DNA from: an uncultured euryarchaeote
Lineage (GTDB): Archaea; Thermoplasmatota; Poseidoniia; Poseidoniales; Poseidoniaceae
NCBI GenBank assembly: GCA_937894115.1
Contig: CALBFP010000067.1
Location: 1-50,958 of the forward strand
Reading direction: 5' to 3'
DNA: 50,958 bases
The position numbers and the translations under genes are program-made. The first letter of the stretch is position 1, and every line of letters starts with the position of its first letter. The notes beneath the pieces were generated by a model. The model was not told the origin of the DNA. It saw nothing but the letters and a program-made list of their open reading frames with translations, and ran no database searches. Positions 1-50,958 of the stretch are shown here, piece by piece.

Positions 1-2
1 GT

Positions 3-3000
3 TTTGTTTCCTTAAACGTCTACAACGGGTCATCGGGAGCAACGAGATTGGCCGACGATATCGACATTTATCGATGGAACTTTTGGGACGGTCAAACAAG
101 ACTACGCAGTCTACGTGTAGATGACTTCTTCAATCGCAACCAAATCATGATTATTGTTTCAGATGCATGGAACGATGCGACCGAAATAACATATGATCCA
201 CAAACGAGTCAGTTGAATTCCAACATTCAGAAGTTCCGCAATCTTTCGCTCGACTCTGTTATGGGCGATCTTGACAACGATGGAGACATCGATTTCTTGA
301 CACCCAAGGAAACAGAATCCGTTATCGTACTGAATAATGGAACATCATGGAATCAGGTACCTTTGTTCGATGTGCTTGAAACATTAAACGGAACCTTTGC
401 CGATCATGACAACGATGGTTCGATGTCACTCCTCGTACCTGATCCGCAATTCGGTGATGGTAATCCCTCCACAATAGAAGGTGAAATCGGATTCCGATCG
501 ATCACTCCAACAGGCTTGGGTTCACCCAGTCTTTCTCCACTAACACCCTACTCGGTGCCTAGGGACATTCAGGTTTCAGATGTTGATGGCGATGGTCTAG
601 TCGAGCAGTTTGTACTTGCTGGAGAAATGCTGCAAGGTGTGTTCATCGGAGGATGGCACAATCTATCGCTTGATGCAGATGTTGATGGCGACGATGATTT
701 GTGGACAAGCGGCTATTCGAGTACAACAATGTCGCACATAGGAGTTTTGACCATCACCGACTCTGAAGATGTGATACGTGATTCGGTTTCGCCTTTCCTT
801 CCAGCATATCCAGGCATTTCGGATGGATATGGAATTGAAATGGTGACAAACATGATGTCGCTTTCAAGCAACTCAAACGGGACGGCGAATTTCACAGATT
901 TGCACATCGCATACGACATCGAGTTTCAGGTAAAAACAAGCGCTGGAATCATTGGATCATTGAGCAATTCTCTGAATCAACAGATGCTGCCAGGGGCCGG
1001 TGTGTTTACGGTAACACTTCCTGTTGAAACAACCAAAGAAGGACAATTTGATGCGACGAGCCTGAGCATGAATTACACACTTGGTGCACCAAATCTGGCA
1101 TTACCTCCAACGCCCATTTTGTCGGTTCAGACGCTCACGGAGAACGGTGTGACAATTGAATGGCAAGCACTCAGTGAATTCGGTTCTGATGTTCAAGAAT
1201 TCCAAGTGTTCCGTAGCATCTCTTCAGCTTACGATTTCACCTCTCCGCATGATGTTGTTGTGGGTCAGAACACATATTCTGATTCCGATGTAGCCATTGG
1301 TTCGACTTACGGTTACGTGATACGCTCCCTCCATTCGTTTGGTGTTGTAAGCAATTTTTCTCAACCCTTAGTGGTAACCATTCCAAATCCGCCTGCCCCT
1401 GCTGCTGTTTCAAACGTTCAAATCCTCGATCTTGATCTTGCCACAGCACCATCTCCGATGAAAGTTACATGGGAAGCGAGCGTAGATGCCGGTGTTGAAG
1501 AGTACAGAATTTATGTTGCAACGACTGATTTGGACGGAACGCAATCAACCAATACCTTGAATGTTGACAAGAATTACAATCTCGACGGAATCGTTTACGA
1601 ACCCGTTTCTACAGTAGCACCATCGGTTACCGAGGTTGAAATTTCACAAACGAGTGCGTACACCAATCAGGGGCAGACATTTGTTTCGGAATCGATACAG
1701 GATGGGCAACAGTATTGGGTTGCAGTCGCTGCTATCGATGTGTATGGAAATGCAACGCTTCCACTCCCACATGCCGGACCAACAACCGCTTTCAACAACA
1801 CATACATCTCAAGTCAATTGGAACTGACGTTGTCTTCCGGACCGGATGAAGCAACAGAACATGTACTGGAATCAAACAACCCGCTCTTGTTGAGCGTCCA
1901 TGCGCATTACATCAACAATGACCAAGAAATTGTTGCAATTGAAAACGCGCAATTGGAAATGACCTTGACGTATGGTTCAGAGTCTCTTGTTCTTAGTGGA
2001 CAAAGCGACTCAACTGGCCACTGGGTTGCTGTTGATGTCGAGGATCTACACGATCCGACCATCCCTCAGTCGTTGCTGGATTTTTCAGCCACTGCGGATG
2101 GCGTTGTCAACATTGAGGTTGCAATGGCTGCAATTGAGATTGCAAGCACACAGCCGTATTCTGCAGCATCGACGTCCACATCCATGGGGACTGCAATTAC
2201 GGTTGAACTTGCAGGCCCTGAATCTCCAGTCGATATGGATATTAACGACGCAATCGACATCAATGTCACGTTAACTGCATCAGATGCAGTCAATCCAGCA
2301 CATCAAAACTCACTCGAAGGAACAACCATCCACTGGGAAGCGTACAATGAAAGTTCTCAAGATGCTGCTATGAACGGCTCTGAAACCCTCTCTCAGGGGA
2401 AGGTTCGTCTTGCATCATCGTTCGGAGATATCTCTCGAATTGAATTTACAGTCGATCCAGGAAATCGAATGATGTTTGGTACCACGACATATACGCTCAT
2501 CCTGAACGAATACGTTGTCCCGGTTCAGGACAATGAAACCAATGTTGTAGAAGAAGAGTGGGTTCCTACATCAATACAAACCGCCACGGTGGTTTGTGAA
2601 AACCCGACGATTCTCACGAACAAACAAACTGTCGATGATCCAATTGAATGCAATGTTGCTAACCCGAACCCATTCTCGATCAATGTTGTGATTTCGATTA
2701 CTTCTTCACCTTCATTATTCAAAACGCCGGGATCGATCGATATTGCGGCAAACGCAACATCATCCATCTCTTTTGTTCCGAAATACGAGGAAGCTCTGTG
2801 GGACCGACAAAAGGATGTTGACGTTGAAAAAGAAATTGCGATTCAAATCCTCACAAGTTCTCCTGATTATGACATAGCAGGAGAGCCGGTGCCCGATAAC
2901 AAGGTCATAACCTGGACCGCATCGCTCCACGTTGAGGAGCCCGTTGCAGAACCACAAGAAAAGAGCTCGTCGAACACAACTCTGTACACGGGTATTGGTG

Positions 3001-3407
3001 CGGTTGTTGTACTCCTCGCAATCGTTGGATATGTCGTTTTGAATCGTCGGGCTTCAGCAGCTTTCGAAGATGAGGCGTTCTACGATGAAGAACCTGATAA
3101 CGTAGAACAAGAGGTCCTTGACTTGCCAGAGGGGAAGCCCCTGGACGCCTTTGAAGACAAGACAATATCCGAGGAACCTGAGGTCATTGAACGACCGGGC
3201 GATGCTCTGATTTCTGAGGTGGACGATTCAGAAGGAGACGTTGTCGAAACAAGCGTTCCAGACGCTGAAGAGAATTCAACCGAAGAGGAACAAGAAGACG
3301 ATGGCATTACTGTCGATGAGTACGGCACTGAGTGGTATGAAGACGAACTTGGCACGTGGTGGTATCGAGAAGCAGGTGCAGAAGATTGGTCTGAATACAA
3401 TGAGTAG
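3..3407 (+). CDS. Large secreted/membrane-anchored FG-GAP and fibronectin-type protein, 5' end missing
   Basis: The reading frame is open to the left edge, so the true start and any signal peptide lie outside the window. The TTG at 48 is only the first start-like codon. The N-terminal third has Asp-rich FG-GAP/VCBS-like motifs (for example GDLDNDGDIDF, SDVDGDGLVEQF), which usually form calcium-binding propeller blades. Fibronectin-type III-like beta domains follow, then long beta-rich stretches. One membrane helix lies near 2975-3050 and is followed by about 115 cytoplasmic, very acidic residues. The tail ends in an aromatic cluster with WYEDELGTWWYREAG. This topology suggests a cell-surface adhesin, binding or structural protein; the ligand is unknown. 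The stop is about 50 nt before the PAC2 gene, so the two may be cotranscribed. Certain as a gene, moderate on domains, unknown in function. Confidence 0.85.
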   Translation, partial: FVSLNVYNGSSGATRLADDIDIYRWNFWDGQTRLRSLRVDDFFNRNQIMIIVSDAWNDATEITYDPQTSQLNSNIQKFRNLSLDSVMGDLDNDGDIDFLTPKETESVIVLNNGTSWNQVPLFDVLETLNGTFADHDNDGSMSLLVPDPQFGDGNPSTIEGEIGFRSITPTGLGSPSLSPLTPYSVPRDIQVSDVDGDGLVEQFVLAGEMLQGVFIGGWHNLSLDADVDGDDDLWTSGYSSTTMSHIGVLTITDSEDVIRDSVSPFLPAYPGISDGYGIEMVTNMMSLSSNSNGTANFTDLHIAYDIEFQVKTSAGIIGSLSNSLNQQMLPGAGVFTVTLPVETTKEGQFDATSLSMNYTLGAPNLALPPTPILSVQTLTENGVTIEWQALSEFGSDVQEFQVFRSISSAYDFTSPHDVVVGQNTYSDSDVAIGSTYGYVIRSLHSFGVVSNFSQPLVVTIPNPPAPAAVSNVQILDLDLATAPSPMKVTWEASVDAGVEEYRIYVATTDLDGTQSTNTLNVDKNYNLDGIVYEPVSTVAPSVTEVEISQTSAYTNQGQTFVSESIQDGQQYWVAVAAIDVYGNATLPLPHAGPTTAFNNTYISSQLELTLSSGPDEATEHVLESNNPLLLSVHAHYINNDQEIVAIENAQLEMTLTYGSESLVLSGQSDSTGHWVAVDVEDLHDPTIPQSLLDFSATADGVVNIEVAMAAIEIASTQPYSAASTSTSMGTAITVELAGPESPVDMDINDAIDINVTLTASDAVNPAHQNSLEGTTIHWEAYNESSQDAAMNGSETLSQGKVRLASSFGDISRIEFTVDPGNRMMFGTTTYTLILNEYVVPVQDNETNVVEEEWVPTSIQTATVVCENPTILTNKQTVDDPIECNVANPNPFSINVVISITSSPSLFKTPGSIDIAANATSSISFVPKYEEALWDRQKDVDVEKEIAIQILTSSPDYDIAGEPVPDNKVITWTASLHVEEPVAEPQEKSSSNTTLYTGIGAVVVLLAIVGYVVLNRRASAAFEDEAFYDEEPDNVEQEVLDLPEGKPLDAFEDKTISEEPEVIERPGDALISEVDDSEGDVVETSVPDAEENSTEEEQEDDGITVDEYGTEWYEDELGTWWYREAGAEDWSEYNE

Positions 3408-3457
3408 GTCCGAGAAATTTTTCAAAGACGAGTTGACCGGTGGAGTGGAGCCTGAGC

Positions 3458-4216
3458 ATGAAGCAACAATTCGGAACATACGATCTCGTCCTGCGGTCGG
3501 GTGTTGACCCAACGACGGGAGGCGTTGCAATTTGCGGATTTACAACTGCAGGAATGATTGGAGTAATCGCAACATCGCACATAATCGAATCGCTCAACCT
3601 TACACAATTAGGAACGGTCATGGATGAGAACTTTCCGGCCGTTGCGCTGATTCAAAATGAGATTCCTCGCCATCCCGTTCGGGTTTACCAAGGGGACGGA
3701 ATCGGTGTCTTTACAGCTGAGATCCAATTTGAGAAAGAACAGGATATTGCTTTTGGTTCAACGGTTTTGGAATGGTTTAGAGCAGGTGGTTTCGATCAAC
3801 TCATCATCATTGATGGCATTCTTAAACCCGAGAAGCAAATTCAGGGAGAAGGGCTGTTCGCCGTTGGAGCGAATTCGACGGCACGGGATCGTCTCAACTC
3901 ACTCAACCTACAGACAATTCAGCGAGGAATCGTATCTGGAATCACTGGATTTCTGCTCAGCGAAGGAGATCGTCTCAATCTGGACGTTACTGCTTTGCTC
4001 TCAGAGGCAAGCCCGATGTATCCAGACGTGCGTGCGGCAGCAGTTGCCATCGAGGCAATAACGGAAATGACGGGCAAAGAGATTCCACTCTCCAAAATGC
4101 TTGAGAATGCTCGGAGCATTGAACAATCCGTTCAGGAGATTATTGAAAGCGCAACCCCATTGCTACCTTCTCCGAATGATGACGATGACGTTATCAATGA
4201 CCCGTCATTTGGATGA
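3458..4216 (+). CDS. PAC2-family (proteasome assembly chaperone-like) protein
   Basis: The 252-residue protein has the PAC2 fold signature: a Gly-rich N-terminal part (VAICGFTTAGMIGVIATSHII), a central strand-loop with LIIIDGI, and a C-terminal helical part with Pro/Met-rich SEASPMYPDVRAAA. Archaeal relatives include the PbaA/PbaB proteasome-assembly group, but many PAC2 proteins have no known role. The C terminus is acidic (PNDDDDVIND) and ends PSFG, so I see no HbYX proteasome-docking motif. I chose ATG 3458 because GGAG at 3447-3450 lies exactly 7 nt upstream; a GTG at 3440 would add six residues. It overlaps the convergent trm1 gene by 12 bp. Confidence 0.85.
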   Translation: MKQQFGTYDLVLRSGVDPTTGGVAICGFTTAGMIGVIATSHIIESLNLTQLGTVMDENFPAVALIQNEIPRHPVRVYQGDGIGVFTAEIQFEKEQDIAFGSTVLEWFRAGGFDQLIIIDGILKPEKQIQGEGLFAVGANSTARDRLNSLNLQTIQRGIVSGITGFLLSEGDRLNLDVTALLSEASPMYPDVRAAAVAIEAITEMTGKEIPLSKMLENARSIEQSVQEIIESATPLLPSPNDDDDVINDPSFG

Positions 4217-5596
4217 TTCCAGGTCTTGTATTGTTCTAATTACCGTATCAAAAGGCGCATGTGTCGCTACAAACGGCCTCAGGTCGGGAACGCGTGCAGA
4301 TGCGTACCCCGCATCGTTAAGCGCATCAACAAGTTGATCAATCTTCGGCAAAGAACCGACACCTGCTAGGCCCGGAAGCAGGTCAAATGGAAGCAACAAA
4401 TGATCAGTAGATAACACGGGTGCTGCTTGAGCAATGTGGCGAACCGATCTCCGAATCTCTCGTTCAGCATAGAGTTGATCAGCATCGCTCCAATCAAGAC
4501 CTTGCAGAAGACCGTATTCTACGTCGCTGGATGAAGCAAGGCAAGTTTCAACGGCTTTCTCTTCCGTGAGACGGGAACAAATCTCTTCGTTCCAGAGTGG
4601 ACCGGTCCACATTGGTCCGCTTGAATGTGGCATTTCCTCACTCGAGGGATGTGGAGTGAATGTATACGGTTTCCCATCTGTACGAACCCTCCAACCTATT
4701 TGTTCACGATTACGATCTGCACCTTGTTTGCTCTTCAATACACGGACAGTAACACGGACATGATGGCCGTCAAACAAGGCAAGAATCGGCTCAATGGACC
4801 GATCAAGTTGCGCCGCTCGTTGCGCAATTGTTCCCAGCAAAACACGAACAGCATCGTCGTGAGCGTACAAATCAACAATACCTTTGTGACCGTATCGGCG
4901 CATCCCCGATGTTGCAGCAGAGCCGGTTAATGCAGCCGTATCGGTGGCAGTTACCTCAAGAACTCCAACTCTCCCCAGCGCTTGTAGCGCATTGTCGAGA
5001 AATGCAATAGGAGAACCAAATGGGTCAACATCGATCCACTGAAACGAACCTTGGACCATGGCCATCCTTGCATCGCTGTTTTGGAACTTGATTCCGTTTC
5101 GTTCAATGAAATTTGGTTGGATTTGCTCATCATCGATTGGGTCGATTGCTAGAACATCATTATCCGAATTGGTTGAGGCTATCGCCCAATCGAGTGCCCT
5201 CGCATCCAAATCGTTTGCGGTGATGTACAATCGATTTTGGAGCTCGTGCTTAATTTCATTACGCCATCTGCGAACACGAATTCCTGTTGCGCACAAGGCA
5301 TCTAAAGCCCGTATTGGTCGATTTTCACCGATCCACCCGTGTTCGAGAGCATCTTGGAGCAACAGAACAGAACGTGTTCTTGCTGGAGCCATTGCAGGGT
5401 TCATGAAACCTGTTCCTGTTTTTGTTGCAGGCCCTCTTGGCATGTGTGTGGGCCGTTCTTGACCATCTTTGAGATGGACGATTGTGCGCCCTTCCAACCA
5501 CAATGAACCAGGCCAATTGTTTGGAATCTCTTGGCCGGTAAACGCCTCGTCCATGCTCTTGCGAGATGCCGCTTCTTCTTGACCGCACCGCTTCAA
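4205..5596 (-). CDS. trm1: tRNA (guanine26-N2)-dimethyltransferase Trm1
   Basis: This is a SAM-dependent enzyme that methylates G26 of tRNA. The family block FMNPAMAPARTRS is near residues 64-75, followed by LDALCATGIR (SAM-binding loop), NDLDARAL, and the catalytic-region DVDPFGSP near 189-196. ATDTAALTGS and the C-terminal MWTGPLWNEE also match archaeal Trm1. Within the family block that usually reads roughly LCGxxPxxCxRKYG, this protein has LTGSAATSGMRRYG, so the usual cysteines are absent. The start used is TTG 5596, overlapping the purM stop as TTGA on the minus strand. ATG 5554 is a shorter alternative, and neither has a clear Shine-Dalgarno site. It is the last gene of a hydrolase-purM-trm1 cluster. 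Confidence 0.93.
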   Translation of the reverse strand: MKRCGQEEAASRKSMDEAFTGQEIPNNWPGSLWLEGRTIVHLKDGQERPTHMPRGPATKTGTGFMNPAMAPARTRSVLLLQDALEHGWIGENRPIRALDALCATGIRVRRWRNEIKHELQNRLYITANDLDARALDWAIASTNSDNDVLAIDPIDDEQIQPNFIERNGIKFQNSDARMAMVQGSFQWIDVDPFGSPIAFLDNALQALGRVGVLEVTATDTAALTGSAATSGMRRYGHKGIVDLYAHDDAVRVLLGTIAQRAAQLDRSIEPILALFDGHHVRVTVRVLKSKQGADRNREQIGWRVRTDGKPYTFTPHPSSEEMPHSSGPMWTGPLWNEEICSRLTEEKAVETCLASSSDVEYGLLQGLDWSDADQLYAEREIRRSVRHIAQAAPVLSTDHLLLPFDLLPGLAGVGSLPKIDQLVDALNDAGYASARVPDLRPFVATHAPFDTVIRTIQDLESSK

Positions 5597-6690
5597 TAAT
5601 GTTCGTAGAAAACATCCGGATTGCTGTGCGTGACTTTGCGGCCCTTGTCATGAACAGTTCCGATGATGGTTGCCTCAGGCTCAAATTGTTTGATGTATGA
5701 TAGAATCGGAACCGCTTGGCTTTGTTCGACAGCAAGAACCATGCCTAAGCCCATGTTAAACGTTCGATGCATTTCCAAATCGGTAACATTTCCTGCGTTT
5801 TGCAACCAGATAAATTCAGGAGGCACAGGCATCGGCGCATCGATGTGCCACCCAAGATGGTCGTGCAAGCGCAAGAGGTTTGAGAGGCCCCCTCCAGTTA
5901 TGTGAGCAATACCGTGAACGGCATGTACCGAGTTTTGCGTCTTTTTGAGATGGTTTAGTAACTCGACAACGGGTTCACAATAGATTTTGGTTGGAATCAG
6001 CAACACATCGCTAATTTTGGGTTCTTTGGGCAATTCACGTCCAGTAAAGTCCGCATCAAATGGGCAAGGGTCGGTGTAGGAGATTCCAATGCGATTTATG
6101 ATGTTTCGAACCAATGAGAAACCGTTCGAGTGTATGCCAGATGATGGGAGTCCAATTAAGACGTCTCCCGATTTCAAACGCTCACCAGTAATTGCAGATC
6201 CTTTTGTGAGGTAGCCCAAGGCAGTACCTGAAAGGTCAAGTTCCGTAACGATTCCTGGTAAAGAAGCAGTTTCTCCACCCGCGAGCGTAACGTTAGCGAG
6301 TTCGCAGGCTTTTGCTAAGGATGCACCAACGGCTGCATGGACCTCAGGATCTGGCTTGGGAACAGCAATGTAATCCACGAATGCGATTGGTTCTGCGCCC
6401 ACACACAGCAAATCGTTTACGTTCATTGCCATGCAATCGATTCCAACACTGCTCCAATTTTTGACAGCCGTTGCAATCTGGAGTTTGCTCCCTACTCCAT
6501 CGGTTGCTAGGGCGAGAAGGTGATCTCCGAATTCAATCAATCCACCAAAGCCGCCGGGTAAGTCCACTGGGGCACCGGGGGCCCCTTTCTTGCGCGTTGA
6601 CCGCTGAAGAGAACCGATGAGTGAAGCGACGGCAGCGCCTTCTAGATCGATGTCAACGCCGCTTGAGGCGTAATCCATGGGGTCGCTCAT
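5593..6690 (-). CDS. purM: Phosphoribosylformylglycinamidine cyclo-ligase (AIR synthetase)
   Basis: PurM closes the imidazole ring of purines: FGAM + ATP gives AIR + ADP + Pi. The sequence begins MSDPMDYASSGVDID, matching the usual PurM start. It carries the expected blocks GGFGGLIEF, LALATDGVGSK, GIDCMAMNVNDLLCVGAEP, LAGGETASLPG and GLPSSGIHSNGFSLVR, and near the C terminus HITGGGLSNLLR and FNMGLGM. The family is cytoplasmic and dimeric with an ATP-grasp-unrelated PurM fold. A longer form from TTG 6723 would run back into the upstream hydrolase gene and adds residues not typical of the family. ATG 6690, 22 nt after the hydrolase stop, is preferred. No other purine genes are nearby. Confidence 0.96.
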   Translation of the reverse strand: MSDPMDYASSGVDIDLEGAAVASLIGSLQRSTRKKGAPGAPVDLPGGFGGLIEFGDHLLALATDGVGSKLQIATAVKNWSSVGIDCMAMNVNDLLCVGAEPIAFVDYIAVPKPDPEVHAAVGASLAKACELANVTLAGGETASLPGIVTELDLSGTALGYLTKGSAITGERLKSGDVLIGLPSSGIHSNGFSLVRNIINRIGISYTDPCPFDADFTGRELPKEPKISDVLLIPTKIYCEPVVELLNHLKKTQNSVHAVHGIAHITGGGLSNLLRLHDHLGWHIDAPMPVPPEFIWLQNAGNVTDLEMHRTFNMGLGMVLAVEQSQAVPILSYIKQFEPEATIIGTVHDKGRKVTHSNPDVFYEHY

Positions 6691-6712
6691 GTATTTTCCA
6701 AGGCAAGACCAT

Positions 6713-7225
6713 TCATGAATCAATCGTCTCGCCAGTCAACAATCGAGCAGCACGAATAATCTCCTTGTGAGACTCAGCTAGACGATGTCCATCATCCACC
6801 TGATGAAACGCTACGATGTCTTCTCCTGAACGCTCAGCATATTCGATGCTGCAAGAGATAGGAACGATGTCATCACCAATACCGTGAATGATTGCAGTTT
6901 TCACTCCCTTCGGAGCGATAAGAACCGTTTGGGCGTCGATTGGAGGCTCATCAAGGTGAAGTGCAGGAGCGCACAAAAGAAGCCCACGAAACGCACCAGG
7001 CATCCGCATGGCAACAATTGATGCAGCCAGGCCCCCGTAACTTGATCCTGCGAGCACTGCAGATGCAGTGCGATGTTCTTCACAGACGCGCTGCAATAGA
7101 TCAACGCGTTCTTCGAGAGTCATTCCTTGAAAATCTGGTGCAAGAACCTCAAATCCTGCCTCGCGCAAAGAACGAATCTTGCTTCCATTCGGGCTGCCTT
7201 CCATACCATGTGCAAAGATAAGCAT
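6713..7225 (-). CDS. Small alpha/beta hydrolase (YqiA/dienelactone-hydrolase-like)
   Basis: This is a 170-residue alpha/beta-hydrolase. It opens with the oxyanion-loop motif FAHGMEGSPNGSK. The nucleophile elbow is GSSYGG, with probable catalytic Ser62. A likely acid follows in GIGDDIVP and a likely catalytic His in DDGHRLAES. Its length and motifs resemble small predicted esterases of the YqiA/YcfP type; the substrate cannot be read from the sequence. ATG 7225 is supported by GCGAGG 7 nt upstream; TTG 7240 would be a longer alternative. It is first in the minus-strand cluster with purM and trm1 and divergent from mcm. Confidence 0.83.
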   Translation of the reverse strand: MLIFAHGMEGSPNGSKIRSLREAGFEVLAPDFQGMTLEERVDLLQRVCEEHRTASAVLAGSSYGGLAASIVAMRMPGAFRGLLLCAPALHLDEPPIDAQTVLIAPKGVKTAIIHGIGDDIVPISCSIEYAERSGEDIVAFHQVDDGHRLAESHKEIIRAARLLTGETIDS

Positions 7226-7413
7226 GGCAAATCCTCGCAACAGCCCGATATGAACTTATTGAGGCTGGCATTTTTCCACTTTCAGTGAAGGGCGATACAA
7301 ACGAATGCATGAATACGCTCTATTTTCCAGTGGAAATGAGGGGGAGCAGAGTTTGCAATGGAACCATTAAGAACGGTGGCCATCCATATCGTACTCCTTG
7401 GTGTGGTGCACGT
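7226..7413. promoter_or_regulatory. Divergent intergenic region between hydrolase and mcm
   Basis: This 188-bp gap separates two divergent genes. The frame of mcm stays open back to ATG 7285, but the extra 43 residues (Cys- and Gly-rich, unlike MCM N termini) look like read-through of non-coding DNA. A weak TATA-like CATATCG around 7385-7391 lies about 27 nt before ATG 7414 and would fit a leaderless mcm transcript. The hydrolase Shine-Dalgarno site sits at the left end. No stronger operator or repeat was seen. Confidence 0.4.
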
Positions 7414-9528
7414 ATGATTCAAGATTTTGATTTAACCGCGCGATGGTCGACACTTCTCCATGCACATTTTACCGAAGATGTGCACAACATTGCTCAATTG
7501 TGGCCGGATGTTCAAAGCCTTGAGGTTTCTTACCGAACGGTTGAAGGATTTGATCCGACTTTTTCTCAAAGCATCCTCAAACAGCCCGATTTACATGACG
7601 AAGCATCAAATCGTGCTCTGCGCGAGTTGCTTGCTGACGTAGGATACGGAACAATCAATCCATATGTAAGAATCATACATCTACCTAGCGATCAGGTCCG
7701 TACGGTTTCTCAACTTCGTTCGGACGATATCGGACTAATGATTGCGATCGATGCTGTGGTTACGAAAATTTCGGGGGTGCGTCCCCGAATGTACACAGCG
7801 GTGTTCAAGTGTACTGCCTGCGAACATTTGACCACCATCCAGCAACCTAATGAACAGGAATTGATCAATCCCATGGAATGTTCACAAATCGATGGGGGGT
7901 GTGGTCTGACCAACCGTCAGACACGATTCCACCTCATTCAGGAGCGTTCAATCTTGACCAACACCCAATTCGTTGAACTTCAAGAGTTGCCAGAACAGGT
8001 TCGCGGCGGAGTTCAACCAGAACGAATATCGTGTATAGCGGAACATGATTTGACAGGAAAAGTCAATCCAGGTGATCGGGTTAAAGCCAACGGTGTTCTG
8101 TTTATCCGCTCCCAACGTAAATTTGGAAAAGATACGCCCGTGTTTGATATTTTCATGAGGGTGCAGTCTTTGGAACGACAAAATCTTGCTTTAGAAGAAA
8201 TCGTTGTTACCGACGAAGAAGAAACAGCAATCAAAAGTTACGCAAAATCTGAAGACGTTTACAAACACATCTCAGAATCGATTGCTCCATCCATTTTTGG
8301 TATGGATAAAATCAAGGAAACGCTTATGCTCCAACTTTTTGGAGGTGTAGCCCGACTCAATCCTGATGGAACAAGAAATCGAGGAGATATACACATACTT
8401 CTGATGGGGGATCCGGGTGTTGCAAAATCCCAACTTCTTGCTTACATGGGAAACATTTCACCTCGGGGAAGGTTCACCTCCGGTATGTCAGCATCTGCAG
8501 CAGGATTGACCGCTGCTGCAGTTCAAGATGCGAGCGCCGATGGGCGATGGACATTGGAAGCAGGTGCGCTTGTGCTTGCTGATCAGGGTCTCGCTGCAAT
8601 TGACGAATTCGATAAAATGAATCAAGGCGATCGTTCGAGCATGCACGAAGCGATGGAACAGCAGACGATATCGATTTCAAAAGCGGGCATCAATGCAAGC
8701 CTTCGAACACGGTGTGCTGTACTGGCCGCTGCAAATCCAAAGGCGGGGCGATTTCAACCCGTCTCAGAGGTTCCATTCACGGGCCAAATCAACCTTGACC
8801 CACCGCTCATTTCTCGTTTTGACGTTATTTGGTTGCTTACGGATGAACCATCGGAGGATAAGGATGCTAAGATTGCAGGGCACATTGTCGACAACCGATT
8901 GTCTGGAACGAGTGAACTTCTGGTCAACGAAGGTTCTCGGCCGGATCCCCGTAAAATAAGTTCAGTATCAACAAAATCCATTCAAACCAATGGTCTTCTT
9001 CACAGGGACTTCATTCGCAAGTATGTTGCATACGCCAAGCGTACTGTTCATCCGAATCTGGATGAAGCAGCGAGAAAACTTATCATCGATTATTACGTTA
9101 CGACAAGAAAACAGTCCGGGGAATTTCAGGATTCGGTAGCGATCACTGCACGTTCTTTGGAGGCGCTTGCTCGGTTGGCAGAAGCCAGTGCGCGTATTCG
9201 CTTATCTGAAGAGGCGACCGTTGAAGATGCAAACAGAGCGATACGTCTTACCAAAACATGGCGATACGATCTCATGGGTGAGAATTTTGATGAGACTGCA
9301 ATCGCCGCAAATCAGAAAGGAAAGTCCCGGCACGCTGAACGCTCCATTCTCGACATTGTTGGCCGTCTGAGTGCAAACGGTGACGGCGTAGCCCAGTTGG
9401 TTGATGTTCTCAATGAAGCTGAACGTCTCGATATTTCGCGTGAAAAGGCAGAAGAAGTCATCGAAAAACTCAATCAAAACGGACGCCTTATGCGGCCAAC
9501 AGGCTATGATACATTGCAAATCGTATAG
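7414..9528 (+). CDS. mcm: Replicative DNA helicase MCM
   Basis: This is the archaeal replicative 3'-5' helicase, which acts as a ring-shaped hexamer at forks. With the start at ATG 7414 the product is 704 residues, close to the normal length. The N-terminal domain carries a zinc site C133-x2-C136-x19-C156-x6-C163. The AAA+ core shows Walker A GDPGVAKSQ near residue 331, Walker B with IDEFDKM near 395-401 and the arginine-finger block ISRFD near 466. The C-terminal part contains a winged-helix-like region (SREKAEEVIEKLNQNG). No intein interrupts the core. gatE starts 2 nt after the stop, implying cotranscription. The start is the main uncertainty (7285 is the longer form). Confidence 0.96.
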   Translation: MIQDFDLTARWSTLLHAHFTEDVHNIAQLWPDVQSLEVSYRTVEGFDPTFSQSILKQPDLHDEASNRALRELLADVGYGTINPYVRIIHLPSDQVRTVSQLRSDDIGLMIAIDAVVTKISGVRPRMYTAVFKCTACEHLTTIQQPNEQELINPMECSQIDGGCGLTNRQTRFHLIQERSILTNTQFVELQELPEQVRGGVQPERISCIAEHDLTGKVNPGDRVKANGVLFIRSQRKFGKDTPVFDIFMRVQSLERQNLALEEIVVTDEEETAIKSYAKSEDVYKHISESIAPSIFGMDKIKETLMLQLFGGVARLNPDGTRNRGDIHILLMGDPGVAKSQLLAYMGNISPRGRFTSGMSASAAGLTAAAVQDASADGRWTLEAGALVLADQGLAAIDEFDKMNQGDRSSMHEAMEQQTISISKAGINASLRTRCAVLAAANPKAGRFQPVSEVPFTGQINLDPPLISRFDVIWLLTDEPSEDKDAKIAGHIVDNRLSGTSELLVNEGSRPDPRKISSVSTKSIQTNGLLHRDFIRKYVAYAKRTVHPNLDEAARKLIIDYYVTTRKQSGEFQDSVAITARSLEALARLAEASARIRLSEEATVEDANRAIRLTKTWRYDLMGENFDETAIAANQKGKSRHAERSILDIVGRLSANGDGVAQLVDVLNEAERLDISREKAEEVIEKLNQNGRLMRPTGYDTLQIV

Positions 9529-9530
9529 AT

Positions 9531-11600
9531 GTGAAGCAATCACCTCATGAAGTGGAGATGCTTGGCAGTGGTATGGCAGATGTTGTTGGTCAGGAACCGG
9601 AAGGTGATGTAACAGATGCATCCACCTTCGATACACATCAATTAGGTTTCATGTGTGGCATTGAAGTACATCAGCAACTTGCAACGGGAAAACTACACTC
9701 ACGTCAACCCTCTGCTCTTTATGATGTTACGATTGAAACCGTTCCAGCAACCTGGCCTCGCTATGCACGCAAGCTCCGATTGGCGAGTGGCGAAGGGGGG
9801 AAGATCGATGTCGCAGCACGTTTTGAAAAACGAAGAAATCGTTCTTTTGTCTACATCCAATCTCCGAATTCTGGTCTAGTAGAATTGGATGAAAGTCCTC
9901 CGTTATTGCATGATATGAAGGCGTTAAATGTTGCCTTGACGGTATCGGCAATGCTTGAAGCAAAACCCGTTGGAGCGGTTCAAACCATGCGAAAAACCGT
10001 TGTTGACGGTTCCAATACGAGTGGTTTTCAGCGCACCTCATTGATTTCCACTGATGGAGTTCTGAAGACGAAAACTGGCGATGTTGGAATCGATGTCTTA
10101 TGTTTGGAAGAGGACAGCGCACGAAAACTTGACAGTATCTCAACAGAGCATGGCGAACAGGTGATTTACAATCTTGACCGACTCGGAGTACCTTTGATTG
10201 AGATAGCAACCTCCCCGGACGTACAGTCGCCGGAACATGCAAAAGAAACAGCAATGGCACTGGGTCACGTCTTGCGAGAGACTCGTCAAGTTCGAAGAGG
10301 TTTGGGTTCAATCCGTCAGGATTTGAATGTAAGTGTTGCATGCGGAGATCGTGTCGAAATCAAGGGTTGTCAGGATCTTGGTTGGATCCCGCGTATCGTA
10401 CAGTTGGAGATGGTTCGTCAGGTTCACATGTATAGGCTTGCAAATGAATTGCGCTCAGAGTTGAGGCTCACTCCCCTTCCTCCGAACCGCGACATGGATG
10501 ATTTGGCGTTTGAGGCTGAAGTTGCGGCCCTTGTCGCCGATCACATTCCAATACAGTTCACCGATGTCAGCCCTGCATTTGTATCATGCAACAGCAAGAT
10601 GATCAAGCAGGGCCTCGACAAGGGATTTACAATGCTTGCAATTGCCCTTCCTGGTTTTGCAAACAAGATTGGCTCGAAGACGTTCGACATAGAAAATGCT
10701 CAGTTGCCTCGACTTGGACGCGAACTGGCTGGTGCAGCAAAGCTTGCCGGTGTCCGGGGAGTTTTCCATTCCGATGAACTCCCTGCCTATGGGATCGAAA
10801 AAGAGCACGTACAATCGGTGCGCGAAGAACTTAATCTTACTTCTTCGGATGCATTCGTACTATGCTTGGCTCCCGATTGGCAAGCACGATTAGCATTGGA
10901 ATCTGTTGGGCTTCGCGCTCGTAGGGCATTTCATCGCCTTCCCCAAGAAGTGCGCAACGTCGTGGTCAAAAAGGGCGCACCTGAAGATGGAACAACGACA
11001 CCGATGCGACCGTTACCGGGAGGTGCTCGAATGTATCCTGAAACAGACGTTCCTACGATTCGAATTCAAAAAGAACACTGGCAACAGATTCGAGAAAATC
11101 TCCCAATGCGGCATGATGAGCGTATGAATCGACTCAGTAAAACCGAACTTTCGGAAGATCAGTGCAAACAACTTCTTTCTCGTGAATTGGATGATGTATT
11201 CTTCGACTACCATGTGACGAAAAGCAAGGCTTGGGCAACACTAATCCTCGAACATGAGGGCGTTCACCCAGAGGTACTGTCTTGCATTCTCTCTGTTCGT
11301 GAACAAGGTGCCATTACCCGTGAGGGTATTGAACAAGCTGCGGAACATTTTGGTGAACAGAATCAGATTACAACACAGGAAGTAGAACGCTATGCAGAGG
11401 AGCATGATCTCGTGCCAGCTGATGTTGCCGATCTAGAATCCATCGTTGAAAACATCGTTCTCGAGCGAATTGATTTTGTTAAGGAGCGAGGCATGGGAGC
11501 GATGGGTCCTTTGATGGGAGTTGTCATGGGCGCTTGTCCTGGAGTTGATGGGAAGGAAGTTAGTACGGTTCTCAGAGCGATGATTCAGAGGCATTCGTGA
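9531..11600 (+). CDS. gatE: Glutamyl-tRNA(Gln) amidotransferase subunit E
   Basis: GatE and GatD form the archaea-specific amidotransferase that converts Glu-tRNA(Gln) to Gln-tRNA(Gln). The GatB/E cradle signature begins at FMCGIEVHQQLATGKLHSRQP near residue 41. It is followed by FQRTSLISTDG, CLEEDSARK, DRLGVPLIEIAT and GLGSIRQDLNVSV. A central AspRS-like insert typical of GatE, as opposed to GatB, is present (the middle segment ending GGARMYPETDVPTI). A helical tail/YqeY-like end contains MGAMGPLMGVVMG. The 40 residues ahead of the signature are longer than usual. The start may be GTG 9531, ATG 9558 or ATG 9573, and none has a good ribosome site. The gatD partner is not in the window. Confidence 0.94.
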   Translation: MKQSPHEVEMLGSGMADVVGQEPEGDVTDASTFDTHQLGFMCGIEVHQQLATGKLHSRQPSALYDVTIETVPATWPRYARKLRLASGEGGKIDVAARFEKRRNRSFVYIQSPNSGLVELDESPPLLHDMKALNVALTVSAMLEAKPVGAVQTMRKTVVDGSNTSGFQRTSLISTDGVLKTKTGDVGIDVLCLEEDSARKLDSISTEHGEQVIYNLDRLGVPLIEIATSPDVQSPEHAKETAMALGHVLRETRQVRRGLGSIRQDLNVSVACGDRVEIKGCQDLGWIPRIVQLEMVRQVHMYRLANELRSELRLTPLPPNRDMDDLAFEAEVAALVADHIPIQFTDVSPAFVSCNSKMIKQGLDKGFTMLAIALPGFANKIGSKTFDIENAQLPRLGRELAGAAKLAGVRGVFHSDELPAYGIEKEHVQSVREELNLTSSDAFVLCLAPDWQARLALESVGLRARRAFHRLPQEVRNVVVKKGAPEDGTTTPMRPLPGGARMYPETDVPTIRIQKEHWQQIRENLPMRHDERMNRLSKTELSEDQCKQLLSRELDDVFFDYHVTKSKAWATLILEHEGVHPEVLSCILSVREQGAITREGIEQAAEHFGEQNQITTQEVERYAEEHDLVPADVADLESIVENIVLERIDFVKERGMGAMGPLMGVVMGACPGVDGKEVSTVLRAMIQRHS

Positions 11601-13219
11601 TGAGAATTATTGGAATTCTTCTTCTGCTTTTGTTGATTTTACCGATTGTTGAAGCTTCAACGGAAACATCATGGACGCATGAATTTGAAGCCGGTTACAT
11701 TACAACAAAACCACTCATTGTTGATGACATGGTTTATGCTCGAACATCTGGGCTATGGACTGGGAACGAGCAACCCGTTGTCGCTGCCTTTGATGTGTTT
11801 ACTGGCGAAAAGGTGTGGAGTTTTGCCTCACAAACGGCGCAACAAAACGACATGACTCCTCTACTTTACGTCGATTCAGGGCAAGGTTCGTGCGGGGGTT
11901 GGGAAGACCTTCTAATCGTCGGGTGGGTCGATGGTAAAATTACTGCGCACTCACCAAAAAACGGGTCGATCGTTTGGGAGAATCAAACCGAGGATAATTT
12001 CCGAGGGATCACAGGTCAAATGGCTCTCGAAACCGATCGAGTTGTTGTGCCAACTCGCACAGGGCTCTCAACTTTCTGTCTCGCTAACGGAATCGAACTC
12101 CTTCGGGTCGAAACGGAAAGCATTGGTTGGCGAAACGGTGTCACCGTTACAGAAGAGGGGTACGTCTTTGGTGATGAAGCAGGAAATCTTCACACAGTTG
12201 CCCGAAATGGAAACTTATCTTCTACAATGCTTGGCGAGGGGAAAATAAGGCATGCACCCCTTGAGACGCGCCATGGTTTGTTCGTACATTTGCAAACAGA
12301 TGAGGGCTCCAGCATGTACCTCAACGGATCGATCCTTGGAAAGATGGGCCACTCTCCAGCCATGCCTTTGATGCATGAGAACCGAATTTATGCAGCTACG
12401 AGCGATGAGTGGATTTCGATTTTGTGTGGCGAGGAGACCTGTGCAATTGAATCCACAGAACCCTTCCATTCAAACGGTGAATTGGCTTTGCGAGTTGTCG
12501 AATCCGGTGTGGAGGTTTGGGCTCCATCAAACACCCCTGAAGGAGGATGGGGGGTGTTCAACCAAACTGTCCTGTTGCGTATGGAGCACACGACTTTCGA
12601 TACGTATGGTACTGCTGCTCCCGGTTTCTCATCAGGTATTGTCGCCATCGGCAACGACGCAGGAACGCTTCAAGTTACCAACCTAGGATTTGTTTCCGAG
12701 AACACAACGCAGTCTGAGAGCGATGCATTCGAGGTACTTCTAAGGGCCATGATTCTGTTGATGTTCGTGCTCACAATCGTATTTCTAGCTCGCGAAGATT
12801 GGTCAACGGCGAGCAAATTCGGCTCGGCTTTCCTTCTTGTTGTGGCTATCGTTGTTGTTCCGGATTTGTCGGTCAAAGTCGCAGAACAAACAAGTCCACG
12901 TCATGATGTAGAATGGGATGAATCTTGGCCTGACGAGTGGCAAGAAACACAGGTAGTGGTGTTTGAAATCGATGGCATAACCTATGCAATTGGAGGGCTA
13001 GAACCTCAGAAAAACGTCTACGATCTAACCGTTATTGCATGCCAAGAGTTGGATATAGAGCCTCAAATTGAACAACAATACCTTGGTCCATATTTGGTTT
13101 CATTCAATGGTTTTGCAGGCGATGGTTGGGAATTCATGCTGGATGGACAACGCAGCCCGGTTGGTATGGCTGATGCCAAACTCGATGATGCATCAATTGT
13201 CGAATGGCGACCTGCTTGA
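11600..13219 (+). CDS. Membrane-anchored beta-propeller protein with C-terminal DUF4430-like domain
   Basis: The 539-residue protein has a clear signal peptide (MRIIGILLLLLLILPIVEAS). A PQQ-like/WD-like propeller follows, with repeats such as VAAFDVFTGEKVWSF and ITAHSPKNGSIVWENQ. Two hydrophobic segments lie near residues 381-398 and 408-425. The last about 90 residues (from VVVFEIDGITYAIG to the end DASIVEWRPA) resemble DUF4430, a domain also found at the C terminus of intrinsic factor and transcobalamin. The GWEFMLDGQRSPVG block is the clearest match. The ATG overlaps the gatE stop (TGATG). The next gene is an ECF S component, so a role in capturing a small ligand for uptake is inferred. 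Cobalamin is only a hypothesis. Confidence 0.72.
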   Translation: MRIIGILLLLLLILPIVEASTETSWTHEFEAGYITTKPLIVDDMVYARTSGLWTGNEQPVVAAFDVFTGEKVWSFASQTAQQNDMTPLLYVDSGQGSCGGWEDLLIVGWVDGKITAHSPKNGSIVWENQTEDNFRGITGQMALETDRVVVPTRTGLSTFCLANGIELLRVETESIGWRNGVTVTEEGYVFGDEAGNLHTVARNGNLSSTMLGEGKIRHAPLETRHGLFVHLQTDEGSSMYLNGSILGKMGHSPAMPLMHENRIYAATSDEWISILCGEETCAIESTEPFHSNGELALRVVESGVEVWAPSNTPEGGWGVFNQTVLLRMEHTTFDTYGTAAPGFSSGIVAIGNDAGTLQVTNLGFVSENTTQSESDAFEVLLRAMILLMFVLTIVFLAREDWSTASKFGSAFLLVVAIVVVPDLSVKVAEQTSPRHDVEWDESWPDEWQETQVVVFEIDGITYAIGGLEPQKNVYDLTVIACQELDIEPQIEQQYLGPYLVSFNGFAGDGWEFMLDGQRSPVGMADAKLDDASIVEWRPA

Positions 13220-13257
13220 GCGGTAACACTCAAGGCTGCCCAGTCGCTCGGCTGAGC

Positions 13258-13917
13258 ATGCTTGGCGCATTAGGTACCCACGGCCCTACTGTTTCGCCAG
13301 CTGTGATGCTTGTTCTCAATGCTTCTTTCCTCTGTTTTGCAATATGGTTGCTGGTAAAACCTCATCGCACTGAAGAGAAGTGGCTATGGCCGTTAACCCT
13401 CTTGGTTGCAATTGCTGCGGTATCACGTATCGCAATGGGTTTCATTCCAAACGTGATGCCTGTGACAATTCTTGCTGTAATGGTTGGATCGAAATTCGGT
13501 ATTCAACGAGGCTTCGCGTTCGCAATTCTTGTCACTCTTGCGAGCAATTCGGTACTCGGACATGGTTGGTGGAGCGTATTCCAAATCCTTGGTTGGGGCT
13601 CGGTTGCAGCATTGGCATCTGTTGTCAAGGTCCACGATGAAAAGGGACGTCTCATGATGACCAATTTAGCGTTCGCCTCTTTGTGGAGCGTTCCGGTTTT
13701 CAGCATTGTTGTGTCACTTTCAATAATCGATTCGGGAATGTCTGCGATCGAATTTGCTCTTTACCTCGTGAATGGATTGTTGTTTGATGTCCTTCATTTC
13801 TTAGGGAACCTATTTTTCGCTATGTGGTTTGGACACTCTTTTGAACGCCTTTTGCTGATGAACGGACCTCATCACCGGCTCGTCCAACAGGAGAGTGAGC
13901 ATGTCAGTACTCTCTGA
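13258..13917 (+). CDS. ECF-type transporter S component (vitamin/micronutrient uptake)
   Basis: This is an integral membrane protein of about 219 residues with six predicted helices. S-component-like features include the GFIPNVMPVTILAVMVG region, GIQRGFAFAILVTLASNSVLG and the GWWSVFQILGWGSVAAL block. The last resembles the conserved GPWTPWQM-type motif of ECF S components. S proteins bind the substrate, while an ATPase pair and EcfT drive transport; none of these is in the window. Pairing with a DUF4430 protein immediately upstream recalls bacterial DUF4430/ECF-S neighbours. The start is uncertain: ATG 13204 overlaps the upstream gene by 16 nt, whereas ATG 13258 gives a short N terminus. The end overlaps the next gene by 17 bp. 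Confidence 0.72.
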   Translation: MLGALGTHGPTVSPAVMLVLNASFLCFAIWLLVKPHRTEEKWLWPLTLLVAIAAVSRIAMGFIPNVMPVTILAVMVGSKFGIQRGFAFAILVTLASNSVLGHGWWSVFQILGWGSVAALASVVKVHDEKGRLMMTNLAFASLWSVPVFSIVVSLSIIDSGMSAIEFALYLVNGLLFDVLHFLGNLFFAMWFGHSFERLLLMNGPHHRLVQQESEHVSTL

Positions 13918-14272
13918 ACCTCCCACGATGGCATTTCTTTGTCGAACCGACCTTGACCTTTCGCCAGGTAAATTAGCCGTTCAGTGCGCTCATGCTGCAG
14001 TAGAATCGTTGAGAAAAGCCAAGCAGACGCACTCACGCATGGTTCAGCGTTGGCGGGAATCGGCATCACGCAAGGTCTGTCTTGCGGTTGAGAATGAGGA
14101 TGAACTTTCACATTTTGCCGGATTGGTCGAAGATGCGTCATTACCATTCGCGGTCATCAGAGATGCTGGATTAACAGAAATACCTCCTGGGACGGTGACG
14201 GTACTCGGTGTTGGCCCAGGGCCTCGTCATACAATGGATGCATTGTTCAAGGATCTGAGGACGTATGAATGA
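13901..14272 (+). CDS. Pth2-type peptidyl-tRNA hydrolase paralogue (diverged copy)
   Basis: A Pth2-fold protein of 123 residues, first of two tandem copies. It keeps the family layout: an N-terminal helix motif SPGKLAVQCAHAAVESL in place of the usual KGKIAAQVAHA, then RKVCLAVENEDEL, and the active-site block IRDAGLTEIPPGTVTVLGVGP. The catalytic-region Asp and Thr of the DAGxT block are retained, as is the Lys in PGKLA. It lacks the basic N-terminal extension of the next gene. ATG 13901 is supported by GGAG at 13890-13893, 7 nt upstream; the GTG at 13895 is less likely. It may hydrolyse peptidyl-tRNA or have drifted to another substrate. Confidence 0.82.
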   Translation: MSVLSEPPTMAFLCRTDLDLSPGKLAVQCAHAAVESLRKAKQTHSRMVQRWRESASRKVCLAVENEDELSHFAGLVEDASLPFAVIRDAGLTEIPPGTVTVLGVGPGPRHTMDALFKDLRTYE

Positions 14273-14281
14273 GGCGATTAG

Positions 14282-14701
14282 ATGGGGATCAAGAGTTTCT
14301 TGCATCGAATTACAGCCCCAAAGTTTGAACGTTTTATCCATAGAGATCAATCCGTTAAAATGGTCTTTGTTATCAATCAAGAATTGAAGATGGGCAAAGG
14401 AAAGATAGCAGCTCAGGTTGGTCATGGCGCCGTAAAAGCGACGCTCAAATCAGGAGAAGTTCGCCCAGAACTCCTTGATGCATGGCTCTCGACTGGACAG
14501 AAAAAAATCTGCGTCAAGGCTGATGACGCAAACGTCCTGAAACGCATAGAACAACAGGCAGAAAAAGACGGCGTCCTGACCACAACAATCCATGATGCTG
14601 GCCACACTCAAATACCGGCAGGTTCGCTAACGGTTCTTGTTCTGGGACCAGATGAGGAGAGCAAACTCGATACCATCACAGGGCAATTGAAATTACTGTA
14701 A
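14282..14701 (+). CDS. pth2: Peptidyl-tRNA hydrolase, Pth2 type
   Basis: Pth2 recycles peptidyl-tRNA released by stalled ribosomes. This copy is the canonical one: KMVFVINQELKMGKGKIAAQVGHGAVKA, then QKKICVKADD, and HDAGHTQIPAGSLTVLVLGP, ending GQLKLL as in most archaeal Pth2. The 139-residue length is slightly above the usual about 115-120, owing to a basic N-terminal stretch (about 25 residues) before the first strand. ATG 14282 has GAGG at 14271-14274 with 7-nt spacing. It lies 9 nt after the paralogue, so both are probably translated from one mRNA. Confidence 0.95.
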   Translation: MGIKSFLHRITAPKFERFIHRDQSVKMVFVINQELKMGKGKIAAQVGHGAVKATLKSGEVRPELLDAWLSTGQKKICVKADDANVLKRIEQQAEKDGVLTTTIHDAGHTQIPAGSLTVLVLGPDEESKLDTITGQLKLL

Positions 14702-14739
14702 ATCGATTCATTGAACATGGGCAACGGTTTGGTCTGTAC

Positions 14740-15786
14740 ATGCGAGACATCGACTCGAAACGAATCGACCTGAGATCGGATACTGTCACCCAACCAACGA
14801 TGGAGATGAGGCAGGCTATGTCCAAGGCCGTGGTAGGAGATGATGTTCTTGGTGATGACCCAACTGTCCAGCGCTTGGAATCCATGATTTCCGAATTATG
14901 TGGTAAGGATGCTGGATTATTTGTCCCTTCAGGAACCATGTCAAATGCGGTTGCGCTGAAGACACATACGACGCCAGGAGATGAGATTATTACGGAGCGT
15001 TACAGTCACATTTACCTCTACGAAGGAGGAGGTTATGCCGCCCTATGCGGCTCAAGTATCGCCCTTCCAGAGGGTCAGAACGGACTTCTTTCCCCTGAGC
15101 TTGTCGAGAAGTCTATTCGGAAACAGAAGGGTTCACAATCACATTACCCTGATGGAAGCCTTGTTTGCGTAGAAAATACGGCAAATCGGGGCGGCGGTAC
15201 GTGCTATCAACAAGATGCACTCGATGCGATTGCTGAGGTTTCCAAAAGTAAGAATTGTTCGACCCACATCGATGGTGCTCGTATCTTCAACGCAACGGTT
15301 GCCACCAAGACTCCTCTTTCCCGCATGACTCGCGATTACGATTCTGTATCCATTTGTCTATCCAAAGGATTGGGGGCGCCAGTCGGGTCGGTTCTTGTTG
15401 GGTCGAATGAATTCATCGAACAAGCTCATCGTTGGCGAAAGATGTTTGGCGGAGGAATGCGTCAATCAGGAATCTTGGCCGCTGCAGGAATCTACGCGAT
15501 TGAAAACAACATCGAGCGAATGGAAAAAGATCACTCTCGAGCAAAAACCATTGCGAGGGCTATTGATGAAATGGATCACGTTTCTGTCGATGTTGATGCT
15601 GTTCAGACCAACATGGTATATTTCTCTGCCAACGATTATACTGCCAGCGAGGTGTCACAAAAAATGGCAAAGGCAGGAATCGATATGTTCGACATTTCTC
15701 CAACACACTGTCGCATTGTAACGCACCTTCACATTACCGATGAAGACGTTCAAGGAGTCATTGAAGCACTTGCATCACTCGGTTGA
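14740..15786 (+). CDS. ltaE: Low-specificity L-threonine aldolase
   Basis: A PLP enzyme (fold type I) that splits threonine or allo-threonine into glycine and acetaldehyde. Typical blocks are IDLRSDTVTQPTMEMRQAM at the start, GDDVLGDDPTVQRLE, LFVPSGTMSNAVAL (phosphate-binding region), ENTANRGGGT, HIDGARIFNA (with the PLP-ring Asp) and CLSKGLGAPVGS (Schiff-base Lys near residue 209). RKMFGGGMRQSGILAAAG follows. Length (348) matches the family. It sits about 38 nt downstream of pth2, and no strong ribosome site is visible before ATG 14740. It is a source of glycine and one-carbon precursors. Confidence 0.94.
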   Translation: MRDIDSKRIDLRSDTVTQPTMEMRQAMSKAVVGDDVLGDDPTVQRLESMISELCGKDAGLFVPSGTMSNAVALKTHTTPGDEIITERYSHIYLYEGGGYAALCGSSIALPEGQNGLLSPELVEKSIRKQKGSQSHYPDGSLVCVENTANRGGGTCYQQDALDAIAEVSKSKNCSTHIDGARIFNATVATKTPLSRMTRDYDSVSICLSKGLGAPVGSVLVGSNEFIEQAHRWRKMFGGGMRQSGILAAAGIYAIENNIERMEKDHSRAKTIARAIDEMDHVSVDVDAVQTNMVYFSANDYTASEVSQKMAKAGIDMFDISPTHCRIVTHLHITDEDVQGVIEALASLG

Positions 15787-15789
15787 AAC

Positions 15790-15796
15790 TTTTTAA
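15790..15796 (+). promoter_or_regulatory. TATA-like box for the 15819 gene
   Basis: TTTTTAA immediately follows the ltaE stop. Its centre (15793) is 26 nt before ATG 15819, the distance expected from an archaeal TATA box to a transcription start. This suggests a leaderless mRNA starting at that ATG, and it explains why no Shine-Dalgarno site is present. Confidence 0.5.
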
Positions 15797-15818
15797 CACC
15801 TCGAAGTCAAACTCTTGT

Positions 15819-18062
15819 ATGATTGGAGAAGCCTGTGGCATCTGCCAAACCGAAAACGATGACGCAACCTGCCCAATTTGCGCACGTTGTATTGAAATAA
15901 CTGAGGAAAACAAATGGGCGCCATCACTTCCTTTGGAAGTTCATCAAAGAATGGCGGATGTACTTGGCGGGCCAGCACGTTCGTTACGTAAACGCTGGGA
16001 AAATCTTGAACGTTTTATGAATCATACACCTGATGTGGATTGGGCTCGTTTGGAAGATACCGAACAGGATCCTGTCCGCATTTCTCCATTTCCAGAAGAG
16101 GAGGGGCGTATTTTTGTTGAAAAACTAGAGAATCGTAGTGGATATTCTGGTTACGAAAAAGAACGACTTGAGGAAGGTTTCATCATGTGGGATGGGACCC
16201 TTCTTTCCTTTATCGATGGGCGAATGTCGATTGACGGGCGTGTCCATGAAGCGAGGATTCCTACCGAACAGTATCTCCTCCTACTCATGAATCCAATTGA
16301 ACGTAAAGGCTGGGATTTGGTGAAGTTGTTTTTGGCATTGAGTGGTTTGTATCAAATCATTGACATTAACCAGCGACCTCAACAGTATGCACATCGTTTT
16401 CGTCGATTGTTTGGACTTTTGCATCGCGAACGTCCCACGCCCTTCGACATCTTCGCTCAGACCTCCTTTCTTATTGAAAAGAGCGAACGGCGCAAGAAAA
16501 GTCCTTCATTTCCAGATTCGATAAACTGGTCGCTGGATTTGATGGGTCGCCTGTCCAGAAGACGTCCACGTCAACGCATAAAATTCGCCCGCCGTTTTGT
16601 ACGAGATGGTGAGAACACAGCGCTTCCAAACTCAAAATTGCCATGGGTTCAACGCTGGAAGCATCTGACTGAATTGGTTGCTCATGCCAATGTCAGCTTT
16701 CCTTTTATGATAAACACAAAAGGCGTTCTGAGTTTTCGAACGCTTACAAAAAACGGCAACGTTCGACGAACATCCATACCCTTTCTTCCAGGGCTGTTGG
16801 CCGGGTTGATTTCATGGGGTTCGTCTCCTCACGCCTCAAAGGAAGGGGGGTGGCTCATTGCTGCACAGATGAATTGGACTGCTCCCTATGAACATGCGGA
16901 CACCGCAAACCTTCCGTTTCGACGCTCAATGCAGTTCCTGCGCGGTGTGCTTCAACAATTCCCTAACGACACTTGGATTCATCAGGACCGCCTGCTTGTT
17001 CGTGGGATGCTCGGTCATTTTTACGAGATACGCATTCGACGCGGTGCACACAACGCTCCATTCAAAATCCATGCTGTTGGGAAGACAACCACGCACCGCC
17101 ATTCGATCTGCATTCACACAGGAAAACATCACAGAGACATCCCGATAGGTGATACGATTGCTATTGTTGTGCTGTCGCTTCTTTCGGATGTGACTACATC
17201 AAAGCGTATGAACAGTTTACAGATGCACCTGTTGACTCAACCCCCCATAGGTCTCCCGCAGAAAGAAACAGGCATAACCCCCAGTACATTTTACAAAACT
17301 CGTGAGAAATCGTATCGATTTCCCTTCAATCAACTTCTGCTCTTTGAGGGCCAAGATGAAACTCCATCCGATTTAGACTCGTTAGAATTTATGTCCGATG
17401 AGGCGATTGTTGAGCATTGGAAATTGCGACCAACGGGGAATGGACAATTCGATCCGCCAGGTCATTTGAATCCCGAATGGGATTGGGAGGTAAATGATGA
17501 TCAGATCCAGGTTAGGGAATTCGATCGACTTCGATACAATCAACAGGTCTTCCATCAATTTGAAAACATGCGAGAGAACATTGTTGCCATTCGTAATCCT
17601 CCTTTCCAGCAAGAGGAAGATGAACAGAGGGACCGCCATCATGACGATCAATTCTATCGTTGGTATCGAACTATGCCACTTGCATGGGAAGCTTTGTCAC
17701 TGCAACCCATTGGTCATCAGGTCGAAATGGGTGGTGTGCGCGGCATGTTTCGAATGCAAGGATGTAGATTGCGGTTAACAATTCGCTCAGCCCAAGAAGA
17801 GGATGCATTGCATCGGATTCTTGAGATTCTGGGTTACAGAAGGGCTCATTACCGTCAGTTGAACCATGTGTATGTTCGTAGAGATTTCCCTATTGCAGAC
17901 CCAAGACAAGCACTTCGAGAGTTGATGGAGCCCATGACAGAAGAGTTTGGTTTTGCAAACATTGACGATTACGTTCTACGCTTTATTGAGGTGGGGCGCC
18001 CTCCCGATCGAATGCCAGAGGTTGATGCACGTCTTCATGCAAACATGGTGGACTATTACTGA
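15819..18062 (+). CDS. Large protein of unknown function with N-terminal zinc ribbon
   Basis: I do not recognise this 747-residue protein. It opens with four cysteines in a zinc-ribbon spacing: C6-x2-C9-x8-C18-x2-C21. A basic, Arg-rich region follows (GRLSRRRPRQRIKFARRF). There is a middle part with many Trp/Phe/His residues and an acidic, charged C-terminal third (QQEEDEQRDRHHDDQFYRWYR). No signal peptide or membrane helix is evident, and no Walker, nuclease or SAM motif stands out. The Arg-rich and zinc-ribbon features would fit a nucleic-acid-binding protein, but that is inference. ATG 15819 is preferred on the TATA spacing; TTG 15783 would overlap the ltaE stop. It overlaps the convergent gene by 7 bp. 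Confidence 0.8.
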   Translation: MIGEACGICQTENDDATCPICARCIEITEENKWAPSLPLEVHQRMADVLGGPARSLRKRWENLERFMNHTPDVDWARLEDTEQDPVRISPFPEEEGRIFVEKLENRSGYSGYEKERLEEGFIMWDGTLLSFIDGRMSIDGRVHEARIPTEQYLLLLMNPIERKGWDLVKLFLALSGLYQIIDINQRPQQYAHRFRRLFGLLHRERPTPFDIFAQTSFLIEKSERRKKSPSFPDSINWSLDLMGRLSRRRPRQRIKFARRFVRDGENTALPNSKLPWVQRWKHLTELVAHANVSFPFMINTKGVLSFRTLTKNGNVRRTSIPFLPGLLAGLISWGSSPHASKEGGWLIAAQMNWTAPYEHADTANLPFRRSMQFLRGVLQQFPNDTWIHQDRLLVRGMLGHFYEIRIRRGAHNAPFKIHAVGKTTTHRHSICIHTGKHHRDIPIGDTIAIVVLSLLSDVTTSKRMNSLQMHLLTQPPIGLPQKETGITPSTFYKTREKSYRFPFNQLLLFEGQDETPSDLDSLEFMSDEAIVEHWKLRPTGNGQFDPPGHLNPEWDWEVNDDQIQVREFDRLRYNQQVFHQFENMRENIVAIRNPPFQQEEDEQRDRHHDDQFYRWYRTMPLAWEALSLQPIGHQVEMGGVRGMFRMQGCRLRLTIRSAQEEDALHRILEILGYRRAHYRQLNHVYVRRDFPIADPRQALRELMEPMTEEFGFANIDDYVLRFIEVGRPPDRMPEVDARLHANMVDYY

Positions 18063-18955
18063 TGTTGACGTCGTAGGGCAACGACGAGCAATGCAAGTAT
18101 TGTAAGTGGCATAGAGAGGAATGGAGTGTCCTCTGCTGTTGGTTCAGGCGTTTCATCCTCTACATCGTTAACTCGCTCAATGTATTCATGAAACATGATG
18201 TGGACTTCCAAATCATCATCGTCAAAAGCATCAGCATAGGTGATTTGCTCGGTTCCTGAACTCAACCCAGAAGTTGTGACAGTCCCTACATCTATGATTT
18301 CTCGAACGATGTGATGGTAGTACACTTCGTTGTTTGTACCATCTGGGAAGTATGCAACTTTTTCGACCATCCAAACCGTGACGTTGTAAATTGCATCGGT
18401 TGACTGATCAACGCTCCAAACGACGCTTCCAGAATTCACCCCGTTGGGCGTCCAAACCATTGAAACAAATCCTTCGCCAAGGTTCATTGGTTTCGATGCC
18501 AACTCAGCAAAGTCAGACTCTAAGGAATCACCTGATGGATTGCTTCCACGTAGAGCATATTTGCCGTTAATGCCTGCAACTGGTGGCTTGAATTCAGGCG
18601 CATAGATGTCGTATCTGTCTCTAAAGCGTGCATCGACATTTTCGTTGCCCAACGGGTCTTGAGTCTCGTAGATGTTCCTGTGAACAGCGTAGATTTCCAT
18701 GCTGATGTTTTCTGCAACAGTTTCGAGAGCGTCACCAACTTTGACACAATTATTGCACCACGTCGCTGTGTAATCCTCTGCAATGGCCGGAAGATCTTCT
18801 AACGAACTGTTGACTGTTATGGTTTCATTTGCCATACCATGAAGTCCACCGAAGAGTATCCCTGTTTCAAGTTCCTTAATCTCTGCAGCGTGTGTTGTAG
18901 GTGCGGCCGAGATCAGAAGAACGGTCAAGAGAGCAACAACTCCTGGTTTAGACAT
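18056..18955 (-). CDS. Secreted, membrane-anchored thioredoxin-like protein
   Basis: With start ATG 18955 the 299-residue product has a signal peptide (MSKPGVVALLTVLLISAAPTTHA). A thioredoxin-like redox motif WCNNC follows, with Cys67 and Cys70 in DYTATWCNNCVKVGDALE. A beta-rich domain follows with no recognised family. A C-terminal membrane helix (FLSMPLTILALLVVAL) ends in RRQHQ. This predicts an extracytoplasmic disulfide/thiol protein tethered to the membrane. ATG 18994 would give a longer N terminus starting 8 nt after the TFB stop, so the two genes are probably cotranscribed. The linker before the helix is Glu/Pro/Thr-rich. Partner proteins are unknown. Confidence 0.75.
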   Translation of the reverse strand: MSKPGVVALLTVLLISAAPTTHAAEIKELETGILFGGLHGMANETITVNSSLEDLPAIAEDYTATWCNNCVKVGDALETVAENISMEIYAVHRNIYETQDPLGNENVDARFRDRYDIYAPEFKPPVAGINGKYALRGSNPSGDSLESDFAELASKPMNLGEGFVSMVWTPNGVNSGSVVWSVDQSTDAIYNVTVWMVEKVAYFPDGTNNEVYYHHIVREIIDVGTVTTSGLSSGTEQITYADAFDDDDLEVHIMFHEYIERVNDVEDETPEPTAEDTPFLSMPLTILALLVVALRRQHQ

Positions 18956-19002
18956 GTCCAGAGGTATCAACTTCTCCTTAATGAGTTGATGCATTTATCG
19001 CT

Positions 19003-20076
19003 TCAAAATTCCTTCTGGAGCACACCATAGTCGACGATTGTTCCTTCTGCGACCTTCTTCAAGAGCGATTTCAATCGGTTTTTAATGGTGTTTCTGCATC
19101 GACCAACAGCATCTGCAATCTTCTCTAGACGTCCTTGGTTAACATCAAACGCCTCACAAGAAATCTGGAATAGAATGGCACAGAGGACTTTTGCTTCGAT
19201 GTTTTCACTAGAGAATGGAGAACCATCAACAGTGGGTTCACCAAGCAAAAGGAGTCGCTGTTTGAAGTCATCCATTATCCGGACCTTCAATCCCTCATCA
19301 AGACCTTCAAGTAGCTGCTTGAGGGCTAATGTTGTGTTCTCAATTTCGAGGGTTCGAACGCGTTCCAGAACCGTCTTTCTATCGACCTTCCCTTCGATAA
19401 TGCCAGCTTTCTCGCAGAGAATGAGGTACTTGGTAACGACACGTGCAGCTGCAACGACCTGAGTCATCGTGAGATTGGTGCCTTTGAGCATTTGCTGCCA
19501 ATCGATGTTAACACGACCGGTCCAATCTTGCAGCGCTCTCAAACAACCAAGAGCAAGCAATCTCTCGTTGTTTGAAGTGCTACCGCCTCGAGTTTTTTTC
19601 CTGCAGATTGAGTTTTTAGGGAGTTTGATCTCCGTATCGCCAGCAACCTTCTCGAGGGCCGCCTTTTCGTTTCCTTCGAGAGGAACCGTTGACAGAGTGA
19701 TGACCTTCTTCGCTTTCATAGCATTGTCTTTGCCTGCGAGTGTCTTTGCAGCATCCATGGTTGCTTGGGCCATCGGGTGGAAATCTTTTGCGTCTTGGGC
19801 GTGCATCTGGCTAAGCAATTTCCATTTTCCTTTGGCTTCACCTGGTTTGCCGATGTACGACCCAAGAGCATTTCCTTTCGAACCGGTTTTGATTTTCGAT
19901 TCATCCTTCGTTGGTGTATTGGAGGCGCCTTCGCCCCACATACTTCCTGCATTATCGCTTTGCCCAGCCGAGGCTTTATCTTCGACGACCAAGCCGCAAT
20001 CATTGCAGACAACTTCACCTCGTCTGTTGTCCACTTTCAGGTCTTTACTTCCACATTCTTCACACATTCGATACAT
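19003..20076 (-). CDS. tfb: Transcription initiation factor TFB, divergent paralogue
   Basis: TFB bridges TBP-bound promoters and RNA polymerase. The N-terminal zinc ribbon is intact (C5-x2-C8, C24-x2-C27, followed by GLVVEDKAS). Cyclin-like repeats follow: the first centres on LLALGCLRALQDWTGRVNIDW and TQVVAAARVVTKYLI. The second ends with the helix-turn-helix-like LEKIADAVGRCRNTIKNRLKSL. The cyclin repeats and the long Gly/Lys-rich linker (TGSKGNALGSYIGKPGEAKGKW) are less conserved than in a standard TFB, so a specialised paralogue is likely. ATG 20076 has a strong AAGGAGG at 20084-20090, 7 nt away. It is divergent from the addB/addA-like operon. Confidence 0.88.
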   Translation of the reverse strand: MYRMCEECGSKDLKVDNRRGEVVCNDCGLVVEDKASAGQSDNAGSMWGEGASNTPTKDESKIKTGSKGNALGSYIGKPGEAKGKWKLLSQMHAQDAKDFHPMAQATMDAAKTLAGKDNAMKAKKVITLSTVPLEGNEKAALEKVAGDTEIKLPKNSICRKKTRGGSTSNNERLLALGCLRALQDWTGRVNIDWQQMLKGTNLTMTQVVAAARVVTKYLILCEKAGIIEGKVDRKTVLERVRTLEIENTTLALKQLLEGLDEGLKVRIMDDFKQRLLLLGEPTVDGSPFSSENIEAKVLCAILFQISCEAFDVNQGRLEKIADAVGRCRNTIKNRLKSLLKKVAEGTIVDYGVLQKEF

Positions 20077-20204
20077 TTTTCGTCCTCCTTGTTTGTTTTC
20101 TATCTAACATGATTGGGTTCGATTTGATTCCGCAGAGTAAGTTGGTGGCTCCGAACCGTCACGCCAGGTATACTACATAGGTGGCGAAGTTCTTAAACCT
20201 AACG

Positions 20205-20246
20205 ATTCATGTTTAATTTTTAACAAAACAAGAACTATTCATGTTT
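20205..20246. repeat. Perfect 10-bp direct repeat ATTCATGTTT, possible operator
   Basis: ATTCATGTTT occurs at 20205-20214 and again at 20237-20246, a start-to-start distance of 32 bp, about three helical turns. It lies between the divergent tfb and addB-like genes, 85-130 bp upstream of the addB-side TATA box. The same-face spacing is what two copies of a bound regulator would need. No binding protein is known. Confidence 0.45.
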
Positions 20247-20330
20247 CGGTATTCGATTATACGACAATACGTAATACGGAATCAAACGAGTTCAAAAATC
20301 GAAAAAATAACACACATCGCGAGCGTTCTC

Positions 20331-20337
20331 TTTTATA
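20331..20337 (+). promoter_or_regulatory. TATA box of the addB/addA-like operon
   Basis: TTTTATA centred at 20334 predicts transcription from about 20360. This gives a short leader that still includes GGAGG at 20364-20368 before ATG 20374. The position argues against ATG 20350 or 20353 as the start. Confidence 0.6.
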
Positions 20338-20373
20338 CCGTCGTGTATCATGATGACGGGTGGGGAGGATTTG

Positions 20374-23300
20374 ATGAAGAACATTACAGTTGAGTCATGT
20401 CCATCGGATACTATCGTACCTCCCTGGATAATCGACAGTATTGCAGACGGTCGTGATGATTTGCTTGTTGTTTACCCCAACGAAGCGACACGATTATCAT
20501 CGATTCAGTCCATTTTGAGAAAGTCAGGGTATGTTGATTCCAGTCGGCATACGACGCTTCAGAGACTTGTGAAAGCCTTGTCGATCGATTTGCGTCTTCC
20601 AGTCATCATTCCAACAACTGCAATGGGGCTGATTCAGGTGCATGATAAATTTGCAGATGCTGCAAGAAACCACCGTTTTCCACGCCTTCATCCCGATGTT
20701 GCCCGTCCTTGGACACTTTCAAAATCCGAGCGCTTACTCCGACTCCATGCTTATGTTACAAAAAATCGAATTCTCTCAAAATGGAAGGACGACCCTGGTG
20801 CGCTTGAAGCCGAAAGAATTGTATCAACATTTGAGACGAACGGCTTGCTCCACGAGCACAAAGTGATTGCTTATCTTTGCGATGCTTTGAGTGACCAAGA
20901 GCGGTCAATTCCCTACACAATGGGAACAATTAACGGCATAATTCTCTTGAATCACCCCCCAGATTTCACGGAGAGCGAGAAGTGTCTGCTGGAAGCAATA
21001 GCACTTCGACGTCCAATTCATCATCTATGTTCCACAGGATCATTCCGTCTCGGTTTCCATGGCGCATACATCGACGATGAAATCGTACACATACAAGACG
21101 AGACCCAACTTCCTGAATGGGTTCCAAGTCACGTCGTTTGGTCTGCGCTGCACAACGAGGACAATTACACGACTGAGGGGATACACTTGTTCAGTTTCGA
21201 TCGAGCATCTCAAATTTTTGATGCTGCAATATCAGCAATTGAACTTTTCAAGAAGCATTCCAATGGAACAGTGCTTCTTATTGACGCCGATGAACATCGG
21301 CATACTGAATGGGCGAGGCGCCTCCAACAAATCGGTATTAGCTGTGATGTTCAAGCAAACGCAGTTGGTAGCACATCCGCCGTGCAAGCAATCCTTCGCT
21401 TTTTGAGCATTTCATACGGTCAAGATGCATGGTCAGCAGCTAAATTGTTTGATGTTGCTCAAGCCCAGGCCTTTCCAATCAACGAAAATCTCTTTTCAGA
21501 TCTCAAGCATCCTGTTCACGAAGAATGGCGACCGAGACCACATCTGGATGTGATTGAGAACATTGGGCGCAGTTTCCATGTGCTCGGAGGCAAGGGGGCA
21601 TTGCAGCGCTGGCTTGGCTCATTATCCGTTGCACAACCCTATGCAACAGAAGTGTTCCGGAGAAGAGAACAGGAACGTGCCATTGAAGAGACCCATTGGT
21701 GGTTGCAATGCCTTGCTACAACGTGGTCTGCATTGTTGGATAAGAGTGAGCAAAACCTCCTGCTCGGCGATTTTATTGGAATCTCATCGCAGGCTCCACT
21801 CCCGTTGCCCGAACCAAGCAAATCCCCCAGGGACGTGCTGACAAAACTGTTACTCGCTTGCAATTGGGAGAAGATGTTTGAACGTATTCAAAACTACGAT
21901 GCTTCTGTTGGGGCTCTTCAAGCATGGGTTCAGGCTGTAGACGCTTTACTTCGGCATGCTCCCAATGTCGAATTCGTGGAGCTCTGCCGACTCGCTTCAC
22001 AGCAAACCAAGCTTCCAATGCGTAGAATCAATCACTCTGATGTTCATGTTTGCACACCAAACAGTGCCTACGGCATCTCATCGGACCTCACCCTGTTTGC
22101 TGGAGTGGATGCGGAATCATGGTCGATGAAGCCCGAACGTGTACCATGGGTTGACGACTCCGTTCGAATGCAGTTGGGCTTGGTTGACGGAGATTTGCCC
22201 ATTCGTAAAGCGCGCCATCTCTTCAGATCGCTGTTAAACTCAAGCCAGCAGTCGATTCTCTTTGACACGGAACATGACGAATCAGTTGGCAATTCAACCC
22301 CCCTTGTTGAATACTTATCCATGGTAGAACTTGACGGTGATTTAGGGAAATTATCAAACATACCCGAATTCATTGAAAAGAATGTGTCCGATGGCTCCGG
22401 TTGGTCAATCGTAACCAGAGAAAATGGCAATTGGTTGACCTATCGAACCTCATCGCTGTCCATTAGCAATGGAGAGGTTAAACTTGACAGAGTAAAACAT
22501 AGACAACGAGACAGACAACAACAAGCTGGTCTTGAACTCCGAGCGTTTCGACCACCTACGGTTGAGGTTCAATCTCTGATTTCAATCGCAAATCGATTTG
22601 AACGAGACATTCATGTCGATCGTTTTCGACGACAGCCGAAGTTCAAGCCATTGGAAAACGGTGCGACGATGGGTTGGGAAATTAGAGACAACTTGTTGAC
22701 AACAACAAATCTCATTATCCAGCCAACGGTTTCCCAAGCGAACGTGAAAGGCGGTCGTACTGCAACATTCTACCCCCATCTTGGTTTCAAGAAGAACGGT
22801 ATTTCGAGAGGACCATCTCTGGATCCGAGGCCACTACCTCCTCCAGATTTTACTTCCAAAAGCTTGAATCAAATCCTCTCAAGCCCTACAGATGAGGATG
22901 AAGCGAAAGTATGGTCGACGAGTCGTTTGAATCCATGGTTTGTTTGTCCACGCCAAGCATGGACAGAACAAGTACTCGGAGCCACAGAGCATGCTCCTGA
23001 GCCATCGGAAGATATTGCGCCTCTGATGAAGGGGACTCTCGTGCATTCAATCGAGGAGTACCTCATGACCTTAATTGGCATTGAGATTGGAGGGCCCCCA
23101 TTGGAGAATGAATTGCCGATGCATCGTAGTGTTTCACTTTCCAACCAAGAGATCTGGGAGGGGTTGTTGAGACAGTTGGCCGAACTTGCGCCTTGGCTTG
23201 TTCGAACAAATGCAGTGTCTGTGCACCGATGCAACGATTTGATTGGGTGTTCGCCTGAGCAATGGCGCAATTGGCTCGAAGGAGATGGAGAATTAGCCAT

Positions 23301-24054
23301 TGGGGGAAGGCTTGGACGACTTCTACTCGCCGATTTAGGTCTTACATCAGCAGCGCCAATTGCCTGTGAATGGTCACTTCAAAAAGAAGGTAAATCGTAC
23401 ATTGAAATTGAAGGATTTGACGATGAATTGAATTCGTCTATTCTCAATCTTCGAGGACGAATCGACCGAGTGGATTGCCTTGTTTTGGATGGAACGGCGA
23501 CCGAGCAGTTAGAAAAACGCGGCTTGCACAAAGAGGATGCAACACAAATCCCCCTGTACTTTGACGGTGATGGACCTGCAGCAAAACGCTTCATAATTAT
23601 TCGAGATATCAAAACCATAGAAGGACCAAGACCTGGAGAACGCGGAATTCGCCATACATCAGGACTCTTCAAAGAAACACAACTTGCGCTATATGCCCGG
23701 GCGTGGGAACTTGCTCATCCGGGTGACAGAGTCATTGGTGTTGGCATTTCAGAAGTTGGTGACGATACTTATCACATGGTGGAACTCGACCCAAGTTTCA
23801 GTTTTCTTGACCCCGAACATCTGATTGGAATACGCACATCATATTCAGAAAATCATTTCCGAATGCCTAATGAAAACCAGAGCCCTCAAAGCAACAGCTT
23901 TCGAGCTTGGATGAGTTCTCGAATCACTGCTGCAATCAGAGCACGAAACGCCAGTAGACTTGGATGGAATCATCCAACTCCTGGAACTCATTGCTCCTAT
24001 TGTCCACTTGTTAATGCCTGCTCGTCAGCATCCATCGGAGGTGAAATCAAATGA
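20374..24054 (+). CDS. addB: AddB/RexB-like subunit of a helicase-nuclease, PD-(D/E)XK with iron-sulfur staple
   Basis: This 1226-residue protein resembles AddB: a long helicase-like body without an intact Walker A and a C-terminal RecB-family nuclease. The nuclease shows GTLVHSIEEYL, LRGRIDRVD and the catalytic IIRDIKT (Asp1078, Lys1080). The iron-sulfur staple pattern of AddB/Cas4 enzymes is complete: Cys858 in NPWFVCPRQAW, then C1207-x2-C1210-x5-C1216 at the extreme C terminus. In bacteria AddB pairs with AddA to resect double-strand breaks. ATG 20374 is chosen because GGAGG lies 5 nt upstream. The stop overlaps the next ATG as ATGA, so the subunits are translationally coupled. The family assignment is good; strict orthology to bacterial AddB is not proven. 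Confidence 0.8.
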   Translation: MKNITVESCPSDTIVPPWIIDSIADGRDDLLVVYPNEATRLSSIQSILRKSGYVDSSRHTTLQRLVKALSIDLRLPVIIPTTAMGLIQVHDKFADAARNHRFPRLHPDVARPWTLSKSERLLRLHAYVTKNRILSKWKDDPGALEAERIVSTFETNGLLHEHKVIAYLCDALSDQERSIPYTMGTINGIILLNHPPDFTESEKCLLEAIALRRPIHHLCSTGSFRLGFHGAYIDDEIVHIQDETQLPEWVPSHVVWSALHNEDNYTTEGIHLFSFDRASQIFDAAISAIELFKKHSNGTVLLIDADEHRHTEWARRLQQIGISCDVQANAVGSTSAVQAILRFLSISYGQDAWSAAKLFDVAQAQAFPINENLFSDLKHPVHEEWRPRPHLDVIENIGRSFHVLGGKGALQRWLGSLSVAQPYATEVFRRREQERAIEETHWWLQCLATTWSALLDKSEQNLLLGDFIGISSQAPLPLPEPSKSPRDVLTKLLLACNWEKMFERIQNYDASVGALQAWVQAVDALLRHAPNVEFVELCRLASQQTKLPMRRINHSDVHVCTPNSAYGISSDLTLFAGVDAESWSMKPERVPWVDDSVRMQLGLVDGDLPIRKARHLFRSLLNSSQQSILFDTEHDESVGNSTPLVEYLSMVELDGDLGKLSNIPEFIEKNVSDGSGWSIVTRENGNWLTYRTSSLSISNGEVKLDRVKHRQRDRQQQAGLELRAFRPPTVEVQSLISIANRFERDIHVDRFRRQPKFKPLENGATMGWEIRDNLLTTTNLIIQPTVSQANVKGGRTATFYPHLGFKKNGISRGPSLDPRPLPPPDFTSKSLNQILSSPTDEDEAKVWSTSRLNPWFVCPRQAWTEQVLGATEHAPEPSEDIAPLMKGTLVHSIEEYLMTLIGIEIGGPPLENELPMHRSVSLSNQEIWEGLLRQLAELAPWLVRTNAVSVHRCNDLIGCSPEQWRNWLEGDGELAIGGRLGRLLLADLGLTSAAPIACEWSLQKEGKSYIEIEGFDDELNSSILNLRGRIDRVDCLVLDGTATEQLEKRGLHKEDATQIPLYFDGDGPAAKRFIIIRDIKTIEGPRPGERGIRHTSGLFKETQLALYARAWELAHPGDRVIGVGISEVGDDTYHMVELDPSFSFLDPEHLIGIRTSYSENHFRMPNENQSPQSNSFRAWMSSRITAAIRARNASRLGWNHPTPGTHCSYCPLVNACSSASIGGEIK

Positions 24055-27000
24055 TTTCCTTCAACCGCAGTCAACGATTAGGACTTAATCTTGACCAACA
24101 TATTGCACTGGATGCGGGTGCTGGCACTGGGAAAACAACCGTGATGGCAGAACGTTACGTTCAACATCTTCTTTCTCCGGAACAACGAGCCACGCATGTG
24201 TTACCCCCTCCCATTCGATTTGAGCAATACGGTTCCGGCAACATTCTCGCTGCCAAAAGAGACCGTACACCGTTGACGGAATGGAAGGGGTTGCTTCCGC
24301 AAGAAATTGTAGCCATCACCTTTACACGTAAAGCCGCTTCAGAATTGCGTTCAAGAATCAAAAATCGAATACAATCGCTTCGGGCACATCCAGTGAAAGA
24401 TGATGATAGAATGGGCGTACATGATCCAAGGCTTCGCCATCAAGGCGATGTATCGATGTTGATGTCGTTGCTTGAGTCTTCGCCCATCTCAACGATTGAC
24501 GCTTTTCTGTCTGAGATTCTTGCTCCACACATCGATTTGGTTGCGATACACCTGAGTCGAGATCAGCTGCCCGAGGAAAAGGCGCCACTGTTGAGGAATC
24601 AAGCGTTAAATGCTGCATGGCGAATTCGAAATGGGCGCGATGCCATTGAAGCTGGCATGCTCCAACCATCGGATGCTTTCATCGAGGCTCGAAACCGGTT
24701 GGCAATTCGTTTAGGAGGTCAATCAAGTGCGCAGACAGTCCTTTTGGGTCTGCTTGAATCCTCGCTTTTTGTTGAAGAATCGCGACGAAGACTCCGAGCG
24801 CGCTCCATCCGATGCGGTACACCGTGGGATGGAACGAGCGCCCCTGATCACCGTCTTATCGAAGATATGATCTTGGAGGATTGTCGCTCATTGATTGATC
24901 CTGTTTTCGTGGACGTCCGTGCAATCCTCAACGAATGGGTCGACGTATTCCTGCAATATCACTCAATATTCGTTGCTCCTGCTGAAATCGAAACAACAGA
25001 AACACGTTTCAACCAACTCGCTCACCTAGCAAGAAAACCGATGTCTGAACAACCGATTGAACGTCTTCGTTGGTTGTATCAAGTCGTTGCAGCAGCCACA
25101 TCTCCTGCACAATTGGAAGAGACAAAACCAACCATACTCAAAGGAGGGAACTTCCCTCGTTCCAATACGCTAGGTAATTGGCCCGCAGGGTTGATGAGTT
25201 GGTCCTCGGTATTGAAAAAAACCTCTGAGAAGGTCTTGAAGGCACAAACAACCGCTGCAGCTTCCGACGCTGCACGTCGATTGCAAGAACGCATCCATAA
25301 TCCAGCAGACGGGCGCCTCGTTCTCATGCTTGCAAAGGTTGCTTATTGCCTGAATCCGGTTGAACCGTTCGTTCATCGTGGTCCAAACGAGCGTTATGAT
25401 AGGTTTCCACTTGGTCTTGAAGTTTCTCAAGAACCTCCAGAAGGGGATCAAAGGGTAACAGGCGAGCTCCAAGTAGAGGTTTTGAATGATCTTTACACAG
25501 TTCATTTGGGTTGTCAGGATTTACTTCGTCACCTAAAATCGCAAGAAGAGGCGCACGATTTCGATGATGTTCAAACAATGGTGGGAGACCTATTGCTCTC
25601 CCGTTGCCCTGCGATTGTTCGCCATTGGTATCCTCCAGAAGCAGTACAAGCTTTGGACGATTTAGGAAATGAACCGTGGTCGGATAATCATATTCGCAGA
25701 GCTCTGTCGATAATGCAAAATGAAGAAGAAAAACATCTTGATTTGCGCCGAAGATACGCACTTTTGAAGCAGATTCGAGCCCGATATCGTGCATTCATCA
25801 TCGATGAATATCAGGACACAAATCCCGAGCATGCTCGCCTCCTTTCTCGTCTATGGGGCCGAAGGGATGGAATTTCTGAGAATCATCCTGCACCTGCCGG
25901 GCCATGGGATCCAACCATTTGCATTGTTGGGGACATGAAACAAAGCATATACCGATTCCGCCAAGCCGAGGTGACCGTCATGCGTCGGATGGTTGCAGCA
26001 ATACGAATGACAAATCGGATTGAAAGAAACGAATCACGTTTGCAAGCCTTTACTCAGGAAGGCTTCGGTCGTGACCCCCGCCCCGTTGGCGCAGGGGGCG
26101 AAGGCGGTTCTTTCATTCAGGCTGCAGATTATTCACGAAGCGAACAATCTGCCCAGTGGAGTTTTGTCCCGTTTGGTATAGATGATTCAGGACTAGCAAT
26201 CGGTGATGAAGCAACAGTGGAACGTATCGAGGGCCATATCCAATTGAGAACCAATTTCCGAACAGCCCCAGGTTTACTTCAAACCTTGAACAACGTGTTT
26301 GATGACACGTTTGATGTACGGCATCACCAATTCCCTGGTGATTTTCATGCCAACGCCCAACCTCTTGATGCTGGCCGAGAAACAGACCGAATGGGAGTTC
26401 TTGAGTGGCTTCTACCCACGCAAAACTCCACGGATGCCCTGCCTCTTAATCTCAACAAAGGCTACAATCTGTTTGATGCAGAAAATGCAAATTTACGTCA
26501 TTTAGAACACGAATTAATTGCTTCGAGATTGGAGTCTCTTGTACGAGGTTCAACCACTCGTGTATGGTCTGCAAAGAATCATGCGTTTGTTGAAATTGAG
26601 GCCGAGAATGCGATTTCACCAGAGGATGTGATGATTCTTGTTCATTCCCGTAAGCACATACCCGATCTCATCGCTCGCTTGCAGGCACGTGGCTTGCCGG
26701 TTATGGCTGATAAACAAGGAGAATTGCTCAAACAACCTGTAGTGCAGCCATTAATGGCGTTACTCGAACTTCTTGCGAAGCCATGGTCAAAACATGCAAG
26801 TCATATCTTATTGCGTTCTTCAATTATAGGTGCATCCTCCGTTCAAATTGAAGAAATCCTCGGAACAGGTAACGTTGAAGATTATTGGCGCCACATTGCA
26901 GACTATTTCAAAGATCAACCGCAAGGCAGATTCTTAGAAGCATGTTCAAATTTAGTCCATCATGGTGCAATTTATGACGTCTTTGATGCTGCACTTGATT

Positions 27001-29024
27001 ACAGTGATTTACTTGTCGCATTTCCTGATGAATCCGAACGACAAGTGGCAGAGACATGGTGTGCATTGCTCAGGAGATTAGGTGCAGAATATGGACATGA
27101 ACCAATTGCAATCCTTGACCAAATGAAAGCGTTCTCCACTCTAGGTAGTAAGGGTCCACAAGCGAGCGGACCCCCAACAAGTGGAGCAGTTCAAATAATG
27201 ACCATTCATGGAGCGAAAGGCCTTCAAGCACCGGTTGTCATCGTAACAGGTTTGTTTGAAGCCGGGCGCCGTAGTTCAAGCATTGAAGCGCAAAACAACG
27301 TGCTCATTACACCTGATGTTATCGCCGGTAGAATTCAGCCATGGAAGTCAAAAAACAAACCAGAAGATGCCCTGTGGATGTTAGCAGAACAAATGAACAA
27401 GGCTCAAAATCAGGCTGAATTACGCCGCCAATTCTATGTTGCTCTGACCAGAGTTAAGGACCGATTAATTTTCGTTGGTTCACCAAACAAGCCTTGTTCG
27501 GTGAATGCCGATTCAACAATTGAAATGAAAATCAATTCCAAGGGAAACAACATGGGTGATTTTATGTTGGATGGATTCCGATATATGGGTCTGCATTCTG
27601 AGCAAGATCAACCATGGACCCTCGATGGTGATGTTCAAGGAGAGGTTTTGTCAGAGTTTGGTGATCAGGTGTTGAAATTCGACCCATACGCTCTTTTCCA
27701 ATCAAGTGGGTTCATGCAAGGATCACTTCAATCATTGCGATTCTACCATCACCCAAGTTGTTTTGTAAAACAAAAACCAACCTCCGTTCTTTCAGATTGG
27801 ACAAGCATCGAAAATCAATTACAAAAACCAATACAAAACACTCAAGTTGAAACCACTCATTTCGTCCAATCCCCAACTCTTAAGATGACCGCACATGGTT
27901 TGGATACGGCTCATTCATGTCGACGTCGTTATTGGCTTTCTCACATTAAAGGTTGGCAAAGCGAACCTTTCATGATTCAGCCAAATTCTATTTATGTTCC
28001 GAATGAGGTTGAAACAAAAGACCGATCCAATGGGGAAGATGTTGTATCGGGTCCTATCGGTTGGCCATCGGCAACTGCGTTTGGATCGATGTTTCACAGA
28101 CTTGTTGAGATTGGTTTGGCGAACCCTGCGCAAATGAAGTCAAACGGTTATGAATTGGCGCCAGCTTGGTTGAATTCTCAACCCAATCAACTCTTGTCGC
28201 GCAAGGAACTCGATGATGCGACACATTCTCATCCTGAGTGGCATCGGTTATCCTTTGAAGAACAAACACAGGCACGTGACCGAATGTTCGAACTGGCGAA
28301 ACGTCTTACAGATGGAGCATTGGGCAAACTGGTTGCTGGGGATGCCATACAAAATCTCATGGTTGAAGGTTTGCGAACAGAAGCTTCGTTTGTTTTCAAT
28401 CACCGCGTCGATTTTGATGGGCTGCTCCAAACGCCCATAAACAAGCTTAACGAATCCTATCAAACGTTGATTGAAGCGGTTAACATTCTCTTTGAGGGTC
28501 AAGCCGATTTAGCTTTGGCTGGAGTTGAGGGGGACCGTCCTTGGTTGCAAATTGTTGATTTGAAAACCACGGGGGCACGAGAGGTTAATTTGGAGCAAAC
28601 TCCTTTGCATGAATCGCTTAACGAACCGCTTTCGTTGGAGCCACAAAACGAAGCAGAACATGAGATGTTGAGAAATCACCGACTTCAATTGACGTTGTAC
28701 TCTTTGGTTTTACGTGAACAAGAGGAGAGAAAAGCGGTAGGAAAGCGCCGAGAAATACGCCCACCTGCTCTGCTAATTGCGAGCACAGGGCGCCTTGTTC
28801 AAATGCCGGATAACATGTACAAAGAAGCCAACAAAGAGCTGTTGAACCTGCTCGATTGGATGGCGAGACTTGCTGCGGATCCAAATGGTGTTGATGAGCC
28901 AAAACGCCTTCCAAACGAGGCTCTTGATACCTGTAAAAAGTGCCCGTTCTTTAATGGAGATATCAGAATGTGCGGTCCACAAAATCTTGCTCTGGGGGTC
29001 ACTTTTGATTCTTCTTCCCAATGA
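24051..29024 (+). CDS. addA: AddA/RecB-like UvrD-type helicase fused to RecB-family nuclease
   Basis: A 1657-residue superfamily 1 helicase with all motifs: Walker A GAGTGKTT near residue 23, ITFTRKAASELR (Ia), IIDEYQDTNP near 584 (II), VGDMKQSIYRFR (III), LRTNFRT (IV), TIHGAKGLQAP near 1051 (V) and YVALTRVKDRL near 1130 (VI). The C-terminal nuclease has FGSMFHRLVE, GQADLAL, IVDLKTTG (Asp1503, Lys1505) and LQLTLYSLVL. Cys1290 in TAHSCRRRYW together with C1628-x2-C1631-x9-C1641 looks like an iron-sulfur staple, which bacterial AddA normally lacks. GGAGGTGA precedes the ATG. With the coupled upstream gene it would unwind and degrade double-strand ends to load a RadA-type recombinase. Its length exceeds the usual about 1200. 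Confidence 0.88.
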   Translation: MISFNRSQRLGLNLDQHIALDAGAGTGKTTVMAERYVQHLLSPEQRATHVLPPPIRFEQYGSGNILAAKRDRTPLTEWKGLLPQEIVAITFTRKAASELRSRIKNRIQSLRAHPVKDDDRMGVHDPRLRHQGDVSMLMSLLESSPISTIDAFLSEILAPHIDLVAIHLSRDQLPEEKAPLLRNQALNAAWRIRNGRDAIEAGMLQPSDAFIEARNRLAIRLGGQSSAQTVLLGLLESSLFVEESRRRLRARSIRCGTPWDGTSAPDHRLIEDMILEDCRSLIDPVFVDVRAILNEWVDVFLQYHSIFVAPAEIETTETRFNQLAHLARKPMSEQPIERLRWLYQVVAAATSPAQLEETKPTILKGGNFPRSNTLGNWPAGLMSWSSVLKKTSEKVLKAQTTAAASDAARRLQERIHNPADGRLVLMLAKVAYCLNPVEPFVHRGPNERYDRFPLGLEVSQEPPEGDQRVTGELQVEVLNDLYTVHLGCQDLLRHLKSQEEAHDFDDVQTMVGDLLLSRCPAIVRHWYPPEAVQALDDLGNEPWSDNHIRRALSIMQNEEEKHLDLRRRYALLKQIRARYRAFIIDEYQDTNPEHARLLSRLWGRRDGISENHPAPAGPWDPTICIVGDMKQSIYRFRQAEVTVMRRMVAAIRMTNRIERNESRLQAFTQEGFGRDPRPVGAGGEGGSFIQAADYSRSEQSAQWSFVPFGIDDSGLAIGDEATVERIEGHIQLRTNFRTAPGLLQTLNNVFDDTFDVRHHQFPGDFHANAQPLDAGRETDRMGVLEWLLPTQNSTDALPLNLNKGYNLFDAENANLRHLEHELIASRLESLVRGSTTRVWSAKNHAFVEIEAENAISPEDVMILVHSRKHIPDLIARLQARGLPVMADKQGELLKQPVVQPLMALLELLAKPWSKHASHILLRSSIIGASSVQIEEILGTGNVEDYWRHIADYFKDQPQGRFLEACSNLVHHGAIYDVFDAALDYSDLLVAFPDESERQVAETWCALLRRLGAEYGHEPIAILDQMKAFSTLGSKGPQASGPPTSGAVQIMTIHGAKGLQAPVVIVTGLFEAGRRSSSIEAQNNVLITPDVIAGRIQPWKSKNKPEDALWMLAEQMNKAQNQAELRRQFYVALTRVKDRLIFVGSPNKPCSVNADSTIEMKINSKGNNMGDFMLDGFRYMGLHSEQDQPWTLDGDVQGEVLSEFGDQVLKFDPYALFQSSGFMQGSLQSLRFYHHPSCFVKQKPTSVLSDWTSIENQLQKPIQNTQVETTHFVQSPTLKMTAHGLDTAHSCRRRYWLSHIKGWQSEPFMIQPNSIYVPNEVETKDRSNGEDVVSGPIGWPSATAFGSMFHRLVEIGLANPAQMKSNGYELAPAWLNSQPNQLLSRKELDDATHSHPEWHRLSFEEQTQARDRMFELAKRLTDGALGKLVAGDAIQNLMVEGLRTEASFVFNHRVDFDGLLQTPINKLNESYQTLIEAVNILFEGQADLALAGVEGDRPWLQIVDLKTTGAREVNLEQTPLHESLNEPLSLEPQNEAEHEMLRNHRLQLTLYSLVLREQEERKAVGKRREIRPPALLIASTGRLVQMPDNMYKEANKELLNLLDWMARLAADPNGVDEPKRLPNEALDTCKKCPFFNGDIRMCGPQNLALGVTFDSSSQ

Positions 29025-29625
29025 TGGCAAGCGTCCCAGATTTCCCAGACTGTTGACCCGCTCGCCATGAACGTACGTCCTCAAATCCAACTTCATGCCA
29101 CATAGCAATCCATTGTTTCTCACTAAATGTGGACATATGCACATCGAGGGCTTCTGGCCAACTTAGGCTTTCTTCGTTTTCTGCATAATGATCGATTCCA
29201 ATAACGGCCCAACCTCCATTGGATAACCAATCATCATGAATGGACTGCAACATTACCTTCGGTTCACGGAGGTAGTAAATGAACTCCATAGAGTGCACAA
29301 GATCGTATTTTTTTGGTGGTTTTGTTTGTGGAAACATGGCGATGTGATAGCCATTTTTCGAATCGATGTTCTTTGCTTTAGCAATCATGTTTTGCGCCCC
29401 ATCGAATCCATCTGCAGATGCACAACCAGCATGCGCAGCGACCATTCGAACGACCCAGCCATTTCCGCATCCTAAATCTGCAAATTCAAAGGCGGTCCCA
29501 TTTGAACTCACTTTGTTTAGAGCTGCATCGAGCATTTCCTTTACGGCTGGGGCGTGTCCACGCTCCATCCCTTCATCCTTACCCCGATGAACCCACTCGT
29601 TGAAGACGTCTGTTGCTTGCTTCAT
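28999..29625 (-). CDS. Class I SAM-dependent methyltransferase
   Basis: The 208-residue protein has the SAM-binding motif I FADLGCGNGWVVRMVAAHAG, a second-strand acidic GFDGAQNMI, and motif IV-like KYDLVHSMEFIYYL. GGWAVIGIDHY follows. The end, EVGFEDVRSWRAG, resembles small-molecule methyltransferases. The substrate is not predictable. The start is ATG 29625; a T-rich TTTTTT at 29648-29653 lies about 26 nt upstream, which could be a weak TATA for a leaderless mRNA. The 3' end overlaps the convergent addA-like gene by 26 bp. The upstream neighbour is the divergent peptidase gene. Confidence 0.85.
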   Translation of the reverse strand: MKQATDVFNEWVHRGKDEGMERGHAPAVKEMLDAALNKVSSNGTAFEFADLGCGNGWVVRMVAAHAGCASADGFDGAQNMIAKAKNIDSKNGYHIAMFPQTKPPKKYDLVHSMEFIYYLREPKVMLQSIHDDWLSNGGWAVIGIDHYAENEESLSWPEALDVHMSTFSEKQWIAMWHEVGFEDVRSWRAGQQSGKSGTLAIIGKKNQK

Positions 29626-29695
29626 GGTTCTACGAGAACGTACGTCGAAAAAAGGCATCGAAAGCAACATCACCTATGGCCACATCGCTTGCATC

Positions 29696-30664
29696 ATGAG
29701 CATCACCCCTCAAGTCCTTGATGACGTTCTGTACCCGAAAATCGAACCGTACCTTGAAGGAATGCTTTCGGTTTCAGACCACCACACCATCGCTTGGGAA
29801 TGTGCAGGCAATCCTGAAGGAATCCCGGTGATTGTTATCCATGGAGGCCCAGGAGGTGGGAGCCAGCCTTCTTATCGTCAGTATTTTGATCCACAAAAGT
29901 GGAACATCATTCAGTTCGATCAGCGCGGTTGTGGTAAATCAACGCCTTATGCCAGTCTCGAGGAGAATACAACAAATCACCTCGTCTCTGATATTGAGGC
30001 CTTGAGGAAGCATTTGAATGTTGAAACGTGGCATGTCTTTGGGGGTTCATGGGGTTCAACACTTTCTCTCATTTATGGCATCTCGCACCCGAAACGTGTG
30101 CGTTCATTTATCCTTCGAGGCATCTTTATGTGCAGGCGTTCCGAACTGAATTGGTTCTATCAAGAGGGAGCCAGCCATGTCTTCCCCGATGCCTTTGAAC
30201 CTTACCTCAACCACATTCCTAAAGACGAACAACATGCTCTGATTTCCGCTTATTACAGCCGCCTGACCAGTGATGATGTCGAAGTTCGACGAAATGCAGC
30301 GAAGGAATGGACTCGTTGGGAAATGGCAACAAGCCGATTGCTCCCTGACCCCGAATATCTTGATAAGGCCGAAGATCTAGATTTTGCGGTTGCCTTTGCC
30401 CGTATTGAGTGTCATTATTTTATCAACGCCATCTTCGTTGAGGAGGCTTACATCTTGAACAACACAAGGACGATAGAAGAAATTCCAACCGTTATCGTGC
30501 AAGGTCGTTATGATATGGTTTGTCCAGTAAAGAGTGCTTGGGAGTTGCACAAACAATTGCCCAATTCTAAATTGTACATCATTCCAGATGCTGGACACTC
30601 CATGGGAGAAGTCCCCATTGCCAAGGCCTTGGTTAAAGCAACAGATTCGGCCGAAAGAATATGA
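29696..30664 (+). CDS. pip: Proline iminopeptidase (alpha/beta hydrolase, S33 family)
   Basis: It removes N-terminal proline from peptides in the cytoplasm. The 322-residue protein has the S33 signatures HGGPGGG (oxyanion loop), QFDQRGCGKSTP, and the nucleophile elbow GGSWGS with Ser118. RGIFMCRRSELNWFYQ and EWTRWE from the cap domain are present, with Asp in QGRYDMVCP and His in PDAGHSMGE. Length fits. The start is taken at ATG 29696; the frame is open upstream to a TTG at 29600 inside the divergent methyltransferase gene, but those residues look non-coding. No clear ribosome site or TATA was found at the chosen start. Confidence 0.93.
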   Translation: MSITPQVLDDVLYPKIEPYLEGMLSVSDHHTIAWECAGNPEGIPVIVIHGGPGGGSQPSYRQYFDPQKWNIIQFDQRGCGKSTPYASLEENTTNHLVSDIEALRKHLNVETWHVFGGSWGSTLSLIYGISHPKRVRSFILRGIFMCRRSELNWFYQEGASHVFPDAFEPYLNHIPKDEQHALISAYYSRLTSDDVEVRRNAAKEWTRWEMATSRLLPDPEYLDKAEDLDFAVAFARIECHYFINAIFVEEAYILNNTRTIEEIPTVIVQGRYDMVCPVKSAWELHKQLPNSKLYIIPDAGHSMGEVPIAKALVKATDSAERI

Positions 30665-30720
30665 TTCAAGCACGTAACCGAAGTAAGTGGGTCAATAAGG
30701 GAGAAGGAGTGTGTCGTAAC

Positions 30721-32589
30721 ATGAGCAAGCCATTCAGTCGGCCCAAATCTGTTGGAATCCAAGCCTGTTTATGCTTCGTGCTTATGTTGACCGTACCTAT
30801 GCATGCGTTCGCCGAGGAAGTAGCACAACCAGAATTGACATGCTCCGAGAGCGTCGTCAATCAAGCGGACTCTTTGGAATGTGATTTGGATTTATCCGAC
30901 TTCGTTGGAACATCAACCATTCGATACGAGTTCATCCTCTCAGATTCAGATAATTCTGAAGATGTGTACTCGGTGCTAGCGACAGGAGCCGAACACACCT
31001 GTGGCCTTCTTGAAAACGGCTCAGCCATGTGCTGGGGCCTCGATAATTACGGCCAATTGGGCGATGGCGGTCAGCAGACATCGATCAACAAACCAATTTC
31101 CTACGTTTCAATTAATGAGGATGCGACAATTGAGCAGATCTACGCCAAACAGCATCGAACATGCATCATACTCGATGACAACACTGCGAGCTGTTGGGGA
31201 TTTAATGAGAATGGGCAAAGCGGAGACGGTTCCACGAATACGTACAAATCCCCGAGTACAACAGTCGAATTTCCTGATGGAAAAGGTGTTGAGTCAATAG
31301 GTATGGGATCTAGGCACACTTGCGCAATTCTTGAAGATGACACGCTGGTGTGCTGGGGAACTGATGCCTTTGGCGTACTAGGGAACGGAGATTCGGAAAC
31401 AAGCGATAAGTACACTCCACAAGTTGTTGCAACGCCTGCCGACCGGAAGGTTGCCAAGGTTGAACCCGGACATTCGCATACATGCATGCTTATGGATGAC
31501 GGAGGAGTTATGTGTTGGGGAAGAGACAACTTAGGTCAATTAGGCGACGGCGGTACGAGTACGACCACACATGCCCCATCATCAAACGTAGAGTTGCCAG
31601 AAGGTAGGGCAGCAACAGACTTGTCCGTTGGCGATTACCATTCATGCGCTCTTTTGGATAACGGTTCCATTACCTGCTGGGGGCAGAACAACTACGGACA
31701 GTTAGGAGACAATTCAACAACTCATGCATCAACACCCGTATATGTGCATTTACCAAACGGGACTACAGCTCGCACTGTTGATGTTGGACCATACAGCAGT
31801 TGTGCGATTTTAGAAAATTCAAGCACGTACTGTTGGGGTCACAACAATCACGGACGTTTGGGAATCGGTGTAAGTGGGGGCATCTATCTTACTCCAATGT
31901 TTGTTGAAGTTATCGATAACGCTGTTGATCTTAACTTGAACTACGACCACACCTGTAGTTTGTCAGAGAACGGAACAATGTTCTGTTGGGGTCGAAGCAA
32001 AAACGGGAAATTGGGTATCGGGCCGGCTGGCGATAAGAATTATCCTCATCAAGTCGACTACAACAGTGCCCCCTTCGCATCTCTAACAGGGCCTGCACCA
32101 TTGTACACTTGGGAAGAAAGTTCAGGACTGCGTGGTAGGGTAATATCGGGTGAAGACAACGTGTGGAAATTGGAAGTTACAGCACCGCAATCAGCCACAT
32201 TGTCGATGTACGATTTACAGATTACATTGATTAAAATCGGTGGTATTCGAGAACATGTAGTGGTTAGAAATTCAATCGAAATTATTGAAATCGATTCGGA
32301 TGGCGATGGAATCGCCGATTCTTTGGATGCTTTCCCAAACGATGCTTCCGAAACTACAGACACGGACGGTGACGGCGTTGGCGACAACAGCGATGCCTAT
32401 CCTAACGATGAGACGCGTTCAGCAGAATCCTCTTCGATTCTCGGGACTACGACTTATCTGATTGCAGCCGGAGTCGCTTTGGTTGTTCTCCTTGCGTTTA
32501 TGCGGCCTAGAAAGAAAAAACTGGAAGATGGAGAGGTCCAAAAACCAAGTCGATTCTTGTTCCCACGAGGCCCAAAACAGAAATTTTGA
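30721..32589 (+). CDS. RCC1-repeat surface protein with thrombospondin-type calcium repeats and C-terminal anchor
   Basis: The 622-residue protein begins with a signal peptide (hydrophobic core ACLCFVLMLTVPMHAFA). Seven RCC1-like repeats follow, each with a Cys-containing core of the type HTCGLLENGSAMCWG and a GQLGDGG turn. Paired cysteines in each blade suggest disulfides outside the cell. A beta domain follows, then two Asp-rich TSP3-type repeats (DSDGDGIADSLDAFPND, DTDGDGVGDNSDAYPND) from about residue 525. One membrane helix near 577-599 ends in a basic tail. This is probably a seven-bladed propeller held at the cell surface. The function is unknown; an upstream in-frame ATG at 30661 would overlap pip. 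GGAG lies 11-12 nt before ATG 30721. Confidence 0.88.
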   Translation: MSKPFSRPKSVGIQACLCFVLMLTVPMHAFAEEVAQPELTCSESVVNQADSLECDLDLSDFVGTSTIRYEFILSDSDNSEDVYSVLATGAEHTCGLLENGSAMCWGLDNYGQLGDGGQQTSINKPISYVSINEDATIEQIYAKQHRTCIILDDNTASCWGFNENGQSGDGSTNTYKSPSTTVEFPDGKGVESIGMGSRHTCAILEDDTLVCWGTDAFGVLGNGDSETSDKYTPQVVATPADRKVAKVEPGHSHTCMLMDDGGVMCWGRDNLGQLGDGGTSTTTHAPSSNVELPEGRAATDLSVGDYHSCALLDNGSITCWGQNNYGQLGDNSTTHASTPVYVHLPNGTTARTVDVGPYSSCAILENSSTYCWGHNNHGRLGIGVSGGIYLTPMFVEVIDNAVDLNLNYDHTCSLSENGTMFCWGRSKNGKLGIGPAGDKNYPHQVDYNSAPFASLTGPAPLYTWEESSGLRGRVISGEDNVWKLEVTAPQSATLSMYDLQITLIKIGGIREHVVVRNSIEIIEIDSDGDGIADSLDAFPNDASETTDTDGDGVGDNSDAYPNDETRSAESSSILGTTTYLIAAGVALVVLLAFMRPRKKKLEDGEVQKPSRFLFPRGPKQKF

Positions 32590-32675
32590 TGGGATTGACA
32601 ACATTTGAGTAAGAAGCGAATTATCCTCCTCAACCAAGCGTCGGCTTCATAGGGTAAAGGTGGCTGGGTCAAACT

Positions 32676-32689
32676 GGAGGCATTCCTCC
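32676..32689 (+). promoter_or_regulatory. Perfect 5-bp hairpin GGAGG-CATT-CCTCC upstream of the coiled-coil gene
   Basis: GGAGG (32676-32680) pairs exactly with CCTCC (32685-32689) across a CATT loop, 10 nt before the start. The GGAGG is a strong anti-16S sequence that would be hidden in the stem, leaving the weaker GGGTGA (32690-32695) beside ATG 32700. It could tune translation; the stem is short, so the effect may be small. Confidence 0.35.
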
Positions 32690-32699
32690 GGGTGAAAAA

Positions 32700-33497
32700 A
32701 TGAGTGAAGAAGGAACCCTCACCCCTGAAGTCCGTATAGATCAACTAGAAGAGGCTCTTGCAACTGAAACAGACCGTTTGAAGAAACTCTTCGCAGCATA
32801 TGAAACTCAAGAGAAAGAATTGGTCGATGCACGAGCAGAAATTGAGGTTCTTGAGAAAGAAATCATCGATAAAGAAATCGAACGAGAAGCGCAAGAGTCG
32901 TTGATTGCAGAGAAAGATTTCCGCATCCGCGAACTTGAAATGAAGGCGACAAAAGCGGACAAGCGAGTTGAACATCTCGAACCTGCATTGCAAACGATGG
33001 AAGAGAAATATTCTCGAGAAAAAGATCGGTTAGGGAAAGTTTTCGGTATCGCAGAAGAGCTGGACAACGATCTGAAGCTTGCTGTTACCGAAATGAAAGC
33101 TCGCGATGATTGGTACGTTGCTCATATGACGCTTTTTGAAGAACTTAACAAAGCCATCAAGGAACGTTACGATATGATTGAAAGAGCCGTTGAGGCTGAG
33201 CGTGAATCTCAACACATGTCTCGTGCGTTTACAGAGCGTATGGACGAAATGGTCGAAGCACGTGCTGCTGAAATGACTGTTGAAGAGGCCGAAGCAGTTA
33301 TCGAAGAGGGTACTGGCGAGGTGGCTGAAATCGTTGATGAAGAAGCACCTGCCGATGAAGAAGCACCTGCTGAACAAGAAACACCCGCAGTAGAGGAAGC
33401 ACCCGTTGATGAAGAATCACCAGATGTTGAAGCGGAAGCAGTCGATGATGCTGGGGCAACATGGGATTCTGACGCCGACCCATGGGCCGATAATTGA
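32700..33497 (+). CDS. Acidic coiled-coil protein of unknown function
   Basis: The 265-residue protein is almost entirely helical: heptad-rich Glu/Lys coiled coil from about residue 8 to 110 and again to about 190. A disordered Glu/Ala/Pro tail with repeats of EEAPADEEAPA type follows. The very end reads ATWDSDADPWADN. There is no signal peptide or membrane helix. The DPW motif also occurs in the cytoplasmic tail of the giant surface protein in this window. A scaffolding or cytoskeletal-adaptor role is possible but unproven. It is followed 11 nt later by the decarboxylase gene, whose ribosome site overlaps this gene's stop. Confidence 0.8.
   Translation: MSEEGTLTPEVRIDQLEEALATETDRLKKLFAAYETQEKELVDARAEIEVLEKEIIDKEIEREAQESLIAEKDFRIRELEMKATKADKRVEHLEPALQTMEEKYSREKDRLGKVFGIAEELDNDLKLAVTEMKARDDWYVAHMTLFEELNKAIKERYDMIERAVEAERESQHMSRAFTERMDEMVEARAAEMTVEEAEAVIEEGTGEVAEIVDEEAPADEEAPAEQETPAVEEAPVDEESPDVEAEAVDDAGATWDSDADPWADN
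33336..33421 (+). repeat. Imperfect tandem repeat encoding Glu/Ala/Pro-rich tail
   Basis: The unit GATGAAGAAGCACCT recurs with variations about every 15-18 nt and encodes DEEAPA/EQETPA/VEEAPV blocks. It lies in the C-terminal disordered tail of the coiled-coil gene and is prone to length change by slippage. Confidence 0.6.
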
Positions 33498-33508
33498 GGT
33501 GACTCGTC

Positions 33509-34363
33509 TTGGCAGGCCTTGCTCAAGGGGGGCACGCCCCCGTAGCAACATTTGCAATTGCAGGCCTTGCAATCCTTGTAGGAGGCATTTATCTTGATTC
33601 GCTCAACGGTCTTATGCCGCTCCTGGGCGTTCTTTGTTTGATGGTGGCCGTATTCTTCGCAAATTTCTGGCGAGATCCAGATCGCCCTATCCCGCAAGAG
33701 GCAGGTTTACTCGTTTCGCCGGCAGACGGGCATGTCATGTTTGTTCGTAGGGAACGAGCAAACGGCCGACGCCCATCAAATGCTGAGCGTGATGCGGGCA
33801 GTCTTGAGCATGATGAAAATACCGGTGATTGGTATCCCCAACCATGCAATGATCCGCTTTCATTTGAAACGGAACAGCGGTTTTCCTCAGTTGATGATAG
33901 TCCGAGAGATACGGATGTGTGGCGCGTTGCGATATTCATGTCACCACTCGATGTTCACGTTAACCGAGCTCCGTTCGCATCAAGCATTGTTGCCATGGAA
34001 CATCGGACAGGAAAAGGCCGTCGCCGAGGGCCTTTTGCCCCTGCATACCGTAAAGAAAGTGAATACAACGAGCGCGTTCGCACGGTCTTTGAGTCCAAAT
34101 CTGGCGAGCGAATCGAGGTCATGCAAATATCAGGGGCTCTTGCCCGCACAATTGTTCCATGGAAAGGAATTGGCGATGAGCTTCGTAGAGGTGAACGATA
34201 CGGGATGATCCGTCTTGGAAGTCGCGTTGATGTGCGGGTCCCAGCGGCTCATTACGAGCCACAAGTACTCTCAGCAGAGGACAAACACCCTCAATATCCT
34301 AAAGGACAATTTGTCAAGGCGGGTGCTGATATTATATTCAAGAGAATCCGCGAGGAAGAATGA
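33509..34363 (+). CDS. psd: Phosphatidylserine/archaetidylserine decarboxylase, short archaeal type
   Basis: A pyruvoyl-dependent enzyme that decarboxylates archaetidylserine to archaetidylethanolamine in membrane lipid synthesis. The N terminus has two hydrophobic segments, then NFWRDPDRPIP, VSPADGHVMFV, IFMSPLDVHVNRAPFASSI and the ISGALAR block. Self-cleavage is expected between Gly237 and Ser238 in RLGSRVDV, giving the pyruvoyl alpha chain. An extra about 40-residue acidic insert sits between the PADG and IFMSPLDVH blocks. The start is TTG 33509 because GAGGTG lies 7 nt upstream and no ATG fits the family N terminus. The end overlaps the next reading frame. Confidence 0.9.
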   Translation: MAGLAQGGHAPVATFAIAGLAILVGGIYLDSLNGLMPLLGVLCLMVAVFFANFWRDPDRPIPQEAGLLVSPADGHVMFVRRERANGRRPSNAERDAGSLEHDENTGDWYPQPCNDPLSFETEQRFSSVDDSPRDTDVWRVAIFMSPLDVHVNRAPFASSIVAMEHRTGKGRRRGPFAPAYRKESEYNERVRTVFESKSGERIEVMQISGALARTIVPWKGIGDELRRGERYGMIRLGSRVDVRVPAAHYEPQVLSAEDKHPQYPKGQFVKAGADIIFKRIREEE

Positions 34364-35543
34364 CGGGGGTGCGACCATACCATCAAAGAGAGGAATTACA
34401 ATCCTTGGTGATGATTCAAAAAGTCTCAAAATCCATCACCTTGTCAAAGCTCCAGCAAACACTCCCTGGGCAAAGGAACGTCAACAGTCGTGGGACGCTT
34501 CGTTCCCTGCGACGGTTTATTCAACGCCGGAAATGACCATCGATGGAACACCTTGTTCAGCGGTTACCGTCATTCTTCGGACGAAGGGATGCCATTGGTG
34601 GTGGTCTTCAGGTTGCACATTTTGTGGATACTTCAACGATACACGGGACGATGTCACGAGTGCAGATCTCCATTCACAATGGGAACATGCCAAAGAGAAA
34701 TTCAACAATTTCGAAGGCCATTCAATGGTCAAAGTATACACCTCAGGTTCGTTGCTTGAGGATCGAGAAATCCCAGTTGATTTCCAAGAGACCGTCTTAA
34801 GAGACTGCTTTGAACTTGGTAAAGAGTTGATTGTTGAGAGCAGAACTGAGCAGATTACTGAAGCGAAGTTGGAGTGGGCTACTACGATTAATCCGAATTT
34901 TACAGTTGCCATAGGACTTGAAGCATACGACGATGAAGTGTTGCGATTTCATGTGAACAAGGGGTTCACGGCTGCTTCATGGGATCGTGCGGTTGAACGT
35001 CTTCAAAAGTATAACCTCCGAATTAAGACGTATTTGATGTTTAAACCACCTTTCATGAGTGAGGCTGACGCACTCGACCACTGTGTTCGATGGATTGAGG
35101 CAGTCGCAGAGCAAAGTCATGAGATATCGATTAATCCCATGAACATCCAACGAGGTACGGTCATTGATCGTCTTCATCGTCATCGTGAGTACCGCCCCCC
35201 ATGGCTTTGGTCGTTGGTTGAACTTATCCAACTCAGCCATCGAATTGTCCATCCAAATGGTGGAAAAAACGGCGATGAGGATCAAGTCTCTCGATTGATT
35301 ATTCATCCGACAGCAGGCGGTAAGATTCGTGGATCCCACAACTGTGGGCAATGCGATTCAGAGGTGGTTGCAGCCATCGAGCGGTATGCTGTCTCGGGTT
35401 CATTGGATGAATTCAATGGTTTGGATTGTGAATGCAAAAAGCGTTGGGACCAAGAATTAACCAACGATCGAGCCATACCGGTACCATTAGGCACATCAAT
35501 ACCACGTCGCGGCATACTTTCAGAGGTCCTTCGTTCTCCATAA
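34323..35543 (+). CDS. raSEA: Radical SAM enzyme of the archaeosine type (RaSEA / Elp3-like)
   Basis: RaSEA works with ArcS to turn lysine-charged preQ0 base into archaeosine at tRNA position 15. The cluster motif is C-x7-C-x2-C in TKGCHWWWSSGCTFCGYFND. Other family features are KVYTSGSLLEDREIP, ESRTEQIT, AIGLEAYDDEVLRFHVNKGF, TYLMFKPPFMSE and a C-terminal Cys cluster (NCGQCDSE and DCECKKRW). The product is about 400 residues, normal for the family. The start is unresolved: no ATG, GTG or TTG occurs between 34326 and the first in-frame ATG, which would remove too much. GTG 34323 lies inside psd. An in-frame ATC at 34401 has GAGG 7 nt upstream. Confidence 0.83.
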   Translation: MLILYSRESARKNDGGATIPSKRGITILGDDSKSLKIHHLVKAPANTPWAKERQQSWDASFPATVYSTPEMTIDGTPCSAVTVILRTKGCHWWWSSGCTFCGYFNDTRDDVTSADLHSQWEHAKEKFNNFEGHSMVKVYTSGSLLEDREIPVDFQETVLRDCFELGKELIVESRTEQITEAKLEWATTINPNFTVAIGLEAYDDEVLRFHVNKGFTAASWDRAVERLQKYNLRIKTYLMFKPPFMSEADALDHCVRWIEAVAEQSHEISINPMNIQRGTVIDRLHRHREYRPPWLWSLVELIQLSHRIVHPNGGKNGDEDQVSRLIIHPTAGGKIRGSHNCGQCDSEVVAAIERYAVSGSLDEFNGLDCECKKRWDQELTNDRAIPVPLGTSIPRRGILSEVLRSP

Positions 35544-35552
35544 CCAAGATGA

Positions 35553-35560
35553 TTTATTAA
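35553..35560 (+). promoter_or_regulatory. TATA box upstream of the small membrane protein
   Basis: TTTATTAA stands 10 nt after the RaSEA stop. It predicts transcription near 35582 and a leader of about 64 nt before ATG 35646. It suggests that the 35646-39182 group has its own promoter. Confidence 0.55.
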
Positions 35561-35645
35561 TCGGTTCAATAGTAACCATTGGTGAATGTTTATCATCGCG
35601 ATTCAATTCGCTTGATTATCCATCTTGGGTGCCTGAGGCCAAGGT

Positions 35646-35918
35646 ATGTCAAACAGTACGGAACTCCCTGATGCAGTAATTGGTACTGCAGAACCCTCGT
35701 CTAGCCGCATCATTTTGGTACTGCTATCGGTTGTTACCATTGGTATGTTTGGCCTCTTTAGCACAATTTTTGGGTGGGATAACATCCCAGTCATCGGAGA
35801 TATTGTCCCGTTGATGTCAAATCTTGGTGGCTCAGGAATCTGGTATTACCTTCTTGGTTTCATTATCGCTCTAGGAGCAATTGTTTCCACGCTTGCTGGA
35901 GAGGTTCTTGCAGACTGA
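35646..35918 (+). CDS. Small two-helix membrane protein
   Basis: A 90-residue protein with a polar N terminus and two membrane helices (about 21-43 and 66-86), separated by a loop with GWDNIPVIGDIVPL. It has no recognised family. GAGG lies 7 nt before ATG 35646. Only 10 nt separate it from the next gene, a polytopic oxidase-like protein, and the ribosome site of that gene overlaps its stop. It is therefore a good candidate for an accessory subunit of that membrane protein, as small subunits accompany heme-copper oxidases. That role is inferred from position only. Confidence 0.75.
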   Translation: MSNSTELPDAVIGTAEPSSSRIILVLLSVVTIGMFGLFSTIFGWDNIPVIGDIVPLMSNLGGSGIWYYLLGFIIALGAIVSTLAGEVLAD

Positions 35919-35928
35919 GGTGAAAGAG

Positions 35929-37890
35929 ATGGAAGCAGTATTCATTGCACTCTTTTTCTTTTTCACAGTCATTGGATTTGCAACATATTATGTCCAACGC
36001 GGAATCGGCAATATGGCCGAACCCATGCACCAGTTTGGGCTGTTCCTCTTAACCAAAGCACCTGCTGGAATCGTAGATTTGTTCAATGACGACAAGGGAA
36101 GCGGGTCAAAGACCTGGATGAACCTTGGAATGATTTGGCTCACATTTGCAGCAATTGGAACATTTCTTGCGCTTTGGCACGATTATGATGGTACTGCGCT
36201 TGACTCTCTCGCCAGCATAGGCTGGTCCTATGATGATGGAAGTGCACTGGATACATTCGTGTACGTGACCCTTACCACAGGGCTGACCTCGATTCTTATT
36301 GGAGGAGGATTCGTTGCGGCTGCACGTGCAGGAGATGGACGACTCGCAAGTGAGGCGAATGCAAGTTTGACAGGGATTCTTTTCTCGGTCTTGACCATCT
36401 CATCGATGCTTCTCCCAACCATTGTTGGTCTTCTTGTTACTCTTTCTGATGCAAATGAAAAATTGATTCACATTCTGTTTATGCACGCCTTGCGTTCTGT
36501 AATTACCATTGCTGTGATGATCAATGTCCTGCTTACCGTTTCTCGAAGAAGAGGAGACGTCATTTCCGCTAGCAACTGGTTCCTGTTTATGGCACTTGCA
36601 TCGTTTATTTTCGGCTCTCAATTTCGATTCTTCGGAGAACTTGCCGGTTCCACTCAAACCGTTTGGCTTGGAGAACGCATGTCACAATCATGGACAATCA
36701 TTGCCCTCATCTTTGCTGTTGCTTACCACGTTGTTCCTCGTGCAGCAAGTCGACCAATTTGGTCGGATTCGATGACAAAAGCAAGTCTTCTGTTGCTGTT
36801 CATGACATTGCCTCCATTCATATTGTCTCCTGCAGATGCAGGGATGCTGCTTGAAAACCTAGGAGCAATTTTGATGACTCTTGCACTTCTACCAATCATG
36901 GCAGGCTCCGTGAACATCATCATGACCTCGCTAGGAAACGCAACGGGCGTTGTTTCGCGACCAGGTGCATTGGCAGCAACACTCGCAATGGTGTTCTTCC
37001 CACTGTATGCAATTGGTGGTTACTTCACATCTTTGGACGTGTTTATCGGCCTTGGCGCCTTGAATGATATGGCAAACACTGTTGATCTCGGATTCATGTG
37101 GACTGTTGGTGGCCTCATGGCTGTCGCCTGCATTGCAGAATCCTACCCATTGGCGGGAGGGCGTGAACTCGCCTCTCCCTCATCCGCATCACTTTCAACC
37201 ATGCTCATTGCGTTTGGTGGAGTGACCTCAACGGTTGCAAAACTTATGGGAGATTTCACAGAGAAAGCTCTTCTCGATTCGGGTAGTGAAGATGTCATAA
37301 TGACGGATGGAGGTTTTAGTCTAACCGCTGCTGTGCTGTTTTATTTTGGTTCCATCGGCGTTATTCTCTTGTTCCTTAATCTTATTCGGACCTCGGTTGG
37401 TGGGATGAAGATAGATCCAACAGTCTCGAAAACCTCGGATATTTCACGTTACTCCATGCAACGGGGAGAATCCTCAATTCGCAAACTCCTGCAACGAGGA
37501 GTCGGAGTGGACACAATTCTTGTTGTTGGAGCAGATGTTGAAGATGAAGGCGGAATGACCATCATTGATGTTTCGTCTACGTTGCACAATGACGAGATTG
37601 ATGAGTTCCCAGTTGAACGTAATGAACTGGAGATGCTTTCAGACTATCTTGAAAAGAAAGAAATGAGCATTTTTCAATTCTTCCGTTCGATTGATCTTGA
37701 CGATTCAGGTTTTATTGACGGTTATGAACTTCAACAAGCCTTACGGAGTGCAGACATCGCTGACCTTCCACCATGGGATGTTGAGAAACTGATGGAACTG
37801 ATTGATTTCGACGGCGATGGCCGAGTTAACCTGCCTGAACTTGATATTACAATCGGCCGGATTCGTTCAGGTACGTCAGAAGAAGAGTGA
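35929..37890 (+). CDS. Heme-copper-oxidase-fold membrane protein lacking metal ligands, with two C-terminal EF-hands
   Basis: A 653-residue protein with about 12 membrane helices and a soluble C terminus. Read against cbb3 oxidase subunit I (from memory, by eye), the helix pattern aligns: GRLASEANASLTG with the GRLRPLHTNAV region, VWLGERMSQSW...YHVVPRAASRPIWS with YGHNAVGF...YYFVPKQAERPVYS, and LPPFILSPADAGMLLENLG with the GPHHLHYTALPDWAQTLG region. VDLGFMWTVGG aligns with YTDWTIGHVHSG. At each place the histidines are replaced (N or S near the first, Glu249, Pro295/Pro296, Phe389/Trp391). EF-hand loops at 589-600 and 626-637 have canonical D-x-D-x-S/D acidic ligands and Glu12. It may be a calcium-responsive non-enzymatic membrane protein. 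GAGGTGA precedes ATG 35929. Confidence 0.6.
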   Translation: MEAVFIALFFFFTVIGFATYYVQRGIGNMAEPMHQFGLFLLTKAPAGIVDLFNDDKGSGSKTWMNLGMIWLTFAAIGTFLALWHDYDGTALDSLASIGWSYDDGSALDTFVYVTLTTGLTSILIGGGFVAAARAGDGRLASEANASLTGILFSVLTISSMLLPTIVGLLVTLSDANEKLIHILFMHALRSVITIAVMINVLLTVSRRRGDVISASNWFLFMALASFIFGSQFRFFGELAGSTQTVWLGERMSQSWTIIALIFAVAYHVVPRAASRPIWSDSMTKASLLLLFMTLPPFILSPADAGMLLENLGAILMTLALLPIMAGSVNIIMTSLGNATGVVSRPGALAATLAMVFFPLYAIGGYFTSLDVFIGLGALNDMANTVDLGFMWTVGGLMAVACIAESYPLAGGRELASPSSASLSTMLIAFGGVTSTVAKLMGDFTEKALLDSGSEDVIMTDGGFSLTAAVLFYFGSIGVILLFLNLIRTSVGGMKIDPTVSKTSDISRYSMQRGESSIRKLLQRGVGVDTILVVGADVEDEGGMTIIDVSSTLHNDEIDEFPVERNELEMLSDYLEKKEMSIFQFFRSIDLDDSGFIDGYELQQALRSADIADLPPWDVEKLMELIDFDGDGRVNLPELDITIGRIRSGTSEEE

Positions 37891-39182
37891 AGCGAGGCGG
37901 TCAAACCGTGCGAATTGGATTGGTTGGCAAACCAAATGTCGGTAAATCGACGTTTTTTGCGGCTTCAACCCTCATACCAGTAGATATTGCGAACTATCCC
38001 TTTTGCACCATTGAACCAAATGTTGGATTCTCATTCATTCCAAGTCGTAAGCCTTGTCCTTGCAAAGAACTTCGTCAACGTCTTGAGCAGGATGGCCGCT
38101 CCGAGTTGGACGACGGTCGGAGTGGTAGTATTTGCAACCCCCGTACTGGTTCCTGTAAGGGATACCGACGCTATGTTCCTTGCATGCTGGTCGATGTTGC
38201 AGGACTTGTACCTGGGGCAAGTCAAGGACGTGGTCGTGGCAACGCCTTCCTTTCAGATTTGGCAGATTGTGATGCGCTGATCCATGTCATTGATGTTGCA
38301 GGAACAACGGATTCCGAAGGCAATCCAACGGGTTTGAATGCTACAAAAGAACAAGCTATTGAGCAGGCTCTCTCAGAGGTAACATTCCTTGTTGATGAGA
38401 TAGACGCATGGATCCTTGGCCTGATCAAAAATGGTTGGTCGCGAGGAGCTCGTCGAATTCAAGCGGAAGGAGTCAAAGGATTCACTCAATTTCTTCAGGA
38501 ACGCTTGTCTGGTTTAGGCGCGACATTTCCTCTTTGTCAACGCGCTTACGATGCCTTTGCGAAAAACCACAAGGACATATCGGCTCCATGGGATTGGACC
38601 GATGACATATTGACATTACTGGCATCCTCTCTTAGGAAACAATTGTTTCCAATATTTGTTGCAGGAAACAAAGCCGATCTCGCCCCAGAGGGTGTAATAG
38701 AACATTTGGAGAGTCTGCTTCCCTATTTCACGCCGTGTTCAGCTGAAACTGAGTTAGCATTACGTCAAGCCAACAAGGCCGATTACATCCATTACGAAGC
38801 AGGGTCATCAACTTTTGAATTGAATCGAGAACAAACGGTAAGTGAAGCACAGAGAAAAGGCCTCTCTGTGCTTTCTGAACGCGTAACAAAATTACAAGGC
38901 ACAGGAGTAATGAAAATCCTTGATGAAGTTCTTTTTGATGAACTATCCCGTATTGTTGTGTACCCCGTGCAAGACGAAAATCAATGGACGGACGGAGACG
39001 GTAATGTGCTACCAGACGCGTTCGTGGTTCAGAACGGTCTGCAAGCAAAACAACTGGCTTACAAGGTTCATTCCGATCTTGGTGATGGATTTATCAAAGC
39101 AGTAGACGGAAGGACAAGGAGGATAGTTGGTGCGGAGCACGAACTCTCAGATGGAGATGTCCTCCGAATTCACTCAAAGTGA
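37887..39182 (+). CDS. ychF: YchF/Obg-family GTPase or ATPase with C-terminal TGS domain
   Basis: A 431-residue P-loop protein of the translation-associated Obg/YchF group. G1 is GLVGKPNVGKST and switch regions include NYPFCTIEPNVG. G3 is DVAGLVPGASQGRGRGNAFLSDL and G4 GNKADL; the C-terminal TGS-type domain contains YPVQDENQWTDGDGNVLPDA and DGDVLRIHSK. A Cys-rich insertion in the region between G2 and G3 (CPCKEL, ICNPRTGSCKGYRRYVPC) is also seen in archaeal relatives. It binds nucleotide and probably ribosomes. GTG 37887 overlaps the previous stop as GTGA; GTG 37908 is a shorter alternative beginning MRIGLVGKP. It ends 4 nt from a convergent gene. Confidence 0.92.
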   Translation: MKRGGQTVRIGLVGKPNVGKSTFFAASTLIPVDIANYPFCTIEPNVGFSFIPSRKPCPCKELRQRLEQDGRSELDDGRSGSICNPRTGSCKGYRRYVPCMLVDVAGLVPGASQGRGRGNAFLSDLADCDALIHVIDVAGTTDSEGNPTGLNATKEQAIEQALSEVTFLVDEIDAWILGLIKNGWSRGARRIQAEGVKGFTQFLQERLSGLGATFPLCQRAYDAFAKNHKDISAPWDWTDDILTLLASSLRKQLFPIFVAGNKADLAPEGVIEHLESLLPYFTPCSAETELALRQANKADYIHYEAGSSTFELNREQTVSEAQRKGLSVLSERVTKLQGTGVMKILDEVLFDELSRIVVYPVQDENQWTDGDGNVLPDAFVVQNGLQAKQLAYKVHSDLGDGFIKAVDGRTRRIVGAEHELSDGDVLRIHSK

Positions 39183-39186
39183 TACT

Positions 39187-39573
39187 TCAATGCCCTTTTG
39201 GACGTTCAAAATCAGGTGTGAGCCGAGAAAGCGTGCTGGAATATCGTGCGGCGCTTGTAAAGAAAAGTACAGCTGATGCGAGTGTAAGAATCGTGAGCAT
39301 GATCAGCATATACCATCCCCATGGATTGATGCTTCGAACGGTTGTAATGTAGATGCCCCATAACACAGTCAGATAGAGAAAGGGCCGGTATCGGCGGGTT
39401 ACGGTGCTCAAACGTGCAGATTTCAAGGTTTCATCGTAGAGATTTGCTGCATCTTCTTTGCTGATGAAACCCTGCTCAACCCCGCATCGTGAGCAGACTT
39501 GTGTGTTCGGACCATTCCCATGGATGAAAAATTCACGGGGGTATGTTCCCGAGCACAGTCGACAGATTGGCAC
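39187..39573 (-). CDS. Small membrane protein with N-terminal zinc ribbon
   Basis: The 128-residue product begins MPICRLCSGTYPREFF and continues to QVCSRCGVEQGF, a C-x2-C / C-x2-C zinc ribbon in the first 35 residues. Two membrane helices follow (about 65-80 and 87-108), with a basic/polar end. GTG 39573 is the start: AAGGAGG lies 6 nt upstream. It lies 48 nt downstream of the pabBA fusion in the same direction and may be cotranscribed. Its function is unknown; small zinc-ribbon membrane proteins are common in archaea and rarely studied. Confidence 0.8.
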   Translation of the reverse strand: MPICRLCSGTYPREFFIHGNGPNTQVCSRCGVEQGFISKEDAANLYDETLKSARLSTVTRRYRPFLYLTVLWGIYITTVRSINPWGWYMLIMLTILTLASAVLFFTSAARYSSTLSRLTPDFERPKGH

Positions 39574-39621
39574 TTTCTCCCTCCTTACAGCCTAATGGCT
39601 ACCGTCATTTCAACCATACGC

Positions 39622-41820
39622 TTATTGCGTTAGAAAATTCGACAGGATGCGGCTTCCTGATTGACTTCCAACAGACTCTGGATGAAATTGAACTCCAAAT
39701 ACAGGAGCATTTTCGCAATGGAAGGCAAGAACAAGTGACTTTGTGTCGTCTGTTGCATCGATTACAATGTCTTTGCTCGTGTTGCAACCAGCGGTGAGAT
39801 GCGTCAGAGAGTTGTAGCGGGTCATGGAGACTTCGTTTAATCCCCGAAACAAGCCGGTATTGCTGTGCAAACATTTTACAGGCGTTCCATGAACAGGCCC
39901 GATTGGACTTGGAACCAAATCCAATCCTGATACCAAACCGATCGCTTGATGTCCAAGACATATACCAAGAAGCGGCGGTGTTTTATTCTGGAATGCTAAG
40001 GCTGCGAAATCCATTGTTAATGGGCTATCTTGAGGCCATCCGGGTCCAGGGCCAAGTATGATATGGGAAGGTTTCAGATCTGCAATGAGATTGGTTGCGG
40101 ACAGTGGGGAATTCGTTCTTCCAGAGACGATGTTCACATGGTGCCCAAGCCCTGCGATGCTGTGGGCGATGTTGTAGGTGAACGAATCGAGATTATCGAT
40201 AAGGAGCACGGCATTTTTCTTGAATTCTTTTGTGCGGATTGAGGTTGTAACCGTGTGATTTGACTGTTTATTTTCTAGAGGCAAGGGATGTATGTGTATA
40301 CTCTTTCCTACAGATGAAGGGTCCGAATTCTCAATCCATCCGCATGATCTTAGAAGCGCATTTGCTTTCCACTTTGCTTCAGCAACCTCTGATTTCGGAT
40401 TGGATTCGATGGTAATGCCACCCCCAGCAGTAACTCGAGAATGCCATAAATCCCTTTTTTTGTGAAGCTCTGCAGTGCGAATCAAGATGTTCCAAGATGA
40501 CGATCCAGTGGACGGCTCAAACCAACCCATTGATCCAGTCCAGAACGAACGAGATTTCTGCTCCAATTCATCGATAGCGGCGCAGACTACAGTGCGGGGG
40601 CAGCCTGTGATTGAACCGCCAGGAAAGATGTTCTCGATTGCATCAAAAACATCGACATGCTCACTTAAACGTCCTTTTATTCGAGAAACGAGGTGTTGTA
40701 CCTCCGCATATGCTTCAACATCAAATCGCTCAACCCAGACCTGATTTGGTTGTGCGATTCGACCGACATCGTTGCGCATCAGGTCAACAAGCATTCGATG
40801 TTCAGCACGTTCCTTGCGATCGGAAATCATGTCCTCACGAAGAAGCAATTCTTCAGCTTCTGATGCTCCTCTTGGAACAGTTCCCTTGATTGGTGCCGTT
40901 GTGATGATGCCGTCTTCCGTTGATAACAGCGACTCTGGAGAGGCTGAAATTAGCGCAAAAGATTCATCTTTCATGTGCAAAAAACCGGAATAAGGAGCAG
41001 GATTTGAGGCTATGGAATGGCAGAATAAATCCCAGGGCTCGGACGCCACTTCGCCTTCCCATGTACGCCCGTAGTTCAATTGATACAGTTGTCCATCAAC
41101 AATTGAGGATTGTACGGCCTTGACAATTTCTTCGTGCTCAAGGTCCGAACAGTTTGTCTTCGGTTCCTCACTTATTTTCAACAATGTTCGTTCAAAATCA
41201 AAAGAGATTCCTTCAAGGCATTGTTCAACCGCTTCCCACCATGAAGTGTCGCTGGATAAAACCGTTAATTTGTCACTTGTTTTGTTATGAACAACACAGT
41301 TCTGAATTTCCCATAAAATGCAAAGCAATTCGTCTTCTTCTGGTGGATGCTGCAGTCGAATTGGCTGAGTCATCTGCAACAAATCGTAAGATAAAGCACC
41401 AGCCCAAAATGGCTTGATGAAGGGCTTCTCATCGTTTGTAGTATGAAGAAAAGACGAAATCCCATTGGTGCAGAGTTTTCTCAAACCATCTGCGAGCGAA
41501 TTGCTGAAAATTACTTTCTCTGATTTCCAGTTAGAACCATCCCAAAATTGCTTCTGAAAGGTGAACTCCACCCCTTCTTGCAATTGGATGTTTCCAGAAA
41601 GTGGCGAGTGGGTTTGAGCAACGGGTAGCACTTTCCTTGACGGTTGTCGAATCAAAACCCTCTTTTTTGAAGGGCCACATAATAAAGAAAATCGAGAAAG
41701 GTGACTGGTCGGTCCAGATGAAACAAGCATCAGTTCATCAGGGCCTCCATACGTGGCCGCGTTGTAACCAAGAAGACCCTTATCGATGAGTTTCTGACGA
41801 ACAGAATCTAAGGGCATCAT
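39622..41820 (-). CDS. pabBA: Aminodeoxychorismate synthase, PabB-PabA fusion
   Basis: The fused enzyme makes 4-amino-4-deoxychorismate from chorismate and glutamine for p-aminobenzoate/folate-type cofactors. The N-terminal chorismate-binding domain (to about residue 540) has LISASPESLL and the diagnostic PIKGTVPRG. PabB has Lys in this PIKGT motif where anthranilate synthase TrpE has Ala, and the Lys (near residue 312) is the covalent-intermediate residue of PabB. FPGGSITGCPR follows. The C-terminal glutaminase (from LLIDNLDSFTYNI) has GICLGHQAIG with the nucleophilic Cys and HPES with catalytic His and Glu. Domain order B-A is the reverse of plant/fungal A-B fusions. ATG 41820 overlaps the pabC stop as ATGA and has GGAGG 5 nt upstream. 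Confidence 0.92.
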   Translation of the reverse strand: MMPLDSVRQKLIDKGLLGYNAATYGGPDELMLVSSGPTSHLSRFSLLCGPSKKRVLIRQPSRKVLPVAQTHSPLSGNIQLQEGVEFTFQKQFWDGSNWKSEKVIFSNSLADGLRKLCTNGISSFLHTTNDEKPFIKPFWAGALSYDLLQMTQPIRLQHPPEEDELLCILWEIQNCVVHNKTSDKLTVLSSDTSWWEAVEQCLEGISFDFERTLLKISEEPKTNCSDLEHEEIVKAVQSSIVDGQLYQLNYGRTWEGEVASEPWDLFCHSIASNPAPYSGFLHMKDESFALISASPESLLSTEDGIITTAPIKGTVPRGASEAEELLLREDMISDRKERAEHRMLVDLMRNDVGRIAQPNQVWVERFDVEAYAEVQHLVSRIKGRLSEHVDVFDAIENIFPGGSITGCPRTVVCAAIDELEQKSRSFWTGSMGWFEPSTGSSSWNILIRTAELHKKRDLWHSRVTAGGGITIESNPKSEVAEAKWKANALLRSCGWIENSDPSSVGKSIHIHPLPLENKQSNHTVTTSIRTKEFKKNAVLLIDNLDSFTYNIAHSIAGLGHHVNIVSGRTNSPLSATNLIADLKPSHIILGPGPGWPQDSPLTMDFAALAFQNKTPPLLGICLGHQAIGLVSGLDLVPSPIGPVHGTPVKCLHSNTGLFRGLNEVSMTRYNSLTHLTAGCNTSKDIVIDATDDTKSLVLAFHCENAPVFGVQFHPESVGSQSGSRILSNFLTQ

Positions 41821-42575
41821 TCCCACCTCCCCGTCCAGTTGTTGGGATCATTTTCAATCCGTTCAATCATTGATTTGCAGGTACTGAAGAGATTCATCCC
41901 ATCTTCACCGACCGCTTCTCCATCGATAGATTCGATTTTGACAACACCGATTCCACTTCCAACAGCAACGAGTTCAGCACAACGAGCAACCAGCCTTTCG
42001 TTTAATTTCCCTGATTGAAGGTGGTAACCCTCAGCAAGTAACGTTGATTTCAACGCATTAAGCGTTATTGATTCTACTGAAAAAGGAGAGTCGCTGAACC
42101 AAATGATGCCATCCTCATCCATCACAAGCGGTGTGCAACGATCGCCATCAACGATGGAATGTTCATGAATCATCAAGGCCAAATCCGCTCCGGCTTTGTT
42201 CGCATGAAGTTTAGCCGCATGGTATGCTGACCAAGCCCCGTGCTTTGTTCCAGCAATACGTGCAGGCCAAAGAGGGCTTGGGACAGTGACAGCATCAACG
42301 TACTCATTCCGAATTCCAAACGGTCGATAGCTCACTTTCATTTGCAAGGTACTTGAACATTCAATTCGAACAAGCCCCTCGTCAATTTTTGGGGGTTGGT
42401 TTTGCAGAAGATTTTGAATCGATTGTTGTGCAATTGCAGAACCGTCAATTTTCAATTTCGTTGCGTGATCTCTCATACGATTTAGATGCGGTTTCAACAA
42501 CAGGACGCCTCGGTTTTTTGAGAAGACCATGGTCGTAAAAACGGAGGAGCGAGGACTTTCACTACCCTTGCTCAT
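41817..42575 (-). CDS. pabC: Class IV aminotransferase-fold protein, probable aminodeoxychorismate lyase
   Basis: A 252-residue fold-type-IV PLP protein. The likely Schiff-base Lys is Lys111 in AGTKHGAWSAYHAAK. Other family features are DLALMIHEHSIVDGD and VGSGIGVVKIESIDGEAVG. The residue that is usually Glu, pairing with the PLP ring nitrogen, appears to be Asp143 in SIVDGDRCTP. Assignment as PabC rests mostly on coupling to the PabB-PabA gene directly downstream; a branched-chain or D-amino-acid aminotransferase is the alternative. GAGG lies 7 nt before ATG 42575. It is 39 nt downstream of the giant surface-protein gene. Confidence 0.82.
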   Translation of the reverse strand: MSKGSESPRSSVFTTMVFSKNRGVLLLKPHLNRMRDHATKLKIDGSAIAQQSIQNLLQNQPPKIDEGLVRIECSSTLQMKVSYRPFGIRNEYVDAVTVPSPLWPARIAGTKHGAWSAYHAAKLHANKAGADLALMIHEHSIVDGDRCTPLVMDEDGIIWFSDSPFSVESITLNALKSTLLAEGYHLQSGKLNERLVARCAELVAVGSGIGVVKIESIDGEAVGEDGMNLFSTCKSMIERIENDPNNWTGRWE

Positions 42576-42614
42576 GTCTGCCCCTCTTCCCTCTATGCCT
42601 TGAGCATCTCGGTA

Positions 42615-45600
42615 TCACAACAAGTCGTCCAAAAACGACGTGTCAAGTTCCGAATTGGAGGTTTTCCGAGGAGTATCCGCGTTTAAATCATCGAGCAATG
42701 CATTATCGACAACGGGTCGGACGGGGCTCATGACAGGACGGGAGGGGATGTACTCCTCACGGCCTGTATTGCCACTTTCGATTCTATCAGCTGCTTGGAA
42801 GAGTGATTCTGCTTGGGCTGGTGTTGTTGGTGGTGGTGGGACATAGTTTTGCGAGGGCGTATCCCACGGATCATCTGCAATTCCCCAAGTTGCTGTTTGA
42901 ATCTCCCACTCTTTGTCTCGTTGTGACTTTCTTCCACGCCCTCGGACAATGGCAAGCAAGAGGAAGAGGGAAACGACAAGGAGGCCTGCAACAATAAGGT
43001 TGGGGGTTGTGAGTAAGGATTCAAATCCACTCTCTGAGCTTGGCTCCTCTGAGAGCAGGTTGGGTGCATCCACAGGGTTGATCTTTTTCGCATCGACGGA
43101 TTGTTTCACTATTCCATTGCTGTCGAAGGTTGTTACTGAAATAAACCAAGCCGAGGAATTGACCAGTTCGGGGAAGTTTTCCTTGGTAATCAACAATTCA
43201 TTGAGAATGTACTCTTCACCTACTGGAATCGCATCCGATATATCGGTGAAATCTTCGGACCTGATGTGGATCATGTATCCTTCCACATTAACATCATTGG
43301 AAGGGTCCCATGTTACGCGGATGTTTGTCTCTTCCTCCCAAATTAAAGTAATGCCATCAATACTTGGAAGGAAACCACCAGGATCGGTAACGTTGTCATC
43401 TATTGGTATTGCCGACACGACATTCAAATCGGATGTAATCGAGTTTCCTGCGGAGTCGACGGGTACGACGGCAACCCAGATTTCTTGTTCAGGAAGAACC
43501 TCAAAATTACCTGCAAGTTGTGTGAGAGTAACAGGAAGATTTGGTGCGCGACTTTCAAGGGTTAGGGATGGGTCGACTGGACCGTCAGCTGCCCCAAAAC
43601 CAACACCTGCAAACGACCAAGGTGCGGCATAGATTTCGTATTTTTCAACGTCGCTGGCTTCCGATAGGCCAAATTCGAGAAGTAGAGCAGAACCGTCATC
43701 CATCGGCCGATCACGTAAGGTTAGATTGTCCAAACGCGGGGGCGGAGTTGTATCCTCAAAGTTGTCAATTGGAACCACACTTGCAGAGAGCAACGAATCC
43801 GTGTAAACATCGCCTTGCAGGTCGTGGACCGTCACGGTAACGAATAATTCAATGCCTGGACGGATTAAACCTGGCTCATCCAAGGGCCCAAACATATCAG
43901 TGTTTTCTGGTGGTCCGTAGAGCGCAGTGTTTAACGTCAGTTCAATAGGATTCTTTTCTTCGTCAATCCACTGTCTATCAAGAACAATACAGCCACACGT
44001 TTCTGGGTTGTCTCCATATGCATTCCAGAGATATCCCACATCGTCTACTGGCTTATCCGCAGCCCAAACAACGTATTTGCTGAAGTCGCCAGCATTCGAA
44101 ATGGACCAAACGACGTCAATCGCAGTTCCATCATCATCAGGATGGTCGTATGCTTGTATGCTTTCAATTCGAGCTGGAGGTATTGACGCCCCATCGGAAT
44201 TGTCGAGGGGAGTCGCTGTAACAATTTCAACACTGTTTGGGTTGTTGTTCAACCATGTGTCGAAGGCCACTACACCAATGTAATATTCCAAACCATTGAC
44301 TAAGGGGTTGTCGTTGAGTTGCGAGACTATGGTTGAATTTTCGCTACAACTGTTGACAACAGCAGATTCTGAAAATCCAGCGACGGAGGATGGATAGGTT
44401 GCGAAAACGACGTCAGTTATCATGTAAACGACGTAGTACGCACAATCATCAGCATCGCTGATGTCCCACCCAACTGTGATGCGACCGCCCTCATCATCCG
44501 GTGTATCAATCGCCCAGACGTTCTCGAGTTTTGCTGGAGGGATTCCATCATCAACACCTCCCGTTGGAACGACTGGTCCAATGATGGTTGCATTCATGAG
44601 ATTCTCCTGACCGATGGTGTCCACGCATGTGAAACCAAGCCAGTACGGTTTTCCAGGGTCCAAATTGAGGATGGTTGTGTTTCCTTCCGTTGGTAGTACG
44701 GTTGTGGTGGCGGTCAGGCCAAGTACGTTTGACATGGGTTGAGTTGAGGCATAAATACGGGTTTCCAAGAGATCTAAAGCGGTACATCTCGCCCATTCCG
44801 TCTCTAGATCCCCAGCGACACCACCGTTCATAGGTTGGGCCGCAGCCCAGAGAGGTGGTGTGGGAACTTCATTGCTGGTGGTTACGGGTCCGAAAACTTG
44901 GCTTGGCAAACCGTATCTTCCGTTGTTGTATTCAACAACAACGAGCGCGTAGTAATCTTCTCCATCGACCAAAGGAACACCGTTTGCTGTCGTTACGTCA
45001 GCTCTTAGCCGACTGTGAATCGATTCGGATTTATCGATAATACGGCCGGCCAAATCAATGTCGCTTGGTAAAACGGTCCAAGGCTGATCGTTGACATAGA
45101 CAAGGTATCGGCTGAAGTCGGAATCGTGAACCAACGTCCATTCAACGGTAAGTGCACCTCCGCCATCATCCGGTCGGTCGTACATGTCAACGATTTCAAC
45201 GGGCGTATCCAAACGCACCCAGTCGTAAGTTAGACGCACCTCAATTGATCCGTTTGAAGGAGCAATCAATTTGATCGGTACGAAACGAGTCCCATTGATC
45301 AGTTGCCCGTTGTTGATGGCAAGTTGAAGACCATTTTCAACGCCGGAAGTGTTGTTCAATTCAAGGACTGCATCGTATCTCAAAGCAACCGAGTTTGCCC
45401 AAACGGCTGCGTTTGATACTGGAGACGTCATGATGAGCGGGACAGTTTGGAACAGCAATCCATGCACACCGGCTTGTCCTAGAGACGAATTGAGAGAGAT
45501 CGGGCTACCGGGTGAAACAAGTTCGATGGCATAACCCGGATGAGTCATGTTTGAGATGTCCATGTATTGCGAGTTGAATCCGATGTTGAGTGGATTTGCA

Positions 45601-48600
45601 TAGCGAACAGTTTCTCGCTCCATTTCATCGAATGCTGTTGCGGGTGTCCATCCTCGTAATCCAGCATCACTGGTTGTTAACCAGAAGCCGTTTGTACCCA
45701 CGGCGACGTTTGTTGGGTTCTGAACGGTTGCAGATTTAACACTTGAATGAGTGGCTGTCTGTGCTTCAACGATTGTCATTGCATTCAATCCCATTAGCAT
45801 AACATGTGTACCGTCGCTGCTCATTCTGTAAATTGGCCAAGACGGTAGTTGGAAGCTTGCTAAACCGTCTTTGAATTCCTTTGTGAGTCCGTTGTAATGA
45901 ATTAACGGTCCCACATCGGTTGCAATGTGAAGTCCAGCAAAGTCGGATGCAACAGCGGTAACGTAATTTGATGGAAGTTGGTCAAAGCGATGGGTTTCAA
46001 GGACGGAATTTGACGAGGCATCGACGAAGGAAGCCCCAGGTCGTTCTGAGCCCGCTCCATCATGACCTAAAACCAGTTGAACGGGCTGATTCACACCCTG
46101 CGGAGCGTAGGTCTCAATCGACCAAACGGAGTTTCCTAGTAAACCATCAGCGGTTGTATTGGTGCTTATTGCACCTGTTGTAGGAACGTATTGTGATAGG
46201 CCGCTGGATGACGCAATGTAAAGTGTGTTTGAGATGAATTTTATGTCTTCGATATTGGACGAGGGGAGTCCATCTGCAGTTGTGAGGGGATTGTCCCAGT
46301 CATTCGCAGTCATGTTCCATCGACCGATTCCGTTTTGTGTGGCAACATAGACGTGGTCGTTTGAAACCGCAAATCCTTGAATGTTATCAGAGGGTAATCC
46401 TGAGAGAAGATAGCCGTTTCCGAACTGCTGTGTTGCAATGTCGAATGCTTGTATACCTGCAGCGGTTGAGAAGGTCCCAAGTAGGCCAACATACAGTGTT
46501 GATACACCGTTCGACTGGTGCATATCCAAACCACCCAGTTCGTCATGGATTGATCCCGCTTGTTTTTGCAATGTTCCACCGATGGTATCGAGCGTGAACA
46601 GTCCGCTTCCCGTGGTTGAGATGTAGATGGTTGTTCCATCCATCATCATGTCTCCTATTTTGGTGAAGAACGGAAGCGCCCATCCCTCTTCCCAATCGAT
46701 ACCTCCGGTTGCATTGAACGAACCTTGGAGGATTCCTGCCGTTCCTTGACCTCCTCCATTTCCACCACCGCCTGAAGAGGATTCGGTTGCAACCCATATC
46801 TTCGAACCGTCACTTACCATCGAACGAACGTTTCCACTTACCAGTGCCGGCAATTCAAACGCAGTGTACAATCCCGAACTGCCCAGAATGTCCACTCGCG
46901 AGTACCCACTTGCTTCACCTGCTTGGCCAATAAGCCATTCAGTTCCCGTGTGTTTGACCGATGTAACTGGCGTACCCACAAGTTGAACACTGGCTTGACC
47001 GGTTATCGCTCCTCGAGTTGAAACAACAGCAAACCCGCCAGAATCATCGTAACCAATCATGAGTTTGCCGTTGGAGTAATCCATAGCATCGAGCCACACA
47101 GGATCTTCGGGAAGGTTGTTCGAAGCTGTCGTGATTTTAGCTAACCAGGATTGGCTGGAAGTGTCATACTTCGAGATTCCCTCTCCTTCAGCATCGTAGC
47201 CTACGTACAGAGTATCAACTGAATCACAGGTTACCGCAGCCACGCGCCCGCTGCTCAAAACAGAAGTAGTGAAAGAGCCTTGAACTGTTGAAGTGTTGAG
47301 GTCCATGTAAACAACACCGCCGTTGTTGTTGAACAGACCGATGTAAACGTACGCACCGCATTGGCTCACTGAGAGAGGGTAGCCGTTAGGTATTCCATTT
47401 TGCCCTGTATTAAATGTCGACCAATCCCCGGTTGCATTCAGATGACCTACGGTTCCTCGTTGGAATCCTCCCCATCCAGCGAAACTTGCTGAACCAACCA
47501 ACAGATGTTGCCCATCGGTCCAAAGCTCACCAACCCAGTCACCCATGTTGTTTGGCAACCCGTTTCCAGGCGTCCACGTAGATTCCCAAGAAAATGATGT
47601 TTCATTGAAACGTTCGACTCCATCCTCTGTAGCGAAGAGTATGAGCCCATCGTACTCGATAATCTCTCGAATTGGAAATTCAAGATTATCCCAGAAACCA
47701 AGTTTTGTTCCACTTGGGCTGTAAACTTCAAGGCCAATTTCGCCCCAGGAAATCCACGTATGGCCGCTTGAGGATTCGAATGCTGTCACTCGATCGACTT
47801 GACCAGTAGGCAGGATTGAAGAATTCCATGAATTGGTTTGAAGATCGTATTGAACGATTCCTCCGCTTCCATCTTGATTCCACCACTGCCCTGAAACGAC
47901 ACTTGCAAGCAATGTGTCGCCAATTATCTCCAGACCAACGATATCGCCCCCATTCTCTCCGATTCGCTGTCCAGCATCGAGAGGAGAAATAGAGGTGAAG
48001 TTCGCAACATCGATTCCATAGATGCTGTCACTAGAGGCACCTTGATGGTAATACATTGTGTAACCGTACATGGTTAAATCGTATGGATCACCATTGCCAG
48101 AGTAGAGCGAATTTGATTTCTCAATGTCATAGAATTCCGTACCGTTTGCAGTGCCAAGAAGTTGGAAACCGTCTTCGCCACCGATCCAGATGTAACCGGG
48201 CCGAACATCAGCAATCAGCGCTGTGACATCTTCGTTCCCATCATCGAGCGCGTTATCGTCCGTCCATGTCGTGAGCCATTCACTGTTGCTGATGTCCCAT
48301 CGAGCAACACCAATACCTGTTAAGCCAATGTAGGCGATGTCATCGATGACTTCAACGATGGCGTCAGAAGTTGAGTCGGTTGCTACCCATTCATCCTCAA
48401 CACTGAAGCTGCTTTTGTCGATGAGACCAACACCGCTGAAGGTTCCGCCAAAAACCGTGGTGCTGTTTACACCAACAACATAGGTGGCCCAGTTCGGCAT
48501 GCCGTCGTATACGTTTAGGCAATCATCGATTGCACCGTTGCTTGGAGAATATCGGCAAACACCTATGTTGGTCCCTGCATACATCCAATTCCCATCGTAT

Positions 48601-50897
48601 TCAAAATCGAAGTGTTGGGATGGACGACGGGTCCAGTCGTTCCCAGAGGTTAGTTTGCTCATTGACGATCCGTCCCATATGAAGCCACCAAGTTGCGTCC
48701 CAATCCAGAGATCGTTACCGTTAACCTCCAATGCAAAGATATTGTTTGAATTCATGATGCTGTTTCCGGAATTTATTGGAGTAAGAATTTCTCCTGTTGT
48801 CAGATCCTTTCGTGCCACGCCGTAACCAGCCAAACCCATGTGGAGAACATCTCCTACTACTGCTACCGGTGCATTGTCAACACCGTTCACTCCCGTTGAA
48901 CCCCATGGGGCGAGGAAGGTGTTGTTCGAAACATCGTACCGAAGAAGACCTTCATCGGAGGACCAGTAGCCAATACCTGCGTAGGTGGCGACTTGCCCCG
49001 TTAGGAGATAATCGGATGTGAGAAGATTTGCTGAGCCGACAGATGTTGAATCAACATCCACCCGATATGCCGTGTTTTGTCCTTGTATGAAGAGAACTTG
49101 ACAACCTGCAACACTTGCACAATCTCCAATCGCTGCAATGTCGACAATATAATTTGAATTGGAATCTTCATCGACGCCGGCAGGGATGTTTGCTCGAATT
49201 GAATCGTTTTCAATCAAAAAGAGCCCATCACTCTGTGTACCAGCAATGAGTGTGTTTCCTGCTAATGCTAGCGAAGTAACCGCATCACCGATGCTAATCG
49301 GCGTCAGCCATACGGAAGATGCAACATCAAGACGATCGATGTTTTCAGAAAGATAACCGCCTACGTACAATATTCCATTGTGCTCGAGCGCATCGGTGAG
49401 TTCAGCACCAGATGGGCCGCTTGCGAGAACAATTTCTCGGCTAACTGTACTTTGCATGTTCGCATTGATAAGCACAATTCGCCCACCGTCCGTTGCAACA
49501 TGCATCATGTTCGTCGGTGACCGTTTCCCAACGGCTGGCCATGAAAACATAGCGTTCTCAGTCGATTCACTGAGATTGACGTCCACAAGAGGAATGCTCG
49601 ACCCGAATACCCCCGTGGTCAAGTTATAGCGCAGCAACCGATCACCACTCATGATGTGTAGCGTATCCTGATGCGCTTTGATTCCGGACACGACGTTGGA
49701 TGGCAACCAATTTGAATCACTCCACGTCGCCAACCAAAATCCAGAATTCCAATTGTACCTTGCAAGACCGTTGTCTTCAGAGGCAAAAAGGAGCTGATTA
49801 CCAGCAGTCTCAATGTCCGTAACCTCGTTGCTATGGAGGACGTTTGCTGAATTCCAAATCGAAAGAGCTTGGTTGGCATTGAGGTCGTATCGACCGACAC
49901 CATCATCAGTAGCGGCATAGAGAATGTTGTTTTCTTGATGCAAGTCATGAACGACGGTTGCTGCGGGCCACGTGTTGCTGGACGACGAAACAACTTGAAC
50001 CCAATTGTTGGAAGCGTCAAGTTTGAGAAGCGTAGCATCATTGTTCAATGCGTAGATTCCCGATGCTAATACTTTGAACAAGGCAACATCAAATCCTGTG
50101 CTTGGTAGCCCATCCATGATGGTTCCATCGGTTTTCGAAATCATCTTGAACATACCGTTTGCAAAGCCAACATGGATGTTCTCATTTGGACCGATTGCGA
50201 GACCGACGATATCAGCATCAATTTCTTCAAACTCGTAAAAGTCGATGAACGCAGGGTCATTTTTCGCATCCAAAACAATCACTGCACGGTCAGTGTTGAC
50301 GTAGAGTTGGCCGTCGGATTGATGATGAACAGCATGGTGCAATGGGATTGAGATGGGAGAGAACGATGTTATCGGGTCAACCGGAGCGAGGGCCTCGAAT
50401 GCAAGTTCTGTGATTGTGGCATCAGAAGGGAGCGTCCAACCAGCACCTGAGGCACTGTTTGGTGCAAGTCTGTCGGCGTAGGGGTTCGTTCCATCAAAAG
50501 AATCAGCTGCACCAAGAATTCCTAATCCTCTCCAGTCGAAGAGATTCACGCCGATGTCGTTGGCCACGAAAAGGGGCTGATCGATCATCAATCCGTCAGA
50601 ACCGTTTACGTGAACTTGGAACGAAACGTTTGAGATTTCCGCACCCGGTGCGAATTCCAGCACCCAATCAGCCGTTGCTTGATTTGTTAGAATCGGGTCG
50701 GCCCCTACGACGGCATCCAATTGAACCCAACCGGTATCGTTCGACCCGGATAGCGGCCATGAGACGACATCCTGCGCTTCATGTGCAGAGGCAATTGGAA
50801 TTCCTGCTAGAGCGATCGACCATGAAGCAAAGAGCATCATCGTCGTGAGAAAGACGGCCTTGCTGGGGCCTCTTTCTTTGACATGGCGGTCGCTCAT
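42615..50897 (-). CDS. Giant secreted multi-propeller/fibronectin protein with C-terminal anchor (about 2760 residues)
   Basis: The product starts MSDRHVKERG and has a signal peptide with core FLTTMMLFASWSIALAGIPIASA. From about residue 180 to 1870 it holds tens of beta-propeller blades of the two-component-regulator (Reg_prop) type, with units such as DGLPSSNIEDIKFISNTLYIASSSGLSQY. Residues about 1900-2600 hold several fibronectin-III-like domains, each introduced by a DxPxDDG motif (DRPDDGGGAL, DTPDDEGGRI, DHPDDDGTAI, DRPMDDGSAL). One membrane helix (NLIVAGLLVVSLFLLLAIV) is followed by a 108-residue cytoplasmic tail with ADDPWDTP and a final LDTSFLDDLL. It is likely a cell-surface binding or architectural protein; its ligand is unknown. 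The start is set by the TATA distance. Confidence 0.88.
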   Translation of the reverse strand: MSDRHVKERGPSKAVFLTTMMLFASWSIALAGIPIASAHEAQDVVSWPLSGSNDTGWVQLDAVVGADPILTNQATADWVLEFAPGAEISNVSFQVHVNGSDGLMIDQPLFVANDIGVNLFDWRGLGILGAADSFDGTNPYADRLAPNSASGAGWTLPSDATITELAFEALAPVDPITSFSPISIPLHHAVHHQSDGQLYVNTDRAVIVLDAKNDPAFIDFYEFEEIDADIVGLAIGPNENIHVGFANGMFKMISKTDGTIMDGLPSTGFDVALFKVLASGIYALNNDATLLKLDASNNWVQVVSSSSNTWPAATVVHDLHQENNILYAATDDGVGRYDLNANQALSIWNSANVLHSNEVTDIETAGNQLLFASEDNGLARYNWNSGFWLATWSDSNWLPSNVVSGIKAHQDTLHIMSGDRLLRYNLTTGVFGSSIPLVDVNLSESTENAMFSWPAVGKRSPTNMMHVATDGGRIVLINANMQSTVSREIVLASGPSGAELTDALEHNGILYVGGYLSENIDRLDVASSVWLTPISIGDAVTSLALAGNTLIAGTQSDGLFLIENDSIRANIPAGVDEDSNSNYIVDIAAIGDCASVAGCQVLFIQGQNTAYRVDVDSTSVGSANLLTSDYLLTGQVATYAGIGYWSSDEGLLRYDVSNNTFLAPWGSTGVNGVDNAPVAVVGDVLHMGLAGYGVARKDLTTGEILTPINSGNSIMNSNNIFALEVNGNDLWIGTQLGGFIWDGSSMSKLTSGNDWTRRPSQHFDFEYDGNWMYAGTNIGVCRYSPSNGAIDDCLNVYDGMPNWATYVVGVNSTTVFGGTFSGVGLIDKSSFSVEDEWVATDSTSDAIVEVIDDIAYIGLTGIGVARWDISNSEWLTTWTDDNALDDGNEDVTALIADVRPGYIWIGGEDGFQLLGTANGTEFYDIEKSNSLYSGNGDPYDLTMYGYTMYYHQGASSDSIYGIDVANFTSISPLDAGQRIGENGGDIVGLEIIGDTLLASVVSGQWWNQDGSGGIVQYDLQTNSWNSSILPTGQVDRVTAFESSSGHTWISWGEIGLEVYSPSGTKLGFWDNLEFPIREIIEYDGLILFATEDGVERFNETSFSWESTWTPGNGLPNNMGDWVGELWTDGQHLLVGSASFAGWGGFQRGTVGHLNATGDWSTFNTGQNGIPNGYPLSVSQCGAYVYIGLFNNNGGVVYMDLNTSTVQGSFTTSVLSSGRVAAVTCDSVDTLYVGYDAEGEGISKYDTSSQSWLAKITTASNNLPEDPVWLDAMDYSNGKLMIGYDDSGGFAVVSTRGAITGQASVQLVGTPVTSVKHTGTEWLIGQAGEASGYSRVDILGSSGLYTAFELPALVSGNVRSMVSDGSKIWVATESSSGGGGNGGGQGTAGILQGSFNATGGIDWEEGWALPFFTKIGDMMMDGTTIYISTTGSGLFTLDTIGGTLQKQAGSIHDELGGLDMHQSNGVSTLYVGLLGTFSTAAGIQAFDIATQQFGNGYLLSGLPSDNIQGFAVSNDHVYVATQNGIGRWNMTANDWDNPLTTADGLPSSNIEDIKFISNTLYIASSSGLSQYVPTTGAISTNTTADGLLGNSVWSIETYAPQGVNQPVQLVLGHDGAGSERPGASFVDASSNSVLETHRFDQLPSNYVTAVASDFAGLHIATDVGPLIHYNGLTKEFKDGLASFQLPSWPIYRMSSDGTHVMLMGLNAMTIVEAQTATHSSVKSATVQNPTNVAVGTNGFWLTTSDAGLRGWTPATAFDEMERETVRYANPLNIGFNSQYMDISNMTHPGYAIELVSPGSPISLNSSLGQAGVHGLLFQTVPLIMTSPVSNAAVWANSVALRYDAVLELNNTSGVENGLQLAINNGQLINGTRFVPIKLIAPSNGSIEVRLTYDWVRLDTPVEIVDMYDRPDDGGGALTVEWTLVHDSDFSRYLVYVNDQPWTVLPSDIDLAGRIIDKSESIHSRLRADVTTANGVPLVDGEDYYALVVVEYNNGRYGLPSQVFGPVTTSNEVPTPPLWAAAQPMNGGVAGDLETEWARCTALDLLETRIYASTQPMSNVLGLTATTTVLPTEGNTTILNLDPGKPYWLGFTCVDTIGQENLMNATIIGPVVPTGGVDDGIPPAKLENVWAIDTPDDEGGRITVGWDISDADDCAYYVVYMITDVVFATYPSSVAGFSESAVVNSCSENSTIVSQLNDNPLVNGLEYYIGVVAFDTWLNNNPNSVEIVTATPLDNSDGASIPPARIESIQAYDHPDDDGTAIDVVWSISNAGDFSKYVVWAADKPVDDVGYLWNAYGDNPETCGCIVLDRQWIDEEKNPIELTLNTALYGPPENTDMFGPLDEPGLIRPGIELFVTVTVHDLQGDVYTDSLLSASVVPIDNFEDTTPPPRLDNLTLRDRPMDDGSALLLEFGLSEASDVEKYEIYAAPWSFAGVGFGAADGPVDPSLTLESRAPNLPVTLTQLAGNFEVLPEQEIWVAVVPVDSAGNSITSDLNVVSAIPIDDNVTDPGGFLPSIDGITLIWEEETNIRVTWDPSNDVNVEGYMIHIRSEDFTDISDAIPVGEEYILNELLITKENFPELVNSSAWFISVTTFDSNGIVKQSVDAKKINPVDAPNLLSEEPSSESGFESLLTTPNLIVAGLLVVSLFLLLAIVRGRGRKSQRDKEWEIQTATWGIADDPWDTPSQNYVPPPPTTPAQAESLFQAADRIESGNTGREEYIPSRPVMSPVRPVVDNALLDDLNADTPRKTSNSELDTSFLDDLL

Positions 50898-50921
50898 AAC
50901 CATCATGCAATCACTTGACTA

Positions 50922-50927
50922 CATAAA
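50922..50927 (-). promoter_or_regulatory. TATA-like box of the giant surface-protein gene
   Basis: On the minus strand the box reads TTTATG within CCTTTATGTAG. Its centre is about 27-28 nt before ATG 50897, implying a leaderless mRNA beginning MSDRHV. An ATG at 50906 is only about 18 nt from the box, too close to be the first transcribed base. Confidence 0.5.
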
Positions 50928-50958
50928 GGCCCTGTGTCGTTGATAGAACAACGCTTCA

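Follow-up and report, generated by a model that had tools for sequence, protein, structure and literature searches.

The archaeal order Poseidoniales (Marine Group II, MGII) appears to have dispensed with the proteins by which other archaea are thought to handle broken DNA, Mre11-Rad50 and the NurA proteins. No credible Mre11 was found in 293 Poseidoniales genomes, no Rad50/SbcC in 40 and no NurA in 82; the order carries an AddAB-type enzyme and RadA instead. We consider it probable that this enzyme, encoded by two overlapping genes, is a helicase-nuclease that resects double-strand breaks for RadA recombination and replaces the Mre11-Rad50-HerA-NurA route. A more specific reading is that the order lost Mre11-Rad50 and NurA and resects with a single AddAB-type enzyme whose two nucleases each bear an iron-sulfur staple, that of AddA having a novel C-x2-C-x9-C arrangement; we judge this to be evenly balanced between right and wrong. 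The genomic absence of Mre11-Rad50-NurA is a stronger finding than the novelty of the cysteines or of the archaeal gene pair. A 2020 review described Mre11/Rad50 as universally conserved and left archaeal end resection unclear (PMC7690668). We found no report of AddAB or of a missing Mre11 in Poseidoniales in the open-access literature.

The gene pair comes from contig C67 of a draft genome of 2.33 Mb, which is assigned to this order by its relatives. The window, by which we mean the whole 50,958-nt stretch of DNA that was analysed, contains the following features of the gene pair, with conservation given for the alignments of the order:

20350..24054 (alternative start 20374), + strand: gene of the AddB-like subunit, 1,234 aa, with an inactive-helicase-like N-terminal region and a C-terminal PD-(D/E)XK nuclease (Pfam; AlphaFold model compared with the PDB)
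22912..24051, + strand: AddB-like nuclease domain, about residues 855-1234 (Pfam PDDEXK_1; profile match to bacterial and haloarchaeal AddB nucleases)
22945..22947, + strand: Cys866 (earlier Cys858), putative first staple cysteine of the AddB-like protein, in 95/95 rows
23605..23613, + strand: D1086-I-K1088, nuclease catalytic motif of the AddB-like protein, at least 97% conserved
23992..24021, + strand: C1215-x2-C1218-x5-C1224, putative C-terminal staple cysteines of the AddB-like protein, in 89/95 rows
24051..24054, + strand: ATGA stop/start overlap joining the addB-like and addA-like genes (ORF coordinates)
24051..29024, + strand: gene of the AddA-like subunit, 1,657 aa, with a UvrD/AddA-type motor and a C-terminal PD-(D/E)XK nuclease (Pfam, NCBIfam, PDB sequence match)
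24117..24137, + strand: Walker A GAGTGKT, residues 23-29 of the AddA-like motor, at least 97% conserved
25803..25817, + strand: motif II DEYQD, residues 585-589 of the AddA-like motor, with D585, E586, Q588 and D589 at least 97% conserved
27918..27920, + strand: Cys1290, putative first staple cysteine of the AddA-like nuclease, in 94/97 rows, in register with the first staple cysteine of AddB nucleases and of AddA-like plasmid proteins
28557..28565, + strand: D1503-L-K1505, nuclease catalytic motif of the AddA-like protein, with D and K at least 97% conserved
28932..28973, + strand: C1628-x2-C1631-x9-C1641, putative C-terminal staple cysteines of the AddA-like protein (C1628 and C1631 in 91/95 rows, C1641 in 77/82)

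A first-pass annotation of this DNA had described an ATGA-coupled AddB/AddA-like pair, and both reading frames (20350-24054 and 24051-29024) and their overlap were recovered. The annotation began the AddB-like protein at 20374, an in-frame ATG eight codons 3' of the first ATG (20350), so its residue numbers differ by eight from those of the longer ORF: its Cys858/1207/1210/1216 are our 866/1215/1218/1224. With this offset its AddB-like cysteine positions are exact, as are those given for the AddA-like protein (1290/1628/1631/1641). The D-x-K motif that it noted in both nuclease domains is likewise present, and is conserved across the order. The genes on either side of the two-gene unit lie on the opposite strand, and no gene for RecD, the second motor of RecBCD, adjoins the unit at this locus.

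In the AddB-like protein Pfam identified only a PD-(D/E)XK domain (PDDEXK_1), with no UvrD motor domain detected. Its sequence matched no solved structure, and a PDB sequence-profile search with both the nuclease and the AddB alignments gave no useful match; the assignment to AddAB therefore rests on structure comparison and profile-profile alignment. An AlphaFold model of residues 36-1234, built from the order's own alignment, reached a mean pLDDT of 87. AddB chains took the first five places among the PDB matches of this model (E from 5e-19 to 9e-17, TM roughly 0.5 across the chain); AdnA ranked sixth, several orders of magnitude below them, and RecC further down. In the profile-profile alignment, the nuclease domain was placed on bacterial and haloarchaeal AddB nucleases with E=1.2e-21 and all four cysteines in register. 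As modelled, the subunit has the AddB fold of an AddAB enzyme, an inactive helicase joined to a nuclease, and it is probably the inactive arm of the heterodimer.

The AddA-like protein presents UvrD motor domains followed by a PD-(D/E)XK domain (PDDEXK_1, Pfam). The NCBIfam models ranked it closest to AddA (TIGR02785, 145.9 bits, well short of the 707.65-bit cut-off for curated AddA equivalogs), followed by RecB (137 bits) and PcrA (77 bits), and its best PDB sequence match was the AddA of the solved AddAB structure 3u44. Besides Walker A and motif II, the motifs GDxKQSIYxFR, HxxKGL and YVxxTR are at least 97% conserved in the order alignment, and the set of UvrD/RecB-type motor motifs is complete. 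Together with the AddB fold of its partner, this AddA/RecB-type motor supports the AddAB-type architecture that had been proposed. The AlphaFold model of residues 1150-1657, also from the order's own alignment (mean pLDDT 86), was closest to Dna2, AdnA and AddB, which we take to be iron-sulfur nucleases, ahead of RecB; no AddA chains were among the PDB matches listed.

The AddA-like gene was found in 96 of the 98 genomes sampled, in all 22 genera (22/22) and in both families of the order, and in nearly all loci long enough for both genes the AddB-like gene lies directly upstream. In a phylum-wide sample of 293 genomes, a profile of the full-length AddB-like protein matched 79/82 Poseidoniales and 0/6 genomes of the class's other family; elsewhere in the sample we observed only matches of about 50 residues around the first-cysteine motif. 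Nearly every locus with full flanks keeps the neighbouring genes, and the window also encodes MCM, GatE and other housekeeping genes. Given this order-wide distribution and these conserved housekeeping flanks, the pair is a core chromosomal locus and not a defence island.

Profile searches of the same sample (the split into 82 Poseidoniales and 211 others being taken from the kinship column of the listed rows) found Mre11 in 0/82 Poseidoniales versus 165/211 other Thermoplasmatota, with a profile that also finds the E. coli and B. subtilis homologues. In a larger sample of the order, two of 293 genomes gave Mre11 matches, both weak (26 and 23 bits), and none of 35 high-quality genomes did (0/35). 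NurA was found in 0/82 Poseidoniales versus 65/211 other Thermoplasmatota, and in 0/60 relatives. Missing NurA alone does not imply replacement by AddAB, since many other Thermoplasmatota also gave no NurA match. The SbcC/Rad50 Walker B family (PF13558) was over its cut-off in 0/40 Poseidoniales and positive in 12/14 controls; it was used in place of the Rad50 zinc-hook family, which was dropped as a marker after the Haloferax and Methanosarcina controls stayed silent. RadA was present in 40/40 Poseidoniales. The loss of Mre11-Rad50-NurA in the order thus holds at the level of sequence profiles, and these absences strengthen the end-resection role suggested earlier. One high-quality genome of the class's other family (G100) encodes both Mre11 and NurA and lacks an AddB-like match, suggesting that the loss or replacement took place close to the base of Poseidoniales; five more of that family (G165, G177, G231, G237 and G326) gave no Mre11, NurA or AddB-like profile match.

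The first-pass annotation had also recommended looking for HerA and NurA in the genome. NurA proved absent throughout the order sample (0/82), and a HerA-like match does exist in the host genome, an 818-aa DUF87 ATPase with apparent membrane segments. This ATPase has no evident NurA partner and looks membrane-bound, and DUF87 itself was rejected as a HerA marker because it is too general. The host genome encodes three more Cas4-like PD-(D/E)XK nucleases with staple-like cysteines (L195, 931-2127; L196, 421-2190; L197, 608-1777), the last with apparent membrane segments inside the nuclease. These other nucleases could also act on DNA ends.

The eight staple-type cysteines of the two proteins are conserved far above chance in the order alignments, and the remaining cysteines are mostly poorly conserved, with C519, C624 and C1237 of the AddA-like protein as exceptions. 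The AddB-like quartet is intact in 88 of 94 evaluable relatives. The AddA-like quartet is intact in 76 of 98 evaluable rows, a count from which two rows truncated by the end of a contig and a third containing unread bases were excluded, and the last spacing is nine in all 76. Using hhalign, we aligned the AddA-like nuclease with the dual-cysteine plasmid AddA proteins (E=1e-9), with C1290, C1628 and C1631 in register and C1641 falling beyond the end of the alignment; a profile-profile alignment with AddB nucleases (E=1.5e-8) also placed C1290 in register. Both AlphaFold models put the first cysteine at a single-residue interruption between two helices; the other three, towards the C-terminus, come after a short helix near the protein end or lie within it. 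Judging by its sequence, the AddA-like nuclease fits the layout of staple nucleases, with one cysteine before and three after the core at homologous positions. A four-cysteine iron-sulfur staple, with its putative metal cluster, probably closes both nuclease domains.

These cysteines have not been kept everywhere. Traced on a tree of 75 AddA-like motors, these residues show nine changes in the AddA-like tail triple and two each in C1290 and the AddB-like triple. Each of the two independent C1290 losses is accompanied by a missing AddA-like tail triple (two events only, sign test p 0.5). One type of locus (L066, L077 and L093) has neither the AddA-like quartet nor the AddB-like tail triple and keeps both nuclease sites, and this lineage is a natural staple-free comparison. 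Since the cysteines were lost repeatedly while the catalytic D-x-K stays at least 97% conserved, the staples look helpful but dispensable, and the putative AddA-like cluster appears dispensable in some lineages. The earlier proposal of a dual iron-sulfur nuclease is upheld as far as both subunits carry staple-type cysteines, and is weakened by the roughly nine losses or rearrangements of the AddA-like set.

Related pairs exist outside the order. Haloarchaeal plasmids carry AddB-AddA-like pairs of a PD-(D/E)XK nuclease and a UvrD helicase, contrary to the earlier view that such a pair is unexpected in archaea; these share with Poseidoniales the C-x2-C-x5-C of the AddB-like protein but have no staple motif in the AddA-like protein and fall in a separate clade. 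Plasmid pairs of Picosynechococcus and Deinococcus have a first cysteine and C-x2-C-x5-C in each of their subunits, so the dual-cysteine pair of Poseidoniales is not unique. They resemble the Poseidoniales pair in their overlapping or adjacent genes and in their nuclease profiles (E=1e-9), and differ in the x5 rather than x9 spacing of the AddA-like protein, in much shorter proteins, in being plasmid-borne and in forming a separate clade. The AddA-like protein of Kovacikia also carries four staple cysteines, and in Thermus pairs the motif is found in the AddB-like protein only. No staple motif was present in the AddA of Paenibacillus, Pusillibacter and Sinorhizobium, so that the cysteines are indeed foreign to the classical AddA tested, as had been anticipated. 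Neither the dual staple nor the archaeal AddB-AddA-like pair is unique to Poseidoniales; the x9 spacing and the order-wide chromosomal pair were seen only there among the relatives compared. The AddB-like protein was not found in plasmids by tblastn, and phages gave three partial motor matches only. Two of the Deinococcus dual-cysteine pairs, on plasmids of strain QL22 (L161) and of D. psychrotolerans (L191), lie beside WYL-domain genes, L161 also beside BREX, and possibly represent a defence-associated AddAB variant.

A helicase phylogeny, which had been proposed as a check, placed Poseidoniales in one clade (support 100/100) on a long stem (1.87), separate from three other groups: AddA, the haloarchaeal pairs, and the pairs of cyanobacteria, Deinococcus and Thermus. 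The tree leaves the mutual branch order of these groups undecided. The pair shares with bacterial AddAB of the B. subtilis type the addB-addA order, the gene overlap, the AddB fold, one UvrD-type motor, two PD-(D/E)XK nucleases and C...C-x2-C-x5-C in AddB. In contrast to bacterial AddAB, it has an extra four-cysteine motif in the AddA-like nuclease, and its 1,657-aa AddA-like protein scores 146 bits against the NCBIfam cut-off of 708 and forms a separate deep branch.

Three other explanations were weighed. An enzyme of AddAB type might have defence as its main task, degrading foreign linear DNA. The Deinococcus QL22 plasmid relative adjoining BREX genes points in this direction, as do the UvrD-Cas4 fusions linked to restriction systems, which likewise join a UvrD-type motor to a Cas4-like iron-sulfur nuclease (PMC5704561). 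These fusions, as that paper describes them, stand alone in defence contexts, whereas in Poseidoniales the motor is of AddA/RecB type, scoring higher with AddA/RecB than with PcrA/UvrD models (NCBIfam), and belongs to a conserved pair together with an AddB-like protein. The AddA-like protein also gives weak PADLOC matches to GajB, but these reflect the UvrD motor that the two have in common. Most defence genes have a patchy distribution, while this pair is near-universal in the order and has conserved neighbours in nearly all full-flank loci, with MCM and GatE nearby; a primarily defensive role is thus improbable. Even less plausible is that the pair belongs to the AdnAB class of mycobacteria, with two motor-nuclease subunits. 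Both systems have two nucleases, and AdnA was the sixth-best structural match of the AddB-like model and the second-best of the AddA-like nuclease model, but Pfam found no UvrD motor domain in the AddB-like subunit and five AddB chains outrank AdnA by several orders of magnitude.

Alternatively, the staple might be confined to the AddB-like subunit, and the AddA-like cysteines might bind zinc or form an iron-free structural motif. Their last spacing is x9, against x5 in all the other staples found, their motif was lost or rearranged about nine times, and classical AddA proteins do without it. Yet three of them fall on staple cysteines when aligned with related nucleases, the same helix-Cys-helix is predicted at the first cysteine of both subunits, and C1290 and the tail triple disappeared together in both independent C1290 losses. 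We regard this alternative as unlikely, though less so than the other two.

The preferred reading remains that of an AddAB-type resection enzyme, which has most likely taken over the role of Mre11-Rad50-NurA. By analogy with AddAB, the AddA-like subunit, whose motor motifs are present, would be an ATP-driven 3'-5' motor and the AddB-like subunit would hold the duplex end. Each unwound strand would be fed to one nuclease and cut by the PD-(D/E)XK site of that subunit, which would leave RadA with a 3' tail. In the AddAB enzyme of B. subtilis, the strand with the 3' end is cut by the nuclease of AddA and that with the 5' end by the nuclease of AddB (PMC4824097). For the Poseidoniales pair we infer complex formation, activity, the clusters, the division of strands and any Chi response. 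If confirmed, this would be a natural swap of the archaeal/eukaryotic start of break processing for a bacterial-type one that feeds an archaeal recombinase, in the most abundant archaea of the surface ocean. It would also provide a tractable enzyme for asking whether a second iron-sulfur staple brings a benefit or can be spared, a comparison made possible by the lineages without it.

Several other genes of the window have unusual features. A 2,763-aa ORF (42615-50906, - strand) has no Pfam match. A TFIIB-like protein (19003-20076, - strand), with a zinc ribbon and no TFIIB cyclin repeats by Pfam, lies beside the addB-like gene in most full-flank loci. A 759-aa protein (15783-18062, + strand), unmatched in Pfam and with pairs of cysteines close to the N-terminus, lies upstream of the locus in 31/34 full-flank loci. 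Finally, a 265-aa protein (32700-33497, + strand), also without a Pfam match, is kept in 34/34 full-flank loci, and several relatives match its best segment at 97-100% identity, versus 60-97% for their neighbouring genes.
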